A stretch of DNA of 64,000 nt from Tubiluchus corallicola (taxonomy: Eukaryota; Priapulida; Priapulimorpha; Priapulimorphida; Tubiluchidae). Where the stretch lies: contig JAQGDQ010000419.1 in assembly GCA_030141605.1 (NCBI GenBank), positions 139,168 through 203,167 of the forward strand, in the 5' to 3' direction. Under the pieces are notes generated by a model. That model was not told the DNA's origin, searched no databases, and saw nothing but the letters and a program-made list of their open reading frames with translations. Shown in pieces: positions 1 to 64,000 of this stretch. The translations under genes and the position numbers were made by a program. The stretch's first letter is position 1; every line of letters starts with the position of its first letter.

Positions 1-930
1 ACTAACGAATGGGAGCACCTTAAATTAAAAAAAACAGACAATTGATTAGACACAGTCTCATTTTAATTTACTGCTCAAATTATACATTTTCTTGCCTATG
101 AAAGTTAGCAATTGTCTCTTATATATGAATAATTAGCTTGGAAAGTTAATTAACGGCAACGATTGCTTATGTCGCAAACTAACCACAGTTTGTGCAGTGG
201 CAGACGTCTTCCTTGCACGTCAAGCACGTTTGCGTAAACGAAGATTGCCATAAAATGCTGATGTAATGTCATGAAAATGAGCTCTACATCACACAGATGT
301 CACAGATGAACATTGCACTTCATGATCATGCTTATCACGTAACCGCGCTTATTTGTCGGCCAGGCGAATGTGATAAAAGGGCGCCATTGTCAGCCTTAGT
401 GAATTCACAGAGCTACGCGTAGTTTTGAAAGTTTAACAAAATTTAACTATCCAAGATAATTATTACTTAATCAAAGCTTTGATTTCAAAAAACCTGTCGT
501 AGTTTTCAATATTTTAGAGCATAAAGTTTACACAATCGTCCGGTTTTCCTTTAACGTCAATGATGCAAAACTCCAGTCACGTCACAGTCACAGTCCAAGT
601 GCCTCTGTACTCGGTTATTATTGCAAAATAAGTTACATGGTTCAATGCTAAATACACAAAAAGCTAAAACAGCAAAAAAACGTATTTTCATTTGCAAACT
701 ATCCTATTGCAGCAAAAATAATTTTGTTACAGATGTTGCCATACATAAATCTATGTACAAAACAATGTGGGAAATCACTTGGATATCGTTTGCTTCCAAA
801 CGTGCAGTTTTCATACAACACAGGTTACCCATATTGAAATTTCAAGGAAAACAGTTAAAAATATGTAAAGGGTGGAGAAACTTAAAGAAGAAGAAATAGC
901 TGAAAATTAGAACAAATAAATTCACTGTAC
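1..930. other. USP9X intron downstream of exon 24, no further feature seen
   Basis: The next expected USP9X block (human [20 protein letters not shown] region) is not found on the minus strand. The 92-codon plus-strand ORF at 621-899 is Lys/Ile-rich and unlike any family I recognise. Read as intron. Confidence 0.6.
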
Positions 931-1168
931 CTGTTCTGCCAAATGTTGACCTAACCGCAACGCAACGTTTCGCAACATGCACTCCGCATTCGGGTTTGGT
1001 ATATGATGAAGAGCTTGTTGCAACACGACAGCGTGACTATGCGCACTCGCAGAGACTGGAGGGCTGTGCGTCTCCGGCTGGCATGCTTCCGCAACTACCT
1101 GTACTTGTGCATAACCCACTGTCGTTAAGAGTAGCTTGCATATCTTTAAGACTACGTGATAGGCAGCT
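931..1168 (-). CDS. USP9X: USP9X exon 24 (residues 1149-1228)
   Basis: Reads [20 protein letters not shown], then [34 protein letters not shown] and [15 protein letters not shown], matching human USP9X around 1215-1295. Acceptor TTTGTAG, donor GTACAG; ends in phase 0. No further USP9X exon is recognisable in bases 1-930. Confidence 0.95.
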
Positions 1169-4100
1169 CTACAAAGGCAACGAATGTTTGAATAAAACCA
1201 GGTGGCTAACTGTAAGATACCTACAGTTTTATTACACGTTTAATCATAAGAAACATTTGTTATTAGAAATCATACACAATGAGCCTTTTCACAGTTTCAT
1301 TGTGAGCAGACGGAGTTGCTGTAGGCAAAAGGTTAAGTGTACCATACACAGCTACATGCGTTAACTACAACCATTATGTGACATGTGGGTAAATCAAAGC
1401 CGTCTGCTGCATTAGTTTAATAAGGCCAGTTGTTTTACGTGGACTTACTAGCAGGATCTTGCTTGGGAACAAGAAAAAACGAACTAGCTAAGGTTCTAGT
1501 TATCTGCTAAAGCTGTTGCAAATACAACAGCTTGGGCTGCGAGGCATTATCAAGATACACAAATGCAATGTCTGGTACACTTAACCTTTGACCTTTTCAT
1601 GACCATCATCATTTCCTGGAACTCTGAAAAGGCTCATTTTAGTAAAAAAGCATCTCTTTACCCATGACATCAGAATTAACTCACTTAATCAAAGTAGGCC
1701 TCACTTGTCTTTTCAACAGAGAAAATTACTTCATTTTTGTTAGTAACTGATTAGTTAAATTTCTATCTACGGAAAATAAGAAGTGACGAATATTCAATCT
1801 TCTTAAAAGTCAAAAGCAACGACGGTCAGTAGTTACAAAGCATGAATTCATCCTACCTCTTTGTGGTCATGTCCGCATTTGGGAGAAAGTTGTTCTTGAC
1901 CAGCATGCCGAGAGCACACGGGACGCCACCGCTCTTCACAAAATTGTGCTGAAATTCAAACGCTTCCTCTAACATTGGATTATTTGAGGGCATCAGTAAC
2001 GTGTAAACCACCTGCAAGAAATGACGGAAATGTTGACGCCATTCTCATGTGAAATGAACCAATTTTCATGCTGCTTTACAATCAAATTAACAACCTATTT
2101 TTGTGCTGTTTGAGAACTATTCCATTAACCTTTTTTCCCAAAGTCTTTTACTCAAATAAAGTGGAAATGCAAAAAACAGACTTGGGGTTGAAAAAAAGAT
2201 AGTACACTTCTGACACTTGCTATGGTCATAAGCATAAAGAAGACAACATGCCCTTTAAATCTCAAAAACTTTTGTTTATCCAGAAGCTTTCGTCCTTTGC
2301 GGACTTCGTCAGCTGTAAGTTAGAGATACAATAATAACTATCATAAAAATTACAGATAAAACTACATGTAAAGTGTAAGTATACAATGACATTAAAACAA
2401 GGGAGCTTCTTAACGAATTTTGTATCTCTTAATTCATGTCACTGTACACTTACATTTTATATGTAGTTTTATCTGTCACTTTTATGATTTTTATTGTTGC
2501 ATCTCTACCTTACAGCTGATGAATTTCGTGAAAGACAAAAACTTCTGGAAAAATTAAAGTTATCGAGATTTAAAGGGTATTTTGTGTTCTTTATGATTAA
2601 GACTTGGGGTTCATGACGTGTGCAAAAAATATAGTAAAAAGTCAGTAAAAGCCATTACAGTCATGTCCAGCTATAAAGGCCACCACAGTCATGTCCAGCA
2701 GTAAAAGCCACCACAGTCATGTCCAGCAGTAAAAGCCACCACAGTCATGTCCAGCAGTAAAAGCCACCACAGTCATGTCCAGCAGTAAAAGCCATCACAG
2801 TCATGTCCAGCAGTAAAAGCCACCACAGTCATGTCCAGCAGTAAAAGCCACCACAGTCATGTCCAGCAGTAAAAGCCACCACAGTCATGTCCAGCAGTAA
2901 AAGCCACGACAGACATGTCCAGCAGTAAAAGCCACGACAGACATGTCCAGCAGTAAAAGCCACCACAGTCATGTCCAGCAGTAAAAGCCACCACAGTCAT
3001 GTCCAGCAGTAAAAGCCACCACAGTCATAACTGATTACAATTAAATGGAAATGAACAGGCCACATTTGACAATAGTACAAGTTTGAAAATCTCTGAGAGG
3101 CGTTACTTTTGCACCAGCAATAAATTCACTGCTATACACATACCTCTAAGTTATACAAAATCTCGGATGCAGAATTCGTAAAAAAACGGCTGTCTAAAGA
3201 TGGTGAAAGGGATTGATCTCCTAGCTTCGCATGATCAAGACACAAAGCACGAATTTGCTCTTGTGTTTGATAATCTGCAAAAAAGTATTGATAAAAATTA
3301 TTCCAGCTCAATATTACGTCAGTTTTTTCTAACACAGTCAACCTCGGGTATAAGCTATTCGCTTATAAGAGAGCACCAACACCAGTCCCGATTTTTCGTA
3401 AAGTTTTTCCTATAAAAATTTTCTCATATAAGGTACTCGAATATAAGGGACTTTCGGTTGTAAGGGATGATAAGGGATGATATCTTCAGGTCCCGCGTAA
3501 TAGAAACTCAGGTAAATTAAGTCGATTCATTTCTCTTTGATCATTTGACCCTATGATCAAAGAGAAATGTAACGATTTTTAACCTCAATTTTTTGCAAAC
3601 TCGGCCTTCAAACAGCTTTGTTTCCACGGTCACATATATTGCGCATCACTGAAGGAGGTTCCTACGTACTGTTTGCATTGAATGTGTAGCAATAATCCAT
3701 AAAAATATGGGTAAAAGTACGGAAAACTACAGGTCTACAAACACCCTCAGCCTGACTCAACTTTGGCTATATTGGACCTCGGATATAAGGTACGGTTTTT
3801 TCCGGTCCTGGAAGTGTCCCTCATATCCGAGGTTGACTGTAATTCAAAAGTAGCTTGAAAGGAGGAAAAGGCAATGTTAAGAATGAGCTGGTACCTGCAG
3901 GCATTATTTTTAGCAATGTTCTGGACATATCACGTAACTGTGGCATCTGAAGAGAACAACCTAAATCAGCAAGTTGAAACAGGAACCTCGCACACTGCGG
4001 TTGCATTGCCATCAACTACAAATGAAAAACACTTGATAAAAACAGTAAATACCAAAGAGTGATGAAAAGAATTACTGTAGGCGCCACTTAATAGACTCAC

Positions 4101-7100
4101 TTTGGAATGGAAGAGTTTTGACCCAATTAACCGACTGATTCAATTAGCCCACAGGTGTAGCTTATTACTACTGTAGAAGTATGAGTCATCACCCTTCATG
4201 CACTACAAGGCTTTAAATGAATTTTAGAAAGTAATTAATGTAAAAATTATCATGTGCAATTATTTAAGAATACTAATTTATATAAGTGTTTTAATAGAAA
4301 GAGAAAAAATTGCACAAATCTGACACAAATTATCATTAAAAATTACAAAAAGTTGTGCAAGCTTAGTTATTTCATTTATTCACAAAGAAGTTGGTTTATG
4401 AAATTCTCGTATCGATAAAAAATTCAAAAATCTGTTGCTCTACATACATTTACACAAAACACGTAGTCACTTAAAGCATAATCTGCAGTTGGTGATGACC
4501 CTATTTCTCCTGCAAAAAGCAGCGGAAGCTTCAAAAGCATACGCGGCTGGATCAAATGATTAGCTTCCAGAAACAACGAAAGAACAATGTAAAGTAAGTC
4601 GCAGTGGACGAGCAGGTGAAAGATTCAAAGTATGACTCCTACCCTAGCATATTGGTGCATGATAAACAAACATGTTTACAAACAAAGTTGTACTTAATAT
4701 GACTGTTTCTACATACATTACAGGGTACAAAAGCAACTAGCGTTTTGGTCGCACACAACTGTCTTATTTTAAATACGTGAAGAAAAAGTATTGAGTCAAA
4801 TGCCGACAGCTTTTATATACATTTCAATAGGAGCGGCTCGAACCAGACGTATTTGAGTCAATTAAGCGACTACGTCTATCAACAGTGAATCTAATAAACA
4901 GCGCCTACTGTACTACATATTTTCAAAGCTTCTCTGTCTCGTTAATTCACTGCACAATGTTCGCGTTAAAAATTTGAAGATGCCAGACACTGCACATGTA
5001 AAGGTTAATCATTGTTTTCGTCAAAACACTTCAAACTTAAAGCTACAATTCCACACAGTTCCTCTCAAAACTCAACTACGTAATGCATATGACACCTTGA
5101 GAGCTCAAAAATATGCATACCTTGATTGGAATTGTGGAGAAATCTTAGAGCATTGTGGAGAAATCTTAGCACAAACAGCCAGTACTTAACGATCAAATCA
5201 AACTCAGTGTATTTAAGGTTAGATGTACAACATTAAAAGTACTCACAACGCCGGGTAGACAGTTCTCAGCCTCAATCTTTGAATGTTCGCAGGCATGCTG
5301 CGGAGAACCTGTAGAACTATCAGAGCTGCTGTCAGGACTAGAAGGCATGTTAGCACCAACTTGACACAACTTAGCCGTAATCAACTGTAAAACAGAACAG
5401 CAAAAGCCGTACATATTATGATCATGATATTAGATGACGTTCGTCAGATATTTCAAGTTTACTGTTTACAGCAAAAGCTTTTAACATGGAAGAGTTCTGC
5501 TCACCGTTTTATCTCTCAGTGGTACTTGAGATATCAATCTTTTATCGTCGTTCGGATCCAACAATTCACCATTTACAAACAGGTCTAGCTTTACGTTGGT
5601 GTTATGAGCTTTTATCCTGCAAAAGAGCATAATATCGATTTGTTAAAAGAAATAACATTCAGCGGTAAATGAATGTTACAGTTGAAATAAATATTCAAAT
5701 TTCCAAATGATGTTAAGACAGCAGATCACAGCTTGAAAAACTATGAATAGAAAATTTAATTACTCTCACCCTCCCCACACTTACAGAGACAAAGAAACAT
5801 TAGTTTGCCTTGTTATCTGCTACACCTCTTGAAGTGTGTAAGCGTTTATTTCCTGCAGTAAAGCAACTATAACAGGCTATCACATAACTGCATTACGCAA
5901 TTCATCTGACTCCACTTAAAAGCTTGTTTAACCCTTTCACTACATACTTGTTTTTGAACTAAGCCGCATTGCGTTTTACAAATTTGGCAATAACTTCTTG
6001 TGGTGTGCTACTAAAACAGGAGAATCTTGTAAATAAACGAACAGACGTCTTGCATTAGTTTTGTTTGCACTCATGCACACACATGTGTGCACGTGTATGC
6101 ACTGAGGCACCCACACACAATCAAACCTTCATAAATAAGCATGTACTTTTTAGAAACCAATTTTCACAGAAATCATAATACTAACCCATGTACTTTTTCA
6201 AAACCAATTTTCACAGAAATCATAATACCAACCCATATTACGCAATCTTTTTATATCAAATGAAGAACAAGCCACTAAATATATGTTTAATCAACCATCG
6301 ACAACTGATTTTGTGTGAGAACATACCATATGATGGAGTATTATAGAATGCACCTGGCTTCAGGCATTGAATGGCTGGCTAGCATTGCTTGTTGCGAAGC
6401 AACCCCAATCCCCCGGCTGTTAAACTTTTCTACAGTGTTTTACACGGCCGTAGCAGCAAAACAACAGACCCGAGTGTCTGCGCTTAGCGCTTAGGTCTAC
6501 CATGTTCTGTCCCTTACACGAAAAACATAAGTGGCACACTACCGCCTTCCGTATTGAAAGGGTTAAACTCCCAGTGAAAACTACTAAACTTTACTCAAGC
6601 TTTACACAGTAAAGTATGAATGAAAACTACTAACAACAGAGCACGATTTTAACTTGTAGCGACACAAATTATTGCCAGCTGCATTCAAGACAAGCTAAAC
6701 TAAAACATACAACTTACATATTTGTATGCAAGTACATTGATACATTTGTACAACTCAAGCAAGATGTAGAATTTGGTTCATTTATAATCAAAAATGCAGC
6801 CAGATATTACTGGTACATTTGATTGTATTATTCAATTATTCAAATTTAAAAATGTTGATTAGAATTCCACCAACATGATGTACTAAGAGGTACATTTGAT
6901 CGTATTGTTCAATTATTCAAATTTAAAAATTTTAAAAATGTTGATTAGACTTCCACCATCATGATGTACTAAATCATCGTTACATTTGGTTAATTCTAAC
7001 AGTTCTCAGTGGTATTAATCAACAAATCACACACAATAAACTCGCTGCTTTTCAATTGTGTATATGATGAATCAGTACCGTAAGAAATAGTCTTAGTTTG

Positions 7101-8030
7101 TTTGAGCTCAGTAGAAAATCTGTTGACGAAATCAAGAGCAGAAAGAACTCTTTTCCTGAACAAAGAACATTTTACCTATAGAAAAAACTGTCAGCATTGT
7201 GTATGTCCTGGTCGCTCATCCAATTATCCACTAATCCAGTGCTGCTTAACTTTTTAGTCTAACCATCAGACTGTGTAAAGTCGATTTAATGTTGTTCAAC
7301 AGTGAAGGTTTATCCAACCTACCTTGTCAGGACTTGCTTGCGCACCGAGGCAAACGTGTCATTGGTGTGCGACCAGATTTCAATGTCTTCCACTTGACGA
7401 CCCTGATTGGGAAAGCGAATTAGCAGTGTCACGTGTTTCCCTCTAAAAGCCCTGCAAGTACAAATAAACATTATTCAAGTAACAATGGTGGAAGTAAAAA
7501 TCAAGACACAGTTCTCTGTATGCATATAAATGGCACGTTTCTTGTGAATGATTAGACGTTTGTGTTATTATCAAATTATTATGTTACAACCTGATCTGAT
7601 ATTGGGACTTCTCTGAAGACCAATAGAGAGATTATTAATGGTAACTGGGCAGTATCAAACATCTGGTTTATTAGCTTACAAAATACATTAATAGCCATCA
7701 ATAAGTCATAAGTCATTCATTTCACATTACACATTTACAATAGTTTCATGTACGATATCTAGTGAAAGGGCCTACAATTAATGTAATACAAATAAGAAAT
7801 ATTGCACAGGAAAAGCCTCAAACACTGTTCACCTATACACGAATGTAAATGTGTTGTGGGCAATCAAAAAGCAGGGCTTGTTAGATTGTCCCACACAGTG
7901 AAAGAAAAAAAGTAATGGAAATAATCTGAAAATTTAAAGTGAATCGTGTGATAAAAAAAGGCACCACTACATCAAAACATTGGCAGACTGTTTATCCCAC
8001 TTGTTGTAAATGAAAATATCATTGTGAATG

Positions 8031-8087
<57 letters not shown>

Positions 8088-11000
8088 TCAAAGGGAACTG
8101 TTAACTTTAGTAAAACGTTTTGAACGTAGACATAACTGACTGTGCTGCAAGCCTGTAACAGCATTCGCAAACGCAGCAAAGGTGGAAAATTAGGTGAACT
8201 TCAAAATCCCACTTTTGGGCAGAATCTCTCATGAAAATTCTACATTTTTACTTACCAGAACTTGTACAAATTCCCCCCCCCCTTCCCGCCACTGAGTAAT
8301 GACTAGGTCCTATGGTGTGAAAATTCTTTCTTTCCAGAAAATTAGACCATACAAACAGCATGGTGTAATGCCACATTTAATATTTGAACAAACAGAGACA
8401 TTGTGCTCACCTTCCCATTGGAACTATAGTTCTTTCCTCGGTAAAGTCGCCGTCGCATTCGTTGATGTACTCACGCAGCACGGTCAGAACGCGCACCATT
8501 CGTGTTGTCTCCTGGCGGATTCGATTCACGCTGTCCTTATCTTTTTCTAGAATGCTGATAGTGTCGTAAGCGGCCTTCAGCCGGTCCATACACGACTGGA
8601 TGAAGTCGTCATGAATTGCCACCTGGTGCCAAAGAAACAATTCATAAGTCTTTTCACAATTTAGTTGCGCACATGCGCAGTTGCTATAGCTCAAAGGTTA
8701 AGTGTACCACAGCAATGCGTCTTAACTATAACCGTCACGTGACATGCAGGTGAAGCAAAGCCGTTTGCCACATCAGTTCAGTAACTTCAGTTGTTTTACG
8801 TGGACTTTACTTAATCGAGTATAGAGTGATTTACTAGCAGGACCTTGCTTGGGGACAAGAAAAAATGAACTAGGTAAGGTGCTATAGCTACCATTTGTCT
8901 CTTTTTTTAATTATTTTTACAAGAGCATAGGCTGATAGGTAATATCAAGTCTACACAACTGCATTCTCTGGTACACTTAGCCTTTGACGTTTTCACAATC
9001 ATCATCAATCGCTGGAATTGCGAAAAGGCTTACTGTTATTTATTATTATTATTAATATTTTATTACAATTATTAAATTTTAAATAATAGTTCATTCCTCC
9101 CATCTCAGCCAATATGCATAGCAAAATCAGAAGTTATAAACAAAAAGACAGCATAGTAATAATGAAGCATGAAGGGATACCTAATTTTACACAACGGCAT
9201 TCAAAAATTACATTACAGTAATAAAGTTTACATTTATATGCGAACCACAACCTAGAGATTGGAACTAGCCAAAAAAATACATACCTGATTAGCTTGAAGT
9301 CTAGGACCTAAATTTGTGTACGTTTCTTTTAGCAGACTAATAGCACGCTGAGCTATTTCCTCTCCTGCACACAGAACCACTCGCCACAAGTAATCAAGTC
9401 CTGCAAAAAGTTCATAGAACTCTTAAAATGTGTGCCGGAAAAAATGAAGAAAATTTAGAACATGCCGAAACTTATGCATTCACTTACCAAGTGAACGGGG
9501 CAATTTTAATCACAGTCACTGGTATTTATTACAAAAGAGTAATGATTTATCTACTAATGACGAATAATTTGTAGTCGATATTAGAAATAATTTACCAATT
9601 AGTTCCACATCTTCCATGAGATAAGATCGACGTTTAGCCACAAGTTTCCCTTCTTTACTGTTGACAGCCTTGAAAAATCTATCAAAGCATCTGAAAGAAA
9701 CAGCAATCCGAAAATCCTTATTAACATTTCTAACATGCTAAAAAAATCACATTAGAAATTTAGTAGGTTACACATTTTAGAATTATTTGTGTCTAAAATC
9801 TAGCAAAAGTTTTACTATGCTAAGGTGGTTACAAGACAAGTTTCAGCAAAAACATGCAGAGTTTACATCAAAATGCCAAAAAAGTTTTGCTTTTTGCTGA
9901 AAGTTTACCAAACGGTAACGATACCATAAAGCAACTACTACAAGAATTGAACTAACCAGTGGTGGCACATTAGTGGGGGTGTTGCTTCAGATAATTTTTA
10001 GCCATTGTTTTAATGCTGTATAAAATGAAACAAACATACGCAATTTTAATGTTGTAATATGCAATTCTAAACAAACAAACAAACAAACATATGAAAATTT
10101 ATATATCCTGATAAATCCTAAAAAAATATTTTTTGCTTACGAATCACCTAAAATGATGCAGTTCAAGAATATGCAGTTACATGGTTTTAAGCACGTGACA
10201 ACTGACAACACAGTTACATGGTTTTAAGCACGTGACAACTGACAACACACACTTCGTGAGCGACAGTACTCCTCTCTGCCTTTAAGCACGTGACAACTGA
10301 CAACACACACTTCGTGAGCGACAGTACTCCTCTCTACCTTTAAGCATGTGACAACTGACAACACACACTTCGTGAGCGACAGTACTCCTCTCTACCTTTA
10401 AGCATGTGACAACTGACAACACACACTTCATGAGCGACAGTACTCCTCTCTATCTTTAAGCATGTGACAACTGACAACACACACTTCATGAGCGACAGTA
10501 CTCCTCTCTACCTTTAAGCATGTGACAACTGACAACACACACTTCATGAGCGACAGTACTCCTCTCTATCTTTAAGCATGTGACAACTGACAACACACAC
10601 TTCATGAGCGACAGTACTCCTCTCTACCTTTAAGCATGTGACAACTGACAACACACACTTCATGAGCGACAGTACTCCTCTCTACCTTTAAGCATGTGAC
10701 AACTGACAACACACACTTCGTGAGCGACAGTACTCCTCTCTACCTTTAAGCATGTGACAACTGACAACACACACTTCATGAGCGACAGTACTCCTCTCTA
10801 CCTTTAAGCATGTGACAACTGACAACACACACTTCATGAGCGACAGTACTCCTCTCTACCTTTAAGCATGTGACAACTGACAACACACACTTCGTGAGCG
10901 ACAGTACTCCTCTCTACCTTTAAGCATGTGACAACTGACAACACACACTTCGTGAGCGACAGTACTCCTCTCTACCTTTAAGCATGTGACAACTGACAAC

Positions 11001-14000
11001 ACACACTTCGTGAGCTACAGTACTCCTCTCTACCTTTAAGCATGTGACAACTGACAACACACACTTCGTGAGCGACAGTACTCCTCTCTACCTTTAAGCA
11101 TGTGACAACTGACAACACACACTTCGTGAGCGACAGTACTCCTCTCTACCTTTAAGCATGTGACAACTGACAACACACACTTCAAACTGACAACACACAC
11201 TTCGTGAGCGACAGTACTCCTCTCTACCTTTAAGCATGTGACAACTGACAACACACACTTCGTGAGCGACAGTACTCCTCTCTACCTTTAAGCATGTGAC
11301 AACTGACAACACACACTTCATGAGCGACAGTACTCCTCTCTATCTTTAAGCATGTGACAACTGACAACACACACTTCGTGAGCGACAGTACTCCTCTCTA
11401 CCTTTAAGCATGTGACAACTGACAACACACACTTCGTGAGCGACAGTACTCCTCTCTACCTTTAAGCATGTGACAACTGACAACACACACTTCGTGAGCG
11501 ACAGTACTCCTCTCTACCTTTAAGCATGTGACAACTGACAACACACACTTCGTGAGCGACAGTACTCCTCTCTACCTTTAAGCATGTGACAACTGACAAC
11601 ACACACTTCGTGAGCGACAGTACTCCTCTCTACCTTTAAGCATGTGACAACTGACAACACACACTTCGTGAGCGACAGTACTCCTCTCTACCTTTAAGCA
11701 TGTGACAACTGACAACACACACTTCGTGAGCGACAGTACTCCTCTCTACCTTTAAGCATGTGACAACTGACAACACACACTTCGTGAGCGACAGTACTCC
11801 TCTCTACCTTTAAGCATGTGACAACTGACAACACACACTTCGTGAGCGACAGTACTCCTCTCTACCTTTAAGCATGTGACAACTGACAACACACACTTCG
11901 TGAGCGACAGTACTCCTCTCTACCTTTAAGCATGTGACAACTGACAACACACACTTCATGAGCGACAGTACTCCTCTCTACCTTTAAGCATGTGACAACT
12001 GACAACACACACTTCAAACTGACAACACACACTTCGTGAGCGACAGTACTCCTCTCTACCTTTAAGCATGTGACAACTGACAACACACACTTCGTGAGCG
12101 ACAGTACTCCTCTCTACCTTTAAGCATGTGACAACTGACAACACACACTTCAAACTGACAACACACACTTTGTGAGCGACAGTACTCCTCTCTACCTAAT
12201 GTGCAGCGTCTTATCTCAGATGTGTGTGCTTCGCCTCTGGTGCACAACAGCCAAACATCATTTTGCTGGAGTTGTGAGTGCACAGGTCCGTCACATGCTC
12301 TGCTTCCATACAAGCACGAAGAAAAAATTAAAGAAAAAAGACTCATTATACTGAATATCATCGATAATATCGAGTGAAAATAGGGAGTGCCGCCATTTCA
12401 CAGTGCCTATACAAGAGCCGCCACTGATTACAATACAAGGATACAGGTGTTAGATATATCTCAAATATTCTTACTTCATTCCAGACTCTGTCATTAGACT
12501 CGGATCTAACTGCATGATATTATTCTCAAAGAAGTCTCTATTGATTTCTGGATCTAAATCGGGTTCATCTCCCATTAACTGAAACAAAAAAATAATAAGA
12601 AATTTTACACTGTAAGATATATGCTTTGAAAATCAAATAAAGCAAATGACATTGTAATGAAAACAAATAAATTATTGTCCTCGCTTAACGATGCTAATGC
12701 GTTCCAGTAAAATGCTACACTGAGAGAAACGTCGTTAAACGAATCCAAGACTTCCCTAGAAAGTAATGTAAAAGAAATGAGATACGTTTCAGAGGCAAAA
12801 ATCACTGCTGTTTAAATAATATAAATTAAAGATTTTTGTGAGTTTTACTCTTTGTGAGTTTTTCTCATGTTTCTACTGATTAATTTCTTTTTACTTGCTT
12901 GAAACCACCTATATATCTTGCTTACCTAGCTAATGGTATCTCTATCGTTAACATTTAAGTCTAGGCAGTTGTTAAACAATAAACACTGCAGTACAGTCAA
13001 AGTCAAGCACTGTGATGACCTTGGGAATTTTATCTAGTCTGGTTGCTATAGCAACAGGTTGCTGACAAAATTCCTTGCATAAAGTTGCTTCCAGGTCTCA
13101 CTTGATACAAACGGCTAGCGTTTAGTGGACAGTCAGGAAGCAAAAGCGCATACTTGTATAATAACTATGTTGTTTGCATTACTAGTGCATTTTTACAACA
13201 GAATAATACAATATGTGCTGTTTTAATGCATCAAACTAGATGAAAAAGTTGCTGGTAAAATAAAAATTGGCTTCCAGCAAAGTAAAAAAATCGTCGTAAA
13301 AAAGAAAAAAGGAACGTTGCGTAGCTAAGTGAAAAAAGGTGTCAAAGGTTCAGAGTCATTAAAACAAAATGTTGCTTTTAACGGGGAGTCGTTAAGCGAA
13401 GACTTACTGTATATACAAGTGACAGCGGTTCTCAACCTTTCAATTCCCCCCAACTTGTATATCACAGGGGTTCTCAAGCAAGAATCACATCGAATGTGGT
13501 GACCACAGATTGTATTATTATTCATGAATAAAAAAAGTGTTGAAATTAAAAAAAATTGAATTAAAAAATGCATTTTTCATTTTGTTTGTGGGCTAGGGGG
13601 GAAAGAGAATCAGCAGCCTTCAAAAAGGGGGAACGGGTCAAAAAAGGTTGGGAACCACTGGTATATCAAGACGTAATTCTGATTGTACAAGAATACATAC
13701 CACGTGATAACTAACTACAATAATGTAAGTCTTTTTTTTTCTTCAAATTGCCCCAGATAAAGCCAATGCTGCCCTAATGCGTGGAGAGATCAGCTCGAAA
13801 AAGATTAATATACTGTTAAGTATTTATCCTACCTTGGAAAACCATTTAAAACATGACTCTCTATCACTACCAAACACGGCATTCTCGGCCAAGCATTGCC
13901 AAATCTGCTTCGCCTGAGGTGCACAGAGCCATAGTTGACCATCTTTTAATAAAAACCTAAAACAAATAACATAAACATATTCTATACAACGTAGGAAGTG

Positions 14001-17000
14001 TTTGCCTATGTATGCCCACTTTACAAGAAGTTAATATATAAAGAAAAAGTCGGGCGTGTAGAATAAATGAAGAGAGAGTTGCAAGTTAGGTTTAATTGCC
14101 CAAAAAAATGTTAGGAAAGATGCTAAACCAACTTTACTAGCTATAGGTTTGATGAGAAATATACAAGCAGACTGTACAAAGTGATTTCATTACAAGCATA
14201 CTGTACAAAGTGATTTCATTACAATATTTTCATTAATTTACTTCTTCACTGCTAAATATCAATAGATCTACTGTGCAGATTTTTACTTCAAATTCGCTCT
14301 CCCCAAAAAACAAAATTAAAATTTTTACTAAATAAATTCAACATAATTTTTTACGAAAATACACAATGGGCATTACGTAAATTACATTTGCAACTGATTA
14401 TGTTTAAAGAGAAAATATGCAAACTGATTATGTTCAATTGCATGAAAGAGAAATCATGACATACCTAAGAAAATTGAGCCGCTCTTGCACTTGCTGTACA
14501 TGTGTGTATCGACTGTCAGGCAGAATCGTGTTCGGATCAGCATCTGGCGTTTCTGTAAAACAAAAACAGGTAAACCTCTCTAACCAACTTGCTTCTCACC
14601 TGGAAAAAAACTTTTCTGACCAAAATTAATTTAGCAGCTAAGCATCACTTGGGTCACAAATGCAGGAGTTGTGAGGTCACTTAAATATGTAAAAAGCCAC
14701 TTCTTAAACTGATATGTAGAAAGACGACAAGGTGCACGAGAGACAAGAAACACTGTATTAAACACTAGTGACCCAATGCTGTGCACCATAAACACTAAGG
14801 TAATTAAGAACCATTCAGGCTGCAGCTGTGATGAAAGATACAGCCCGGATCAATAAGATTCTACTAGGAGTGTCAAGTCGTTGCTCCATCTACAGGCAAG
14901 AATAAAAAGTATTTTTACAAAAATTTCAATACAATTTCAAATGAACAAAAATTTCAATGAAAAAAATTAAAAAACGTTATTTACTAAAACAGAACTGAGC
15001 ACCAGAAATATCTCTCATTAATAATTGTGCATAAAATTAATCTTGATTTTACTAAGTAAATAATGTCATGTTTCTTTTTAAAGCAGAGTTTCTGCCAGCA
15101 GGGAAAAACTAGTTAGTATATTAACAATTAGAAATAAATTATCTAACATTGTTTTTACATTGACTATATTACTTCAGCATTAGTATAACTTATTAAGTGT
15201 TTTCTAAACGCAGCATATTTATACTACGAGAAGTAAAAAATATTCGATAAATTTGATAGAAGCATGAGAATTCACTGCGTATGTCATAATGCTACACATC
15301 ATTATCACCTTTAGCCATCAGTCTCGACTTTGCCATGTAACTGCACAAGTTATTGGCCACTAGTATCACAAATGAATGGTCATTCTGTAATTTATTGATG
15401 ACCTCGTGCCGGTAGGAGAGGTGCGGACTACGCTGGGTGTGGTTGTAGTGCGGTGGTACCTCGGTGTACAGCTGACAAATCTCGCGTATCTGTTTTAGAG
15501 CTGGCAACACCCACTTGTCGTTTTTAAGCTCGTCGACGCATCGACTAATCCACTCTTGTTTCTGCGCGTCCCGGTCCTGCAAAGAACCCTGAAAAATGTT
15601 ACGTTAAATGCGAATTTTGTTACTCTAACTACATGCATAACAACTACACAGCAACCTGAACCCATCCCAGTTAAGACGAGTAATTTAAAGAGCTTTTGTA
15701 ACACTTCCCCACTTGTTGTTCCAGTTTAAACACCATGCTTTGAAAGTTTCGAACAAATAAAGATGAGCCCTTTCTGACGTTTTTTTACAACTGTACTTTC
15801 ATTTTCTTCCATGGCTTACGTTAACTGACAAATATACAGAGAAAATGCAAAAATAATTATTAGTTAAGAGAAGAGCAAAATTTTGCATCATCTGAAATGG
15901 CAAAGCTGCTCAATTTGAATCAAATATAAATAAGCCTTTTTACATTTCCAGCGATTGATGATGATCATGAGAAGGTCAAAGGTTGAAATACCAAACAACA
16001 TATTTGTGTACACTTGACAACGCCTCGTAGCTTATGCTACTGTTATAGTAACAGTTTTAACAGTTCGCTAGAACCCTACCTACTTTATTTTTTCTTCTTC
16101 CCAAGTAAGATCCTGCCAGTATATCAATCTACGTACAGACTAATGCATAACTAAGTAAATTCCATGTAAAACAATTGAACTTTACTGAACTGATGTGGCA
16201 AACGGCTTTGCTTTATCCACGTCATGTGACGAGTGTAGCTTAAGGCACTTTGCTGTGGCACACTTAACCTTTGACCTACAGCGTGCGCATAACAAAACTG
16301 CGAAAAGGCTAATTGAAAGGCCAGATTCTATGGACACTTATGTTCCATTTAACACAATGCAGGGCTATAGTGACAATTTTACCTAGGTCTGCAGTGCAAG
16401 CAAAGTTCATGGCATTGAAAATCTTGAAAGCATGGCATTTTTAGGAAGAAGCGTGAAATTCCAAACAAAAAAATTTGACAAGTTTACAATTAGCAAATGA
16501 AACCTAATGACAATTAAAAGATAAAAAAAATCAGCTGACAATCAGAAGTAATGTCAGGAGTATTCTCAAACCTGGAATGTTTATTCTAGTAGCAAATACA
16601 TTTCTAGGCTTTTTGCCTCTGAGTAAGCAATGAAGACGAAAATATTAGTGTATTTAAATGAAATGCCAGGGATGAATAGCATTCGCTCAATCAGCAAATG
16701 AACAGGTACACACGTTGTTGGTAACTGTTGGCGACCTACCTGTGAACAGCTGTAATCAAGAATTTTAATGTGAGCGCAAAGTGCTTGATCCATGATATCA
16801 GTGGGTACATCATCACTATGAGCAAGATTCCATAATAAACCAAGTACTTTATGAGCCATCACTCCCTCTTTATCATCCTCTGCTAATCGTCTTATCAGCT
16901 CCAATAACTTCTCTCTTTGCTTCTTGCTGGCATGATGCCAACTCAACTGCATGATGAGAAAATAAACAGGTAAACAAACAAACAAACAAACAAATTGGAA

Positions 17001-20000
17001 GGTGTGAATGCAACTAACAGAACGATACAAATAAAATAAAGTGATTCAATGAATTTCGACGTCTCTGCTAACCTGAAAGCATTCGAATAAATGATCTAGT
17101 TGCTCAGGAGTGAAATCCCACGCTAATTTAGCTAATAAATCGTGCACATTTTTAACAATGGCTTCATGCTTGCCAGCCTGGGCGGCCCATATACTGTCCA
17201 AGTCTTCTAGTGTAAGTGCCTAGACGAAACAAAAACAAAGTCTGTATAAAAAATCCATGAAACGACACTGAAGACAATGTTATCCAAGAACAAGAGCATT
17301 TTCCTGTCATTTTTTCCAAACAGTACATGAATTTCATAGCATATCTATCGTTACGTGAATTTCATAGCTTATCTATCTGTTACGTGAATTTCATAGCATA
17401 TCTATCTGTTACATGAATTTCATTGCTTATCTATCTGTTACGTGAATTTCATAGCATATCTATCTGTTACATGAATTTCATAGCATATCTATCTGTTACA
17501 TGAATTTCATAGCATATCTATCTGTTCCATGAATTTCATAGCATATCTATCTGTTACATGAATTTCATAGCATATCTATATGTTACATGAATTTCATAGG
17601 ATATCTATCTGTTACGTGAATTTCATAGCATATCTATCTGTTACATGAATTTCATTGCTTATCTATCTGTTACGTGAATTTCATAGCATATCTATCTGTT
17701 ACATGAATTTCATAGCATATCTATCTGTTACATGAATTTCATAGCATATCTATCTGTTCCATGAATTTCATAGCATATCTATGTGTTACATGAATTTCAT
17801 AGCATATCTATCTGTTACATGAATTTCATAGCATATCTATCTGTTCCATGAATTTCATAGCATATCTATCTGTTACATGAATTTCATAGCATATCTATAT
17901 GTTACATGAATTTCATAGGATATCTATCTGTTACGTGAATTTCATAGCATATCTATCTGTTACATGAATTTCATAGCATATCTATCGTTACGTGAATTTC
18001 ATAGCATATCTATCTGTTACATGAATTTCATAGCATATCTATCGTTACGTGAATTTCATAGCTTATCTATCTGTTACGTGAATTTCATAGCTTATCTATC
18101 TGTTACATGAATTTCATAGCATATCTATCTGTTACGTGAATTTCATAGCATATCTATCTGTTACGTGAATTTCATAGCATATCTATCTGTTACATGAATT
18201 TCATAGCATATCTATCTATTACGTGAATTTCATAGCATATCTATCTGTTACGTGAATTTCGTAGCATGTGAGCAGACTATTATGCTTTGTAACATTTCAA
18301 AACAGTTTTACTCGGTTTATAGGCCACTTTAAACTACTATCTTTAATGATTTGAATTTATTTAAGTTGATACTGTAATACACTTACAGTGATTATTATAT
18401 ATATAGTTTCTACTCTGCAGATATTCATTACTTTAACGTTTATTACTGACAAGACTTTTGTAAAGACATACCTTTTCTTTGATAATAAATCGTATAATTT
18501 TCTCTAGCTTTTCCACATACTGTGGTTGATGCAAGCTATCGCGCAGAACTATGGTCAGGACTTTATTCTCCTGTATCCATAACTGTAAGAAATTAAAAAT
18601 TGCACAATCAACAGCCCAGTTCTACATGATGTAAACTAAAAGCAGCTCATTTAGAAAAAGCTTTGGAACTCTGGTTATGTGAGACTAATTGCAAATATGT
18701 TGAACAGTGTCGTAAAATTTAAGTATGCAACTCACATTAACACTGACTATACACTCATATCTCGATATGCCAGACAAAAGCGGGGAAACGTCGGTCCGAA
18801 TTTGCCGATTGTCCCTATTCACCAATACTAAACTAATACAGTAGGCGCCGTGTATTAGACTCATGGTAATGTAAAATCAATCACCCAATTGTTTCAAAAA
18901 TGTCTAGTATGGGCTCCTAAACGGGCTTGTATACAAAAGTATATAAAAACTGTCGGCAACTGACTCAAATAACTCCGCATAATTGGGTCTTAAACATGCT
19001 GATTAAACACTTAAATATGTTGACATGCAAGCTACGCACGTGTTGTAACATGCTACTTGAATGTAAACAAAGTGACGGCCCGCCAACTAGCAGTCAGCTC
19101 GCGGAACAACGGACTGTGCTGTAGTATGCGGGACTTTTTAGTCAGACATCCGTAAAGTGGGGTCCGGCAAACCGAGATATGAGTGTACAAAGTAATCAAT
19201 CAAAAAACCGAATTTTGCCCCTTTCATACTGCAACACCTCGGAATTCTTAAAATTAACTTAAGTCGTACTGGTTACACTTAGACTCTAGGTGTCAGCCCT
19301 GTACAAAATATATCTAATCGACTTACAGCCATCCTTTCAGCAGTGAGCCAACCCTCCTCCTCCGGGCTGGTATGCCTGTGTGAGTAATAGGATACGCTAG
19401 TTATCACCTTGTTTACTTCATTGAGCGCATTCATTTTACCATTAAATGAGGAAATCTGTAGTAACCTGGAGTAGACAAGGTACATTGTAAAATTACATGC
19501 ATTAATACAATACATACCTCGAAAGCTTTCGCACTAAATCACAATGCTGTTCACAAAGTTCAAATAAACATGATCTCTTTATAAAAAAGCTACATTGTTC
19601 AATGCTGAACAGATCATAAAATGTCAGTCCTCCAAGTATGATCAAGCCTGTTCAACACTTGGTAATTTTTTTCTATAAGTTTGATTAAGTATTTGTAAGA
19701 ATTTAGCTATAAATACGTTAATAAATGGTATTAAGCTTATAAACTGTCACTGAATACTGAGTTTCTTGTCCTGAATTTTGCTACGTTTCTATGTCCATGA
19801 TCTACGAATAGAGACCAGCAGATGAAGCAGAATCAGAAAAGAAAACAGAGTAAGTCGGTCATGTAAAGCCATTTTCAAGATATGTTCTTTTTTACATAAC
19901 TTGCTACAAGTAAAGCTAAATATTTGTAGAAACTAGAGCGACTTTATGAAATATGAACCTTTAACTGATGCTAAACTTTTGTAAATATTCATGCAGAGGC

Positions 20001-23000
20001 AACGGGGGAAGGAGGCGACAGGGGGCACAAGGGAGAGAGGGCGCAAAATTCTTCTAGAGTTTAATGACTGTTATTTACTGATTATTAATCCGACGTTAGC
20101 AATATTAACAAAAGTTTTCAAACTGCATCAAAATTGCCTAGCAGAGATCACCATAGCTGACATAATTACTACGTAAAGCCTAGCAAAAATCTAATCTGGC
20201 TACTTAACATTGAGGGTGCCGTGTGGCTCAGCAGACAGATAATTTTGGAAGAAATGGTGACATTATTCTCTAAATGATGATTGCATTATTGTTAAAACAT
20301 GTTGTAGTAGTGTTCTGTATCTTTCATAATCTTTGCATATTTTAATGTTCAACGACTGTTGTGTTACAAGCAACTTTCCTAGACCAATGCATAGAAAACA
20401 GCGATTCTGCTGCAGTACTGCAAGTCAAGCTTAGGTGATTCTTAGAAAAAAATTTGTTGATCCCATCATGTCGAAAAAAGCAGGTGGGGCTCGGGGACGC
20501 AAAAAGACCTGCACAATTTGTGGCTTCATGTACGAAACAAATGAGCAAAATGTTAAAATGGTGGGTGGTAGAAGTTTTCTTGCCCCCGGGGTGCCACAAG
20601 CACTTATTACACCAATCTATTCACAATTTGTAGTAATATCACCATGTAATGGAGTGTTGTGCTCGTGTAACCATCTTTGTACATAATTCGAAACTAAGTG
20701 ATGACTTAGAGCCTAGTATGAACAAGTGTTTGATAGAAAAATTAATATCACTGGAAAACATTAGCCATTCATACAATGCAATAATAAATGTGTGCAACTT
20801 TTGCAGAGACCTGAAACACGCTTACCGCAGAATCATTTTGAGTCGAAAAATTTCTAGAGTTTTCAACTTTTCCTCTTGACCGGGAACACGACTGACTAGG
20901 CACTTTAGCGACTTTATGATTGAAGACAGCGCGTCATTCTTAGCCTCGTTCTTTGCTTCCTTCTTGAGTTCATCATCAGTTAGGGTGTCGAGAAACGTTG
21001 GCACTACTTCCTGTAATTCAAGCACGTCAAGGTGAAAAAGAGCAAGTGTATTAAAATAATTAATTAATTATTTGAATATATGACAGAAGCCTGCTTATAT
21101 CATTACAGATATTAATGCTATTATTACAAATACAGTAGGTGCCATTTATTAGACTCATAGTTAATAGAATTAGTTACTGACTTAAAAACAACTGCTGTGG
21201 GCCGCTTCATTTCAAATGTATATAAAAACTGATGATAATAGACTCAAATAACTCTGCATAATTGACTCAATATTTCTGCTTCAATAAGACACTTTCGTCT
21301 TAATAACATTAATTTCATCTGAGTTGACTTTTGCGCTTTAATACACGTACGAATCATCATGTTAAGTACTGTTTTGTTTGTAAGCGTAATGTTTATCATA
21401 TGCCTATATGCTACCGTAGCGGTTTTGCTTTGACCCGCCCGTCCACTGCAATCAACCTCGTTACGCAAGAACTTCTGGACAATTAATCGCTTGCCTAGCA
21501 GTTCGCTCTTCAAGCTCACGCTGATTTACACAGAACGTTTAATCATCCTGCAGCTGGTGTTACGCCAGGGATGCAGATACAGCACAATAAGATGATGCAA
21601 AGTTGACAGTAGATTGCCATGCAAACTCAAATGCTTGGATGACAGCTGTGTGTTGTTTCATGAATGGTCAGTGAAATGGAATGAGAACATCATACACCCA
21701 AGTGTTTTTGCATCGTACAACAACAGATTTTCAATGTTTTTATCATTACGAACACCACTTCTTTGTGACACAACTTCTTTGCACAAAAAATGAAGCAGCC
21801 CACTTTGAACAAATTTTTGTAAATTTTGTAAATAGACACTCGTGAGATTTAAAAAAGTAAACAATTTTATTACTTAATAATTCACCTTATAAATTAATAT
21901 TTTTAATAAGTGTAGGAACTTAGGCATTACTTCATTTCTAAAATTCGTTAAAAATCTTTGCAGTGCACACAAAGCAGACAATTCATACTTCTATACCAGT
22001 AATACGACATCTGTTAATTAATAATTTCAATTCAATGTCAATTCAATTTCAATTTATTTATCTCTTTATAATAGTACAATAAAACATGATTAATAAAAGA
22101 ATCTCTAATAAGTTTTGAAGAATGGTTAAAATGTATAGATAGATCTAGAACTAGAGAAAGGATAGCGAAAAGACTACAAAGTCACCTAGTCTGCTATCCT
22201 TTACCGAACATAGATAAAAAGATTTTTTAGACACTGGTGGACATTAATGTTATCAGTTTAATTTAGGAAACATTAGTAATTTTTAAAATTATGACATTTG
22301 CTATATAATCCAGAGAAAAGAATATACATGTAGTTTAATTAGCAGGCAACAAAATAAGGTCAATCTTGGTTAAACTAAAAATTGCATTTACATTTTATGT
22401 GAAATACAGGTCAAAATTGTTATGAAATGATAAAAACACTTTAGGTTAATAATGCTATTAATCAACCTAATAGATTCTGTTGATTAATAAGGTCAAAACA
22501 CTTCCATCGCAAAGTGAGTCTATCAAGCGGTGTCTACTGCATATAACTTTTTTGATTTGTTTAACTTATTTAACTTTCTTTCTCAATCATGCAAATGAGA
22601 TTTAAAATCATGCAGCAACATCACTTGTATAATTGCACACAGCATACTAGATAACCTGCACACTTGTAGTTAGATGCATAGAATCAATGCATTAGTAAAT
22701 TCACCAAGGTTGCATTAAGATCTTAATGTCAGCAGTAGTTTTATTAAACACCAAACTAATTGAAACTCTCTGAATTTATGAACTTTGGCAGCTATTTGAC
22801 ACCACTGAACTGCCGCTGAAATCAGATCCTAATAGAAACAGAATTAATTCATTGTTTTTGCTCAGTAGTCAACTGATAAAACCAGGTGCCAATATTAATG
22901 CAATACTAGTGCTAGAATGAAGATTACGCAACATCTGTAAACAATAAGTGAACTTGATTCTAATAAAGTAAAACCGTCGCTGAAATTCTACGGAAACAGC

Positions 23001-26000
23001 TTTAGCATCGAAAGCTGGAGTTGTAGATTTGGAACCGGGATCACAGACGAGGAGTCGGTCAATTCTTGGAGGCCAACCAGTTCAACAAACATTTTAAGAC
23101 AATGTAGCATTATTGCAAGCAGATTGATAGTTAAACAACAAATTTTTCTTCTTCAAGTAATGAAATGCAATTAGTCGATTAAAATACTCATAGCTTAAAT
23201 ATTAAATATTTACTTAGGGTTTTTAATTTATAAAGTTCACTTAAACTGTTCCATCTATCTTGGCAAGAGTCGGAGCTGAAACTTTAAAAACTCCTAGAGA
23301 CGAGACCAATTAATTTTTTTAGGGACCGATTCTGTAACTCTGCTAATGTGGAGTGTTTAGTCTTCTTAAAAATGCTGTATTCAAGTCATTCTTATGCAAT
23401 AGCTACAACTCTTTTGCTTTCTAACCACTCATGTGGTCTGGACAAACTAATGGGCAATTTGTCAAATCAATGAAGCCAAAGTAAGCGATCCTGTCAGACT
23501 ATTTTCCGTAGGATTTGACATGTTTTTTAGGGAGCTAAATCGACCTGTCAACTGCACAGTGTTGTCAAATCACCTGATCAACAATGAGTAACAATACTCT
23601 TGCATTCTATGAAATATAGTATATTCTGCTCCTCCTATTCGAGAAGATCATAATTTGTGACAGCAAATATTTTTTGGTTGCTTTGATTCAACTTCACCTA
23701 ATGCCTTCCTAATTTGTTCTGTGTCCACACGTGCTAAAAAATGTACGGAAGTAATATTTGTTTTCTGATAGTAAAATAATGATTATTTACTAAGAGTAAG
23801 TGACTGTAGGTACTTACGATGATTCTCATAAAATAAGTCTCGACAGTGTGCACGGTCAGAAGCTCGTAGCAAAGTCCGAAAGGCTTAATAAGAGCAGCTA
23901 TGATTGGTACGTTGAGCGTGGTCTCATTGTTGAATCGTTCTAAAAGTATCTGAAATCCGCCCAGCGTCCCGAATTTGTTGATGAGATCCACTAGCCAACC
24001 CTAAAACGAGAAATTGTTGTCGAAAGAGAAACGGTGGTTTTCGTAATTGTTCTTAAAACCTTAATATTCACAAAAATGTCACAAATTTTGTAGGAAATGA
24101 AGAAAAAAGAAAGCAAATAACGCATGCTAAAGAACAGCGCAGGTGCGATGTCACTTAAAGTACTTATTTAATTGTTATTAATCATTTTCATTAATAATTA
24201 CACTCTTATCTCGGTTTGCTGGACAAAAGTGGGGAGACGTAGGTGCGAATTTGCCAAATGCTCGTATTTATCGATAATAAGCTGATACGGTAATGTAGAA
24301 TTAGAATCAATCGCATAATTGCCTCAAAAACGTCTATTACGGGCCACTCTTATGCAAAAGTATAAAAAACTGTCGGCAATTGACTCAAGTAATGCCACAT
24401 AATCGATTGCATATTTTTATACCTAGAGATATACACATGGTTACACTGATGTAAACAAAGTGACGGCTCGTCAACTAGCAGGCAGCTCGCGAAATAAAGA
24501 ACTGCGTCCGTAGTATGAGGGACTTTTAACGGTCAATATTTTGTCCGATTTTTCTGACATCCGTAAAAGTGAGGTCTGGCAAACCGACATGTGAGTGTAC
24601 ATAATGAACAAAGCATGACAAAGTTCTACCAACAAGTTAACATTCAGCACAGCGTTTCAGTTGATTATAAGAAAAACTGTACAATTTATCTCACACATTA
24701 TTTGTTGCAACGTTTAGTTTTTTTCAATTTTTTTTGCAACAATATTCTAGTCGCTATAAATAATTACGAATTATCATTAAACAAAGACACAATTTCAATT
24801 TAATAAAACAAAATTAGTTCTCAAAGTCTATTGTCAGGACAAAGCACCTTTTAGAGAGAAGTTTTCAGTTGTAAAAAAACAGCTACAAAATCATCAGCAG
24901 CCATGACATAAGTTAGCGACTACAGAAACGCCTACTCAAATGAACTGTTAGCCTACTAGATGCCCCCTAGCATTCATTAAGTAAAACGCCACAATATAAT
25001 GTACCCTTGGAGTCCTGATATCTGGTGGCCGCGCAAACAAAACATCATCAGCAATTTGAGCTCCGGGTGGGACAGACTCGGATTGCCGAGTGCCGTTATA
25101 TAAGTGAAATCTGCAAGAAGAAATGCAAGGTTAAAATCATAAGTAGCGATTATTAGTTTCATACCGAAAGTGACAATTTCAAATCAAAATTGTTGCATAA
25201 AATAATTTGTGCACACAAGGCACATTTTGAGAGTTTATAGCAGAGTTGTCTCGACATGTGCTTAGCAGTTGAAGTTAAACAACATGAAGGCAGGTCAGTT
25301 AATGGATGAGCGACCATGTGGGTCCACAGTTGCTCTGGGCAATTACTGACTCTGGGAAGATAAATTCACGTCGGAAAGTCGTTGAGATCTTTGTGCAAAT
25401 TCAGTGTCTCATCATAGACGATTGACCGGCTTCTGATAATGAATAAAGTTCCAGTCCTGTCACACCTATCCACATTAACACTGCCACTGAGTGCCAGATC
25501 CCAATATGCTGATCGCCGAACTAAATGTAAATGTGTTTATACATAAAAAATAGTCGAGCAAGTCGAATCTTACTTATTTGTTGGATTTAAAAGCATTGCT
25601 AGTAAGTCCAGCAAGGGAAACCAGTCCTGTGATAGTTTGGCAACACAAAGTTCGACCAGCTTTTCTGAGTTGTTCAATATACAACGGTGTATCTCAAACT
25701 TCCAACCACTGACTGCCTCGTCCGTGAGAATCTTCGTGAACGATGTAGTCAGCCCTTCCCGAAAAAACCGTTGACAAGCCTCGCTTCTCGTGTCTAGTCC
25801 TGAAATAGACAAACAACGTTGTTATCAATGACACTTAAGCTTCATGCATTTAGTTCATCTGACCTTCCTATTTTTGTAAGCAGAAACGGTACTGCACTAA
25901 CAGGTGGTTCACTGTTTGCAATTTCACCTATTTGCAAAATAAAAAAATACGAACCAAAGCCTATTTTTACGTATCAAAATGCAAGTTTAACCTAAAATTC

Positions 26001-28797
26001 AAACAACTTACGCAAAATATTAGCCTTATCAAAGTTGGGATTTGTCAAAATTTGCAAGGAAAAAACTTGCAAGAAGATAAATTTAAGCATTACAGAAGTG
26101 TGATCTCACACTTTTTCGATTACGTGTCCTGGTAAATGTATAATAAATGTCCTCTAATCAAATGTAGTAACAAAGCTGTCGTCACACAGTGCATAATAGA
26201 CACTTTCAAAGGCATAGGAAAAATTATTCAAATAGGTAAGTAGGAATTACTCTAGCATGAAAATAATTGTAAATACAGAACTGGTTGACGAGCTGTAAGA
26301 AATGAATTAAGACCCACTATGTTTACAAAGGAACTGCGTGGTCTAGAGTGCAGCACTGTGCTCATAATACATTGTCCGTGACTCGTAAACTGGCTCAATA
26401 CATACCTATTCATAATCACGAAGTTACGACTAACTACAGTAACTGCACCCGCAGACCTAAATATTACTTACTTTCTGTTTGCTCTAATGACTAAAATAAC
26501 TATACACTGTTGAGATTGAAAACATTTGATGGAAAAATTTCTTGTTGATTTTATTGTTTCAATTTTGTTTTATTGATTTTATTGACTTCTTGTTGAAAAA
26601 AATTCTGCTAAGCAGCATTTCCACTTGAGAGAGCTTGAAAGACAATGTAAATGTAAAACACGTGAGAAAACTTACGATAAAACAACTAACAGAGGTTTAT
26701 CAAGAGGTCTTCATGGGCAAAAAGCCTACTTATATGTTTTGCCCTGTCAGTCTACGGAAAATTGTCAGTCTTTATTCTTCAGTCCAAGACAACAAGTTAC
26801 AGAGAAGTTGTGTAACAGCTTTAAGAATTTACAATTTAACGTACATTTTTCTTCAAAACAATTTCCCTAGAATAAAATCAAATTTAACAACTTGCCAGCT
26901 TTGCAAAGCTCGATTGAGCATTCCAGAAGAATCTCCAATTCCCCTTTTGGCAGCACGGGAACCACCCAGCGAGGTCGGTTGATCATTTCATCTAGCTTTG
27001 CCAACTCCGTGTGCGGGAAATCCGGTTCGTGATCTTCGGATGACAGTTCCTGGTTCGATGTCGATGGTTCCAACTTCTCCTCATTGTCAGCCTGAAACCA
27101 GGTCAAGGTCACAAATGAGCCCTAAACATTTGCTCTGTCAGGGTTTATATATACAAAGGAGGCGGGAAGGATAACCCTGCGGCCTAAATAAGAGTTGTGT
27201 TGAATGTTTTTGCATTCCTAGGCTACCTGAACATTTAGGCTAAAACAAAAGCATCAAATTAAACATTTAATATAAAGTTCAACTACACAATCAGTTTATC
27301 CAAATGCCTAGGAGAAACGACTTAACCGTTTCTTTTGCAGGAAAACCTGTGAAATGTGAACAGAGCCGGAGGAAAACACAATGCACTGGATGGCATTGAC
27401 AATGACAAGGATCTGCACTAGACCTTCCCTTTTCACAAGCTCAGGTTTGCAAGTGACTGGTGGTCTTACTGCTGCTGCGTATGAGTCTATTCCAGATAAA
27501 GCCACATCCACATGCACACCTGAGAAGACCACTGTATTCCCTTGTCAGTATTAAATTTTATCTCTTTAATTTCAATTTTATTATATATATACATTACAAA
27601 CATAAGTAGGTATAGCAGTAATCAGATCACCACCACTACTAACGATGCTATCAGCTCAAATTATTACTTGATATGGTAGTGGTATGTACGTAAATTAGTA
27701 TGACTACTATACGACTATAGTTGAAGTTTCACAAGTAATTTCAAATCAGTGCTTGACATGCATGCTAATGATGTTGCCAAAAATATTGAATGTTAAAAGA
27801 ATTATTTTGATATGATATGCTACCCATATGTAACATTGGGCACCAATTTGATACAATCCGCTATTTAAAAAAAAATTCCAGAAATAGTATTTTTGTTTAT
27901 GGCGGTTTACTTATATGAAACAGCTCACTTCACAAATGTACTGAAATAAAGTCAAAATTAGTACAATCCACAGTAATTCAAATATTTTTTCTTTGTTGCC
28001 CTTTATCCTAAACAACGCATGGTCACATTCAGGTTAGAGTAGCCCAGTTCAGTCTGGTCCGTAACCATTTACGGAAAATCTGATTCCATCTTCTGTTCAC
28101 GCATAGGACCAACTATTATACCTATAGTTAACATTAATTTCACGGCAAGGAGTTTGGGGCTCAGTTTTTAGCTATTTTCTAGCGATAGGCATAAATGCCT
28201 CACTGTATCACTGCATGAGTGCGACAAAGTCTTAAGTGTCAGAACTGTAACAGTATCTAAAAGTTAAAAAAAAATTGCTCGATATTTAAGCAAATATCAG
28301 CAGTTCGTTATCTTGGGAAATATTGGAATTTTGCTAAAAACTGAGATATGTAATTTCGGGCATAGGACAACACATGTATCAATAAAAATGTTTGCGATTT
28401 TTCTATGCAGCTTGGATGCTGCAAACAAGTATTTTCTATTGCAAAATTTCTCTGATTTCCCGTTCTAGTAGCAGCAAATTTAAAAAGTGGTTTAACCAAA
28501 TTACATTTTTATTATTACCAGCAATTGTTTGGGGTCTCATTGCTTGTGTTTGCACCTGCTGACTTTCTGGTGGAATGATATCAACAAACAAGTCAAACTT
28601 ACTTGTTCAACTGCAGGTAATATCAACAAACAAGTCAAACTTACTTGTTCCACTGCAGGTGGTTGTTGACCATCTTGAGGTGACTGCTGCTGCGGCTGTT
28701 GTTGTTGCTGCTCTAGTGTCGAGGTGTCCGTGGGTGGGGACGCCGGTTGTGCAGGCATGTCAACAGAACCAGTCGTACCTCGAGCCACTACTGTCAT
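931..28797 (-). CDS. USP9X: USP9X / fat facets-type deubiquitinase gene, 5' part (24 exons, 3' end outside window)
   Basis: The family removes ubiquitin from substrates in the cytosol (family knowledge: vertebrate USP9X, Drosophila fat facets). Twenty-four exons join in phase to give 3684 nt (1228 codons). Recognisable blocks match USP9X in order: [19 protein letters not shown]-like (exon 2), [20 protein letters not shown] (exon 3), [13 protein letters not shown] (exon 6), [19 protein letters not shown] (exon 10), a ubiquitin-like domain at about 887-975 (exons 18-20), and [17 protein letters not shown] (exon 20). The catalytic USP domain (human about 1550-1970) is not in the window. The ATG at 28797 has an in-frame TAA 36 nt upstream (28831-28833), which supports this start unless a 5' UTR intron intervenes. 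Introns carry many transposons and three minisatellites. USP9X versus its paralogue USP9Y is not a meaningful choice in an invertebrate. The identity is very secure; individual boundaries were placed by phase and splice consensus. Confidence 0.96.
1281..1635 (+). mobile_element. MITE family 1, copy 1
   Basis: Ends are inverted: GAGCCTTTTCACAGTTTC at the left and CTGAAAAGGCTC at the right. A second nested inverted pair lies inside (AAGGTTAAGTGTACCA at about 1329 and TGGTACACTTAACCTTTG at about 1573). The interior is alignable with 8646-9032 and, reversed, 15933-16312. There is no coding capacity, so it is non-autonomous. The superfamily cannot be assigned; it lies in a USP9X intron. Confidence 0.82.
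1857..2011 (-). CDS. USP9X: USP9X exon 23 (residues 1098-1149)
   Basis: Reads [20 protein letters not shown], then [20 protein letters not shown] and [11 protein letters not shown], matching human VVYALLMPAG...FHFLKSGGLPLVL...[13 protein letters not shown]. Acceptor TTGCAG, donor GTAGGA; phase 2 out. Confidence 0.94.
2233..2595. mobile_element. Foldback-type MITE with about 165-bp inverted arms
   Basis: The two halves are imperfect inverted copies. CATAAAGAAG...CCCTTTAAATCTC at 2233-2263 pairs with GAGATTTAAAGGG...CTTTATG at 2565-2595. Internal blocks also pair, such as CAGATAAAACTACAT and ATGTAGTTTTATCTG. No ORF. Transcribed as RNA it would form one long hairpin in a USP9X intron. Confidence 0.82.
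2651..3028. repeat. 28-bp minisatellite, about 13.5 units
   Basis: Head-to-tail units of GCCACCACAGTCATGTCCAG plus CAGTAAAA, 28 bp each (starts at 2707 and 2735 set the period). Most units are near identical; two adjacent ones carry CCACGACAGAC. Lies in the USP9X intron between exons 22 and 23. Confidence 0.97.
3144..3274 (-). CDS. USP9X: USP9X exon 22 (residues 1054-1097)
   Basis: Reads [20 protein letters not shown], then [20 protein letters not shown], matching human [20 protein letters not shown]. Acceptor TTGCAG, donor GTATGT; ends in phase 0. Confidence 0.96.
3335..3839. mobile_element. Tigger/pogo-like non-autonomous DNA transposon
   Basis: Terminal inverted repeats CAGTCAACCTCGGGTATAAG (left) and ATATCCGAGGTTGACTG (right) have the CAGT...CCTCG form typical of pogo/Tigger elements, and the right end is followed by TA. 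The inside has many CGATATAAGG-like motifs but no transposase ORF. It contains a perfect 17-bp hairpin at 3528-3569. Confidence 0.8.
3528..3569. repeat. Perfect 17-bp inverted repeat with 8-nt loop
   Basis: CATTTCTCTTTGATCAT at 3528-3544 and its exact reverse complement at 3553-3569, separated by TTGACCCT. Located inside the Tigger-like element. Confidence 0.9.
3895..4015 (-). CDS. USP9X: USP9X exon 21 (residues 1014-1054)
   Basis: Reads [20 protein letters not shown], then [19 protein letters not shown], matching human [20 protein letters not shown]. Acceptor TTGTAG, donor GTACCA; phase 1 out. A Tigger-like element ends 55 bp past the donor and another begins about 60 bp before the acceptor, so this exon sits between two transposons. 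Confidence 0.92.
4075..4910. mobile_element. TA-flanked DNA transposon, CAGTAGGCGCC family, copy 1
   Basis: Left end TA-CTGTAGGCGCCACTTAATAGACTC; right end, reversed, TA-CAGTAGGCGCTGTTTATTAGATTC. TA dinucleotides directly flank both ends, the target site of the Tc1/mariner/pogo superfamily. Near the right end (reverse strand) is a TATATAAAAGCTGTCGGCA segment shared with the copies at 18752, 21133 and 24201. No transposase ORF remains. Confidence 0.8.
5247..5384 (-). CDS. USP9X: USP9X exon 20 (residues 968-1013)
   Basis: Starts LITAKL (end of the ubiquitin-like fold), then [17 protein letters not shown], an acidic/Ser-rich linker that is nearly identical in human USP9X, and ends ENCLPGV. Acceptor TTACAG, donor GTGAGT; 46 codons, phase 0. 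Confidence 0.96.
5505..5616 (-). CDS. USP9X: USP9X exon 19 (residues 930-967, ubiquitin-like domain)
   Basis: Reads [20 protein letters not shown], then [15 protein letters not shown], matching human [20 protein letters not shown]. Acceptor TTGCAG, donor GTGAGC; ends in phase 0. Confidence 0.94.
5932..6562. mobile_element. piggyBac-like non-autonomous element in TTAA
   Basis: Flanked by TTAA on both sides (5928-5931 and 6563-6566). Ends are inverted: CCCTTTCACTACATAC and, at the right, GTATTGAAAGGG. CCCTTT termini in TTAA sites are characteristic of piggyBac. About 630 bp, no ORF. Confidence 0.75.
6141..6237. repeat. 48-bp direct duplication
   Basis: ATGTACTTTTTAGAAACCAA... at 6141 is repeated at 6188 with few changes. 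It lies inside the piggyBac-like element. Confidence 0.85.
6813..6980. repeat. Two-copy tandem duplication, about 80 bp
   Basis: TACATTTGATTGTATTATTC at 6813 recurs as TACATTTGATCGTATTGTTC at 6891. Both are followed by matching ATGTTGATTAGA and CACCA(A/T)CATGATGTACTAA blocks; the second unit has an extra TTTAAAAA. Intronic. Confidence 0.85.
7323..7451 (-). CDS. USP9X: USP9X exon 18 (residues 887-930, start of ubiquitin-like domain)
   Basis: Reads [20 protein letters not shown], then [20 protein letters not shown]. This is the first half of the ubiquitin-like fold inserted in the USP9X solenoid (human counterpart about 885-970). Acceptor TTGCAG, donor GTAGGT; phase 2 on both sides. Confidence 0.95.
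7452..8410. other. USP9X intron 17 apart from the (TA)n tract
   Basis: AT-rich intron, with a C9-10 homopolymer at about 8273-8282. No element with recognisable ends was found. Confidence 0.55.
8034..8085. repeat. (TA)n microsatellite
   Basis: Uninterrupted run of alternating T and A of about 50 bp in the USP9X intron between exons 17 and 18. Confidence 0.97.
8411..8622 (-). CDS. USP9X: USP9X exon 17 (residues 817-887)
   Basis: Reads [20 protein letters not shown], then [20 protein letters not shown] and EERTIVPMG. Acceptor CACCAG (8623-8625), donor GTGAGC; phase 2 out. A MITE ends about 20 nt beyond the acceptor, so the branch point probably lies in transposon sequence. Confidence 0.96.
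8646..9032 (+). mobile_element. MITE family 1, copy 2
   Basis: Same architecture as 1281-1635: inner inverted pair AAAGGTTAAGTGTACCA (about 8693) and TGGTACACTTAGCCTTTG (about 8970), outer end GCGAAAAGGCTTA. It begins about 21 nt upstream (in gene direction) of the exon 17 acceptor of USP9X. Confidence 0.82.
9285..9400 (-). CDS. USP9X: USP9X exon 16 (residues 778-816)
   Basis: Reads [20 protein letters not shown], then [17 protein letters not shown], matching the human [10 protein letters not shown] and TNLGPRLQ segments. Acceptor TTGCAG, donor GTATGT; ends in phase 0. Confidence 0.94.
9596..9690 (-). CDS. USP9X: USP9X exon 15 (residues 746-778)
   Basis: Reads [20 protein letters not shown], then [12 protein letters not shown], matching human [20 protein letters not shown]. 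Acceptor TTTCAG, donor GTAAAT; phase 2 in, phase 1 out. Confidence 0.95.
10175..12197. repeat. 58-bp minisatellite, about 35 units (2 kb)
   Basis: Unit TTTAAGCATGTGACAACTGA... with CACTTCGTGAGCGACAGTAC and TCCTCTCTACC; starts at 10861 and 10919 give a 58-bp period. Variants include CTTCATGAGC versus CTTCGTGAGC and TATC versus TACC. A 20-bp partial unit (CAAACTGACAACACACACTT) is inserted three times (about 11184, 12015, 12151). The repeated minus-strand ORFs are read-through of this array and are not genes. Confidence 0.98.
12475..12578 (-). CDS. USP9X: USP9X exon 14 (residues 712-746)
   Basis: Reads [20 protein letters not shown], then [14 protein letters not shown], matching human [20 protein letters not shown]. 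Acceptor TTTCAG, donor GTAAGA; phase 2 out. The next intron contains the 2-kb 58-bp array. Confidence 0.95.
12672..13412. mobile_element. Tigger-like non-autonomous DNA transposon, second type
   Basis: Left end TGTCCTCGCTTAACGATG, with GCGTTCCAG just inside; right end TCGTTAAGCGAAGACTTACTG. These inverted CCTCGCTTAACG ends and the internal AACGTCGTTAAACGAATCC motif resemble Tigger/MER-type elements. No transposase ORF. Lies in the USP9X intron between exons 13 and 14. Confidence 0.7.
13423..13660. mobile_element. hAT-like MITE
   Basis: Inverted ends CAGCGGTTCTCAACCTTT and AAAGGTTGGGAACCACTG have the CAGTGGTTCTCAACC form of hAT MITEs such as vertebrate MER5. About 238 bp. The expected 8-bp target duplication is not clear. 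It abuts the Tigger-like element. Confidence 0.78.
13833..13956 (-). CDS. USP9X: USP9X exon 13 (residues 670-711)
   Basis: Reads [20 protein letters not shown], then [20 protein letters not shown]. Acceptor GTTTTAG, donor GTAGGA; ends in phase 0. Confidence 0.94.
14465..14552 (-). CDS. USP9X: USP9X exon 12 (residues 641-670)
   Basis: Reads [20 protein letters not shown], then QERLNFL, matching human [18 protein letters not shown]. Acceptor TTACAG, donor GTATGT; phase 1 in, phase 2 out. Confidence 0.91.
14553..15308. other. USP9X intron 11, no feature seen
   Basis: AT-rich intron between exons 12 and 11. No inverted-repeat ends, ORF or tandem repeat was recognised. Confidence 0.5.
15309..15576 (-). 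CDS. USP9X: USP9X exon 11 (residues 552-641)
   Basis: Reads [20 protein letters not shown], then [13 protein letters not shown] and [18 protein letters not shown], as in USP9X. Acceptor TTGCAG. The donor GTGATA is weak but is the one that keeps frame (phase 1) into exon 12. Confidence 0.93.
15933..16312 (-). mobile_element. MITE family 1, copy 3 (reverse orientation)
   Basis: Reverse-complement copy of the elements at 1281 and 8646: left end AAGCCTTTTTACA, right end GCGAAAAGGCTAA, inner ACACTTAACCTTTGACC. The short ORF at 16195-16386 is incidental sequence inside the element. Confidence 0.8.
16740..16946 (-). CDS. USP9X: USP9X exon 10 (residues 483-551)
   Basis: Reads [20 protein letters not shown], then [20 protein letters not shown] and [11 protein letters not shown]. 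Acceptor CATGCAG, donor GTAGGT; 69 codons, phase 0. Confidence 0.97.
17073..17219 (-). CDS. USP9X: USP9X exon 9 (residues 434-482)
   Basis: Reads [20 protein letters not shown], then [20 protein letters not shown]. Acceptor GTCTAG, donor GTTAGC; 49 codons, phase 0. The intron upstream is mostly a 29-bp minisatellite. Confidence 0.95.
17323..18268. repeat. 29-bp minisatellite, about 32 units, with higher-order structure
   Basis: Unit TCTATCTGTTACATGAATTT plus CATAGCATA. Variants (CGTG, CCATG, ATTGCTTAT, CATAGGATA, missing CT) recur at 232 bp (8 units) and 319 bp (11 units), showing block duplications. It fills most of USP9X intron 8. Confidence 0.97.
18472..18582 (-). CDS. USP9X: USP9X exon 8 (residues 397-433)
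   Basis: Reads [20 protein letters not shown], then [16 protein letters not shown], matching the human [20 protein letters not shown] region. Acceptor TTACAG, donor GTATGT; exactly 37 codons, phase 0. Confidence 0.93.
18752..19185. mobile_element. TA-flanked MITE (ACTCATATCTCG family), copy 1, chimeric
   Basis: Left end TA-CACTCATATCTCGATATGCC and right end GGCAAACCGAGATATGAGTG-TA are inverted and TA-flanked. At 18838 it also contains a complete left end of the other family (ACAGTAGGCGCCGTGTATTA), followed by the shared TATATAAAAACTGTCGGCAA segment. It therefore looks like a recombinant or nested element. Confidence 0.78.
19327..19465 (-). CDS. USP9X: USP9X exon 7 (residues 350-396)
   Basis: Reads [20 protein letters not shown], then [20 protein letters not shown]. 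Acceptor CTCCAG, donor GTAAGT; ends in phase 0. Conserved solenoid segment. Confidence 0.96.
19466..20825. other. USP9X intron 6, little recognisable
   Basis: About 1.36 kb. Short ORFs at 20342-20686 occur on both strands over the same stretch; one reads [20 protein letters not shown] with a Cys pair. They may be a transposon remnant, but no family can be named. Confidence 0.4.
20826..21010 (-). CDS. USP9X: USP9X exon 6 (residues 289-350)
   Basis: Reads [20 protein letters not shown] and ends ASRVPGQEE-like, then [11 protein letters not shown], matching USP9X. Acceptor ATTACAG, donor GTAAGC. Starts phase 0 and leaves two bases for the next codon. Confidence 0.96.
21133..22539. mobile_element. 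DNA transposon of the CAGTAGGCGCC family, copy 2 (about 1.4 kb)
   Basis: Left end TA-CAGTAGGTGCCATTTATTAG; right end, reversed, CAGTAGACACCGCTTGATAG. Just inside the left end are GTATATAAAAACTGATGATA and GACTCAAATAACTC, shared with the elements at 4075 and 18752. It is longer than the others and may be a decayed autonomous copy. A 91-codon minus-strand ORF (21244-21519) is not recognisable as transposase. Confidence 0.72.
22540..23817. other. USP9X intron 5 downstream of the transposon, no feature seen
   Basis: AT-rich unique-looking sequence. No ends, repeats or exon-like frame was found. Confidence 0.45.
23818..24000 (-). CDS. USP9X: USP9X exon 5 (residues 228-288)
   Basis: Reads [20 protein letters not shown], then [20 protein letters not shown], strongly conserved with USP9X. 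Acceptor TTTTAG, donor GTAAGT; phase 0 on both sides (61 codons). Confidence 0.96.
24201..24597. mobile_element. TA-flanked MITE (ACTCATATCTCG family), copy 2
   Basis: Left end TA-CACTCTTATCTCGGTTTGC and right end GGCAAACCGACATGTGAGTG-TA. The interior is colinear with 18752-19185 (GCGAATTTGCC, GTATAAAAAACTGTCGGCAA, AAACAAAGTGACGGC) but lacks the CAGTAGGCGCC end. Confidence 0.78.
25005..25110 (-). CDS. USP9X: USP9X exon 4 (residues 192-227)
   Basis: Too short and in too busy a region to stand out as an ORF. The frame set by exon 3 reads [14 protein letters not shown], then [12 protein letters not shown], matching the human KFHIYNGTRPCESV region. Acceptor CTTGCAG; the donor GTACAT is weak. Ends in phase 0. 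Confidence 0.9.
25574..25799 (-). CDS. USP9X: USP9X exon 3 (residues 117-192)
   Basis: Reads [13 protein letters not shown], then [17 protein letters not shown] and [20 protein letters not shown], nearly identical to vertebrate USP9X. Acceptor ATTTCAG, donor GTAAGA; phase 1 in, phase 2 out. Confidence 0.96.
25800..26895. other. USP9X intron 2 (GC-AG), no other feature seen
   Basis: Starts GCAAGT on the minus strand at 26895 and ends TTTCAG at 25800. The plus-strand ORFs at 26625-26982 overlap exon 2 antisense or intron and are not supported as genes. Confidence 0.6.
26896..27091 (-). CDS. USP9X: USP9X exon 2 (residues 52-117)
   Basis: Begins [12 protein letters not shown] after acceptor TTTCAG and contains [18 protein letters not shown], close to human USP9X. 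Phase 0 in, phase 1 out. The only donor that keeps the USP9X frame into exon 3 is GCAAGT (26890-26895), so this is a GC-AG intron. Confidence 0.93.
27092..28577. other. USP9X intron 1, no other feature seen
   Basis: Contains a 74-codon minus-strand ORF (27308-27532) bounded by CTCAG and GTAAGA-like sites. An exon there would introduce a stop in the phase-0 frame needed between exons 1 and 2, so I do not call it. Confidence 0.5.
28578..28661 (-). repeat. 42-bp tandem duplication spanning the USP9X exon 1 donor
   Basis: Two head-to-tail 42-bp units (28578-28619 and 28620-28661) each contain the exon end and the donor GAACAAGTAAGTTTGACTTG. The distance is a multiple of three and the frame between the donors is open. 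Confidence 0.93.
28645..28797 (-). CDS. USP9X: USP9X exon 1 (residues 1-51)
   Basis: Starts [15 protein letters not shown] and continues into a Gln/Pro-rich low-complexity stretch ending QQPPAVEQ, like the disordered N-terminus of USP9X. It ends in phase 0 at donor GTAAGT (28639-28644). The donor region is duplicated 42 bp downstream, so a 14-residue longer form is possible (see findings). Confidence 0.88.
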
Positions 28798-28833
28798 CGT
28801 ATTGGGATAGTTTGGACACAGCCTGATCAGTTA

Positions 28834-31800
28834 AAGTCGCCGTAACCGTGTAGTGACATGTACAACCTTATGTCATGTGGCTCCTTCTAGCCAGAGAAAC
28901 GAGAAACTATGAAATGGCAAAGTTACCAATTAGGTAGTTCAATTTATAGCTGTGTCACTTTGTCCTATTAATTAAAATATCGTGTTATAAAAACAATAAA
29001 TAAAATGCTACAGCAGAAGCAGAATGTTATGAGTACCAGGCTACAGAATGGGATGTCTATGTGCTAAGTTTCAAATGTAATTAGTAGACAGATGAAATCT
29101 CGACTGAACTGTGGTTCGTTCACTTGTTCGAACATGTTCACAGTCTACTAAATTTATCTCAACAGTAACTGAGCAAATACATGGCAAATGACTCTGTCAG
29201 AAGTAGCACCATCATACTCTATTATAATGCCCCTGCTGAAACATGTTATGTGCTCATTCATTCAAAATTTTAACAATTCTGTTTAATTCCATAGCCTTTG
29301 TCACCTTTTACTAATGAGCATATACAATTTTTGTACTACTGTATGTATTACTAATTACATGCAGGATATCTGAGGTTGACAATGAAAATACTTCTGTTTC
29401 TGTCTAATCACTCTAATGATTCTTTATAGCACATATGGCCGGGAATTTTATCATTTTTTGTGCATTCATATACTTATGTGGTGCAGTTGTATAAAGTGTA
29501 TTGTCTTAATTTAAAACGTAAAATGCAATAATCATTACAACATTTTTGTTTTGGCTAGTATGGAGCCATGTTTTTTACAGATAACCCTTGGCATTTCTCA
29601 TAAAACTGGCATTCATGCTGAACAGTGTTAGCCGTTTACACCATAATTATCATAATATACAATAATTTAAGACTTCATACTGTACAAAAAGGAAACTACA
29701 CGATAATTATATGATAATTTAGTAATGCGAAACAAAAAAAGTGAAAAAATGTGCACTGAAAAATTTAGAACAATACCAATAAACAGCGTGAAATAAACAA
29801 TGTTTGTTTCAGCTTAATGTAAATATTCAATTTTAAACATTTGTAAAGCTTCAAAAAATTTTTTTTGCTGCATCAGACAGAAATAAAATTTTTTTGTAAC
29901 CAGTCTGATATGAATTTTGTACATTAGGCAGCATGCACTGCTGCCATCTTTTACAGAATTATGACTCGAATACGACATTTAATCACCTGTACTTGTTTGC
30001 AATGTCAGTCAATTTGGTTCACAAACTGCCACGTTAAAAGTACAATAATTTTGGCAAAATGAATTATTGGTAAGATCTGTTTATATAACGCAGTTTACAG
30101 TTACATACACCACAAATCACAAGTGGTTTTTAATGGCAATTCAGCATTAATTCTTTGGTTCCTTTTATGGGACCAAAAATGATCATAAAAAAATCTAGAA
30201 TAGATTTTAAATAGACTATACATGAAACACAAATGATCTGAGACAATGTCTTAAATTTGAGCCTTCCCAAAAGACAATAAATGACAAAGAAATAAAATAT
30301 AGGAGTATGTATATTTACTAAATAACCGAAAGCTAAATAGGTTTACTTGCAATCTTAGTTGCAGCATTTACAAATTACAAGCACAGCACAAAGCTGGGCA
30401 ATCAACAAGACTTGATCGTGCTCAGAAAATTAATTTATCAAAATGAGTCTGTCTGTATAGATATTTGATAACAGCAAAAATTGCTTGCCTCATGTTGTCT
30501 TTGCGGAAAGCTGTGCTGTTGTTGTAGTTATTGATGAATATTAATAATGGGGCAGAAAGATATAGGTGGTAAATAATCCATCTTACTAGCCCGTTTAGGG
30601 CTAAAATTGAAACTTTTGTTTGAAAACAGGCTTATAACAAACAAGAAATACAGAAACACTATTGTAACCAGTACCCTGTTAAGACAAATAAAGCAATGAC
30701 GACATTCCAATCCTTGTGATTAATAATAGCAACCCCAACCCGCACAAGATCGATCAGAATTCGTCAGTACATTACTGCATTTAATTTATCAAATTCTAGA
30801 CCTTTGGGATCACTAAACAGCTCACATTCCCTACTGTAATGTGCGAGTTCGAAAACGGTCTATGTACCTTTTTGCATTTTTTACCAGTGATAAAGAACAA
30901 GAAAGACTTAGAGGATGAAACATCGATTTCACTGTTTTTTTCTGAACAACATTCGGTAGTATGCACGAAGCGAAATCACTGTTGCTTTTTTCGTTTTCGG
31001 TTACACTGGTTCACTCAAGCGACGCTTTCACGACTACTCTTTATTTTCCTGAAAACGCATAAAAAAGCCGGAGAGCGGCATATATAAATATTATCATCTT
31101 TAATTATTCGCACATAATGTTGTATTACATGGAATATAATACGGTAAGTGGTGCAATTTCTATTGGTATAATAGAATATGTTGTTAGCGGTGAATACTAC
31201 ATTTCATTAACCCATGTCATAGATACGCTTAACATATTTCAAACATAAATTATATGTATATGTATATTATAGAGGGTATAATTTTAACTGTTTAAAATTT
31301 ACTGTGCGATTTTGTCTTGATAATTATCGTAAATTTATGTTCGTCTTTTCATAAGGCTTAAGCACAACATATGAACAGAATACAGCACAGTCTGCCTGCA
31401 ACGACGATCACACCTTAGTGAAGCTTAGAGAATAAGATGATTAAGATGCAAAAAAAGAATATGCTCGCTTAAAACCCAGTATGACGATATTAATTAATCA
31501 AAGTTCCAATTAATAATAGCACATGATTATCATAACAATGTCAAAATTTAATAAAAGCGTCAACGCAACAATAATAATATGACGGCATTTACATTTGTAT
31601 CCATTTATCAGTAATGGGAGGTTCCCCCAAAGGTACCTCTAAAGTGGGAAAATCTGGAAAAGTGCCTCATTACTGTGCCGGTTGTGCCTCAGTGCACATG
31701 CCTATAGGATGTTACTGTGATTTAATCATTTACTACAAAGACTCAGCAATTTTTATGAAGTGTGTATAACAATGACAAAAGCAATAAATTACAATAACAA

Positions 31801-32298
31801 CACGGAGTAAGTGCTTGACACCGTAAATACTCAAATCTTATCTGAAGCAAAGTTGAGAGCTTTCAGCTTGTTTTTGTAAAACTGTTGACTTACCATAGAT
31901 GCTTCACAACAATGAAAATAACTTGATTAGAAAAAATGACGTACCACATGGTGTAATGCAGTTGAATTATACTATATGATATTAGTGGATGATACGCAAC
32001 GTTTTCCAACTAAATTTGTTTTAATGCATTGGATAGCTTAAAACTGCCTTTTGTTCAAGTTTAATCCAACTCGTCAGTTATACTAGAGTTTTAAAATTCG
32101 TCATGAGTATTAGTAACTGGTCTGCATAAAAACAAGGATCCTAAGCGCAGAGAACTCACGGTGTTATCTCATAATGGTACTAATGATTGTATTCGTACCC
32201 ATTGCTGTTTTCACTCAGCTAGTATCTGTAATTCATAAGTTTTGATTCTGCTATCAATTTTTCCCTTCAACTATATTCGAATATGCGTATTTAACTCC
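28834..32298. other. Intergenic flank upstream of USP9X; no gene supported
   Basis: About 3.5 kb of AT-rich sequence between the USP9X start and the protease duplication. It should contain the USP9X promoter and 5' UTR, but I see no clear TATA box or CpG-rich core. ORFs at 30528-30710 and 30839-31087 have no recognisable domains. Confidence 0.55.
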
Positions 32299-32487
32299 AG
32301 TTTGCGCAACTTTCAAACTGCTGCCCAACAATTAGAATCTTTGAATTCATGTGTGGACAATGAACAATGCAATTCTAGAATATGAATAATGTGGTTTCAA
32401 TAATAATTATTATTGATTCTATCACTTTTGTTGGCTAATACTACCCGTAATTAACATGCTATTATTTTTGCTGAAAGTAAACCACAA

Positions 32488-32659
32488 ATGCCTCACAATA
32501 TAGCAACTGTGTTCGTCTTATACTGCACTTCATGGCTTGTATTTGTTACTAGTGAATCAAGAGACAAGACCTCTGGAAGTCTGATGTATAATGCAACGTT
32601 AAATTCGAAAAACGAGAAAGAACCACATTTCAGCTCTACTGAAAGTTTTCTCAACAAAG
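32488..32659 (+). CDS. Protease A exon 1 (signal peptide and propeptide)
   Basis: ATG chosen because it is the in-frame start shared with copy B (M(P/A)HNIATVFVLYCTSWLVF). The hydrophobic core runs to about residue 21, followed by a charged propeptide. Donor GTTAGT, phase 1. Confidence 0.8.
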
Positions 32660-35600
32660 GTTAGTCAAAAAAGCCTAAACAAGAATTAACAAATCCCATA
32701 ATTATATTTACATCAGCTGAAACAAAATGCATTAACTGTAGTAGTGTAAGAGTCAGAAATGCGCTTTTTTCATTAGATTTGTAATAAATTATATTTTCTC
32801 GTATCCATCTGCTGTTAATTCAAAATTTATTTTAGTACTGATATGAAGATATCAGTGCTATAAACGGTATTGGCATGTAGTATCAATATGCACTAGCCAA
32901 ACCCCGTAAAAGAATTTTGCACATAAATTCACTGAAACAACTCACGCCACACCACACCAACCTGTCACACCACTCAAAATACACCGCACCACCCACACCA
33001 CACCATAACACGACACCACTCACACCACCCACTTAACACACCCACCGCACCACACCACACCACGCAACCACCTAACACCCCACTAACTCCACACCACTCA
33101 CAACACATCATACCACACCAACCCACTGCACCACTCACAGCACACCACCCACACCACACTACGCCACACCACCCACAACAAACCACATCCACCACACTAC
33201 ACCAACTCCACCCACACATCACTGCCTACACCCTACCATCCCACCAGATTATCCACGCCATATCACCCACACCACACCACTCAGATCTCACTAAACCACA
33301 CCCACCACACCACCCACACCACTCCACCAGCCCACACACAACCTACCACCCCACCACACCATCCACAGCACAGCACAACACCACCATCACACCACGCAAC
33401 ACCCACCACATCACACGGTGAGCATGATATTGATGGCGATGATGATTAATGCCAATGATAATGACACCTACAGCACTAGCACCAACAGTACAGTATCACA
33501 GCGAAATCATTCAGAACATTTTGCACAATGTCGAAACTGTGTGCTATAATAAATGCTCTTAGTCTGCCTACCAATGATCAATAATGCACGGACATTCTAC
33601 ATTGTTTTGTTTGCTGCTTCTCAGATGATCATAGGCTAACACAACTTACGTAAAATCGATAACGCTACGGAACGGCGGGTGAAAAAAATGCCTAGAACAG
33701 CCGCGAAGTTTCAAAGACAATGGATGTTCCAAATAGTGTACAGCGTAGGGGGTTGAAAAAGAATTTTGAAATACACCTTCCCGTTTCGTCTAGTGGACAT
33801 CTCTCCCAAGGAAACCTTCAACATTTTGTAGACCGTTTTCGTCCTTTCTGTGAATGTGCTTATTTTTTCCCAACATGCCCAAATAGTTGCAGAAATTGAG
33901 TTTTTCTAGAGACTGTTTGAGCACTTTTCTGCAAAATTTGTGTGGTTGGGTCCGAAAAAACGCCCGTCACGGGACGCCGTGGCCCTTCCGCAAAATCTAA
34001 ATATGACTGTTACATCCACCGTTGATTGGGCTATTGAATCATTACCAGCAACGCCCGTGGCCCGTTCCGTATCTCTAGAAATAAGAGGTACAAGTTTTGC
34101 AAAAAATAGGCAAAATATGGCCGTTTTTAGAGCTTTTTCGCCCCCCCGTTCCTCCCGGTGGGCCAGATTCGAAAAATAAACTACCGGGTGCGGACCTATG
34201 TGTGGAGAGCTTTCATTTGACGTCGAGAATGGTGCCGTCGTCGGAGCTGTAGCTTCGTTGGTTATAAATCCATATATATATATATACGACAATTTGGGGA
34301 CATCTATTGACAAAAACAAGAAGCATTATATTCTATAGTACCACCTTAAGCATAAATTGAAACATCACTTAAAATCCAAATAACTATCTTTTCCCTGTGA
34401 CGTTAAAACTATCTTTTACCATTATTTCTGACAGTGGGATTACTCTGTGATAATGTTGTTTTGAATTTACTGACTAATCAATTTTTAGTGAAGCCATTTT
34501 CATAGTTTTTGGTAATGACAATGCAAGTTCATTTTAGCAGAACAGATTTCACCAGAATCAAGGATTATTGGTGGAGAAGATGCCGCTGATGGAGAATTTC
34601 CCTTTATGGTATAAACTTCGGTTTCTTATTGATCAAACAAAGTTTTATAAGTAAGCCTATATTAATAGGCTCAAAACAAGTAAAAAGACGACAGATGCTT
34701 TTTTGTACTAATACGGATGACACAAGCAGCGCCATTATTTGATTGTATCTACATTTTAAATTAGTAAAACATTAATCACTTTCATTTCGTAACAAATTAT
34801 GGTGAAATTGTGTATGCCTTGAGGAGGAATAAGCTTTTTGTAATCTAGTGTCAGGTTTTGATGGGCGAGAAACCTCAGGAAGTGGTCATGGTGGAAGTAG
34901 GAAACCTTCCTTGGGGGGACATCTCAACCTATCGTCTTTATGGAAGACAATTGGGACAAGATAGGCTCCAAAACCTACAAAAGTAATCAAATAATGAATG
35001 TACTAATGTTACTATAAACTAGCAAGGCTGCACAAAACATTTGTGACATTCGTTGCATATATGGGAGCTATTTTAAGGAATAAACAACGTTGTCGTCCTA
35101 CTCGCGACTGTCATTGTCGCTGCCATCACACTATCCGTCATTGCGACCATTAGCGGTACAACAGCTTTTTGTGCAATGAGAAGGACGTTATTTATAACGC
35201 CACTATTTTAGTCTTTGTTATTATAACTTCGTCATCATTGTCATTGCTGTTCGTTATCAACTTGGTTATCTTTATTTTCGCTATTTTTGTTTCAAATAAT
35301 CATCATTCTTATCGTCGTTGCTGTTGTTAAGAGACGACAAGCTGACTTAAGCACTACACTAAACCACAAAATTAACGGATTATAGAGTTTGTGAATTTTA
35401 CTTTTACTGTTTATACCTTTCTGCCCCTCAGTCTTCACATACTTTCAACTGCACATACGGGTCCACATCATTAAAGGAAAAGTCAAGTTTCAAACAACAT
35501 GAAGTGCAATTAAACTACAACTAAAAATATTGCAATTACTGCAGAATACACGAACATATAAGATGTTGCTTAAAATTTACAATTCTTACTTCCGGCCAAA

Positions 35601-38600
35601 CGAAATAAGCTGTTGACATACTTGAAAAATTAGTTTTAGGAAAGCTGACCAACATGAAAATGCGCTGCAGGCCATCTCGCTATCTGACGACTATTAGCAG
35701 CGATATTAAATCCTTAATACATTGTATTTTTTAAGGTTACACTTGGCTATGAAGGAAACTTTTTGTGTGGAGCCACAATCATCAACGAACGATGGGTATT
35801 GACAGCAGCTCATTGTCTGCTTGGGTAAGTATATCACTTTTGACAGCAAGTTACGACAGACAGCAGAAGTGCAAAATACAATGCGTCAATTATCAGCAGT
35901 TCTTGTGTGTTTAAGTAAGTACGTCATTTTCAAAGCACGCGGTTACAAAGAAGTGCGTAATACAATGCGTCAATTATCAGCAGCTTGTTGTGTGTTTAAG
36001 TAAGTACGTCATTTTTCAAAGCATGCGGTAACAAAGAAGTGCATAATACAATGCGTCAATCATGAACAGCTCCTTGTGTGTTTAAGTAAGTACATCACTT
36101 TTCAAAGCACGCGGTTACAAAGAAGTGCGTAATACAATGCGTCAATTATCAGCAGCTCGTTGTATGTTTAAGTAAGTACATCACTTTTCAAAGCACGCGG
36201 TTACAAAGAAGTGCATAGTACAATGCGTCAATTATCAGCAGCTCGTTGTGTGTTTAAGTAAGTACGTCATTTTTCAAAGCACACGGCTACAAAGAAGTGC
36301 ATAGTACAATGCGTCAATGATCAGCAGCTCATTGTGTGTTTAAGTAAGTACGTCATTTTCAAAGCACGAGGTTACAAAGAAGTGCATAATACAATGCATC
36401 AATTATCAGCAGCTCGTGTTCTTGAGTAAGTACGTCATTTTCAAAGCACGCGGTAACAAAGAAGTGCATAACACAATGCGTCAATTATCAGCAGCTCGTT
36501 GTGTGTTTAAATAAGTACATCACTTTTCAAAGCACGCGGTTACAAAGAAGTGCGTAATACAATGCGTCAATTATCAGCAGCTCATGTTCTTGAGTAAGTA
36601 CATCACTTTTCAAAGCACGCGGTTACAAAGAAGTACATAGTACAATGCATTAATTATCAGCAGTTCATTGATGTGTTTTTGGGTAAATACTTTTGACAGC
36701 ACATTGTACAACGTGTTGTACATTCCACAGTGCACCTAGTAGGAAGTGCATAGAATTTTGATCATAATAGGAAAAGATTTACTAAAATGGAAAGAAAATG
36801 GATTTTTAATGTATATTAGAAAATTTTCCGGACAAAGTTATATTACTTAACATTACGCTTATCCATTTTCTGCTATTTGAAAGATTAATTGAAAAAGAAA
36901 ATTCTTGAATATAATTTAAAATTCCTGCCCCAACTGGGTAAATGTCACTAAACCATGATCCCAGTGTGCACTTCTGCTTATCAAAAACCCATCATTGATC
37001 TTATTGACAATAATATGAAGTAATTAAAACTTTCGTTTAGCGAATAATGTGCTACAAATGCTCTGGTATGTTTTCAAATTTATGTAATATTATTACAAGT
37101 TTTATAAAGCGTTGCAGCCAATGAAAGTCCTAATTGCAATAAGACAGCATGTAAGTGATACAAATATTCAAACTTTTCTACTTATGAAAAGCGTTCTCTT
37201 GTCTTACAAAGCTCCAAACCTGGCCATGATAAAGTAAGTCATATCTAATCAAGCTAAACAACACAGGAACAAGGAAAGTAAATTAAATTTTGCTTAAAAT
37301 TAATTAAATAAATACATAAATAGATCAATATTAAGCGCAGTCAACAGTATAGCATTATTTTCTAGCAAAAAAGCAGGTCCACACTTTGAAGTTTACATGG
37401 GAAGCAACATTTTTTACAACCCGAAGGTGAAGCGCTTTGTAAGTTTACATGAAGTTTTTTAAATTTACATGCATGAGTTCATATTTACATGAACTTCTTA
37501 CGTTTATAATTATGGGGTTTAATTTTTTGAATCGGTCCCCCTAGGACGAACAGGTGGGGAAAACCTCCAAAAATGTCCATTTTACCCATTTTTTTGCAAA
37601 ACTTATACTTCTTGTTTCTAGAGAATTGAAATGTGTCGGCAGTGGTGCTGATAATGGTTAGATAGCCCTTTCAATGGTGGGTGTTATAGTCATTTTTAGA
37701 TTTTGCGGGAGGGCCACTAATACCCACTCCCGGCATTTTCCCAGACCCAAGCATACAAATTTTGCAAAAAATTGCTCAAACAGCCTCTGGAAAAACTCAT
37801 TTTGTGCAACTGTTTGGGCATGTTGGGAAAAAATAAGCACACTCGCAGAAAGAGGACGAAACGGTCTACAAAAAACTTAAGGTATCACTAGGGGAGATAT
37901 CCACTGGACGAAACGAGAGAGGTGTATCATCCTTCTACCTTTTTCGTTTCACCAGTCACGGAATCTGATATTATAAGTATATGCAAATGTTTTGATCGAA
38001 ATAAAGGTTCTGGTACGGATAATCTCCGCCACAAAGTTATTATAGATGAAATTGGAAGTATCATTACCTCTTTGACACACATAATTAATATTTCACTTAA
38101 ACTGGTACTGTTCCTTCTAAAACGATCAATTATCATCCCTATCTTCAAATCCAAAGCTTCTTTGGACATTAACAATTATAGACCTATCTCACTGTTACCT
38201 TTTTCAAAAATATTGGAAAAAGTTGTTTACAATAAAATATTATCTTGTTTGCATTATCACAACATAATAAATAATAAGCAGTTTGGTTTTCCGAAAAACA
38301 GCTTAACTGAATTGGCTTGGATAAACATTGTACAGAGTATAACTAAATGCACTGAACAAAATAAAGTAGCAGCAGGGATATCTTGTGACCTCTCTAAGCT
38401 CTTTGATACTGTTAATCGAAAAATACTTCTTGTTAAACTACATTATTACAGTCTTAGAGGGGTAGTAAAGGCATGGATATCTAGTGATCTTCATCGGAGA
38501 ACACCAGTGGTTCGATATAATAATGTAATTTCAAATGAATACCACAAGGTTCAATTTTAGGTCCACTGCTATTTTTAATATATAAAAATGACATAAAATG

Positions 38601-41600
38601 TTCTTTAGCTATTCCAAATCTGTTACAGTTTGCACATGATACGAGCATATTCTTTGAGTTAAATAAGGCTGATAATTTAAAATATATCAGCCGCAAATGA
38701 CAAAATATTGCTATTTGGTTCAAAACGAACGAGTTGTCATTAAATTCTACAAGAACTTAATGTATGATTTTTAGAGCAAGACACAAGAAAATTCCAATTA
38801 ATAATGGTGATATTAACTCCAAAATTCCCCTATTGGAATCATACAGGAAATGAAATTTTTGGGAATCATTCTAAGTGAACACATGGATTGGAAGCCGCAC
38901 ATAGACACGATCAAAAGTGAAATTTCAAAAAGTATAGGTGTCATATGTAGGACTAAAATTGCTTTACTAACTGACATCTAATAACCTTGTACAATTGTTT
39001 AATGTTACCATACTTCACATACTGTTGTCTCCTTTGGGAAGAGAATATCTTAGTTTAGCATGTTTTAAAACTAATAAACTTTTAACTGTTGACGATTTAA
39101 TACACCTGAATACAGCTATATGTATAAAACTAAATATCATCTATTTTCAACATTCTTTAATAATCCAGTCCGTTATGCAACCAGAATGAACGAGTTTGTA
39201 GAACGGACGTGGCACATCAGTGTACATCATTTTTTGGAGTTTCTTTTCTGTCACATTACTCACATTTTTTAGGCTACTGGGATGGGATCGGTTTAGCAAT
39301 CAAATTATTAAGCACTTTATGTTCTGTGAATTAAAGCTAAAGCAGGCCTAATCAGGAGTGGTGGCAACCCTATTCACATATGATACATTATAATGTCGTA
39401 CGTGAACTTAATTAGCTTTCGCATTGTTGCTTTACGCAGGCGAATGCTTTCAAGATGCACCCTCTCTATGCGAATGATTCGACCAGAGCTAAAGAAAATG
39501 ATATTGCCCTCGTCCAAATGCACAGCCGCGTCACGTTTGATAAATATGTTCAGCCTACGTTACTACCACGTCACCGCTGGACTCACCCGAGAAATGAAAC
39601 AGTTGTGATTTTATTAGGATGGGGCGTTCGAGATCCAGGTAATTTACAGGTTAAACAGAGAAGAAAAGAATATTTCGACTATATGGGATAGCTAGTTTTA
39701 TGACTGCTTTATCAGTTTTCACTATTTATGCATGAAATAGTTCCGCCCCCATTTAAGGATAATTTTAATTTGTGTCACAGGAAACAGAAAAAGAAGTTAC
39801 CTTTTCTCTCATTTTTGTTGCTTTTCACAAATTTATGTTCGTTCCTTAAATGCAATATTAGAAACGTGTCTGGAATTGCAAAAGTTATAGTTATGCATAA
39901 CTTTGAATGTTTGGTGTAGTATGTTTATTTAATTTTTTGGAAGGTCTGCTGTTTTGTGATTAACGGATAAAATATTTTATCAGATTTTTAACTAGAAAGT
40001 TGTGCTAGAACATTTTTTGCTTTAAGAAACGATTTTTGTTGCATCATTTCATGAACGTCTTTCAAAGTGGCACAATTTCTGATAGAGAATTAGGCAGTAC
40101 GGATCAAAAATCTCACCTTCAAGAGATAATAATTTGTATTTCATTCTTAGACAAAAACCGACGATGCCCAACCTTGTAAAATATTTTAAAACATTAACGA
40201 GTCTGTTCTTTAAAACAATTAAAATATTGAATGAGTCCGTTCATTTAAAATAATTAAAACAATTAACGAGTCTGTTCCCTTAAAGCAATTAAATCGATTA
40301 ATTAGCCTGTTCGTTTAAAACAATTAAAGCTATTTAACGAGTCTATTCTGATCTTCAGTCCTAATGAGCTGCCACCTGTTGGCCAGTGTGCCAACTCATC
40401 TACTGCCTTGGGAAAAAAGGAAATAGTAAACAGCGGTTTAAAAATTAATTTGATCGTCACAGAGTTAGCAACATAAGTAGCACCTCTAAATTCGGTCTGC
40501 GTAGAAATTGAGCAGGCCTCACCCATACATAACTACTCACTTAATGGTTTTAAACCCCTCGTCGAAGTGATAATGTGTTCAAAAAAGAATTTATGTGCAT
40601 AATGAGTGAAAATAATCATTCAGCCAACTACACTTTACTAAAATTTCATGCTTTGTCGACAAAATTAAGCTGGCCTTGTTTCACGAAACCGTCACTAACT
40701 TAACAACGTCGTTATGGCTCTTTCTTGCACGACGTCATGCCACTAAGTGTCATGGCGGGCGATAATAATTGTTACAGTACCAACCGCATTTAATTTACAT
40801 TACCTATCACATAAAAGTATGCAACAGAACTGTTTCTAAAAATAAGAAATTCTGCGTATGCTATAAAAGACAATAATATAAAAATAGTATTATAAGATCT
40901 TTAAAGCACAAGAAAACCCTACATAAACATAAAGCTTAAAAAACTCGTCTTGAAATTTTATATCACTTATAGTATACGGCCTTTCTGCTTGCAGGACTTC
41001 AATCAGCAATCACGCCATATAAAACATGTAAATTTAAACTCCCGCGATGACTGTCAGACGCAGATTTTTACGACAGGTCATTTAAAACATGTTTAGATAA
41101 CATTGCTTGTCAACGACGTTTTACCAACTCGCAAAAACATTTTAAATACTTTGAATAATTAAAAATTTTCATTTTTAGTTACATAAGTCTTTGTAGCAGG
41201 TAAGCGAAAAGCTAAGTAATATAGTTTTGCTAGGAAAGCTTTTTGGGACGTAATTTAGCATTTATTTTTCTTCCCATGATTTACGTTGTGCGTAGGTGAC
41301 GTCATGTAATGACGCCTTAGGAATAGTATTATGGGAGATTTAATGAAGATAAACAAAAATTCCTTTCAATGCGAACACGATATAGGCATAAAATTGCTAT
41401 AAAGTCATGTAATTGTTTAACGCAATTTTTCTGAAACGTATTTCTGCTACCCCTTTTCTTGTCTTTTGGATGAATGTAATAAAGACTTCGTTAACTTTGT
41501 ATATATATATATATATGGTTCTTTTTTCAAAGTTGGTGATACGTCAAAGAACTTACAAAAGACGACATTTTCAATTAGCGATGTGAAGCAGTGTGATTTT

Positions 41601-42533
41601 ATATTTGATGACACTTTCTCCATTTGCATGTATAAGCCAGGACGGAGCGCTTGTTTCGTAAGTGTAGTAAAATTACTTTATTGAAAAAGTATTAATGGCA
41701 GCTAGCCCTACATGAATACTTCACTGCAATGTTATAAGCAAATATGATAGTACTTAAAAAATTGAACACTGAATAAAATACATCACTTACCCAATACAAC
41801 AATGTTTAAGAAAAAGCACTTATTAAAAATAAATAAAATTGACTTTTAAACTGTTTAACGTAAGACGAATGCAAGAAAACTTTACACTCTGAAAAAGCTG
41901 ATATCCTGGTCATAGACAGAAATCGAAAAACGTCTAAAATTGTTTGAAGTGAGCGTCATCGAGAGAATCAACTGGTTTCAATGGAGGAGGTTTAACCCAT
42001 TTCGGCAATTTTTCATGAAAATTACGTAATATGAAGCAATGGCTAATCTGGATGTGTTATTGCAGAAATTTTCAATTTCTTTTAGCTAATAACTAGGCAA
42101 TTATAGAATGTTTTGAGATTTTGTTCATTATTATCTGAAATTTGAGATTATATGTTTATATATAATACACACACATATATATATAAACACATATACATAT
42201 AATATTATTCTGTAAATCGATAAAGAAAAGCCTTTTTGGGAAAATCGTACAGTACAAACAAACTATTCACAGGGTGACTCAGGTGGTCCACTGATACTGA
42301 AAGCTACCAGAGAACAAATTGGAGTTATAACTACTGGTGGTAATAAACAGTGCAATACTTTCAGTCTATGTTTAAAAGTTTCTAATTATCTAGACTGGAT
42401 TAAGAATGATAGTTCAAAGGTTCAGCCAAGTCTGTCTGGTGCAGCTTCAAAATGTTACCTGACTTTATTGACAATAATTACCGTTGTTGCGGCTGTACGT
42501 TTCGGTTTGTGGGCAGGTACAGAGTTAAAGTAA
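32488..42533 (+). CDS. Chymotrypsin-fold serine protease A (8 exons, 339 aa)
   Basis: Predicted secreted S1A-family endopeptidase. Exons: 32488-32659, 34538-34608, 35736-35824, 37110-37150, 37377-37438, 39440-39638, 41533-41657, 42273-42533; phases join, total 1020 nt including TAA. Signal peptide MPHNIATVFVLYCTSWLVFV, activation site SPESR|IIGG (66/67), catalytic His107 (LTAAHC), Asp166 (ENDIALVQ), Ser256 (GDSGGP). The residue at the trypsin-189 position appears to be Ser (GRSACF-GDSGG), which favours a chymotrypsin-like rather than trypsin-like pocket (inference). After the protease domain a Ser/Ala linker leads to a hydrophobic tail (YLTLLTIITVVAAV), so it may be membrane- or GPI-anchored. 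Exons 4 and 5 are the least certain; the exon 5 acceptor is ambiguous. No closer orthologue is recognised. Confidence 0.85.
32943..33418. repeat. CCACAC-rich simple-sequence array, copy A
   Basis: Irregular array of CCACA, CACC and ACACC words with almost no G on the plus strand, in protease A intron 1. The minus-strand ORFs rich in Cys, Trp, Gly and Val are read-through of this array. Confidence 0.95.
33783..34165 (+). repeat. Unclassified interspersed repeat, left arm (copy A)
   Basis: Contains CAACATGCCCAAA, GAGACTGTTTGAGCACTTTT, CCTTCCGCAAAATCTAAATA and ATCTCTAGAAATAAGAGGTA. Each block has a reverse-complement counterpart at 37540-37925. The element probably extends to about 34290. Superfamily unknown; protease A intron 1. 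Confidence 0.75.
34538..34608 (+). CDS. Protease A exon 2 (activation site)
   Basis: Reads EQISPESRIIGGEDAADGEF; R|IIGG is the zymogen cleavage point. Acceptor TTTTAG, donor GTATAA, phase 0 out. Identical peptide in copy B. Confidence 0.93.
34609..35735. other. Protease A intron 2, no element resolved
   Basis: Conserved with 54295-55431 in copy B. A mildly repetitive ATTGTCGCTGCCATC / TCATCATTGTCATTGC stretch lies at about 35110-35340. Confidence 0.5.
35736..35824 (+). CDS. Protease A exon 3 (catalytic His)
   Basis: Reads VTLGYEGNFLCGATIINERW, then VLTAAHCLL with the catalytic His. Donor GTAAGT at 35825. The last part of this exon and its donor seed the following minisatellite. Confidence 0.95.
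35790..36700 (+). repeat. Exon-3-derived minisatellite, about 86-bp unit, copy A
   Basis: About ten units follow exon 3. Each has CAATTATCAGCAGCTC(G/A)TTGTGTG then TTTAAGTAAGTAC and ATCACTTTTCAAAGCACGCG. This mirrors the real exon end GCAGCTCATTGTCTGCTTG|GTAAGTATATCACTTTTGACAG. Donor-like GTAAGT sites recur at about 35914, 36000, 36086, 36172, 36258, 36344, 36425 and 36594. One unit (about 36320) still encodes AAHC. Confidence 0.93.
37110..37150 (+). CDS. Protease A exon 4 (short loop exon)
   Basis: Only 41 nt: GVAANESPNCNKTA in the frame set by exon 3 (GG|C). Acceptor TATAAAG, strong donor GTAAGT. Copy B conserves it with TATATAG. Support comes from phase and conservation. Confidence 0.65.
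37377..37438 (+). CDS. Protease A exon 5
   Basis: Reads PHFEVYMGSNIFYNPKVKRF, the usual strand after the His loop of S1 proteases. Donor GTAAGT, phase 0. Acceptor AAGCAG (giving Cys at the junction) is preferred because the nearby CTAG would put the protein out of frame; AAAAAAG three bases upstream is the alternative. Confidence 0.68.
37540..37925 (-). repeat. Unclassified interspersed repeat, right arm in opposite orientation (copy A)
   Basis: Reverse-orientation relative of 33783-34165 (GATTTTGCGGGAGGGCCAC, CAAACAGCCTCTGGAAAAAC). It directly precedes the LINE reverse-transcriptase fragment in protease A intron 5. Confidence 0.72.
37922..39200 (+). pseudogene. Non-LTR retrotransposon reverse transcriptase fragment, copy A
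   Basis: RT blocks in order: NKGSGTDNLRHKVI, NNYRPISLLPFSKILEKVVY, KQFGFPKN, SCDLSKLFDTVNRKILL, then after a frameshift PQGSILGPLLFLIY and LLQFAHDTSIFF. The catalytic FADD is FAHD. Looks CR1/jockey-like. Frameshifts, stops and two deletions relative to copy B make it dead. It lies in protease A intron 5, same strand. Confidence 0.9.
39440..39638 (+). CDS. Protease A exon 6 (catalytic Asp)
   Basis: Reads ANAFKMHPLYANDSTRAKEN, then DIALVQMHSRVTFDKYVQPT with the catalytic Asp, and ends VVILLGWGVRDP with the conserved GWG. Acceptor TACGCAG, donor GTAATT, phase 1. Confidence 0.94.
39639..41532. other. Protease A intron 6 (rest)
   Basis: Apart from the degenerate tandem repeat and a (TA)n tract just before exon 7 (about 41500-41516), nothing recognisable. 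Colinear with 59849-61985. Confidence 0.5.
40184..40345. repeat. Degenerate short tandem repeat (AACAATTAA-GAGTCTGTTC), copy A
   Basis: Repeated AAAACAATTAAA...AACGAGTCTGTTC words of about 35-45 bp in protease A intron 6. Confidence 0.8.
41533..41657 (+). CDS. Protease A exon 7
   Basis: Reads GDTSKNLQKTTFSISDVKQC, then DTFSICMYKPGRSACF up to just before the Ser motif. Acceptor TTTTTTCAAAG, reached only after a 4-bp loss relative to copy B. Donor GTAAGT, phase 0. Confidence 0.85.
42273..42533 (+). CDS. Protease A exon 8 (catalytic Ser and C-terminal tail)
   Basis: Reads GDSGGPLILKATREQIGVIT, then NTFSLCLKVSNYLDWIK, a Ser-rich linker SLSGAASKC and a hydrophobic tail ending GTELK-stop. Acceptor TTCACAG. 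The pocket loop reads TTGGNKQC. Confidence 0.95.
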   Translation, partial: GDSGGPLILKATREQIGVITTGGNKQCNTFSLCLKVSNYLDWIKNDSSKVQPSLSGAASKCYLTLLTIITVVAAVRFGLWAGTELK

Positions 42534-43484
42534 AGCTATTCCACATATAAATTTGGCTACGTAAATTTGCAATGTTCACTGGCAAATCTGTGTTTTCAAA
42601 AACTCTTCAAAATAGTTCTAAATCATCCATTGAGGCGTGTGTGTACCTTGATTATCGTACTCCCGTTTGTATTACCAGAATTTCCAAACCAGCAATGAGT
42701 GCGTTCAAAAGCAAATTTACTGTTAACCTTACTACCAGTGATATAACGATTTGATTTTTAATTTAAAAGAAGCCATATAGATGTATCTTTCCTATTTAAA
42801 TTCCTATCCTGATAAGCCTGTATCAAAAGAAAAAACTGAACGCAATTTGTTCTTAGTTTTTGGACGTCTTGATCTATAGTATCCGTAATATTTACCTAAT
42901 TTCCATACATATTACATAACATCTGCTGTTATTTTTGTATTGTGGATTATACATGTATTTAGTCTATACTTTCAATAATATCAAAAAGAAACATTTATTA
43001 CATATTTATTACTGGAATATGAGGTTCGTGTTTTTGTTCTTACATTTGCTTATATGTTCTTCATTCATACTGATATGAGTATCAAAGACAGCTAAAGCAG
43101 TTTCGGGATTACAAGAGTAAGTTGTAACTCACAGAATGGCTTCTTGACTTCTTCATCAGTCCAACAAGTTTATTTATGAACATTTCTTTGGTTCTTTATT
43201 AGCAATACAGGCACACAACACAGTAGCGAAACAATTCACTGGTTTAGCGCCTGCAGATTATCTGTGAACAGTTAGTACAAGCGTTCCTCTGTTCCCTAAA
43301 AATTTGTCTTTAGTATTTCCTGCAAGCACTTGCCTAGCTTCAGTATACTCAACTGACATGCTGGTACTGATGTTGCAACTTGTAAAGAAGTTACAAACTC
43401 AGTAAAGTTCAAGTTCTGCTTTTCAATGGAGGTAAACTGACGGCAAAGAATGCATAAAATACGGGTTAGTCAAACAAATTATTT

Positions 43485-43490
43485 AATAAA
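43485..43490 (+). promoter_or_regulatory. Candidate polyadenylation signal, protease A
   Basis: AATAAA about 950 bp after the stop codon, conserved in copy B (63963-63968). No nearer canonical signal was seen, but the distance makes the assignment tentative. Confidence 0.3.
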
Positions 43491-43522
43491 AGTTCAAGTG
43501 GGCACGCTCACGCTTAACAATA

Positions 43523-44046
43523 TTAACAGTGATACTGTTATATGGATAATATTGACAACAATACTGTGCAATATTGAATGGTTGCCAATATTAATGGACA
43601 TTTGTAGACGATATTGAAGATTGCGCAATATTGCATTCATGTATCGCCTGTGGTAGAAGGAAACAGTCGCGTAATATTACTGTCAATGTTACTCTGGAAT
43701 ATTGACCTATTGTAGAATGCCGATATTATTGCGGATGTGTATACTTCCTTTAAAGATACAACATATTTGAAAATATTGCTAAATTATTTCATTTTTTAAC
43801 TCTTCATTCGTTTATTTTTGTTTATTTTTCAAGATTCCGGAAAAATCATTTGACAAAGACATTATAATGCGCACGTTAATCAAACTGAGTTAAGTATCTA
43901 ATTATGGAATTCTTCTCTCGCTCGTACTGTTAGCTGCCACATCTGACAACGCCTAATATTTATTTAGTTTCATCCTACACTTCATTCTGCAAACTGTACA
44001 ACTGTAAAAGAGTGGAAGCATCCATAAATGTTAGCTAGCCATATAA
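43523..44046. other. Gap between the duplication and the LRR gene
   Basis: Contains repeated AATATTG(A/C) words (43520-43760), short inverted and direct AT-rich motifs. No gene. Confidence 0.5.
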
Positions 44047-44291
44047 TTATAGGCCTACAGTAAGAAAAATTCCAAATAAACAGAGGCAAGCATTCAGAAT
44101 TTTTAAAACTTGAACAGCGCTAGAGTGAAAGACAGGAAGTTGATTGGCTGGATTCTCAGGATCACAAAACAGTGACAGTGGCATTTCGTCCGAGTCATGT
44201 CTATAATTTGGTACTCCACAATCAAATACTGAAGCAACCCACCATTCCGACTTCAACCATTTCATGCTACAGTTACAGTGCAGGGGGCTAG
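44047..44291 (-). CDS. Last exon of a leucine-rich-repeat protein (LRR C-terminal cap and hydrophobic tail)
   Basis: After acceptor TTTTCAG the frame reads SPLHCNCSMKWLKSEWWVAS, then FDCGVPNYRHDSDEMPLSLF and CDPENPANQL. The C-x-C...W...C...C spacing is that of the LRRCT cap. It ends in a hydrophobic segment (VLKILNACLCLFGIFLTVGL-stop), suggesting a membrane or GPI-anchored ectoprotein. Its phase (2 bases in) fits the donor of the LRR exon at 45117. Confidence 0.7.
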
Positions 44292-45116
44292 CTGAAAATG
44301 CGAAATTAAACGTTCAAATAGTTTATTTCTTCATCAACAATGCGCAAAACATTTAATTTACAAAATTTCAGCATTACTTTCTGACTTTTTATCACCACCT
44401 CTCAAGTTCTGTCAACATATTGACTAATGACGACTAATTAAATAGAGATTATGACGGCGGGCTTTACTTTCTTACTGGTTCTCTGTTCTTTATTTAAACC
44501 ACTATTACTTCAACAATTCCCAAACTAGTACTCCTAGCTGAGCGGTGAGGTAGTAGTATACAGATATTAGTAGTTTAGAAACTGAATCAGTTTCTCATAG
44601 GTACTTTTACAGGGCGTACCTTGAGACAAAAGATGTGGGTTCGAATCACGAGTGGTATCTTAAGTGTCGGTCTTGAGTTACTGTTATTGCGTTTAGCTAA
44701 CAAAGTGTGAGCTATTCATAACAATTTTACTATTTAAATACTTCTTAAACGTTCACAAAAAAAAACGCACTCCAAGATACATATTTTTGTGTATAAAGAA
44801 CGATCAAAATTTAATGAACAAATTTGTGATGATTAAAAGATAATTTCCAAAATCAATCAGAATGCTGCACTCCCTTTTGGTTTAAAATTAAAAGTATTTT
44901 CAAGGGCAGTCTCTCAGGAAACAAGATTATACTTAATCACTAGAGTGTAGCTGTTTTTCAGTAGAGCGTACCTAAATCATGTTATACTTTAAACAACAAA
45001 CCTTCAAATTGTTGCAAAACTAACAAAATTATTAAGTGAAGAGTGTCACTAAAGACAGATGTGACATTCGATTTTCTTTTTTGTACGTTTGAGTGATTAA
45101 GCCTATTCATGCTTAC

Positions 45117-45358
45117 TTTTTAAATTTAATACTATATCTGTGGGATATCGTCTTTGATGAAGTAATGGCTTTTGCATAAATTGAATACTTGTCTCAATGA
45201 AGATGATTGATGCAATTTTATAATTGTTGGATAGGTCCAGGTCAGCATTTACTAACTGTTTACAATCCATGATAATTATCTGTTTTACGTAATTCATTTC
45301 GTAAAAAGCTCTTGGATGAATCGTCCTTAACTTGTCATTGTGAGAAATCGTGATGCTT
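45117..45358 (-). CDS. LRR exon upstream of the LRRCT exon
   Basis: Reads TSITISHNDKLRTIHPRAFY, then EMNYVKQIIIMDCKQLVNAD and LDLSNNYKIASI, LRR-like with the irregular style of glycoprotein-hormone-receptor-type repeats. Donor GTAAGC (45111-45116), phase 1, joins to SPLHCNC of the next exon. The upstream boundary is unclear: either an acceptor ATATCAG at about 45359 or a frameshift. Confidence 0.6.
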
Positions 45359-45497
45359 GTTCTGATATGATAGTCAGTTCAGCCACATCTTTTTTATCAA
45401 GAAATTTTGCAGGTAGGTCCCTCGACTTGTAATTCAAAATTTTCAGCATCTGCACACCGCAGGCAAGGCATTCCAAATCAAAATTAGTTTTGCCTTG
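45359..45497 (-). pseudogene. LRR N-terminal part in a different frame (possible frameshift)
   Basis: Reads GKTNFDLECLACGVQMLKIL, then NYKSRDLPAKFLDKKDVAEL and a TAA soon after. It looks like an LRR N-cap and first repeat, directly abutting the next LRR frame. A stop lies upstream and no signal peptide is joined. The gene may be broken here, or a micro-intron or sequencing error may be involved. Confidence 0.4.
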
Positions 45498-47450
45498 AAT
45501 AGTTGTGCTTCAAGCTCACCACATACGACATTGCATTCGCCAAGTGGAGACCGGGCCTTTGAATTCCAAGATCTGCATTCTGCCATGGACACATCGCATG
45601 GATAATATGATATACTTATCGGCGTTACTGGATGCGGTGTTAATGTGCTTGTTGTTTATGTGCTTAGCCTACGGGCTAACAGCTATAACCTATATGAAAG
45701 CATTTCAGAAAGTAGATACGTCATTTATAAGTTTAATAGCCACACAATTACAAGAGCTGTTAGTAATTAATTAAGTAAAAGTGTAATTGAAAAGGTTTGT
45801 AACTTGGTTTTTGAATAGCGGGTGTGCGAAAGGGTGGGACAACTTGGCTATGATGTGTTTGATGTTGATGTTAAGCTAGAAAAATAGAAAGAGTGATGAA
45901 GAAGCTACCGAAAGAAATACGAAAGTGTTTGAGTCACGGGAACGCAAAAGTATAAATAATTTGTTCTGTAAGCTATAATTCAGCAATTATTAATATACTA
46001 CAGATTTAATTTAAGTAATTAAAACACCCAATTATTGCTTCAATCTTGCGCAGACGTTCTTTTGCTTCACTCATACTTGCACTGAGTGGGTGATCATGCA
46101 AGTTTAATAAACCATCTAGTTTTAACACTGTTAATGCTCACTTGGATTTAGTTATGTTATTAGAATGTTAATGTCTAGATTAATGACGTTGCAAACCCAG
46201 CATTAGTTAAATTTTGATACCAAACTTGGAAGGCAGCAAAGGTGAAAAAGTTGTGATGTAACCTGGGATTGAACCACCGCATCTTCCGTCTATAAGAAAG
46301 ATGGAGAAAATTAGATGCTATGATGTATGTCATGTAAGCAGAATGTAAATCCAGCTACACTTGTTCTCATCCCTATCTGTTAAGTTTGGTATCAAAATTC
46401 AATTAATTTTCGGTCTGTGAAATCTTCATTTTAGATTACTGGGATATTGCTTTTTCCCTAGCAAGTACTATTATTCTGATTAATAAAAGGGAAAAGAAAA
46501 ACGTTCAGTATAAATGATGTTGATTAAAATAGCTTAGATTGCCTACGTATTAAACAGTACTTATACATAATCTTTATTTATTTAAGTGGATTAACAAAGC
46601 AGTTATAACTAATAAAAGTCTCTCCACAGTGCAGGTGCTAGTCAGTCAGTGCATTAAAATACTAGTGCTACTATAACAATCGATAAGATTTTTAAAGCAA
46701 ATAGCATCAATGAGGCATAGGTATATCAAATGGACATACATATTTCAATTAGGCATAAGTATATCACCTGGGCAATAAACAATGCAGTAAATCATCTTAA
46801 TTAAAAACTAGATGAATTCACATCAAAAGAAGTGCAAGCTCTCATCTGCAAGAACAATAGAAATATGTGCTATTACAGTTGCTAGACTCAATACTTATTT
46901 TACTTAAACCTTTTGGTTGATTTTAGAAAACTTCAAACTTTGGTAAATAGAGGCTCATTATTGCAAGAGGTCAATAAATTCATTACATAAATGATTAAAA
47001 TTTACAATTTGCTCATAACTAACTAACGAAATTGTTAGAAGCAGTTCATTCGGGAAATATTGCATTCGTTTCCGTAACGTGTGTTACGATACATGGCATG
47101 CGACGTCATGATCATGTGACTGAACTACAGAGTGGTATTAAAATGACGAAAGCTAATTTACTTGAATTTGCATCAATTACATCAATTGAATTTACGTAAC
47201 GTATTGTGTTAGATAGAATGTTATTTAAAGATAGTGAAAAGTAACTATAAAGTCTGTTTGGTACAGAAAATCTATTATTTTATGGTGAACATTTTATAAT
47301 AAATATAAATATTTAATGTGAAAGTTAATAGTGTGACACAAGTTACATGATATGGCAAATTCAACTAAATCAGCTGACATTGGTAAGGTTACGATTCCAC
47401 TATTAAGAGAAAAACTATGTGAATCATTCCCGAATCAAATGACTATAAAT
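45498..47450. other. Intergenic, apart from the small MITE
   Basis: AT-rich. A plus-strand ORF at 45505-45774 has a hydrophobic stretch but no family resemblance. Nothing else is resolved. Confidence 0.45.
46209..46400. mobile_element. Small MITE candidate
   Basis: Inverted ends AAATTTTGATACCAAACTT (46209) and AAGTTTGGTATCAAAATTC (46382-46400), about 190 bp apart. Internally the reverse strand has GGTTCAATCCC, a tRNA B-box-like word, but no matching A box. Confidence 0.6.
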
Positions 47451-50190
47451 GTTTTTTTTAGATTTAATACTTTATTTCAAACTTCGCAAAGCTCATAAAC
47501 ACATCACAAATTAATACAAATAATACAATAAATCATGAAACACAACAATAACACAAATAACAATTAACTATATAACAAACTACGCCAATGACATCTAATT
47601 ACAGAAGAAAATTTTACATCACTGTTTAAAATGTTTTTGCACATAAAATTTTCACTGTTATTCAGCCTGACATATAAACTGTATGCACATTTTCTGTGAA
47701 TGACATCAAAATAAATAATATTAAGTCTAGTAGAAATATATCTTGCGCTCGTATCATATGAAAAGTTAAACAGCTTCCGTTTTGATACATTATATGCAAC
47801 CTTGAGTTTGCTAATATTGTAAGAATAAAAATGTCTCCAAGTGGACATACAATAAAAAGTAGTGCAGTAAGCATTAAACAATTGTCTCTTCACGTTAACT
47901 GAACAGTGAGTAAATTTCCTGAGTAATTTATCTGCTCTACCATAGTAAATTGAACATTGTCGTAATATATCTAAATCATCTCTATTGTCATCTGATAAAA
48001 TATGTCCCAGATATTTTTCCTTTTTACTAGGTACAAAACTTTTACACTGCAAAGTAACAGACCCAAAAGTAAACTGCTGCATGTGGGCGGAGCGAAACGT
48101 GACAAGTTTAGTCTTATTCAAATTACAAGGATATCATACCTGTATTCTTTAGCAAATTTATTAAAAATATCTAGCAGTCTCTGCAAAGCCGTCGAGGTTG
48201 TTGCTAAAAGACATATGTCATCAGCGTACATCAAGTGATTAATGCAGGCTTAAGCAATATGACAACCAACACCAGAGTTAGTAAGTGCAGCACTAAGATT
48301 TTTAAAAGTTAGAAGTTTAGAAGTTAAATAACAGTGGAGACATTTTTCCACCTTGACGAATTCCGTTACCTACTGCAAAACTATCAGAGTTAAATTTACC
48401 CCCATCTAACCAACATACGTTGTTCCGTGTAATAAAAAAGCAAAAGTCTAATTACTACATTTGGTAGGTTAGTATTGACAAGGTTTAGGAACAGTTTGAG
48501 ATAGTTTACTCTATCGAACGCTTTTGATGCATCAATAAACAGAATATGTACAGTGCTTTGTCGACTAATGTAATAGTCAAGCACCTCTTTTAAAGTATGG
48601 TTTTAAGTTTTCAACAAAACCAAACTGGTTTGGCGTGGTACTCAAACAAGAACTGTAACGATTTAGAAGCAGTATTTCTATAACTTTGCTTCCTACAGAT
48701 GAAAGAGCAATAGGCCTATAGTTGTTCTTGTCTGTAATATCCCCATTTGACTCACCAACTTGTGGAGAAAGAGGAAGTTTAGAATTGGTTTCTTTTTTAA
48801 TAGATGTCCAAAATTCATAAGGGTTACAATGCATAAGTTTATAAGCCAACTTATCAGCAATAATACGTTTCTCATTGCGTTTGCACTCACGCAATGCGCG
48901 TTTAAACAATGCTCGAGAATGGCGCATTTCATCAGCTAAGTAACCATTTCGTGGCTTACCATTTATACGCCATGCAAGGAAACACTGGCGGGAATATTTA
49001 TGACTATCTGCAACGTAGTCATTCCAACCAGGTATCCTCTTACCCTGACAGTTATTAGACCCAGGTTGCTTCCCTGGAAAACTGATAGTGGCTGAAACTT
49101 TTAGAATGTCAGTTATGTGTTCATACAGTTTAGTTAGGTTATTTTGGTGTTGTTCGTTTTCACAGTACACATTATTACAAAGTAGAGCGTCGTACGGCAT
49201 CGCTATACCTAGTAAAGCAGTATGTGTACAGTGCCGGTAATTGAATAACTGACCTTCATTGGCGTTATCCCAGTCAAAATTATATCTATGCTGCCTAGGT
49301 TTATAAAAGATTACATTGTCAGTATTTAGCAAATCATCTACTGTAATAACACTATCATTAATAGGACAGGCCAGCACAAGGTCAACATTGATCTGAGCAC
49401 CTATAGGCATATGATCACAGTTAGTTAAATTGTAATCAACATATATATTACTAACAATGACATGCATTGTTTCAGTACAAATTATGTGGTCTAACCAAGA
49501 GCAAGTTTGATGTGCAGCACTCACATATGTAAAGGTATCAGCTGGCAAGCTGAGCACATCAGAAATATTATACTTATTAGCTGAGCACAATGATTCCAGT
49601 TCTCTATAAAACTGTCTTGTTATGTGTGAATTAAAATCTCCTATGCAACATACGTAACCAGTGGCTGACATGAAAGTGTCTAATTTTCCTAAACACCCTC
49701 TAAAATCATCTAGATTGTCATCACATTCATATGGAAAGTATATTCACAAACAAAATTGGCATCAGTTTATCAGGCAGGTGAGCTGAAAAACCTAAAATAT
49801 TAAAGTCATTTTCATGTGTAATAATCTTATATTCACCCCGGAAGTGTTTTTCTCCAGAGCACAGCTAAGCCACCCGGCGGTCGTCCTTTCAGAAGTCCAT
49901 CAGACAGATCTGTAGGTGAGATCCCTCTTCCATGAAAATCTGGATCAACTGTTGCCAAATAGTCAAGTTCTTGAACTGGAGCATCGTTTCTTGAAGAAAC
50001 ACGATGTCACTGCGAATACAGAGTTCTTTTAACACAACTAGTGATTCCGGATTTTTGATCGAATTACAATTGTAGCTCACTATCCTAAGTGAGGATATTT
50101 GGGTGCAGTTTTGCTCCATAAATGGTTTACTCGTTATTCGAGCCAGCGTTACTGCGTACTTATAATGAGACATACTTTTTAAGTACTCTC
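47451..50190 (-). mobile_element. APE-type non-LTR retrotransposon (LINE), decayed
   Basis: Minus strand, 5' to 3': endonuclease start LRIVSYNCNSIKNPESLVVL and DIVFLQETM; KGRPPGGLAVLWRKTLPG; CCIGDFNSHITRQFY; YNLTNCDHMPIGAQI. Then RT: NNYRPIALSSVGSKVIEILL, FIDASKAFDRVNYLKLF, GNGIRQGGKMSPLLFNF, LMYADDICLLATT (YADD intact), and the C-terminal region LNKTKLVTFRSAHMQQF. At least four frame changes or stops. Near the 3' end AATAAA is followed by a short A-run (47451-47470). Confidence 0.9.
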
Positions 50191-50264
50191 CCCTCTCTCT
50201 CCCCCCTCTCTCTCTCCCCCTCTCTCTCTCCCCCTCTCTCCCCCTCTTTCTCTCTCTCTCTCTA
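50190..50264. repeat. CT-rich (CTCTCCC)n microsatellite
   Basis: Pyrimidine tract of CTCT and CCCC runs on the plus strand at the 5' edge of the LINE. It gives the Arg/Glu/Gly-rich start of the long ORF there, which is not real coding sequence. Confidence 0.92.
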
Positions 50265-50272
50265 GAGCAAAA

Positions 50273-50376
50273 TTGCACGTGTGACTAGCTTGGCAACTTA
50301 TCTCGTAACTTATAGCAACTCTCGCTGAGCTTACCATAAGTCGCGAGATAAGTTGCTAAGCCAGTCACAAGTGCAA
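50273..50376. repeat. 33-nt inverted repeat with 38-nt loop
   Basis: TTGCACGTGTGACTAGCTTG... at 50273-50305 and its reverse complement with three mismatches at 50344-50376 (CGAGATAAGTTGCTAAGCCA...). Next to the CT tract and the LINE 5' end. Could be a hairpin, a tiny palindromic MITE or a target-site rearrangement. Confidence 0.8.
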
Positions 50377-52065
50377 CATAAACAGAAAAAAACTGTGGTA
50401 TAATAAATTCTTATTCTTCAGTCTGTAAAGCCGGTAAAGATCAGTAGGCGATGATTTGAAAAAGTTTTGCAGCTACCCATTGTTGTGAAACATCTCTTGC
50501 AATAATGTGGTTTTTGCTTGTCCATAGATGCGATTCCAAGTCTTGCGCATTAAGTTTGCTAAACTTTCTCTTGCTTTTCATTGAAACATGCGGATTTTGA
50601 ATATTCTATCCAAACAATTCTGGTCAAACTTCGCCAAGCGTTTGTGACTCACATGTCTAGTCAATAACAATATACTTAATCGCTCGTACCTTGGAAAAGC
50701 ATTTGTTAACGACATCATAAAAGTGTCAACTTTACTTGTGAGTCAATCAGAGTATAAATTTCTTCAATACTTAAAGATTGAACTTAATAAATTACCAGTA
50801 ACATCTGACAACAAATTAATATCCTTACAAAACCGAACTAACACACATTTAAACAAAATTGGTAATTCGATGAGAGCCAATAAATTTTCGGTTAATTACT
50901 GTTAAGTTTATGTTAATTAGCAATAAACTGTCACCATAAGATCATGCAGCCCTTAAAATTAAAATGTGTATTAAACCTATAATACAAAATTAATCTATTA
51001 TCTCAAAGTCACCAAAAATATGATATTTTGTGACTGGTCATGATAATATTTCCTCATGTAAAAATTGTCTTTTTATACTGTAATGGTCCGTGCATGCAGG
51101 GGCAGACCATAGGGGTCAATTAATGGTAGTCGCTGTTAAGTTCGATCAGTTCCTTGGCCGAGCTGGGAGTACTAACCGAATGCCCACTAAAGGAAACAGA
51201 CAGTAGCTGAGTGAACACAGACTCTACGGGGGCTCTACCTAAATGGATTTTGTGGTGTGATGGATGAAAATCAGGCTTTTTATCTATACCTCAAAAATCA
51301 AACTGTAACCAGTCGAATAAATAACAAAATATTAAGTTTAATCACACAATAAGAATATCAAACAGTCGTGAAATTTAGCTATTTGCAAAAAATGGAAATT
51401 AGTTGGTTTGAAGAAACCAAAAAACCTGAAATTTAGTTTTAAGATTTTATTCTGAAATGCCTACATGAACAGTGAAGTAGTGTCGTGTTGAAAATCAGAA
51501 AACCAAGTGACCAGAACTACAAGTGAAATCATTTAGGTGTGAAAACAGGTTTAGAGATTATGCATTCATAAAGACTGTAGAAGCCAATAAAAATTTAAAC
51601 AGTAAAGAGAAAGCTTCAACAATTTTAACAAGAGCACCTGAAGGTGGCAGCACTATCCAAAACTAAAAAAGTATGATGACATTAGGTTAAATATACAACA
51701 TAAATTTAAATTTAGAATAACTAAAATGATTTTCTTTTGTCCATTAGTAATAAGCAAAAGTGAATCCGAAAACGCTACTAAACAGCATGGCATGAAGTAA
51801 ATGCAATGACAAAAATATACAAAAATCATACAGTGTTCCTGACTACTTAAAGGATTCCTACTTAGACTGCCAGCCACCCCAAAACGCGTATGCTAGCATA
51901 ATATCTTCTCCAGATGGACGTAGTTTGTAGTCATAGTCCTTTAGAACGACTAAAGCATAGTTCAGACTTCACCCAATGGGTTCACGACCCCCCACAGTAA
52001 CGACTTAAAAAGTTTGAGAGAAACGTAGTTAGAGTAATAAAGTATTTAAGTAATAATTTACCGTC
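50377..52065. other. Intergenic between the LINE and copy B of the duplication
   Basis: No confident gene. A short minus-strand frame at 51862-51960 (YALVVLKDYDYKLRPSGEDI, then AFWGGWQSK-stop) looks protein-like but is isolated. Confidence 0.45.
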
Positions 52066-52265
52066 AGTTTGCACAACTTTCAAACTGTTACCCAACAATT
52101 ACAATTTTTGAATTCATGTGTGGACAATGAACAATGCAGTTCTAAAATATAAAAAATGTCCTTTCAATAATAATTATTATTGATTTCTATCACCTTTGTT
52201 GGCTAATACTACCCATAATTATTATGCTATTATTTTTGCTGAAAGTAAACAACCGCGAATGGCTC

Positions 52266-52437
52266 ATGGCTCATAATATAGCAACTGTGTTCGTCTTATA
52301 CTGCACCTCATGGCTTGTATTTGTTACTAGTGAATCAAGAGACAAGACCTCTGGAAATCTGATGTATAATGCTGCGTTAAGTTCGAAAAACGAGGAAGAA
52401 CCATATTTCAGCTCTATTGAGAGTTCTCTCAACAAAG
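52266..52437 (+). CDS. Protease B exon 1 (signal peptide and propeptide)
   Basis: MAHNIATVFVLYCTSWLVFV hydrophobic leader followed by a charged propeptide; donor GTTAGT, phase 1. Same length as copy A. Confidence 0.8.
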
Positions 52438-55400
52438 GTTAGTCAAAAAAGTCTAAACAAGAATTAACAAATTCCGTAATTATATTTACATCAGCTGAAA
52501 CAAAATGCATTAACTGTAGCGTAAGAGTCAGAAATGCACTTTTTTCATCAGGTTTGTAATAAATTATATTTTCTGTTAATTCAAAATTTATTTTAGTACT
52601 GATATGAAGATATCAGTGCTATAAACAGTATTGGCATGTAGTATTAATATGTACTAGCTAAACCCCGTAAAAGAATTTTGCGCATAATTTCAGTGAAACA
52701 ACCTACGCCACACCACACCAACCTGCCATTCCACTCAAAATACACCGTACCACCCACACCACACCATAACACGACAGCACTCATACCACAGCACACCACC
52801 CACTCAACACACCACACCCACCACACCACATTATACCACACCAACCCACCACACCACTCACAGCACACCGCCCACACCACACTACACCATACCAGTACAC
52901 CACACCACCCACAACAAACCACATCCACCAAACTACACCAACACCACCCACACCTCACTGCCTACACCCTACCACCCCACCAGATTATCCATGCCACATC
53001 ACCCACACCACACCACTCAGATCTCACTAAAACCACACAAACCACACCATCCACAGCACAGCACAACACCTTCACCACACCACACAACACCCACCACATC
53101 ACACGGTGATCATGATGTTGATGGCGATAATGATGCCAATGATGATGACACCTACAGCACCAGCACCAACCGTACAGTATCACAGTGAAAGCATTCAGAA
53201 CATTTTGCACAATGTCGAAACTGTGTACTATAATAAATGCTTTTAGTCTGCCTACCAATGACAATAATGACATTCTACATTGTTTTGTTTGCTGCTTCTC
53301 AGATGATAATAGGCTAACACAACTTACTTACATGTAAAATCTATAACGCTATAGAACGGCGGGTGAGAACAATGCCTGGAACAGCCACGAAGTTTCTTAA
53401 ACTCAAAGACAATGGTGTTCCAAATAGCATACAGCGCAGAGGGTTGAAAAAGAACTTTGAAATACACCTTCCCGTTTTGTCTAGTGGACATCTCTCCTAA
53501 GGGAACGTTCAACCATTTGTAGACAGTTTTTGTGCTTTCTGTGAATGTTTTTTCCCCACATGTCCAAACAGTTGCAGAAGTTGAGCATTTCTAGAGACTG
53601 TTTGAGCACTTTTCTGCAAAATTTATGTGGTTGGGTCCGAAAAAACGCCCGTCACGGAACGCCGTGGCCTTTCCGCGAAATCTAAGTTTTACACCCACCG
53701 TTGATTGGGCTATTTAATCATTACCATCACCACCCGCACCACCCGTGGCCCATTCCGTATCTCTAGAAATAAGAGGTATAATTTTTGCAAAAAACGGGCA
53801 AAAAAGGCCGTTTTTGGTGTTTTTTCGGCCCCCGTTACTCCCGGTGGCCCAGATACGAAAAATAAACCCCCGGGTGTGAACCTATGTGTAGAGAGCTTTC
53901 ATTTGACGTATAAACCGTCGAGAATGGTGCCGTCGTCGGAGCTGTAGCTACCACCGAAATTCATATATATACGATAATTTGGCGACATCTATTGACAAAA
54001 ACAAGAAGCATTATATTCTATAGTTCCACCTTGAGCAATAAATTGAAACATCACTTAAAATCTAAATAACTATCTCTTTCCTGTGATGTTAAAACTATCT
54101 TTTCCTATTATTTCTGACACTGGGATTACTCTGTGATAATGTTGTTTTGAATTTACTGACTAATCAATTTTTAGTGAAGCCATTTCCATAGTTTTTGCTA
54201 ATGACAATGCAAGTTCATTTTAGCAGAACAGATTTCACCAGAATCAAGGATTATTGGTGGAGAAGATGCCGCTGATGGAGAATTTCCCTTTATGGTATAA
54301 ACTTCGGTTTCTTATTGATTAAACAAAGTTTTATAAGTAAACCTATATTAATAGGCTCAAAACAGGTAAAAAGACGACAGATGCTTTTTTGTACTAATAC
54401 GGACGACACAAGCAGCGGCATTATTTGATTGTATCTGCATTTTAAATGAGTAAAAGATTAATCACTTTCATTTCGTAACAAATTATGGTGAAATTGTGTA
54501 TGCCTTGAGGAAGAATAAGCTTTTTGTAATCTAGTGTCAGGTTTTGATGGGCGAGAAACCTCAGGAAGTGGTCCTGGTGGAAGTAGCAAACCTTCCGTGG
54601 GGGGACATCTCAACCTATCGTCTTTATGGAAGACAATTGGGACAAGATAGGCTCCCAAACCTACAAAAGTAATCAAATAATGAATGTACTAATGTTACTA
54701 TAAACTGGCAAGGCTGTGCAAAACATTTGTGACATTCGTTGCATATATGGGAGCTGTTTTAAGGAATAAACAACGTTGTCGTCCTACTCGCGACTGTCAT
54801 TGTCGCTGCCATCGCACTATCCGTCATTGCGACCATTAGCGGTACAACAGCTTTTTGTGCAATGAGAAGGACGTTATTTATAACGCCACTATTTTACTCT
54901 TTGTTATTATAACTTCGTCATCATTATCACTGCTGTTCGTTATCAACTTGGTTATCCCTATTTTCGCTGTTTTTGTTTCAAATAATCATCATTCTTATCG
55001 TCGTTGCTTTTGTTAAGAGACGACAAGCTGACTTAAGCACTACACTAAACCACAAAATTAATGGATTATAGAGTTTGTGAATTTTACTTTTACTGTTTGT
55101 ACCTTTCTGCCCCTCAGTCTTCACATACTTTCAACTGCACTTACCGGACCAGATCATTAAAGGAAAAGTCAAGTTTCAAACAACATGAAGTGCAGTTAAA
55201 ATACAACTAAAATATGGTAATTACTGCAGAATACACGAACATATAAGTTGTTGCTTAAAATAACGAAAGAAATTTACAATTCTTACTTCCGGCCAAACGA
55301 AATAAGCTGTTGACATACTTGAAAATTAGTTTTACGTAAGCTGGCCAACATGAAAATGCGCTGCAGGCCATCTCGCTATCTGACGACTATTAGTAGCGAT

Positions 55401-58400
55401 ATTAAATCCTCAATACATTGTATTTTTTAAGGTTACACTTGGCTATGAAGGAAACTTTTTGTGTGGAGCCACAATAATCAACGAACGGTGGGTATTGACA
55501 GCAGCTCATTGTCTGCTTGGGTAAGTATATCACTTTTGACAGGAAGTTACGACAGACAGCAGAAGTGCAAAATACAATGCGTCAATTATCAGCAGTTCTT
55601 GTGTGTTTAAGTAAGTACATCATTTTCAAAGCACGCGGTTACAAAGAAGTGCGTAATACAATGCGTCAATTATCAGCAGCTTGTTGTGTGTTTAAGTAAG
55701 TACGTCATTTTTCAAAGCATGCGGTAACAAAGAAGTGCATAATACAATGCGTCAATTATTAGCAGTTCTTGTGTGTTTAAGTAAGTACATCACTTTTCAA
55801 AGCACGCGGTTACAAAGAAGTGCGTAATACAATGCGTCAATTATCAGCGGCTGATTGTGGGTTTAAGTAAGTACGTCATTTTTTAAAGCACACGGTAACA
55901 AAGAAGTGCATAATACAATGCGTCAATTATCAGCAGCTCGTTGTGTGCTTGAGTAAGTACATCACTTTTCAAAGCACGCGGTTACAAAGAAGTGCATGAT
56001 ACATTGCGTCAATTATCAGCAGCTCGTGTTTTTGAGTAAGTACGTCATTTTCAAAGCACGCGGTTACAAAGAAGTGCATAATACAATGCGTCAATTATCA
56101 GCAGCTCATGTGCTTGAGTAAGTTCATCACTTTTCAAAGCACGCGGTTACAAAGAAGTACATAGTACAATGCATTAATTATCAGCAGTGCATTGATGTGT
56201 TTTTGGGTAAATACTTTTGACAGCACGTTGTTCAACACGTTGTGCATTGCACAGTGCACCTAATCGGAAGTGCACAGAATTTTGATCATCATAGGAAAAG
56301 ATTTACTAAAATGGAAAGAAAATGGATTTTTAATGTATATTAGAAAAATTTTCCGGACAAAGTTATATTACTTAACGTTACACTTATCCATTTTCTGCTA
56401 TTTGAAAGATTAATTGAAAAAGAAAATTCTTGAATATAATTTAAAATTCCGGCCCCAACTGGCTAAATGTCACTGAACCATGATCCCAGTGTGCACTTCT
56501 GCTTATCAAAAACCCATCATTGATCTTATTGACAATAATATTAAGTAATTAAAACTTTCGTTTAGCGAATAATGTGCTACAAATTCTCTGGTATGTTTTC
56601 AAATTTCTGTAATATTATTACAAGTTTTATATAGCGTTGCAGCCAATGAAAGTCCTACTTGCAATAAGACAGCATGTAAGTGATACAAATATTCAAACTT
56701 TTTATGCTCTACTTATGAAACGTGTTCTCTTGTCTTACAAACCTCCAAACCTGGCCATGATAAAGAAAGTCATATCTAATCAAGCTAAACAACACAGGAA
56801 CAAGGAAAGTAAATTAAATTTTGCTTAAAATTAATTAAACAAATACATAAATAGATCAATATTAAGTGCAGTCAACAGTATAGCATTATTTTCTAGCAAA
56901 AAAGCAGGTCCACACTTTGAAGTTTACATGGGAAGCAACATTTTTTACAACCCGAAGGTGAAGCGCTTTGTAAGTTTACATGAAGTTTTTTAAAATTACA
57001 TGCATGAGTTCATATTTACATGAAGTTCTTACGTTTATAATTATGGGGTTTTATTTTTTGAATCGGTCCCCCTGGGACGAACGGGTGGGGAAAACCTCCA
57101 AAAATGCCCATTTTACCCATTTTTTTGTAAAACTTATACTTCTTGTTTCTGGAGAATTGAAATGTTTCGGCAGTGGTGCTGGTAATGGTTAGATAGCCCT
57201 TTCAATGGTGGGCGTTATAGTCATTTTTAGATTTTGTGGGAGGGCCACTAGTACCCACTCCCGGCATTTTCCCAGACCCAAGCATACAAATTTTGCAGAA
57301 AATTGCTCAAACAGCCTCTGGAAAAACTCAATTTGTGCAACTGTTTGGGCATATTGGGAAAAAATAAGCACACTCGCAGAAGGAGGGCGAAACGGTCTAC
57401 AAAAAACTCAAGGTATCACTAGGGGAGATATCCACTGGACGAAACGAGAGAGGTGTATCATCCTTCTACCTTTTTCGTTTCACCAGTCACGGAATCTGAT
57501 ATTATAAGTATATGCAAATGTTTTGAACGAAATAAAGGTTCTGGTACGAATAATCTGCGCCACAAAGTTATTATAGATGTAATTGAAAGTATCGTTACCT
57601 CTTTGACACATATAATTAATAATTCACTTAAAACTGGTACTGTTCCTTCTAAAACGATCAATTATCATCCCTATCTTCAAATCCAAAGATTCTTTGGACA
57701 TTAACAATTATAGACCTATCTCGCTGTTACCTTTTTCAAAAATATTGGAAAAAGTTGTTTACAATAAAATTTTATCTTGTTTGCGTTATCACAACATAAT
57801 AAATAATAAGCAGTTTGGTTTTCCGAAAAACAGCTTAACTGAATTGGCTTGGATAAACATTGTAGAGAGTATAACTAAATGCACTGAACAAAATAAAGTA
57901 GCAGCAGGGATATCTTGTGACCTCTCTAAGCTCTTTGATACTGTTAATCGAAAAATACTTCTTGTTAAACTACATTATTACAGTCTTAGAGGGGTAGTAA
58001 AGGCATGGATATCTAGTGATCTTCATGGGAGAACACCAGTGGTTCGATATAATAATGTAAATTCAAATGAATACCACAAGGTTCAATTTTAGGTCCACTG
58101 CTATTTTTAATATGTAAAAATGACATAAAATGTTCTTTAGCTATTCCAAATCTGTTACAGTTTGCACATGATACGAGCATATTCTTTGAGTTAAATAAGG
58201 CTGATAATTTAAAATATATCAGCCGCAAATTACAAAATATTGCTATTTGGTTCAAAACGAATGAGTTGTCATTAAATTCTACAAGAACTGAATGTATGAT
58301 TTTTAGAGCAAGACACAAGAAAATTCCAATTAATAATGGTGATACTAACTCCAAAATTCCCCTATTGGAATCATACAGGAAATGAAATTTTTGGGAATCA

Positions 58401-61400
58401 TTCTAAGTGAACACATGAATTGGAAGCCGCACATAGACATGATCAAAAGTGAAATTTCAAAAAGTATAGGTGTCATATGTAGGACTAAAATTGCTTTACT
58501 AACTGACATCTAATAACCTTGTACAATTGTTTAATGTTACCATACTTCACATACTGTTGTCTCCTTTGGGGACACACATATACAACTAATATAAATAGAT
58601 AGCGAGTCATCCAAAAAAATTTTTTAGAATCACTTATAATCTTAGAATAAGAGAATATCTTAGTTTAGCATGTTTTAAAACTAATAAACTTTTAACTGTT
58701 GACGATTTAATACACTTGAATACAGCTATATGTATAAAACTAAATATCATCTATTTTCAACATGCTTTAAGAATCCAGTCCGTTATGCAACCAGAATGAA
58801 CGAGTTTGTCGAAAATTTCTGTAGAACGGACGTGGCATGGCAATTCAATGGAAATGTTGGTCCAAGGCTTTGTAATGACATAAATGATGAACTAAAAATT
58901 ATTCAGCCAATTCAAAAATTTAAAAACAAATATAGAGCAACGATTTTCAACAAGTACAACACTTCTTAATATTCTACACCTACTGCAGTAGTCATGCCAC
59001 AATCCTGGTACAGATTATACAAAACACGACATCATTGATAAATCTTTAGAGCTAATGTAAACATCGCACAATCGACTGTCTTTGTTTGTACTATTTCCGC
59101 TAACTCATCATTTTTCCTGCCCTGTGTGATCTAACCTTTCTGCCCAGGTATAGACATTGTCTTTATTTTGGTACCCCACGTGATACTGCTTTTACCCAAG
59201 ATATCGAACTAATTGCTGCATTCACACGTAAGGTTGCCACCCTGTCATGAACCAAAGTCAGGCGTCAAGAGGCAAGAAGCACCCCCAGGTGAGCATCGGG
59301 AGAGAGCACCGGTTTTTATGAATTTTTTCAGAAACTAAAATCAAGAAATTCAAACTAAAAAGTTGTAAAAATTCTTGATTTTAGACTCCAAAAAGCCCTA
59401 AATATCTAAAACTTACAAAAGTGCAAGCAGTGTACATCATTTTTTGGAGTTTCTTCTCTGTCACATTACTCACATTTTTTAGGCTGCTGGGATGGGATCG
59501 GTTTAGCAATCAAATTATTAAGCACTTTATGTTCTGTGAATTAAAGCTAAAGCAGGCCTAATCAGGAGTGGTGGCAACCCTATTCACATATTATACATTA
59601 TAATGCCTTACGTGAACTTAATTAGCTTTCGCATTGTTGCTTTATGCAGGCGAATGCTTTCAAGATGCACCCTCTCTATGCGAATGATTCGACCAGAGCT
59701 AAAGAAAATGATATTGCTCTCGTCCAAATGCACAGCCGCATCAAGTTTGATAAATATGTTCAGCCTACATTACTACCACGTCTCGGCTGGACTTACGACA
59801 GAAATGAAACAGCTGTAATTGTAGTAGGATGGGGCCTTCGAGATCGAGGTAATTTACAGGTTAAACAGAGAAGAAAAGAATATTTCGACTATATGGGATA
59901 GCTAGTTTTATGACTGCTTTATCAGTTTTGACTATTTATACATGACATAGTTCCCCCATTGAAGGATATTTTTAATTTGTGTCACGGGAAGCAGAAAAGG
60001 ATGTTAACTTTTCTCTCATTTTTGTTGCTTTTCACAAATTTATGTTCGTTCCATAAATGCAATATTAGAAACGTTTCTGGAATTGCAAGTTATAGTTACG
60101 CATAATCTAGAATGTTTGGTGTAGTATGTTTATTTAATTTTTTGGAAGGTCTGCTAATTTGTGATTAACGGATAAAATATTTTATCACATTTTTAACAAG
60201 AAAGTTGTGCCAGAACATCTTTTGCTTTAAGAAACAATTTTTGTTGCATCATTTCATGAACGTCTTTCAAAGATGCACAATTTCTGATACAGAATTAGGC
60301 TGTAGAGATCAAAAATCTCACCTTCATGAGATAATAATTTGTATTTCATTCTTAGACAAAAACCGACGATGCCCCAAACAGCTACCTTGTAAAACAATAA
60401 CGAGTCTGTTCTTTAAAACAATTAAAACATTGAATGAGCCTGCTCATTTAAAATAATTAAAACAATTAACAAGTCTGTTCCCTTAAAGCAATTAAATCGA
60501 TTAATTAGCCTGTTCATTTAAAACAATTAAAGATATTTAACGAGTCTATTCTGATCTTCAGTCCTAATGAGCTGCCGCCTGTTGGCCAGTGTGCCAGCTC
60601 ATCTACTGCCTTGGAAAAAAGGAAATAAGGAAACAACACAGCTAGCCCGTAAAATATTTTAAAATAATTAACGAGCCTGTTCGTTTAAAACAATTAAAGC
60701 TATTTTACGAGTCTATTCTGATCTTCAGTCCTAATGAGCTGCCGCCTGTTGGCCAGTGTGCCAACTTATCTACTGCCTTGGGGGAAAAAAGGAAATAGTA
60801 AACAGCAGTTTAAAAATTAATTTGATCGTCACAGAGTTAGCAACATAAGTAGCACCTCCAAATTCGGACTGCACAGAAATTGAGCAGATCTGTTCCTTCA
60901 CCCATACATAACTACTCACTGAATGGTTTTAAACCAAAAAGAATTTATGTGCATAATGAGTGAAAAAATCATTCAGCCAACTACACTTCACTAAAATTTC
61001 ATGCTTTGTCGACAAAATTAAGCTGGCCTTGTTTCACGAAACCGTCACTAACTTAACAACGTCGTTATGGCTCTTTCTTGGCGACGTCGTGCCACAAAGT
61101 GTCATGGCGGGCAATAATAATTGTTACAGTACCAGCCGCATTTAATTTAGATTACCTATCACATAAAAGTATGCAACAGAATGTTTCTAAAATTAAGAAA
61201 TTCTGCCTATGCTATAAAAGACAATAATATAAAAAATAGTGTTATAAGATCTTTAAAGCACAAGAAAACCCTACATCAACATAAAGCTTAAAAAACTCGT
61301 CTTGAAATTTTATATCATTTATAGTATACGGCCTTTCTGCATGCAGGACTTCAATCGGCAGTCACGCCGTATGAAAGATGTAAATTTAAACTCCTGCGAT

Positions 61401-63009
61401 GACTGTCAGACCCAGATTTTTACGACAGGTCATTTGAAACAAGTTTAGATAACATTGCGTGTCAACGACATTTTACCAACTGCCGAAAACATTTTAAATA
61501 CTTTGAATAATTAAAAATTTTCTTATGTAGTTACATAAGTCTTTCTAGCAGGTAAGCGAAAAGCATAAGTACATGCAATATAGTTTTGCTAGGAAAGTTT
61601 TTCGGGACGTAATTTAGCATTTACTTTTCTTCCCCTGATTTACGCTGTGCGTAGGTGACGTTATGTAATGACGCCGTCGGAATAGAATGAAGATAAACAA
61701 AAATTCCTTTCAATGCGAGCACGATATACGCATAAAATTGCTATAAAGTCATGTAATTGTTTAACGCCATTTTTCTTAAACGTACTGGTACCCCTTTTCT
61801 TGTCTTTTGGATGAATGTAATTACGACGTCATTAACTTTGTGACGGCTTTGTGAAACCGGCCCCACTGGTCTAAATCACGTTTCAATGTGAAATTAAAGA
61901 TGCTTACACAACACAGCTAACTGACGCTTGTATAAATTGAATTCGCGCAGTATATATATATATATGGTTCTTTTTTCAAAATTAGCTGGTGATACGCCAA
62001 AGAACTTACAAAAGACGACATTATCAATTAGCGATGTGGGGAAGTGTCAATACTATGACGAGACTTTCACAATTTGCATATATAAGCCCGGACGGAGCAT
62101 TTGTTTCGTAAGTGTAGTAAAATTACTTTATTGAAAAAGTATTAATGGCAGCTAGCCCTATGTAAATACTACACTGCAAGGTTATAGGAAAATATGATAG
62201 TACTTAAAAAATTGAACACTGAATAAAATACATCACTTACCCAATACAAGAATGTTTAAGAAAAAGCACTTATTAAAAATAAATAAAATTGACTTTTAAA
62301 CTGTTTAACGTAAGACGAATGTCAAAAAAACTTTATACTCTGAAAAAGCTGATATCCTGGTTATAGACAGAAATCGAAAAACGTCTAAAATGGTTTGAAG
62401 TGAGTATCATCGAGAGAATCAACTGGTTTAATTGGAGGAGGTTTAACCCATTTCGGCAATTTTTCATGAAAATCACGTAATATGAAGCAATGGCTAATCT
62501 GGATGTGTCATTGCAGAAATTTTCAATTTCTTTTAGCTAATAACTAGGCAATTATAGAATGTTTTGAGATTTTGTTCATTATTATCTGAAATTTGAGATT
62601 ATATGTTTATATATAATACACACATATATATATATAAACACATATACATATAGAATTTATATATAGAACAAACTGTTTCACAATGACATGAACTTTGGCA
62701 ATAAAGTAGCTTATTTATAATATTTTATTACCTTTTGTGCATTCACAGGGTGACTCAGGTGGTCCATTGATACTGAAAGCTACCGGAGAACAAATTGGAG
62801 TTTTGACTAGGGTTGGTCATAATCAGTGCAATACTTTCAGTCTATGTTTAAAAGTCTCTTATTATCTAGACTGGATTAAGAATGAAAGTTCAAAGGTTCA
62901 GCCAAGTCTGTCTGGTGCAGCTTCAAAATGTTACCTGACTTTATTGACAATAATTACCGTTGTAGCGTCTGTACGTTTCGGTTTGTGGGCAGGTACAGAG
63001 TTAAAGTAA
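52266..63009 (+). CDS. Chymotrypsin-fold serine protease B (8 exons, 338 aa), paralogue of A
   Basis: Same exon plan as copy A: 52266-52437, 54224-54294, 55432-55520, 56635-56675, 56908-56969, 59650-59848, 61986-62107, 62749-63009; phases join to 1017 nt including TAA. Catalytic His107 (LTAAHC), Asp166 (ENDIALVQ) and Ser255 (GDSGGP) are all present, as are R|IIGG, the GWG motif and the hydrophobic C-tail. It has one residue fewer in exon 7 and differs from A mainly there (VGKCQYYDETFTIC) and in the pocket loop (LTRVGHNQC versus ITTGGNKQC). The Ser at the 189-equivalent is kept (GRSICF). An upstream in-frame ATG at 52224 would add 14 residues but is not usable in copy A. Both copies look functional; no stop or frameshift was found in the exons. 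Confidence 0.86.
52701..53104. repeat. CCACAC-rich simple-sequence array, copy B
   Basis: Counterpart of 32943-33418 in protease B intron 1, shorter and rearranged internally. The 143-codon His/Thr/Pro-rich ORF across it is an artefact of composition. Confidence 0.95.
53475..53860 (+). repeat. Unclassified interspersed repeat, left arm (copy B)
   Basis: Duplicate of 33783-34165 carried along in the segmental duplication; protease B intron 1. Confidence 0.75.
54224..54294 (+). CDS. Protease B exon 2 (activation site)
   Basis: EQISPESRIIGGEDAADGEF, identical peptide to copy A; acceptor TTTTAG, donor GTATAA. Confidence 0.93.
55432..55520 (+). CDS. Protease B exon 3 (catalytic His)
   Basis: VTLGYEGNFLCGATIINERW and VLTAAHCLL, identical peptide to A; donor GTAAGT at 55521 followed by the exon-derived minisatellite. 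Confidence 0.95.
55490..56215 (+). repeat. Exon-3-derived minisatellite, about 86-bp unit, copy B
   Basis: Same array as in copy A with about eight units; donor-like sites at about 55610, 55696, 55782, 55867, 55953, 56035 and 56117. Unit number and variants differ from copy A, so the arrays have changed since the duplication. Confidence 0.93.
56635..56675 (+). CDS. Protease B exon 4 (short loop exon)
   Basis: GVAANESPTCNKTA; acceptor TATATAG, donor GTAAGT. One substitution from copy A (Thr for Asn). Confidence 0.68.
56908..56969 (+). CDS. Protease B exon 5
   Basis: PHFEVYMGSNIFYNPKVKRF, identical to A; same acceptor ambiguity (AAGCAG preferred), donor GTAAGT. Confidence 0.68.
57068..57456 (-). 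repeat. Unclassified interspersed repeat, right arm (copy B)
   Basis: Duplicate of 37540-37925. Together with 53475-53860 it brackets exons 2-5 of protease B in inverted orientation. Confidence 0.72.
57453..58969 (+). pseudogene. Non-LTR retrotransposon reverse transcriptase fragment, copy B
   Basis: Same insertion as 37922-39200, with the same FAHD and the same frameshift before PQGSILGPLLF. It retains more 3' sequence: WGHTYTTNIN-like and YLSLACFKTNKLLTVDDLIH, ending in VGPRLCNDINDELK...FKNKY, a typical C-terminus of CR1/jockey-type RTs. A single-base difference shifts frame at about 57620 relative to A. Confidence 0.9.
59650..59848 (+). CDS. Protease B exon 6 (catalytic Asp)
   Basis: ANAFKMHPLYANDSTRAKEN, then DIALVQMHSRIKFDKYVQPT, ending AVIVVGWGLRDR. 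Several replacements relative to A in the LPRLGWTYDRNETA stretch. Confidence 0.94.
60388..60780. repeat. Degenerate short tandem repeat, copy B, with extra 165-bp duplication
   Basis: Counterpart of 40184-40345. The segment GATCTTCAGTCCTAATGAGC...CTACTGCCTTGG occurs twice (about 60554 and 60719) but once in copy A (about 40351). Confidence 0.85.
61986..62107 (+). CDS. Protease B exon 7
   Basis: AGDTPKNLQKTTLSISDVGK, then TFTICIYKPGRSICF. Acceptor AAATTAG, donor GTAAGT; 122 nt versus 125 in copy A. Confidence 0.88.
62749..63009 (+). CDS. Protease B exon 8 (catalytic Ser and C-terminal tail)
   Basis: GDSGGPLILKATGEQIGVLT, then RVGHNQCNTFSLCLKVSYYL and a tail like that of A (YLTLLTIITVVASVRFGLW). 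Ends TAA at 63009. Confidence 0.95.
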   Translation, partial: GDSGGPLILKATGEQIGVLTRVGHNQCNTFSLCLKVSYYLDWIKNESSKVQPSLSGAASKCYLTLLTIITVVASVRFGLWAGTELK

Positions 63010-63962
63010 AGCTATTCCACATATTAAATTGGCTACGTAAATTTATGTTGGAATAATTGCAATGTTCACTGGCAAATCTGTATTTTCAAAAACTCTTCAA
63101 AATAGTTCTAAATCATCCATTGAGGCGTGTGTGTACCTTGATTATCGTACTCCCGTTTGTATTACCAGAATTTCCAAACCAGCAATGAGTGCATTCAAAA
63201 GCAAATTTACTGTTAACCTTACTACCAGTGATATAACGACTTTATTTTTGATTTAAAAGAAGCCATATAGATGTATCTTTTCTATTTAAATTCCTATCCT
63301 GATAAGCCTGTATCCAAAGAAAAACTGATGGCAATTTGTTCTTAGTTTTTGGACGTCTTGATCTATAGTATCAGTAATGTTTACCTAATTTCCATACATA
63401 TTACATAACATCTGTTATTTTTGTATTGTGGATTATACACGTATTTAGTCAATACTTTCAATAATATCAAAAAGAAACATTTATTACTGGAATATGAGGT
63501 TCGTGTTTTTGTTCTTCTTACATTTGCTAATATGTTCTTCATTCATGCTGATATGAGTATCAAAGACAGCTAAAGCAGCTTCGTGATTACAAGAGTAAGT
63601 TGTAACTCATAGAATGGCTTCTTGTCTTCTTCATCAGTCCAACAAGTTTATTTATGAACATTTCTTTGGTTCTCTATTAGCAGTACAGGCACACAGCACA
63701 GTAGCGAAACAATTCACTACTCTAGCGCCTGCAGATTATCTGTTAACAGTTAGTACAAGCGTTCCTCTGTTCCGTAAAAATTTGTCTTTAGTATTTCCTG
63801 CAAGCACTTGCCTAGCTTCAGTATACTCAACTGACATGCTGGTACTGATGTTGCAACTTATAAAGAAGTTACAAACTCAGTAAAGTTCAAGTTCTGCTTT
63901 TCAATGGAGGTAAACTGACGGCAAAGAATGCATAAAATACGGGTTAGTCAAACAAACTATTT

Positions 63963-63968
63963 AATAAA
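63963..63968 (+). promoter_or_regulatory. Candidate polyadenylation signal, protease B
   Basis: AATAAA in the position equivalent to 43485-43490 of copy A, downstream of the stop at 63009. Confidence 0.3.
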
Positions 63969-64000
63969 AGTTCAAGTGGGCACGCTCACGCTTAACAATA

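Follow-up and report, generated by a model that had tools for sequence, protein, structure and literature searches.

The window, that is the whole stretch of 64,000 nucleotides of Tubiluchus corallicola DNA analysed here (GC content 35-37%), encodes a complete S1A protease gene, protease A, and a sister gene, protease B. Protease A consists of seven exons on the forward strand, and its spliced frame is open over 329 codons including the stop. These are exon 1 (32488..32659), which contains the start codon and a hydrophobic signal-like segment and splices into the open frame; exon 2 (34541..34608), with the motif RIIGG; exon 3 (35736..35824), which has a Pfam Trypsin match and ends in phase 2 with …WVLTAAHCLLG; exon 5 (39440..39638), with NDIAL; exon 7 (42273..42533), with GDSGGP, a hydrophobic tail and the stop codon; and exons 4 (37366..37438) and 6 (41533..41657), both placed from the spliced frame. 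RIIGG is presumably the activation site, and TAAHC, NDIAL and GDSGGP are taken to carry the catalytic His, Asp and Ser of the triad. The Pfam Trypsin domain (PF00089) is matched over its full length (profile 1-220 of 220, E 8.2e-43), and the closest solved structures by sequence are those of enteropeptidases and of a chymotrypsin. The real 5' splice site of exon 3, as placed from the gene structure, is GG/GTAAGT (35825..35830; the slash marks the exon end). A NAGNAG-type tandem acceptor (TTTTAGCAG) is also present ahead of exon 2 (window positions 34532-34540), where either choice would stay in frame.

The intron behind the His exon contains a minisatellite on the forward strand (35865..36678), each 86-bp unit of which joins a copy of the exon 3 end, the donor and the first intron bases, as delimited by TRF (9.6 copies of 86 bp, 89% match) and by alignment of the units. 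Exon 3 is thereby followed by ten decoy junctions, eight with GTAAGT, one with ATAAGT and one with GTAAAT. Indeed, (i) the first six decoy donors read AA/GTAAGT (A1, 35915..35920; A2, 36000..36005; A3, 36086..36091; A4, 36172..36177; A5, 36258..36263; A6, 36344..36349), (ii) two more read GA/GTAAGT (A7, 36426..36431; A9, 36594..36599), (iii) the donor of A8 is lost (ATAAGT, 36511..36516) and (iv) the last, diverged unit A10 has GG/GTAAAT (36683..36688). The first decoy lies 90 bp behind the real donor and the subsequent spacings are 82-89 bp. Read in the exon frame, AAHC is kept in one of the ten decoys, the one at 36344, and an Arg takes the position of the His in four; none of the eight decoys of protease B encodes AAHC. 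The initial annotation, made from the letters of this stretch, had described about ten 86-bp units copying the exon end and its donor, about eight near-perfect decoy donors and a single unit still coding for AAHC, and each of these points is borne out by TRF, the unit alignment and the counts. Alignment of the units with the end of exon 3 had been named beforehand as the test of their origin: the junction matches its downstream kilobase with a best local score of 53, the maximum among 200 shuffles being 27, and this self-match covers positions -36..+24 around the estimated exon end.

Protease B (52266..63006, forward strand) is described here by its exon matches rather than as a spliced gene; these were located exon by exon with tblastn (52266-52436, 54235-54294, 55432-55521, 56898-56969, 59650-59844, 62006-62107 and 62749-63006). 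Its exon 3 (55432..55520) is identical in protein sequence to that of protease A and is followed on the same strand by a homologous minisatellite (55561..56187, 7.4 units by TRF) with eight decoy donors between 55611 and 56207; over the array region the two genes are 93% identical. A DNA search of the 343.5-Mb assembly (gaps and withheld stretches apart) with the array returned seven places, namely A, B and five C1123 copies (L001-L005); the array therefore arose within this gene family, and a dispersed mobile repeat was rejected on the same ground. The five relatives each have a single decoy unit behind the exon and its donor, and the counterpart of this unit in A and B is the diverged one at the end of the array. 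Copy number thus differs between paralogues (ten decoys in A, eight in B, one in each C1123 gene), and the one-decoy relatives indicate that the array grew in place; they also lend support to the earlier idea of a tandem duplication running from the exon end into the intron. Within C1123, L002 and L003 are 99.98% identical and L004 and L005 99.84% identical over about 5.1 kb, the members of each pair lying about 59.9 kb apart, so each pair was counted once; they are either very recent duplications or assembly duplicates. The C1123 copies are mosaic, L001 being nearest to A and B around exon 3 and nearest to L004 at exon 5. The simplest history would be one ancestral tandem duplication followed, in the A/B lineage, by growth between the first and the last unit, then by gene duplication and by copy-number change between A and B; alternatively, the C1123 lineage may have lost units. 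A partial protease copy (L006, C2256:39500-47500, minus strand) was also observed; it shares 95% identity with A across 197 bases, and its exon 3 is cut short immediately ahead of the AAHC codons.

The combination of intron phase 2 and the donor GG/GTAAGT means that an exon extended past the real donor of protease A meets GGG TAA: an in-frame stop straddles the donor, and codon 111 is where translation would end for every one of the ten decoys. This leaves truncation or decay as the only possible outcomes of decoy use in A, and the elongated protein forms that had been envisaged for the decoys are refuted. In a simple U1 duplex calculation, which is a rough proxy for donor strength, the real donor reaches -12.2 kcal/mol in both A and B, whereas none of the 18 decoys pairs more strongly than -7.0; 16 of these 18 do not have a G at position -1, and the remaining two are those with GTAAAT. 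At the real donor of L004 the value is -7.2, which is decoy strength. Visible selection on the decoy donors was considered and rejected. In the 16 decoys that remain when the final one of each gene is set aside, identity in the GTAAGT columns is 99%, but conservation is equal or higher in 20 of 80 six-column windows (the GTAAGT window among them), so that these columns show no sign of selection.

The ladder is not peculiar to protease A. Three more S1A genes and two kinase genes of the genome have donor-side ladders. Besides A, B and L001-L005, junction copies were found at the S1A loci C84, C1504 and C1724. In C84, the array delimited by TRF, which takes in the real junction, has 27.1 units of 70 bp (95% match), and 19 of 23 recognised copies, again with the real one, share donor context and a U1 energy of -10.0. 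Since the C84 donors are mostly equal, strength alone cannot explain the choice of the first donor there; in genes of this type only position distinguishes equal donors, which makes them natural tests of first-donor choice by the spliceosome. The C1504 ladder has 3.1 units of 44 bp with 100% match, i.e. the real junction and two decoys, and that of C1724 is decayed (units of about 53 bp, 66% match). Among the kinase exons used as a control, two of 39 have spanning donor-side ladders. The first (L136, C1524:70033-71239, minus strand) comprises 22.3 units of 45 bp with 21 recognised copies, of which eight have GTGAGT (real one included), 11 have GC for GT and two are otherwise altered; the GC donors were perhaps spread by unit amplification. 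The second (L128, C662) has 25-bp units that start at the inferred donor and include about three exonic bases, and was counted nonetheless. At S1A exon 5 ends, the same shuffle test detected no junction ladder in 25 cases, and on the acceptor side, for which 20 kinase exon starts made up the whole sample, there was none in 20, a result without statistical power (at the frequency seen for donors, zero would be expected with a probability of 0.32). In L017 and L032 (C1207:21000-22100 and 27604-28672), an array of 23-bp units, about 26 in number, starts about 45 bp past the estimated exon end, near the junction and not spanning it.

These counts depend on how the exons were sampled. The 81 His-exon candidates (A, B, L001-L005, L007-L021, L025-L079 and L081-L084) are a part of the genome matches (147 matches in one search and, in another, the 100 listed of 157 places), chosen such that long open frames, which are probably intronless copies, were mostly omitted, as were some short ones. 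A recognisable His exon is present in 68; the other 13, in which no His-exon motif was recognised, were skipped. By intron similarity the 68 loci fall into 52 groups, or 51 with A/B and C1123 counted as a single origin, and junction copies occur at ten of the 68 loci, corresponding to four separate origins in the 51 groups. An eleventh His-exon locus, L069, also reached 0/200 shuffles and was dropped, its match (+24..+40) lying inside an AAAT repeat and not spanning the junction; L133 of the kinase set was dropped likewise (0/200, score 29 against a shuffle maximum of 28, +11..+28, not spanning). L045, L079 and L036 are borderline (4, 5 and 6 of 100 shuffles) and were left uncounted, as was L076 (1/200, match outside the junction), whereas L002 and L003 are weak but counted (0/200; 2/100 for L003 with a shorter probe) and, as members of the C1123 group, add no origin. 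L080 and L144 are arbitrary fillers and were unused, and L006 and L022 (the broken C2256 copy) are outside the count. The kinase exons, 39 of 140 matches, were chosen for short open frames; the 25 exon 5 ends comprise 20 of 65 matches and five loci already sampled, in 17 groups. The total of about 107 junction groups is approximate and consists of 51 His-intron groups, 17 exon 5 groups and 39 kinase loci. A large number of S1A matches fall in frames that stay open for about 270-380 codons without interruption (C783:1300-1527, C460:339182-339388 and others), which suggests intronless protease copies.

In this sample, a non-random one drawn from the surroundings of two gene families, minisatellites (period at least 10, at least 2.5 copies) make up 10.4% of 131 kb downstream of exon ends (132 loci: 68 + 25 + 39). 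Given this coverage of about 10%, six junction-spanning arrays in about 107 groups need no special cause; they are fewer than the 11 that coverage predicts (P 0.06). Counted in 100-bp bins from the junction, the array starts number 8 (6 independent), 5, 6, 4, 2, 6, 1, 3, 1 and 1, with no significant excess in the junction bin (6 independent starts compared with about 3.2 per other bin, Poisson P 0.11). Position-blind birth of repeats combined with tolerance suffices to account for the ladders, and the figures leave room for a mild attraction of arrays to junctions. About one exon end in twenty in the sample (6 of about 107 groups) has copies of its splice site behind it. Large minisatellites also occur in the window outside both protease genes, at 10223-12170 (58 bp), 17324-18267 (29 bp) and 2643-3028 (28 bp).

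This is a kind of repeat that has a name. Minisatellite-like tandem duplications of exon-intron boundaries were reported in lancelet globin genes, including BflGb6 and BflGb9, at both 5' and 3' boundaries, and called 'mirages' after the Adh3 case (PMC3087553); TnC and PGBD5 are additional mirage genes (PMC3902484), and in the cited portions of these two papers the kind is described in cephalochordates. The Adh3 data and globin RT-PCR were considered there to suggest that mirages do not disturb regular splicing, and mirages were proposed as possible seeds of new introns (PMC3087553). Protease A has both tandem copies of a real exon-intron boundary and units with splice signals (GTAAGT in eight of ten) and, like the lancelet hosts, is an ordinary protein-coding gene; by its sequence, the ladder would thus belong to this known kind, to which an S1A gene would be a new host. 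As in BflGb9, it is the 3' boundary of the exon that is duplicated. Array length differs between haplotypes in the lancelet accounts, whereas in the proteases it differs between paralogues. Further differences from lancelet mirages are the hosts (an S1A protease and kinases), the unit sizes (86 bp here and about 25, 44, 45, 53 and 70 bp in the other ladders), the in-frame stop at the real donor of A and the identity of one decoy unit with the exon end of a paralogue. In human segmental-duplication genes, minisatellite units likewise occur at exon-intron boundaries of recent duplicates; the variable internal tandem repeats described there are exonic or form new introns and change the transcript, whereas the present array is expected to be wholly intronic (PMC2812944). 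The intron-gain model of Rogers (cited in PMC3087553) and the potato RdRp gene (PMC4974935), as far as these sources present them, also involve tandem duplication with splice signals; here, in contrast, an existing intron has been lengthened and no new one is seen. That the initial annotation knew of no described S1A case holds to the extent that no junction minisatellite in such a gene was seen among the papers listed by a literature search that was aimed in one part at serine proteases; the kind itself, according to the lancelet reports, was already known.

Taken together, the ladder is most likely a junction-spanning, mirage-type minisatellite, a tolerated by-product of tandem duplication in whose presence the first donor is used. 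A neutral by-product had been among the initial suggestions, and it is the best supported of them, given ladders at unrelated exons, the base rate and the unremarkable conservation of the decoy donors. In brief, a tandem duplication of about 90 bp would have carried the last part of the His exon into the intron, leaving the exon whole with one decoy behind it, as the C1123 genes support; growth to several units in the A/B lineage, supported by the comparison of paralogues, would then have led to the present ten and eight decoys of the two tandem gene copies; and the first donor would be used, the array leaving with the intron. First-donor use is plausible because this donor is the best U1 match in A and B and any other choice gives the stop at the real donor. 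The array would be tolerated, not selected, as could be expected in a genome where minisatellites take up about a tenth of the intron-side DNA sampled, and occasional exchange between unit and exon could change the exon, as in the C1123 copies.

This last step rests on L004 and L005, in which the exon end and donor form the 29-mer CAGCAGCTCATTGTGTGTTTAA/GTAAGTA. Decoy unit A6 contains a letter-identical 29-mer (36322..36350, forward strand). Perfect matches in the searched genome are three, namely the exon 3 ends of L004 and L005 and decoy A6, and the five additional sites, which differ from it at one or two positions, are without exception units of the A or B array. Exon 3 ends in …LLG/GT in A, B, L001, L002, L003 and the distant paralogue L008, and the VFN end of L004/L005 therefore looks derived; exon 4 joins it in frame (AAHCVFN-RTTGPHF). 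By gene structure, the decoy-type donor AA/GTAAGT would thus serve as the real donor in these two genes, and the identity suggests that a decoy and a real exon end exchanged sequence. We accordingly offer, as a tentative reading that is less likely than not, that junction minisatellites act as a store of exon ends, units of which can rewrite an exon end and its donor through gene conversion or unequal crossing-over, and that a decoy unit was in this way written back into the coding exon of L004/L005, changing the residues behind the catalytic His from LLG to VFN and replacing the donor with that of the decoy. Such a reservoir is compatible with the by-product explanation, to which it adds a consequence. 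Several points weigh against it: L004 and L005 are 99.8% identical copies, so that there is effectively one event; simple arguments from a tree are weakened by the mosaic gene copies; the decoy of L004 itself is not the source (at most 15 consecutive bases in common); and the direction is inferred, that from decoy to exon being simpler though not proven, as the units may instead descend from, and have been seeded by, an L004-like exon end. Moreover, with so few units encoding AAHC and Arg in four of ten, a write-back that covers the His codon would in most cases inactivate the enzyme. If confirmed, exchange between decoys and exons would mean that repeats can alter proteins without being spliced in.

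Three other readings fare less well than that of a tolerated by-product. A regulated splicing switch, with tissue-dependent use of decoys and array length tuning protease output, is improbable. Its product would stop right after AAHCLLG, leading to nonsense-mediated decay or to a truncated inactive proenzyme; eight decoys do keep GTAAGT, and AA/GTAAGT, as the apparent real donor of L004/L005, looks usable. The decoy donor columns are not specially conserved, however, the same phenomenon occurs at unrelated kinase exons, and in the cited parts of the lancelet reports the arrays are said not to disturb splicing (PMC3087553, PMC3902484). We consider it very unlikely that the S1A His-exon junction itself, through its sequence or through selection, attracts arrays: although its four origins in 51 intron groups stand beside 0 of 25 at S1A exon 5, kinase exons are also laddered and the difference is not significant (Fisher P 0.69 against kinases, 0.42 against both control sets), for which reason specificity for the His exon was rejected. 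An assembly artefact, to which the two near-identical C1123 pairs, possibly a haplotype duplication, might point, is scarcely credible for the array, as A and B are diverged and differ in unit number and in unit-level sequence, and separate arrays are found on further contigs.

Finally, near-identical reverse-transcriptase-like frames are present between exons 4 and 5 of both protease A (37892-38560) and protease B (57616-58092), so that the insertion may predate the A/B duplication, and further frames of this type lie on the minus strand at 47564-49743.
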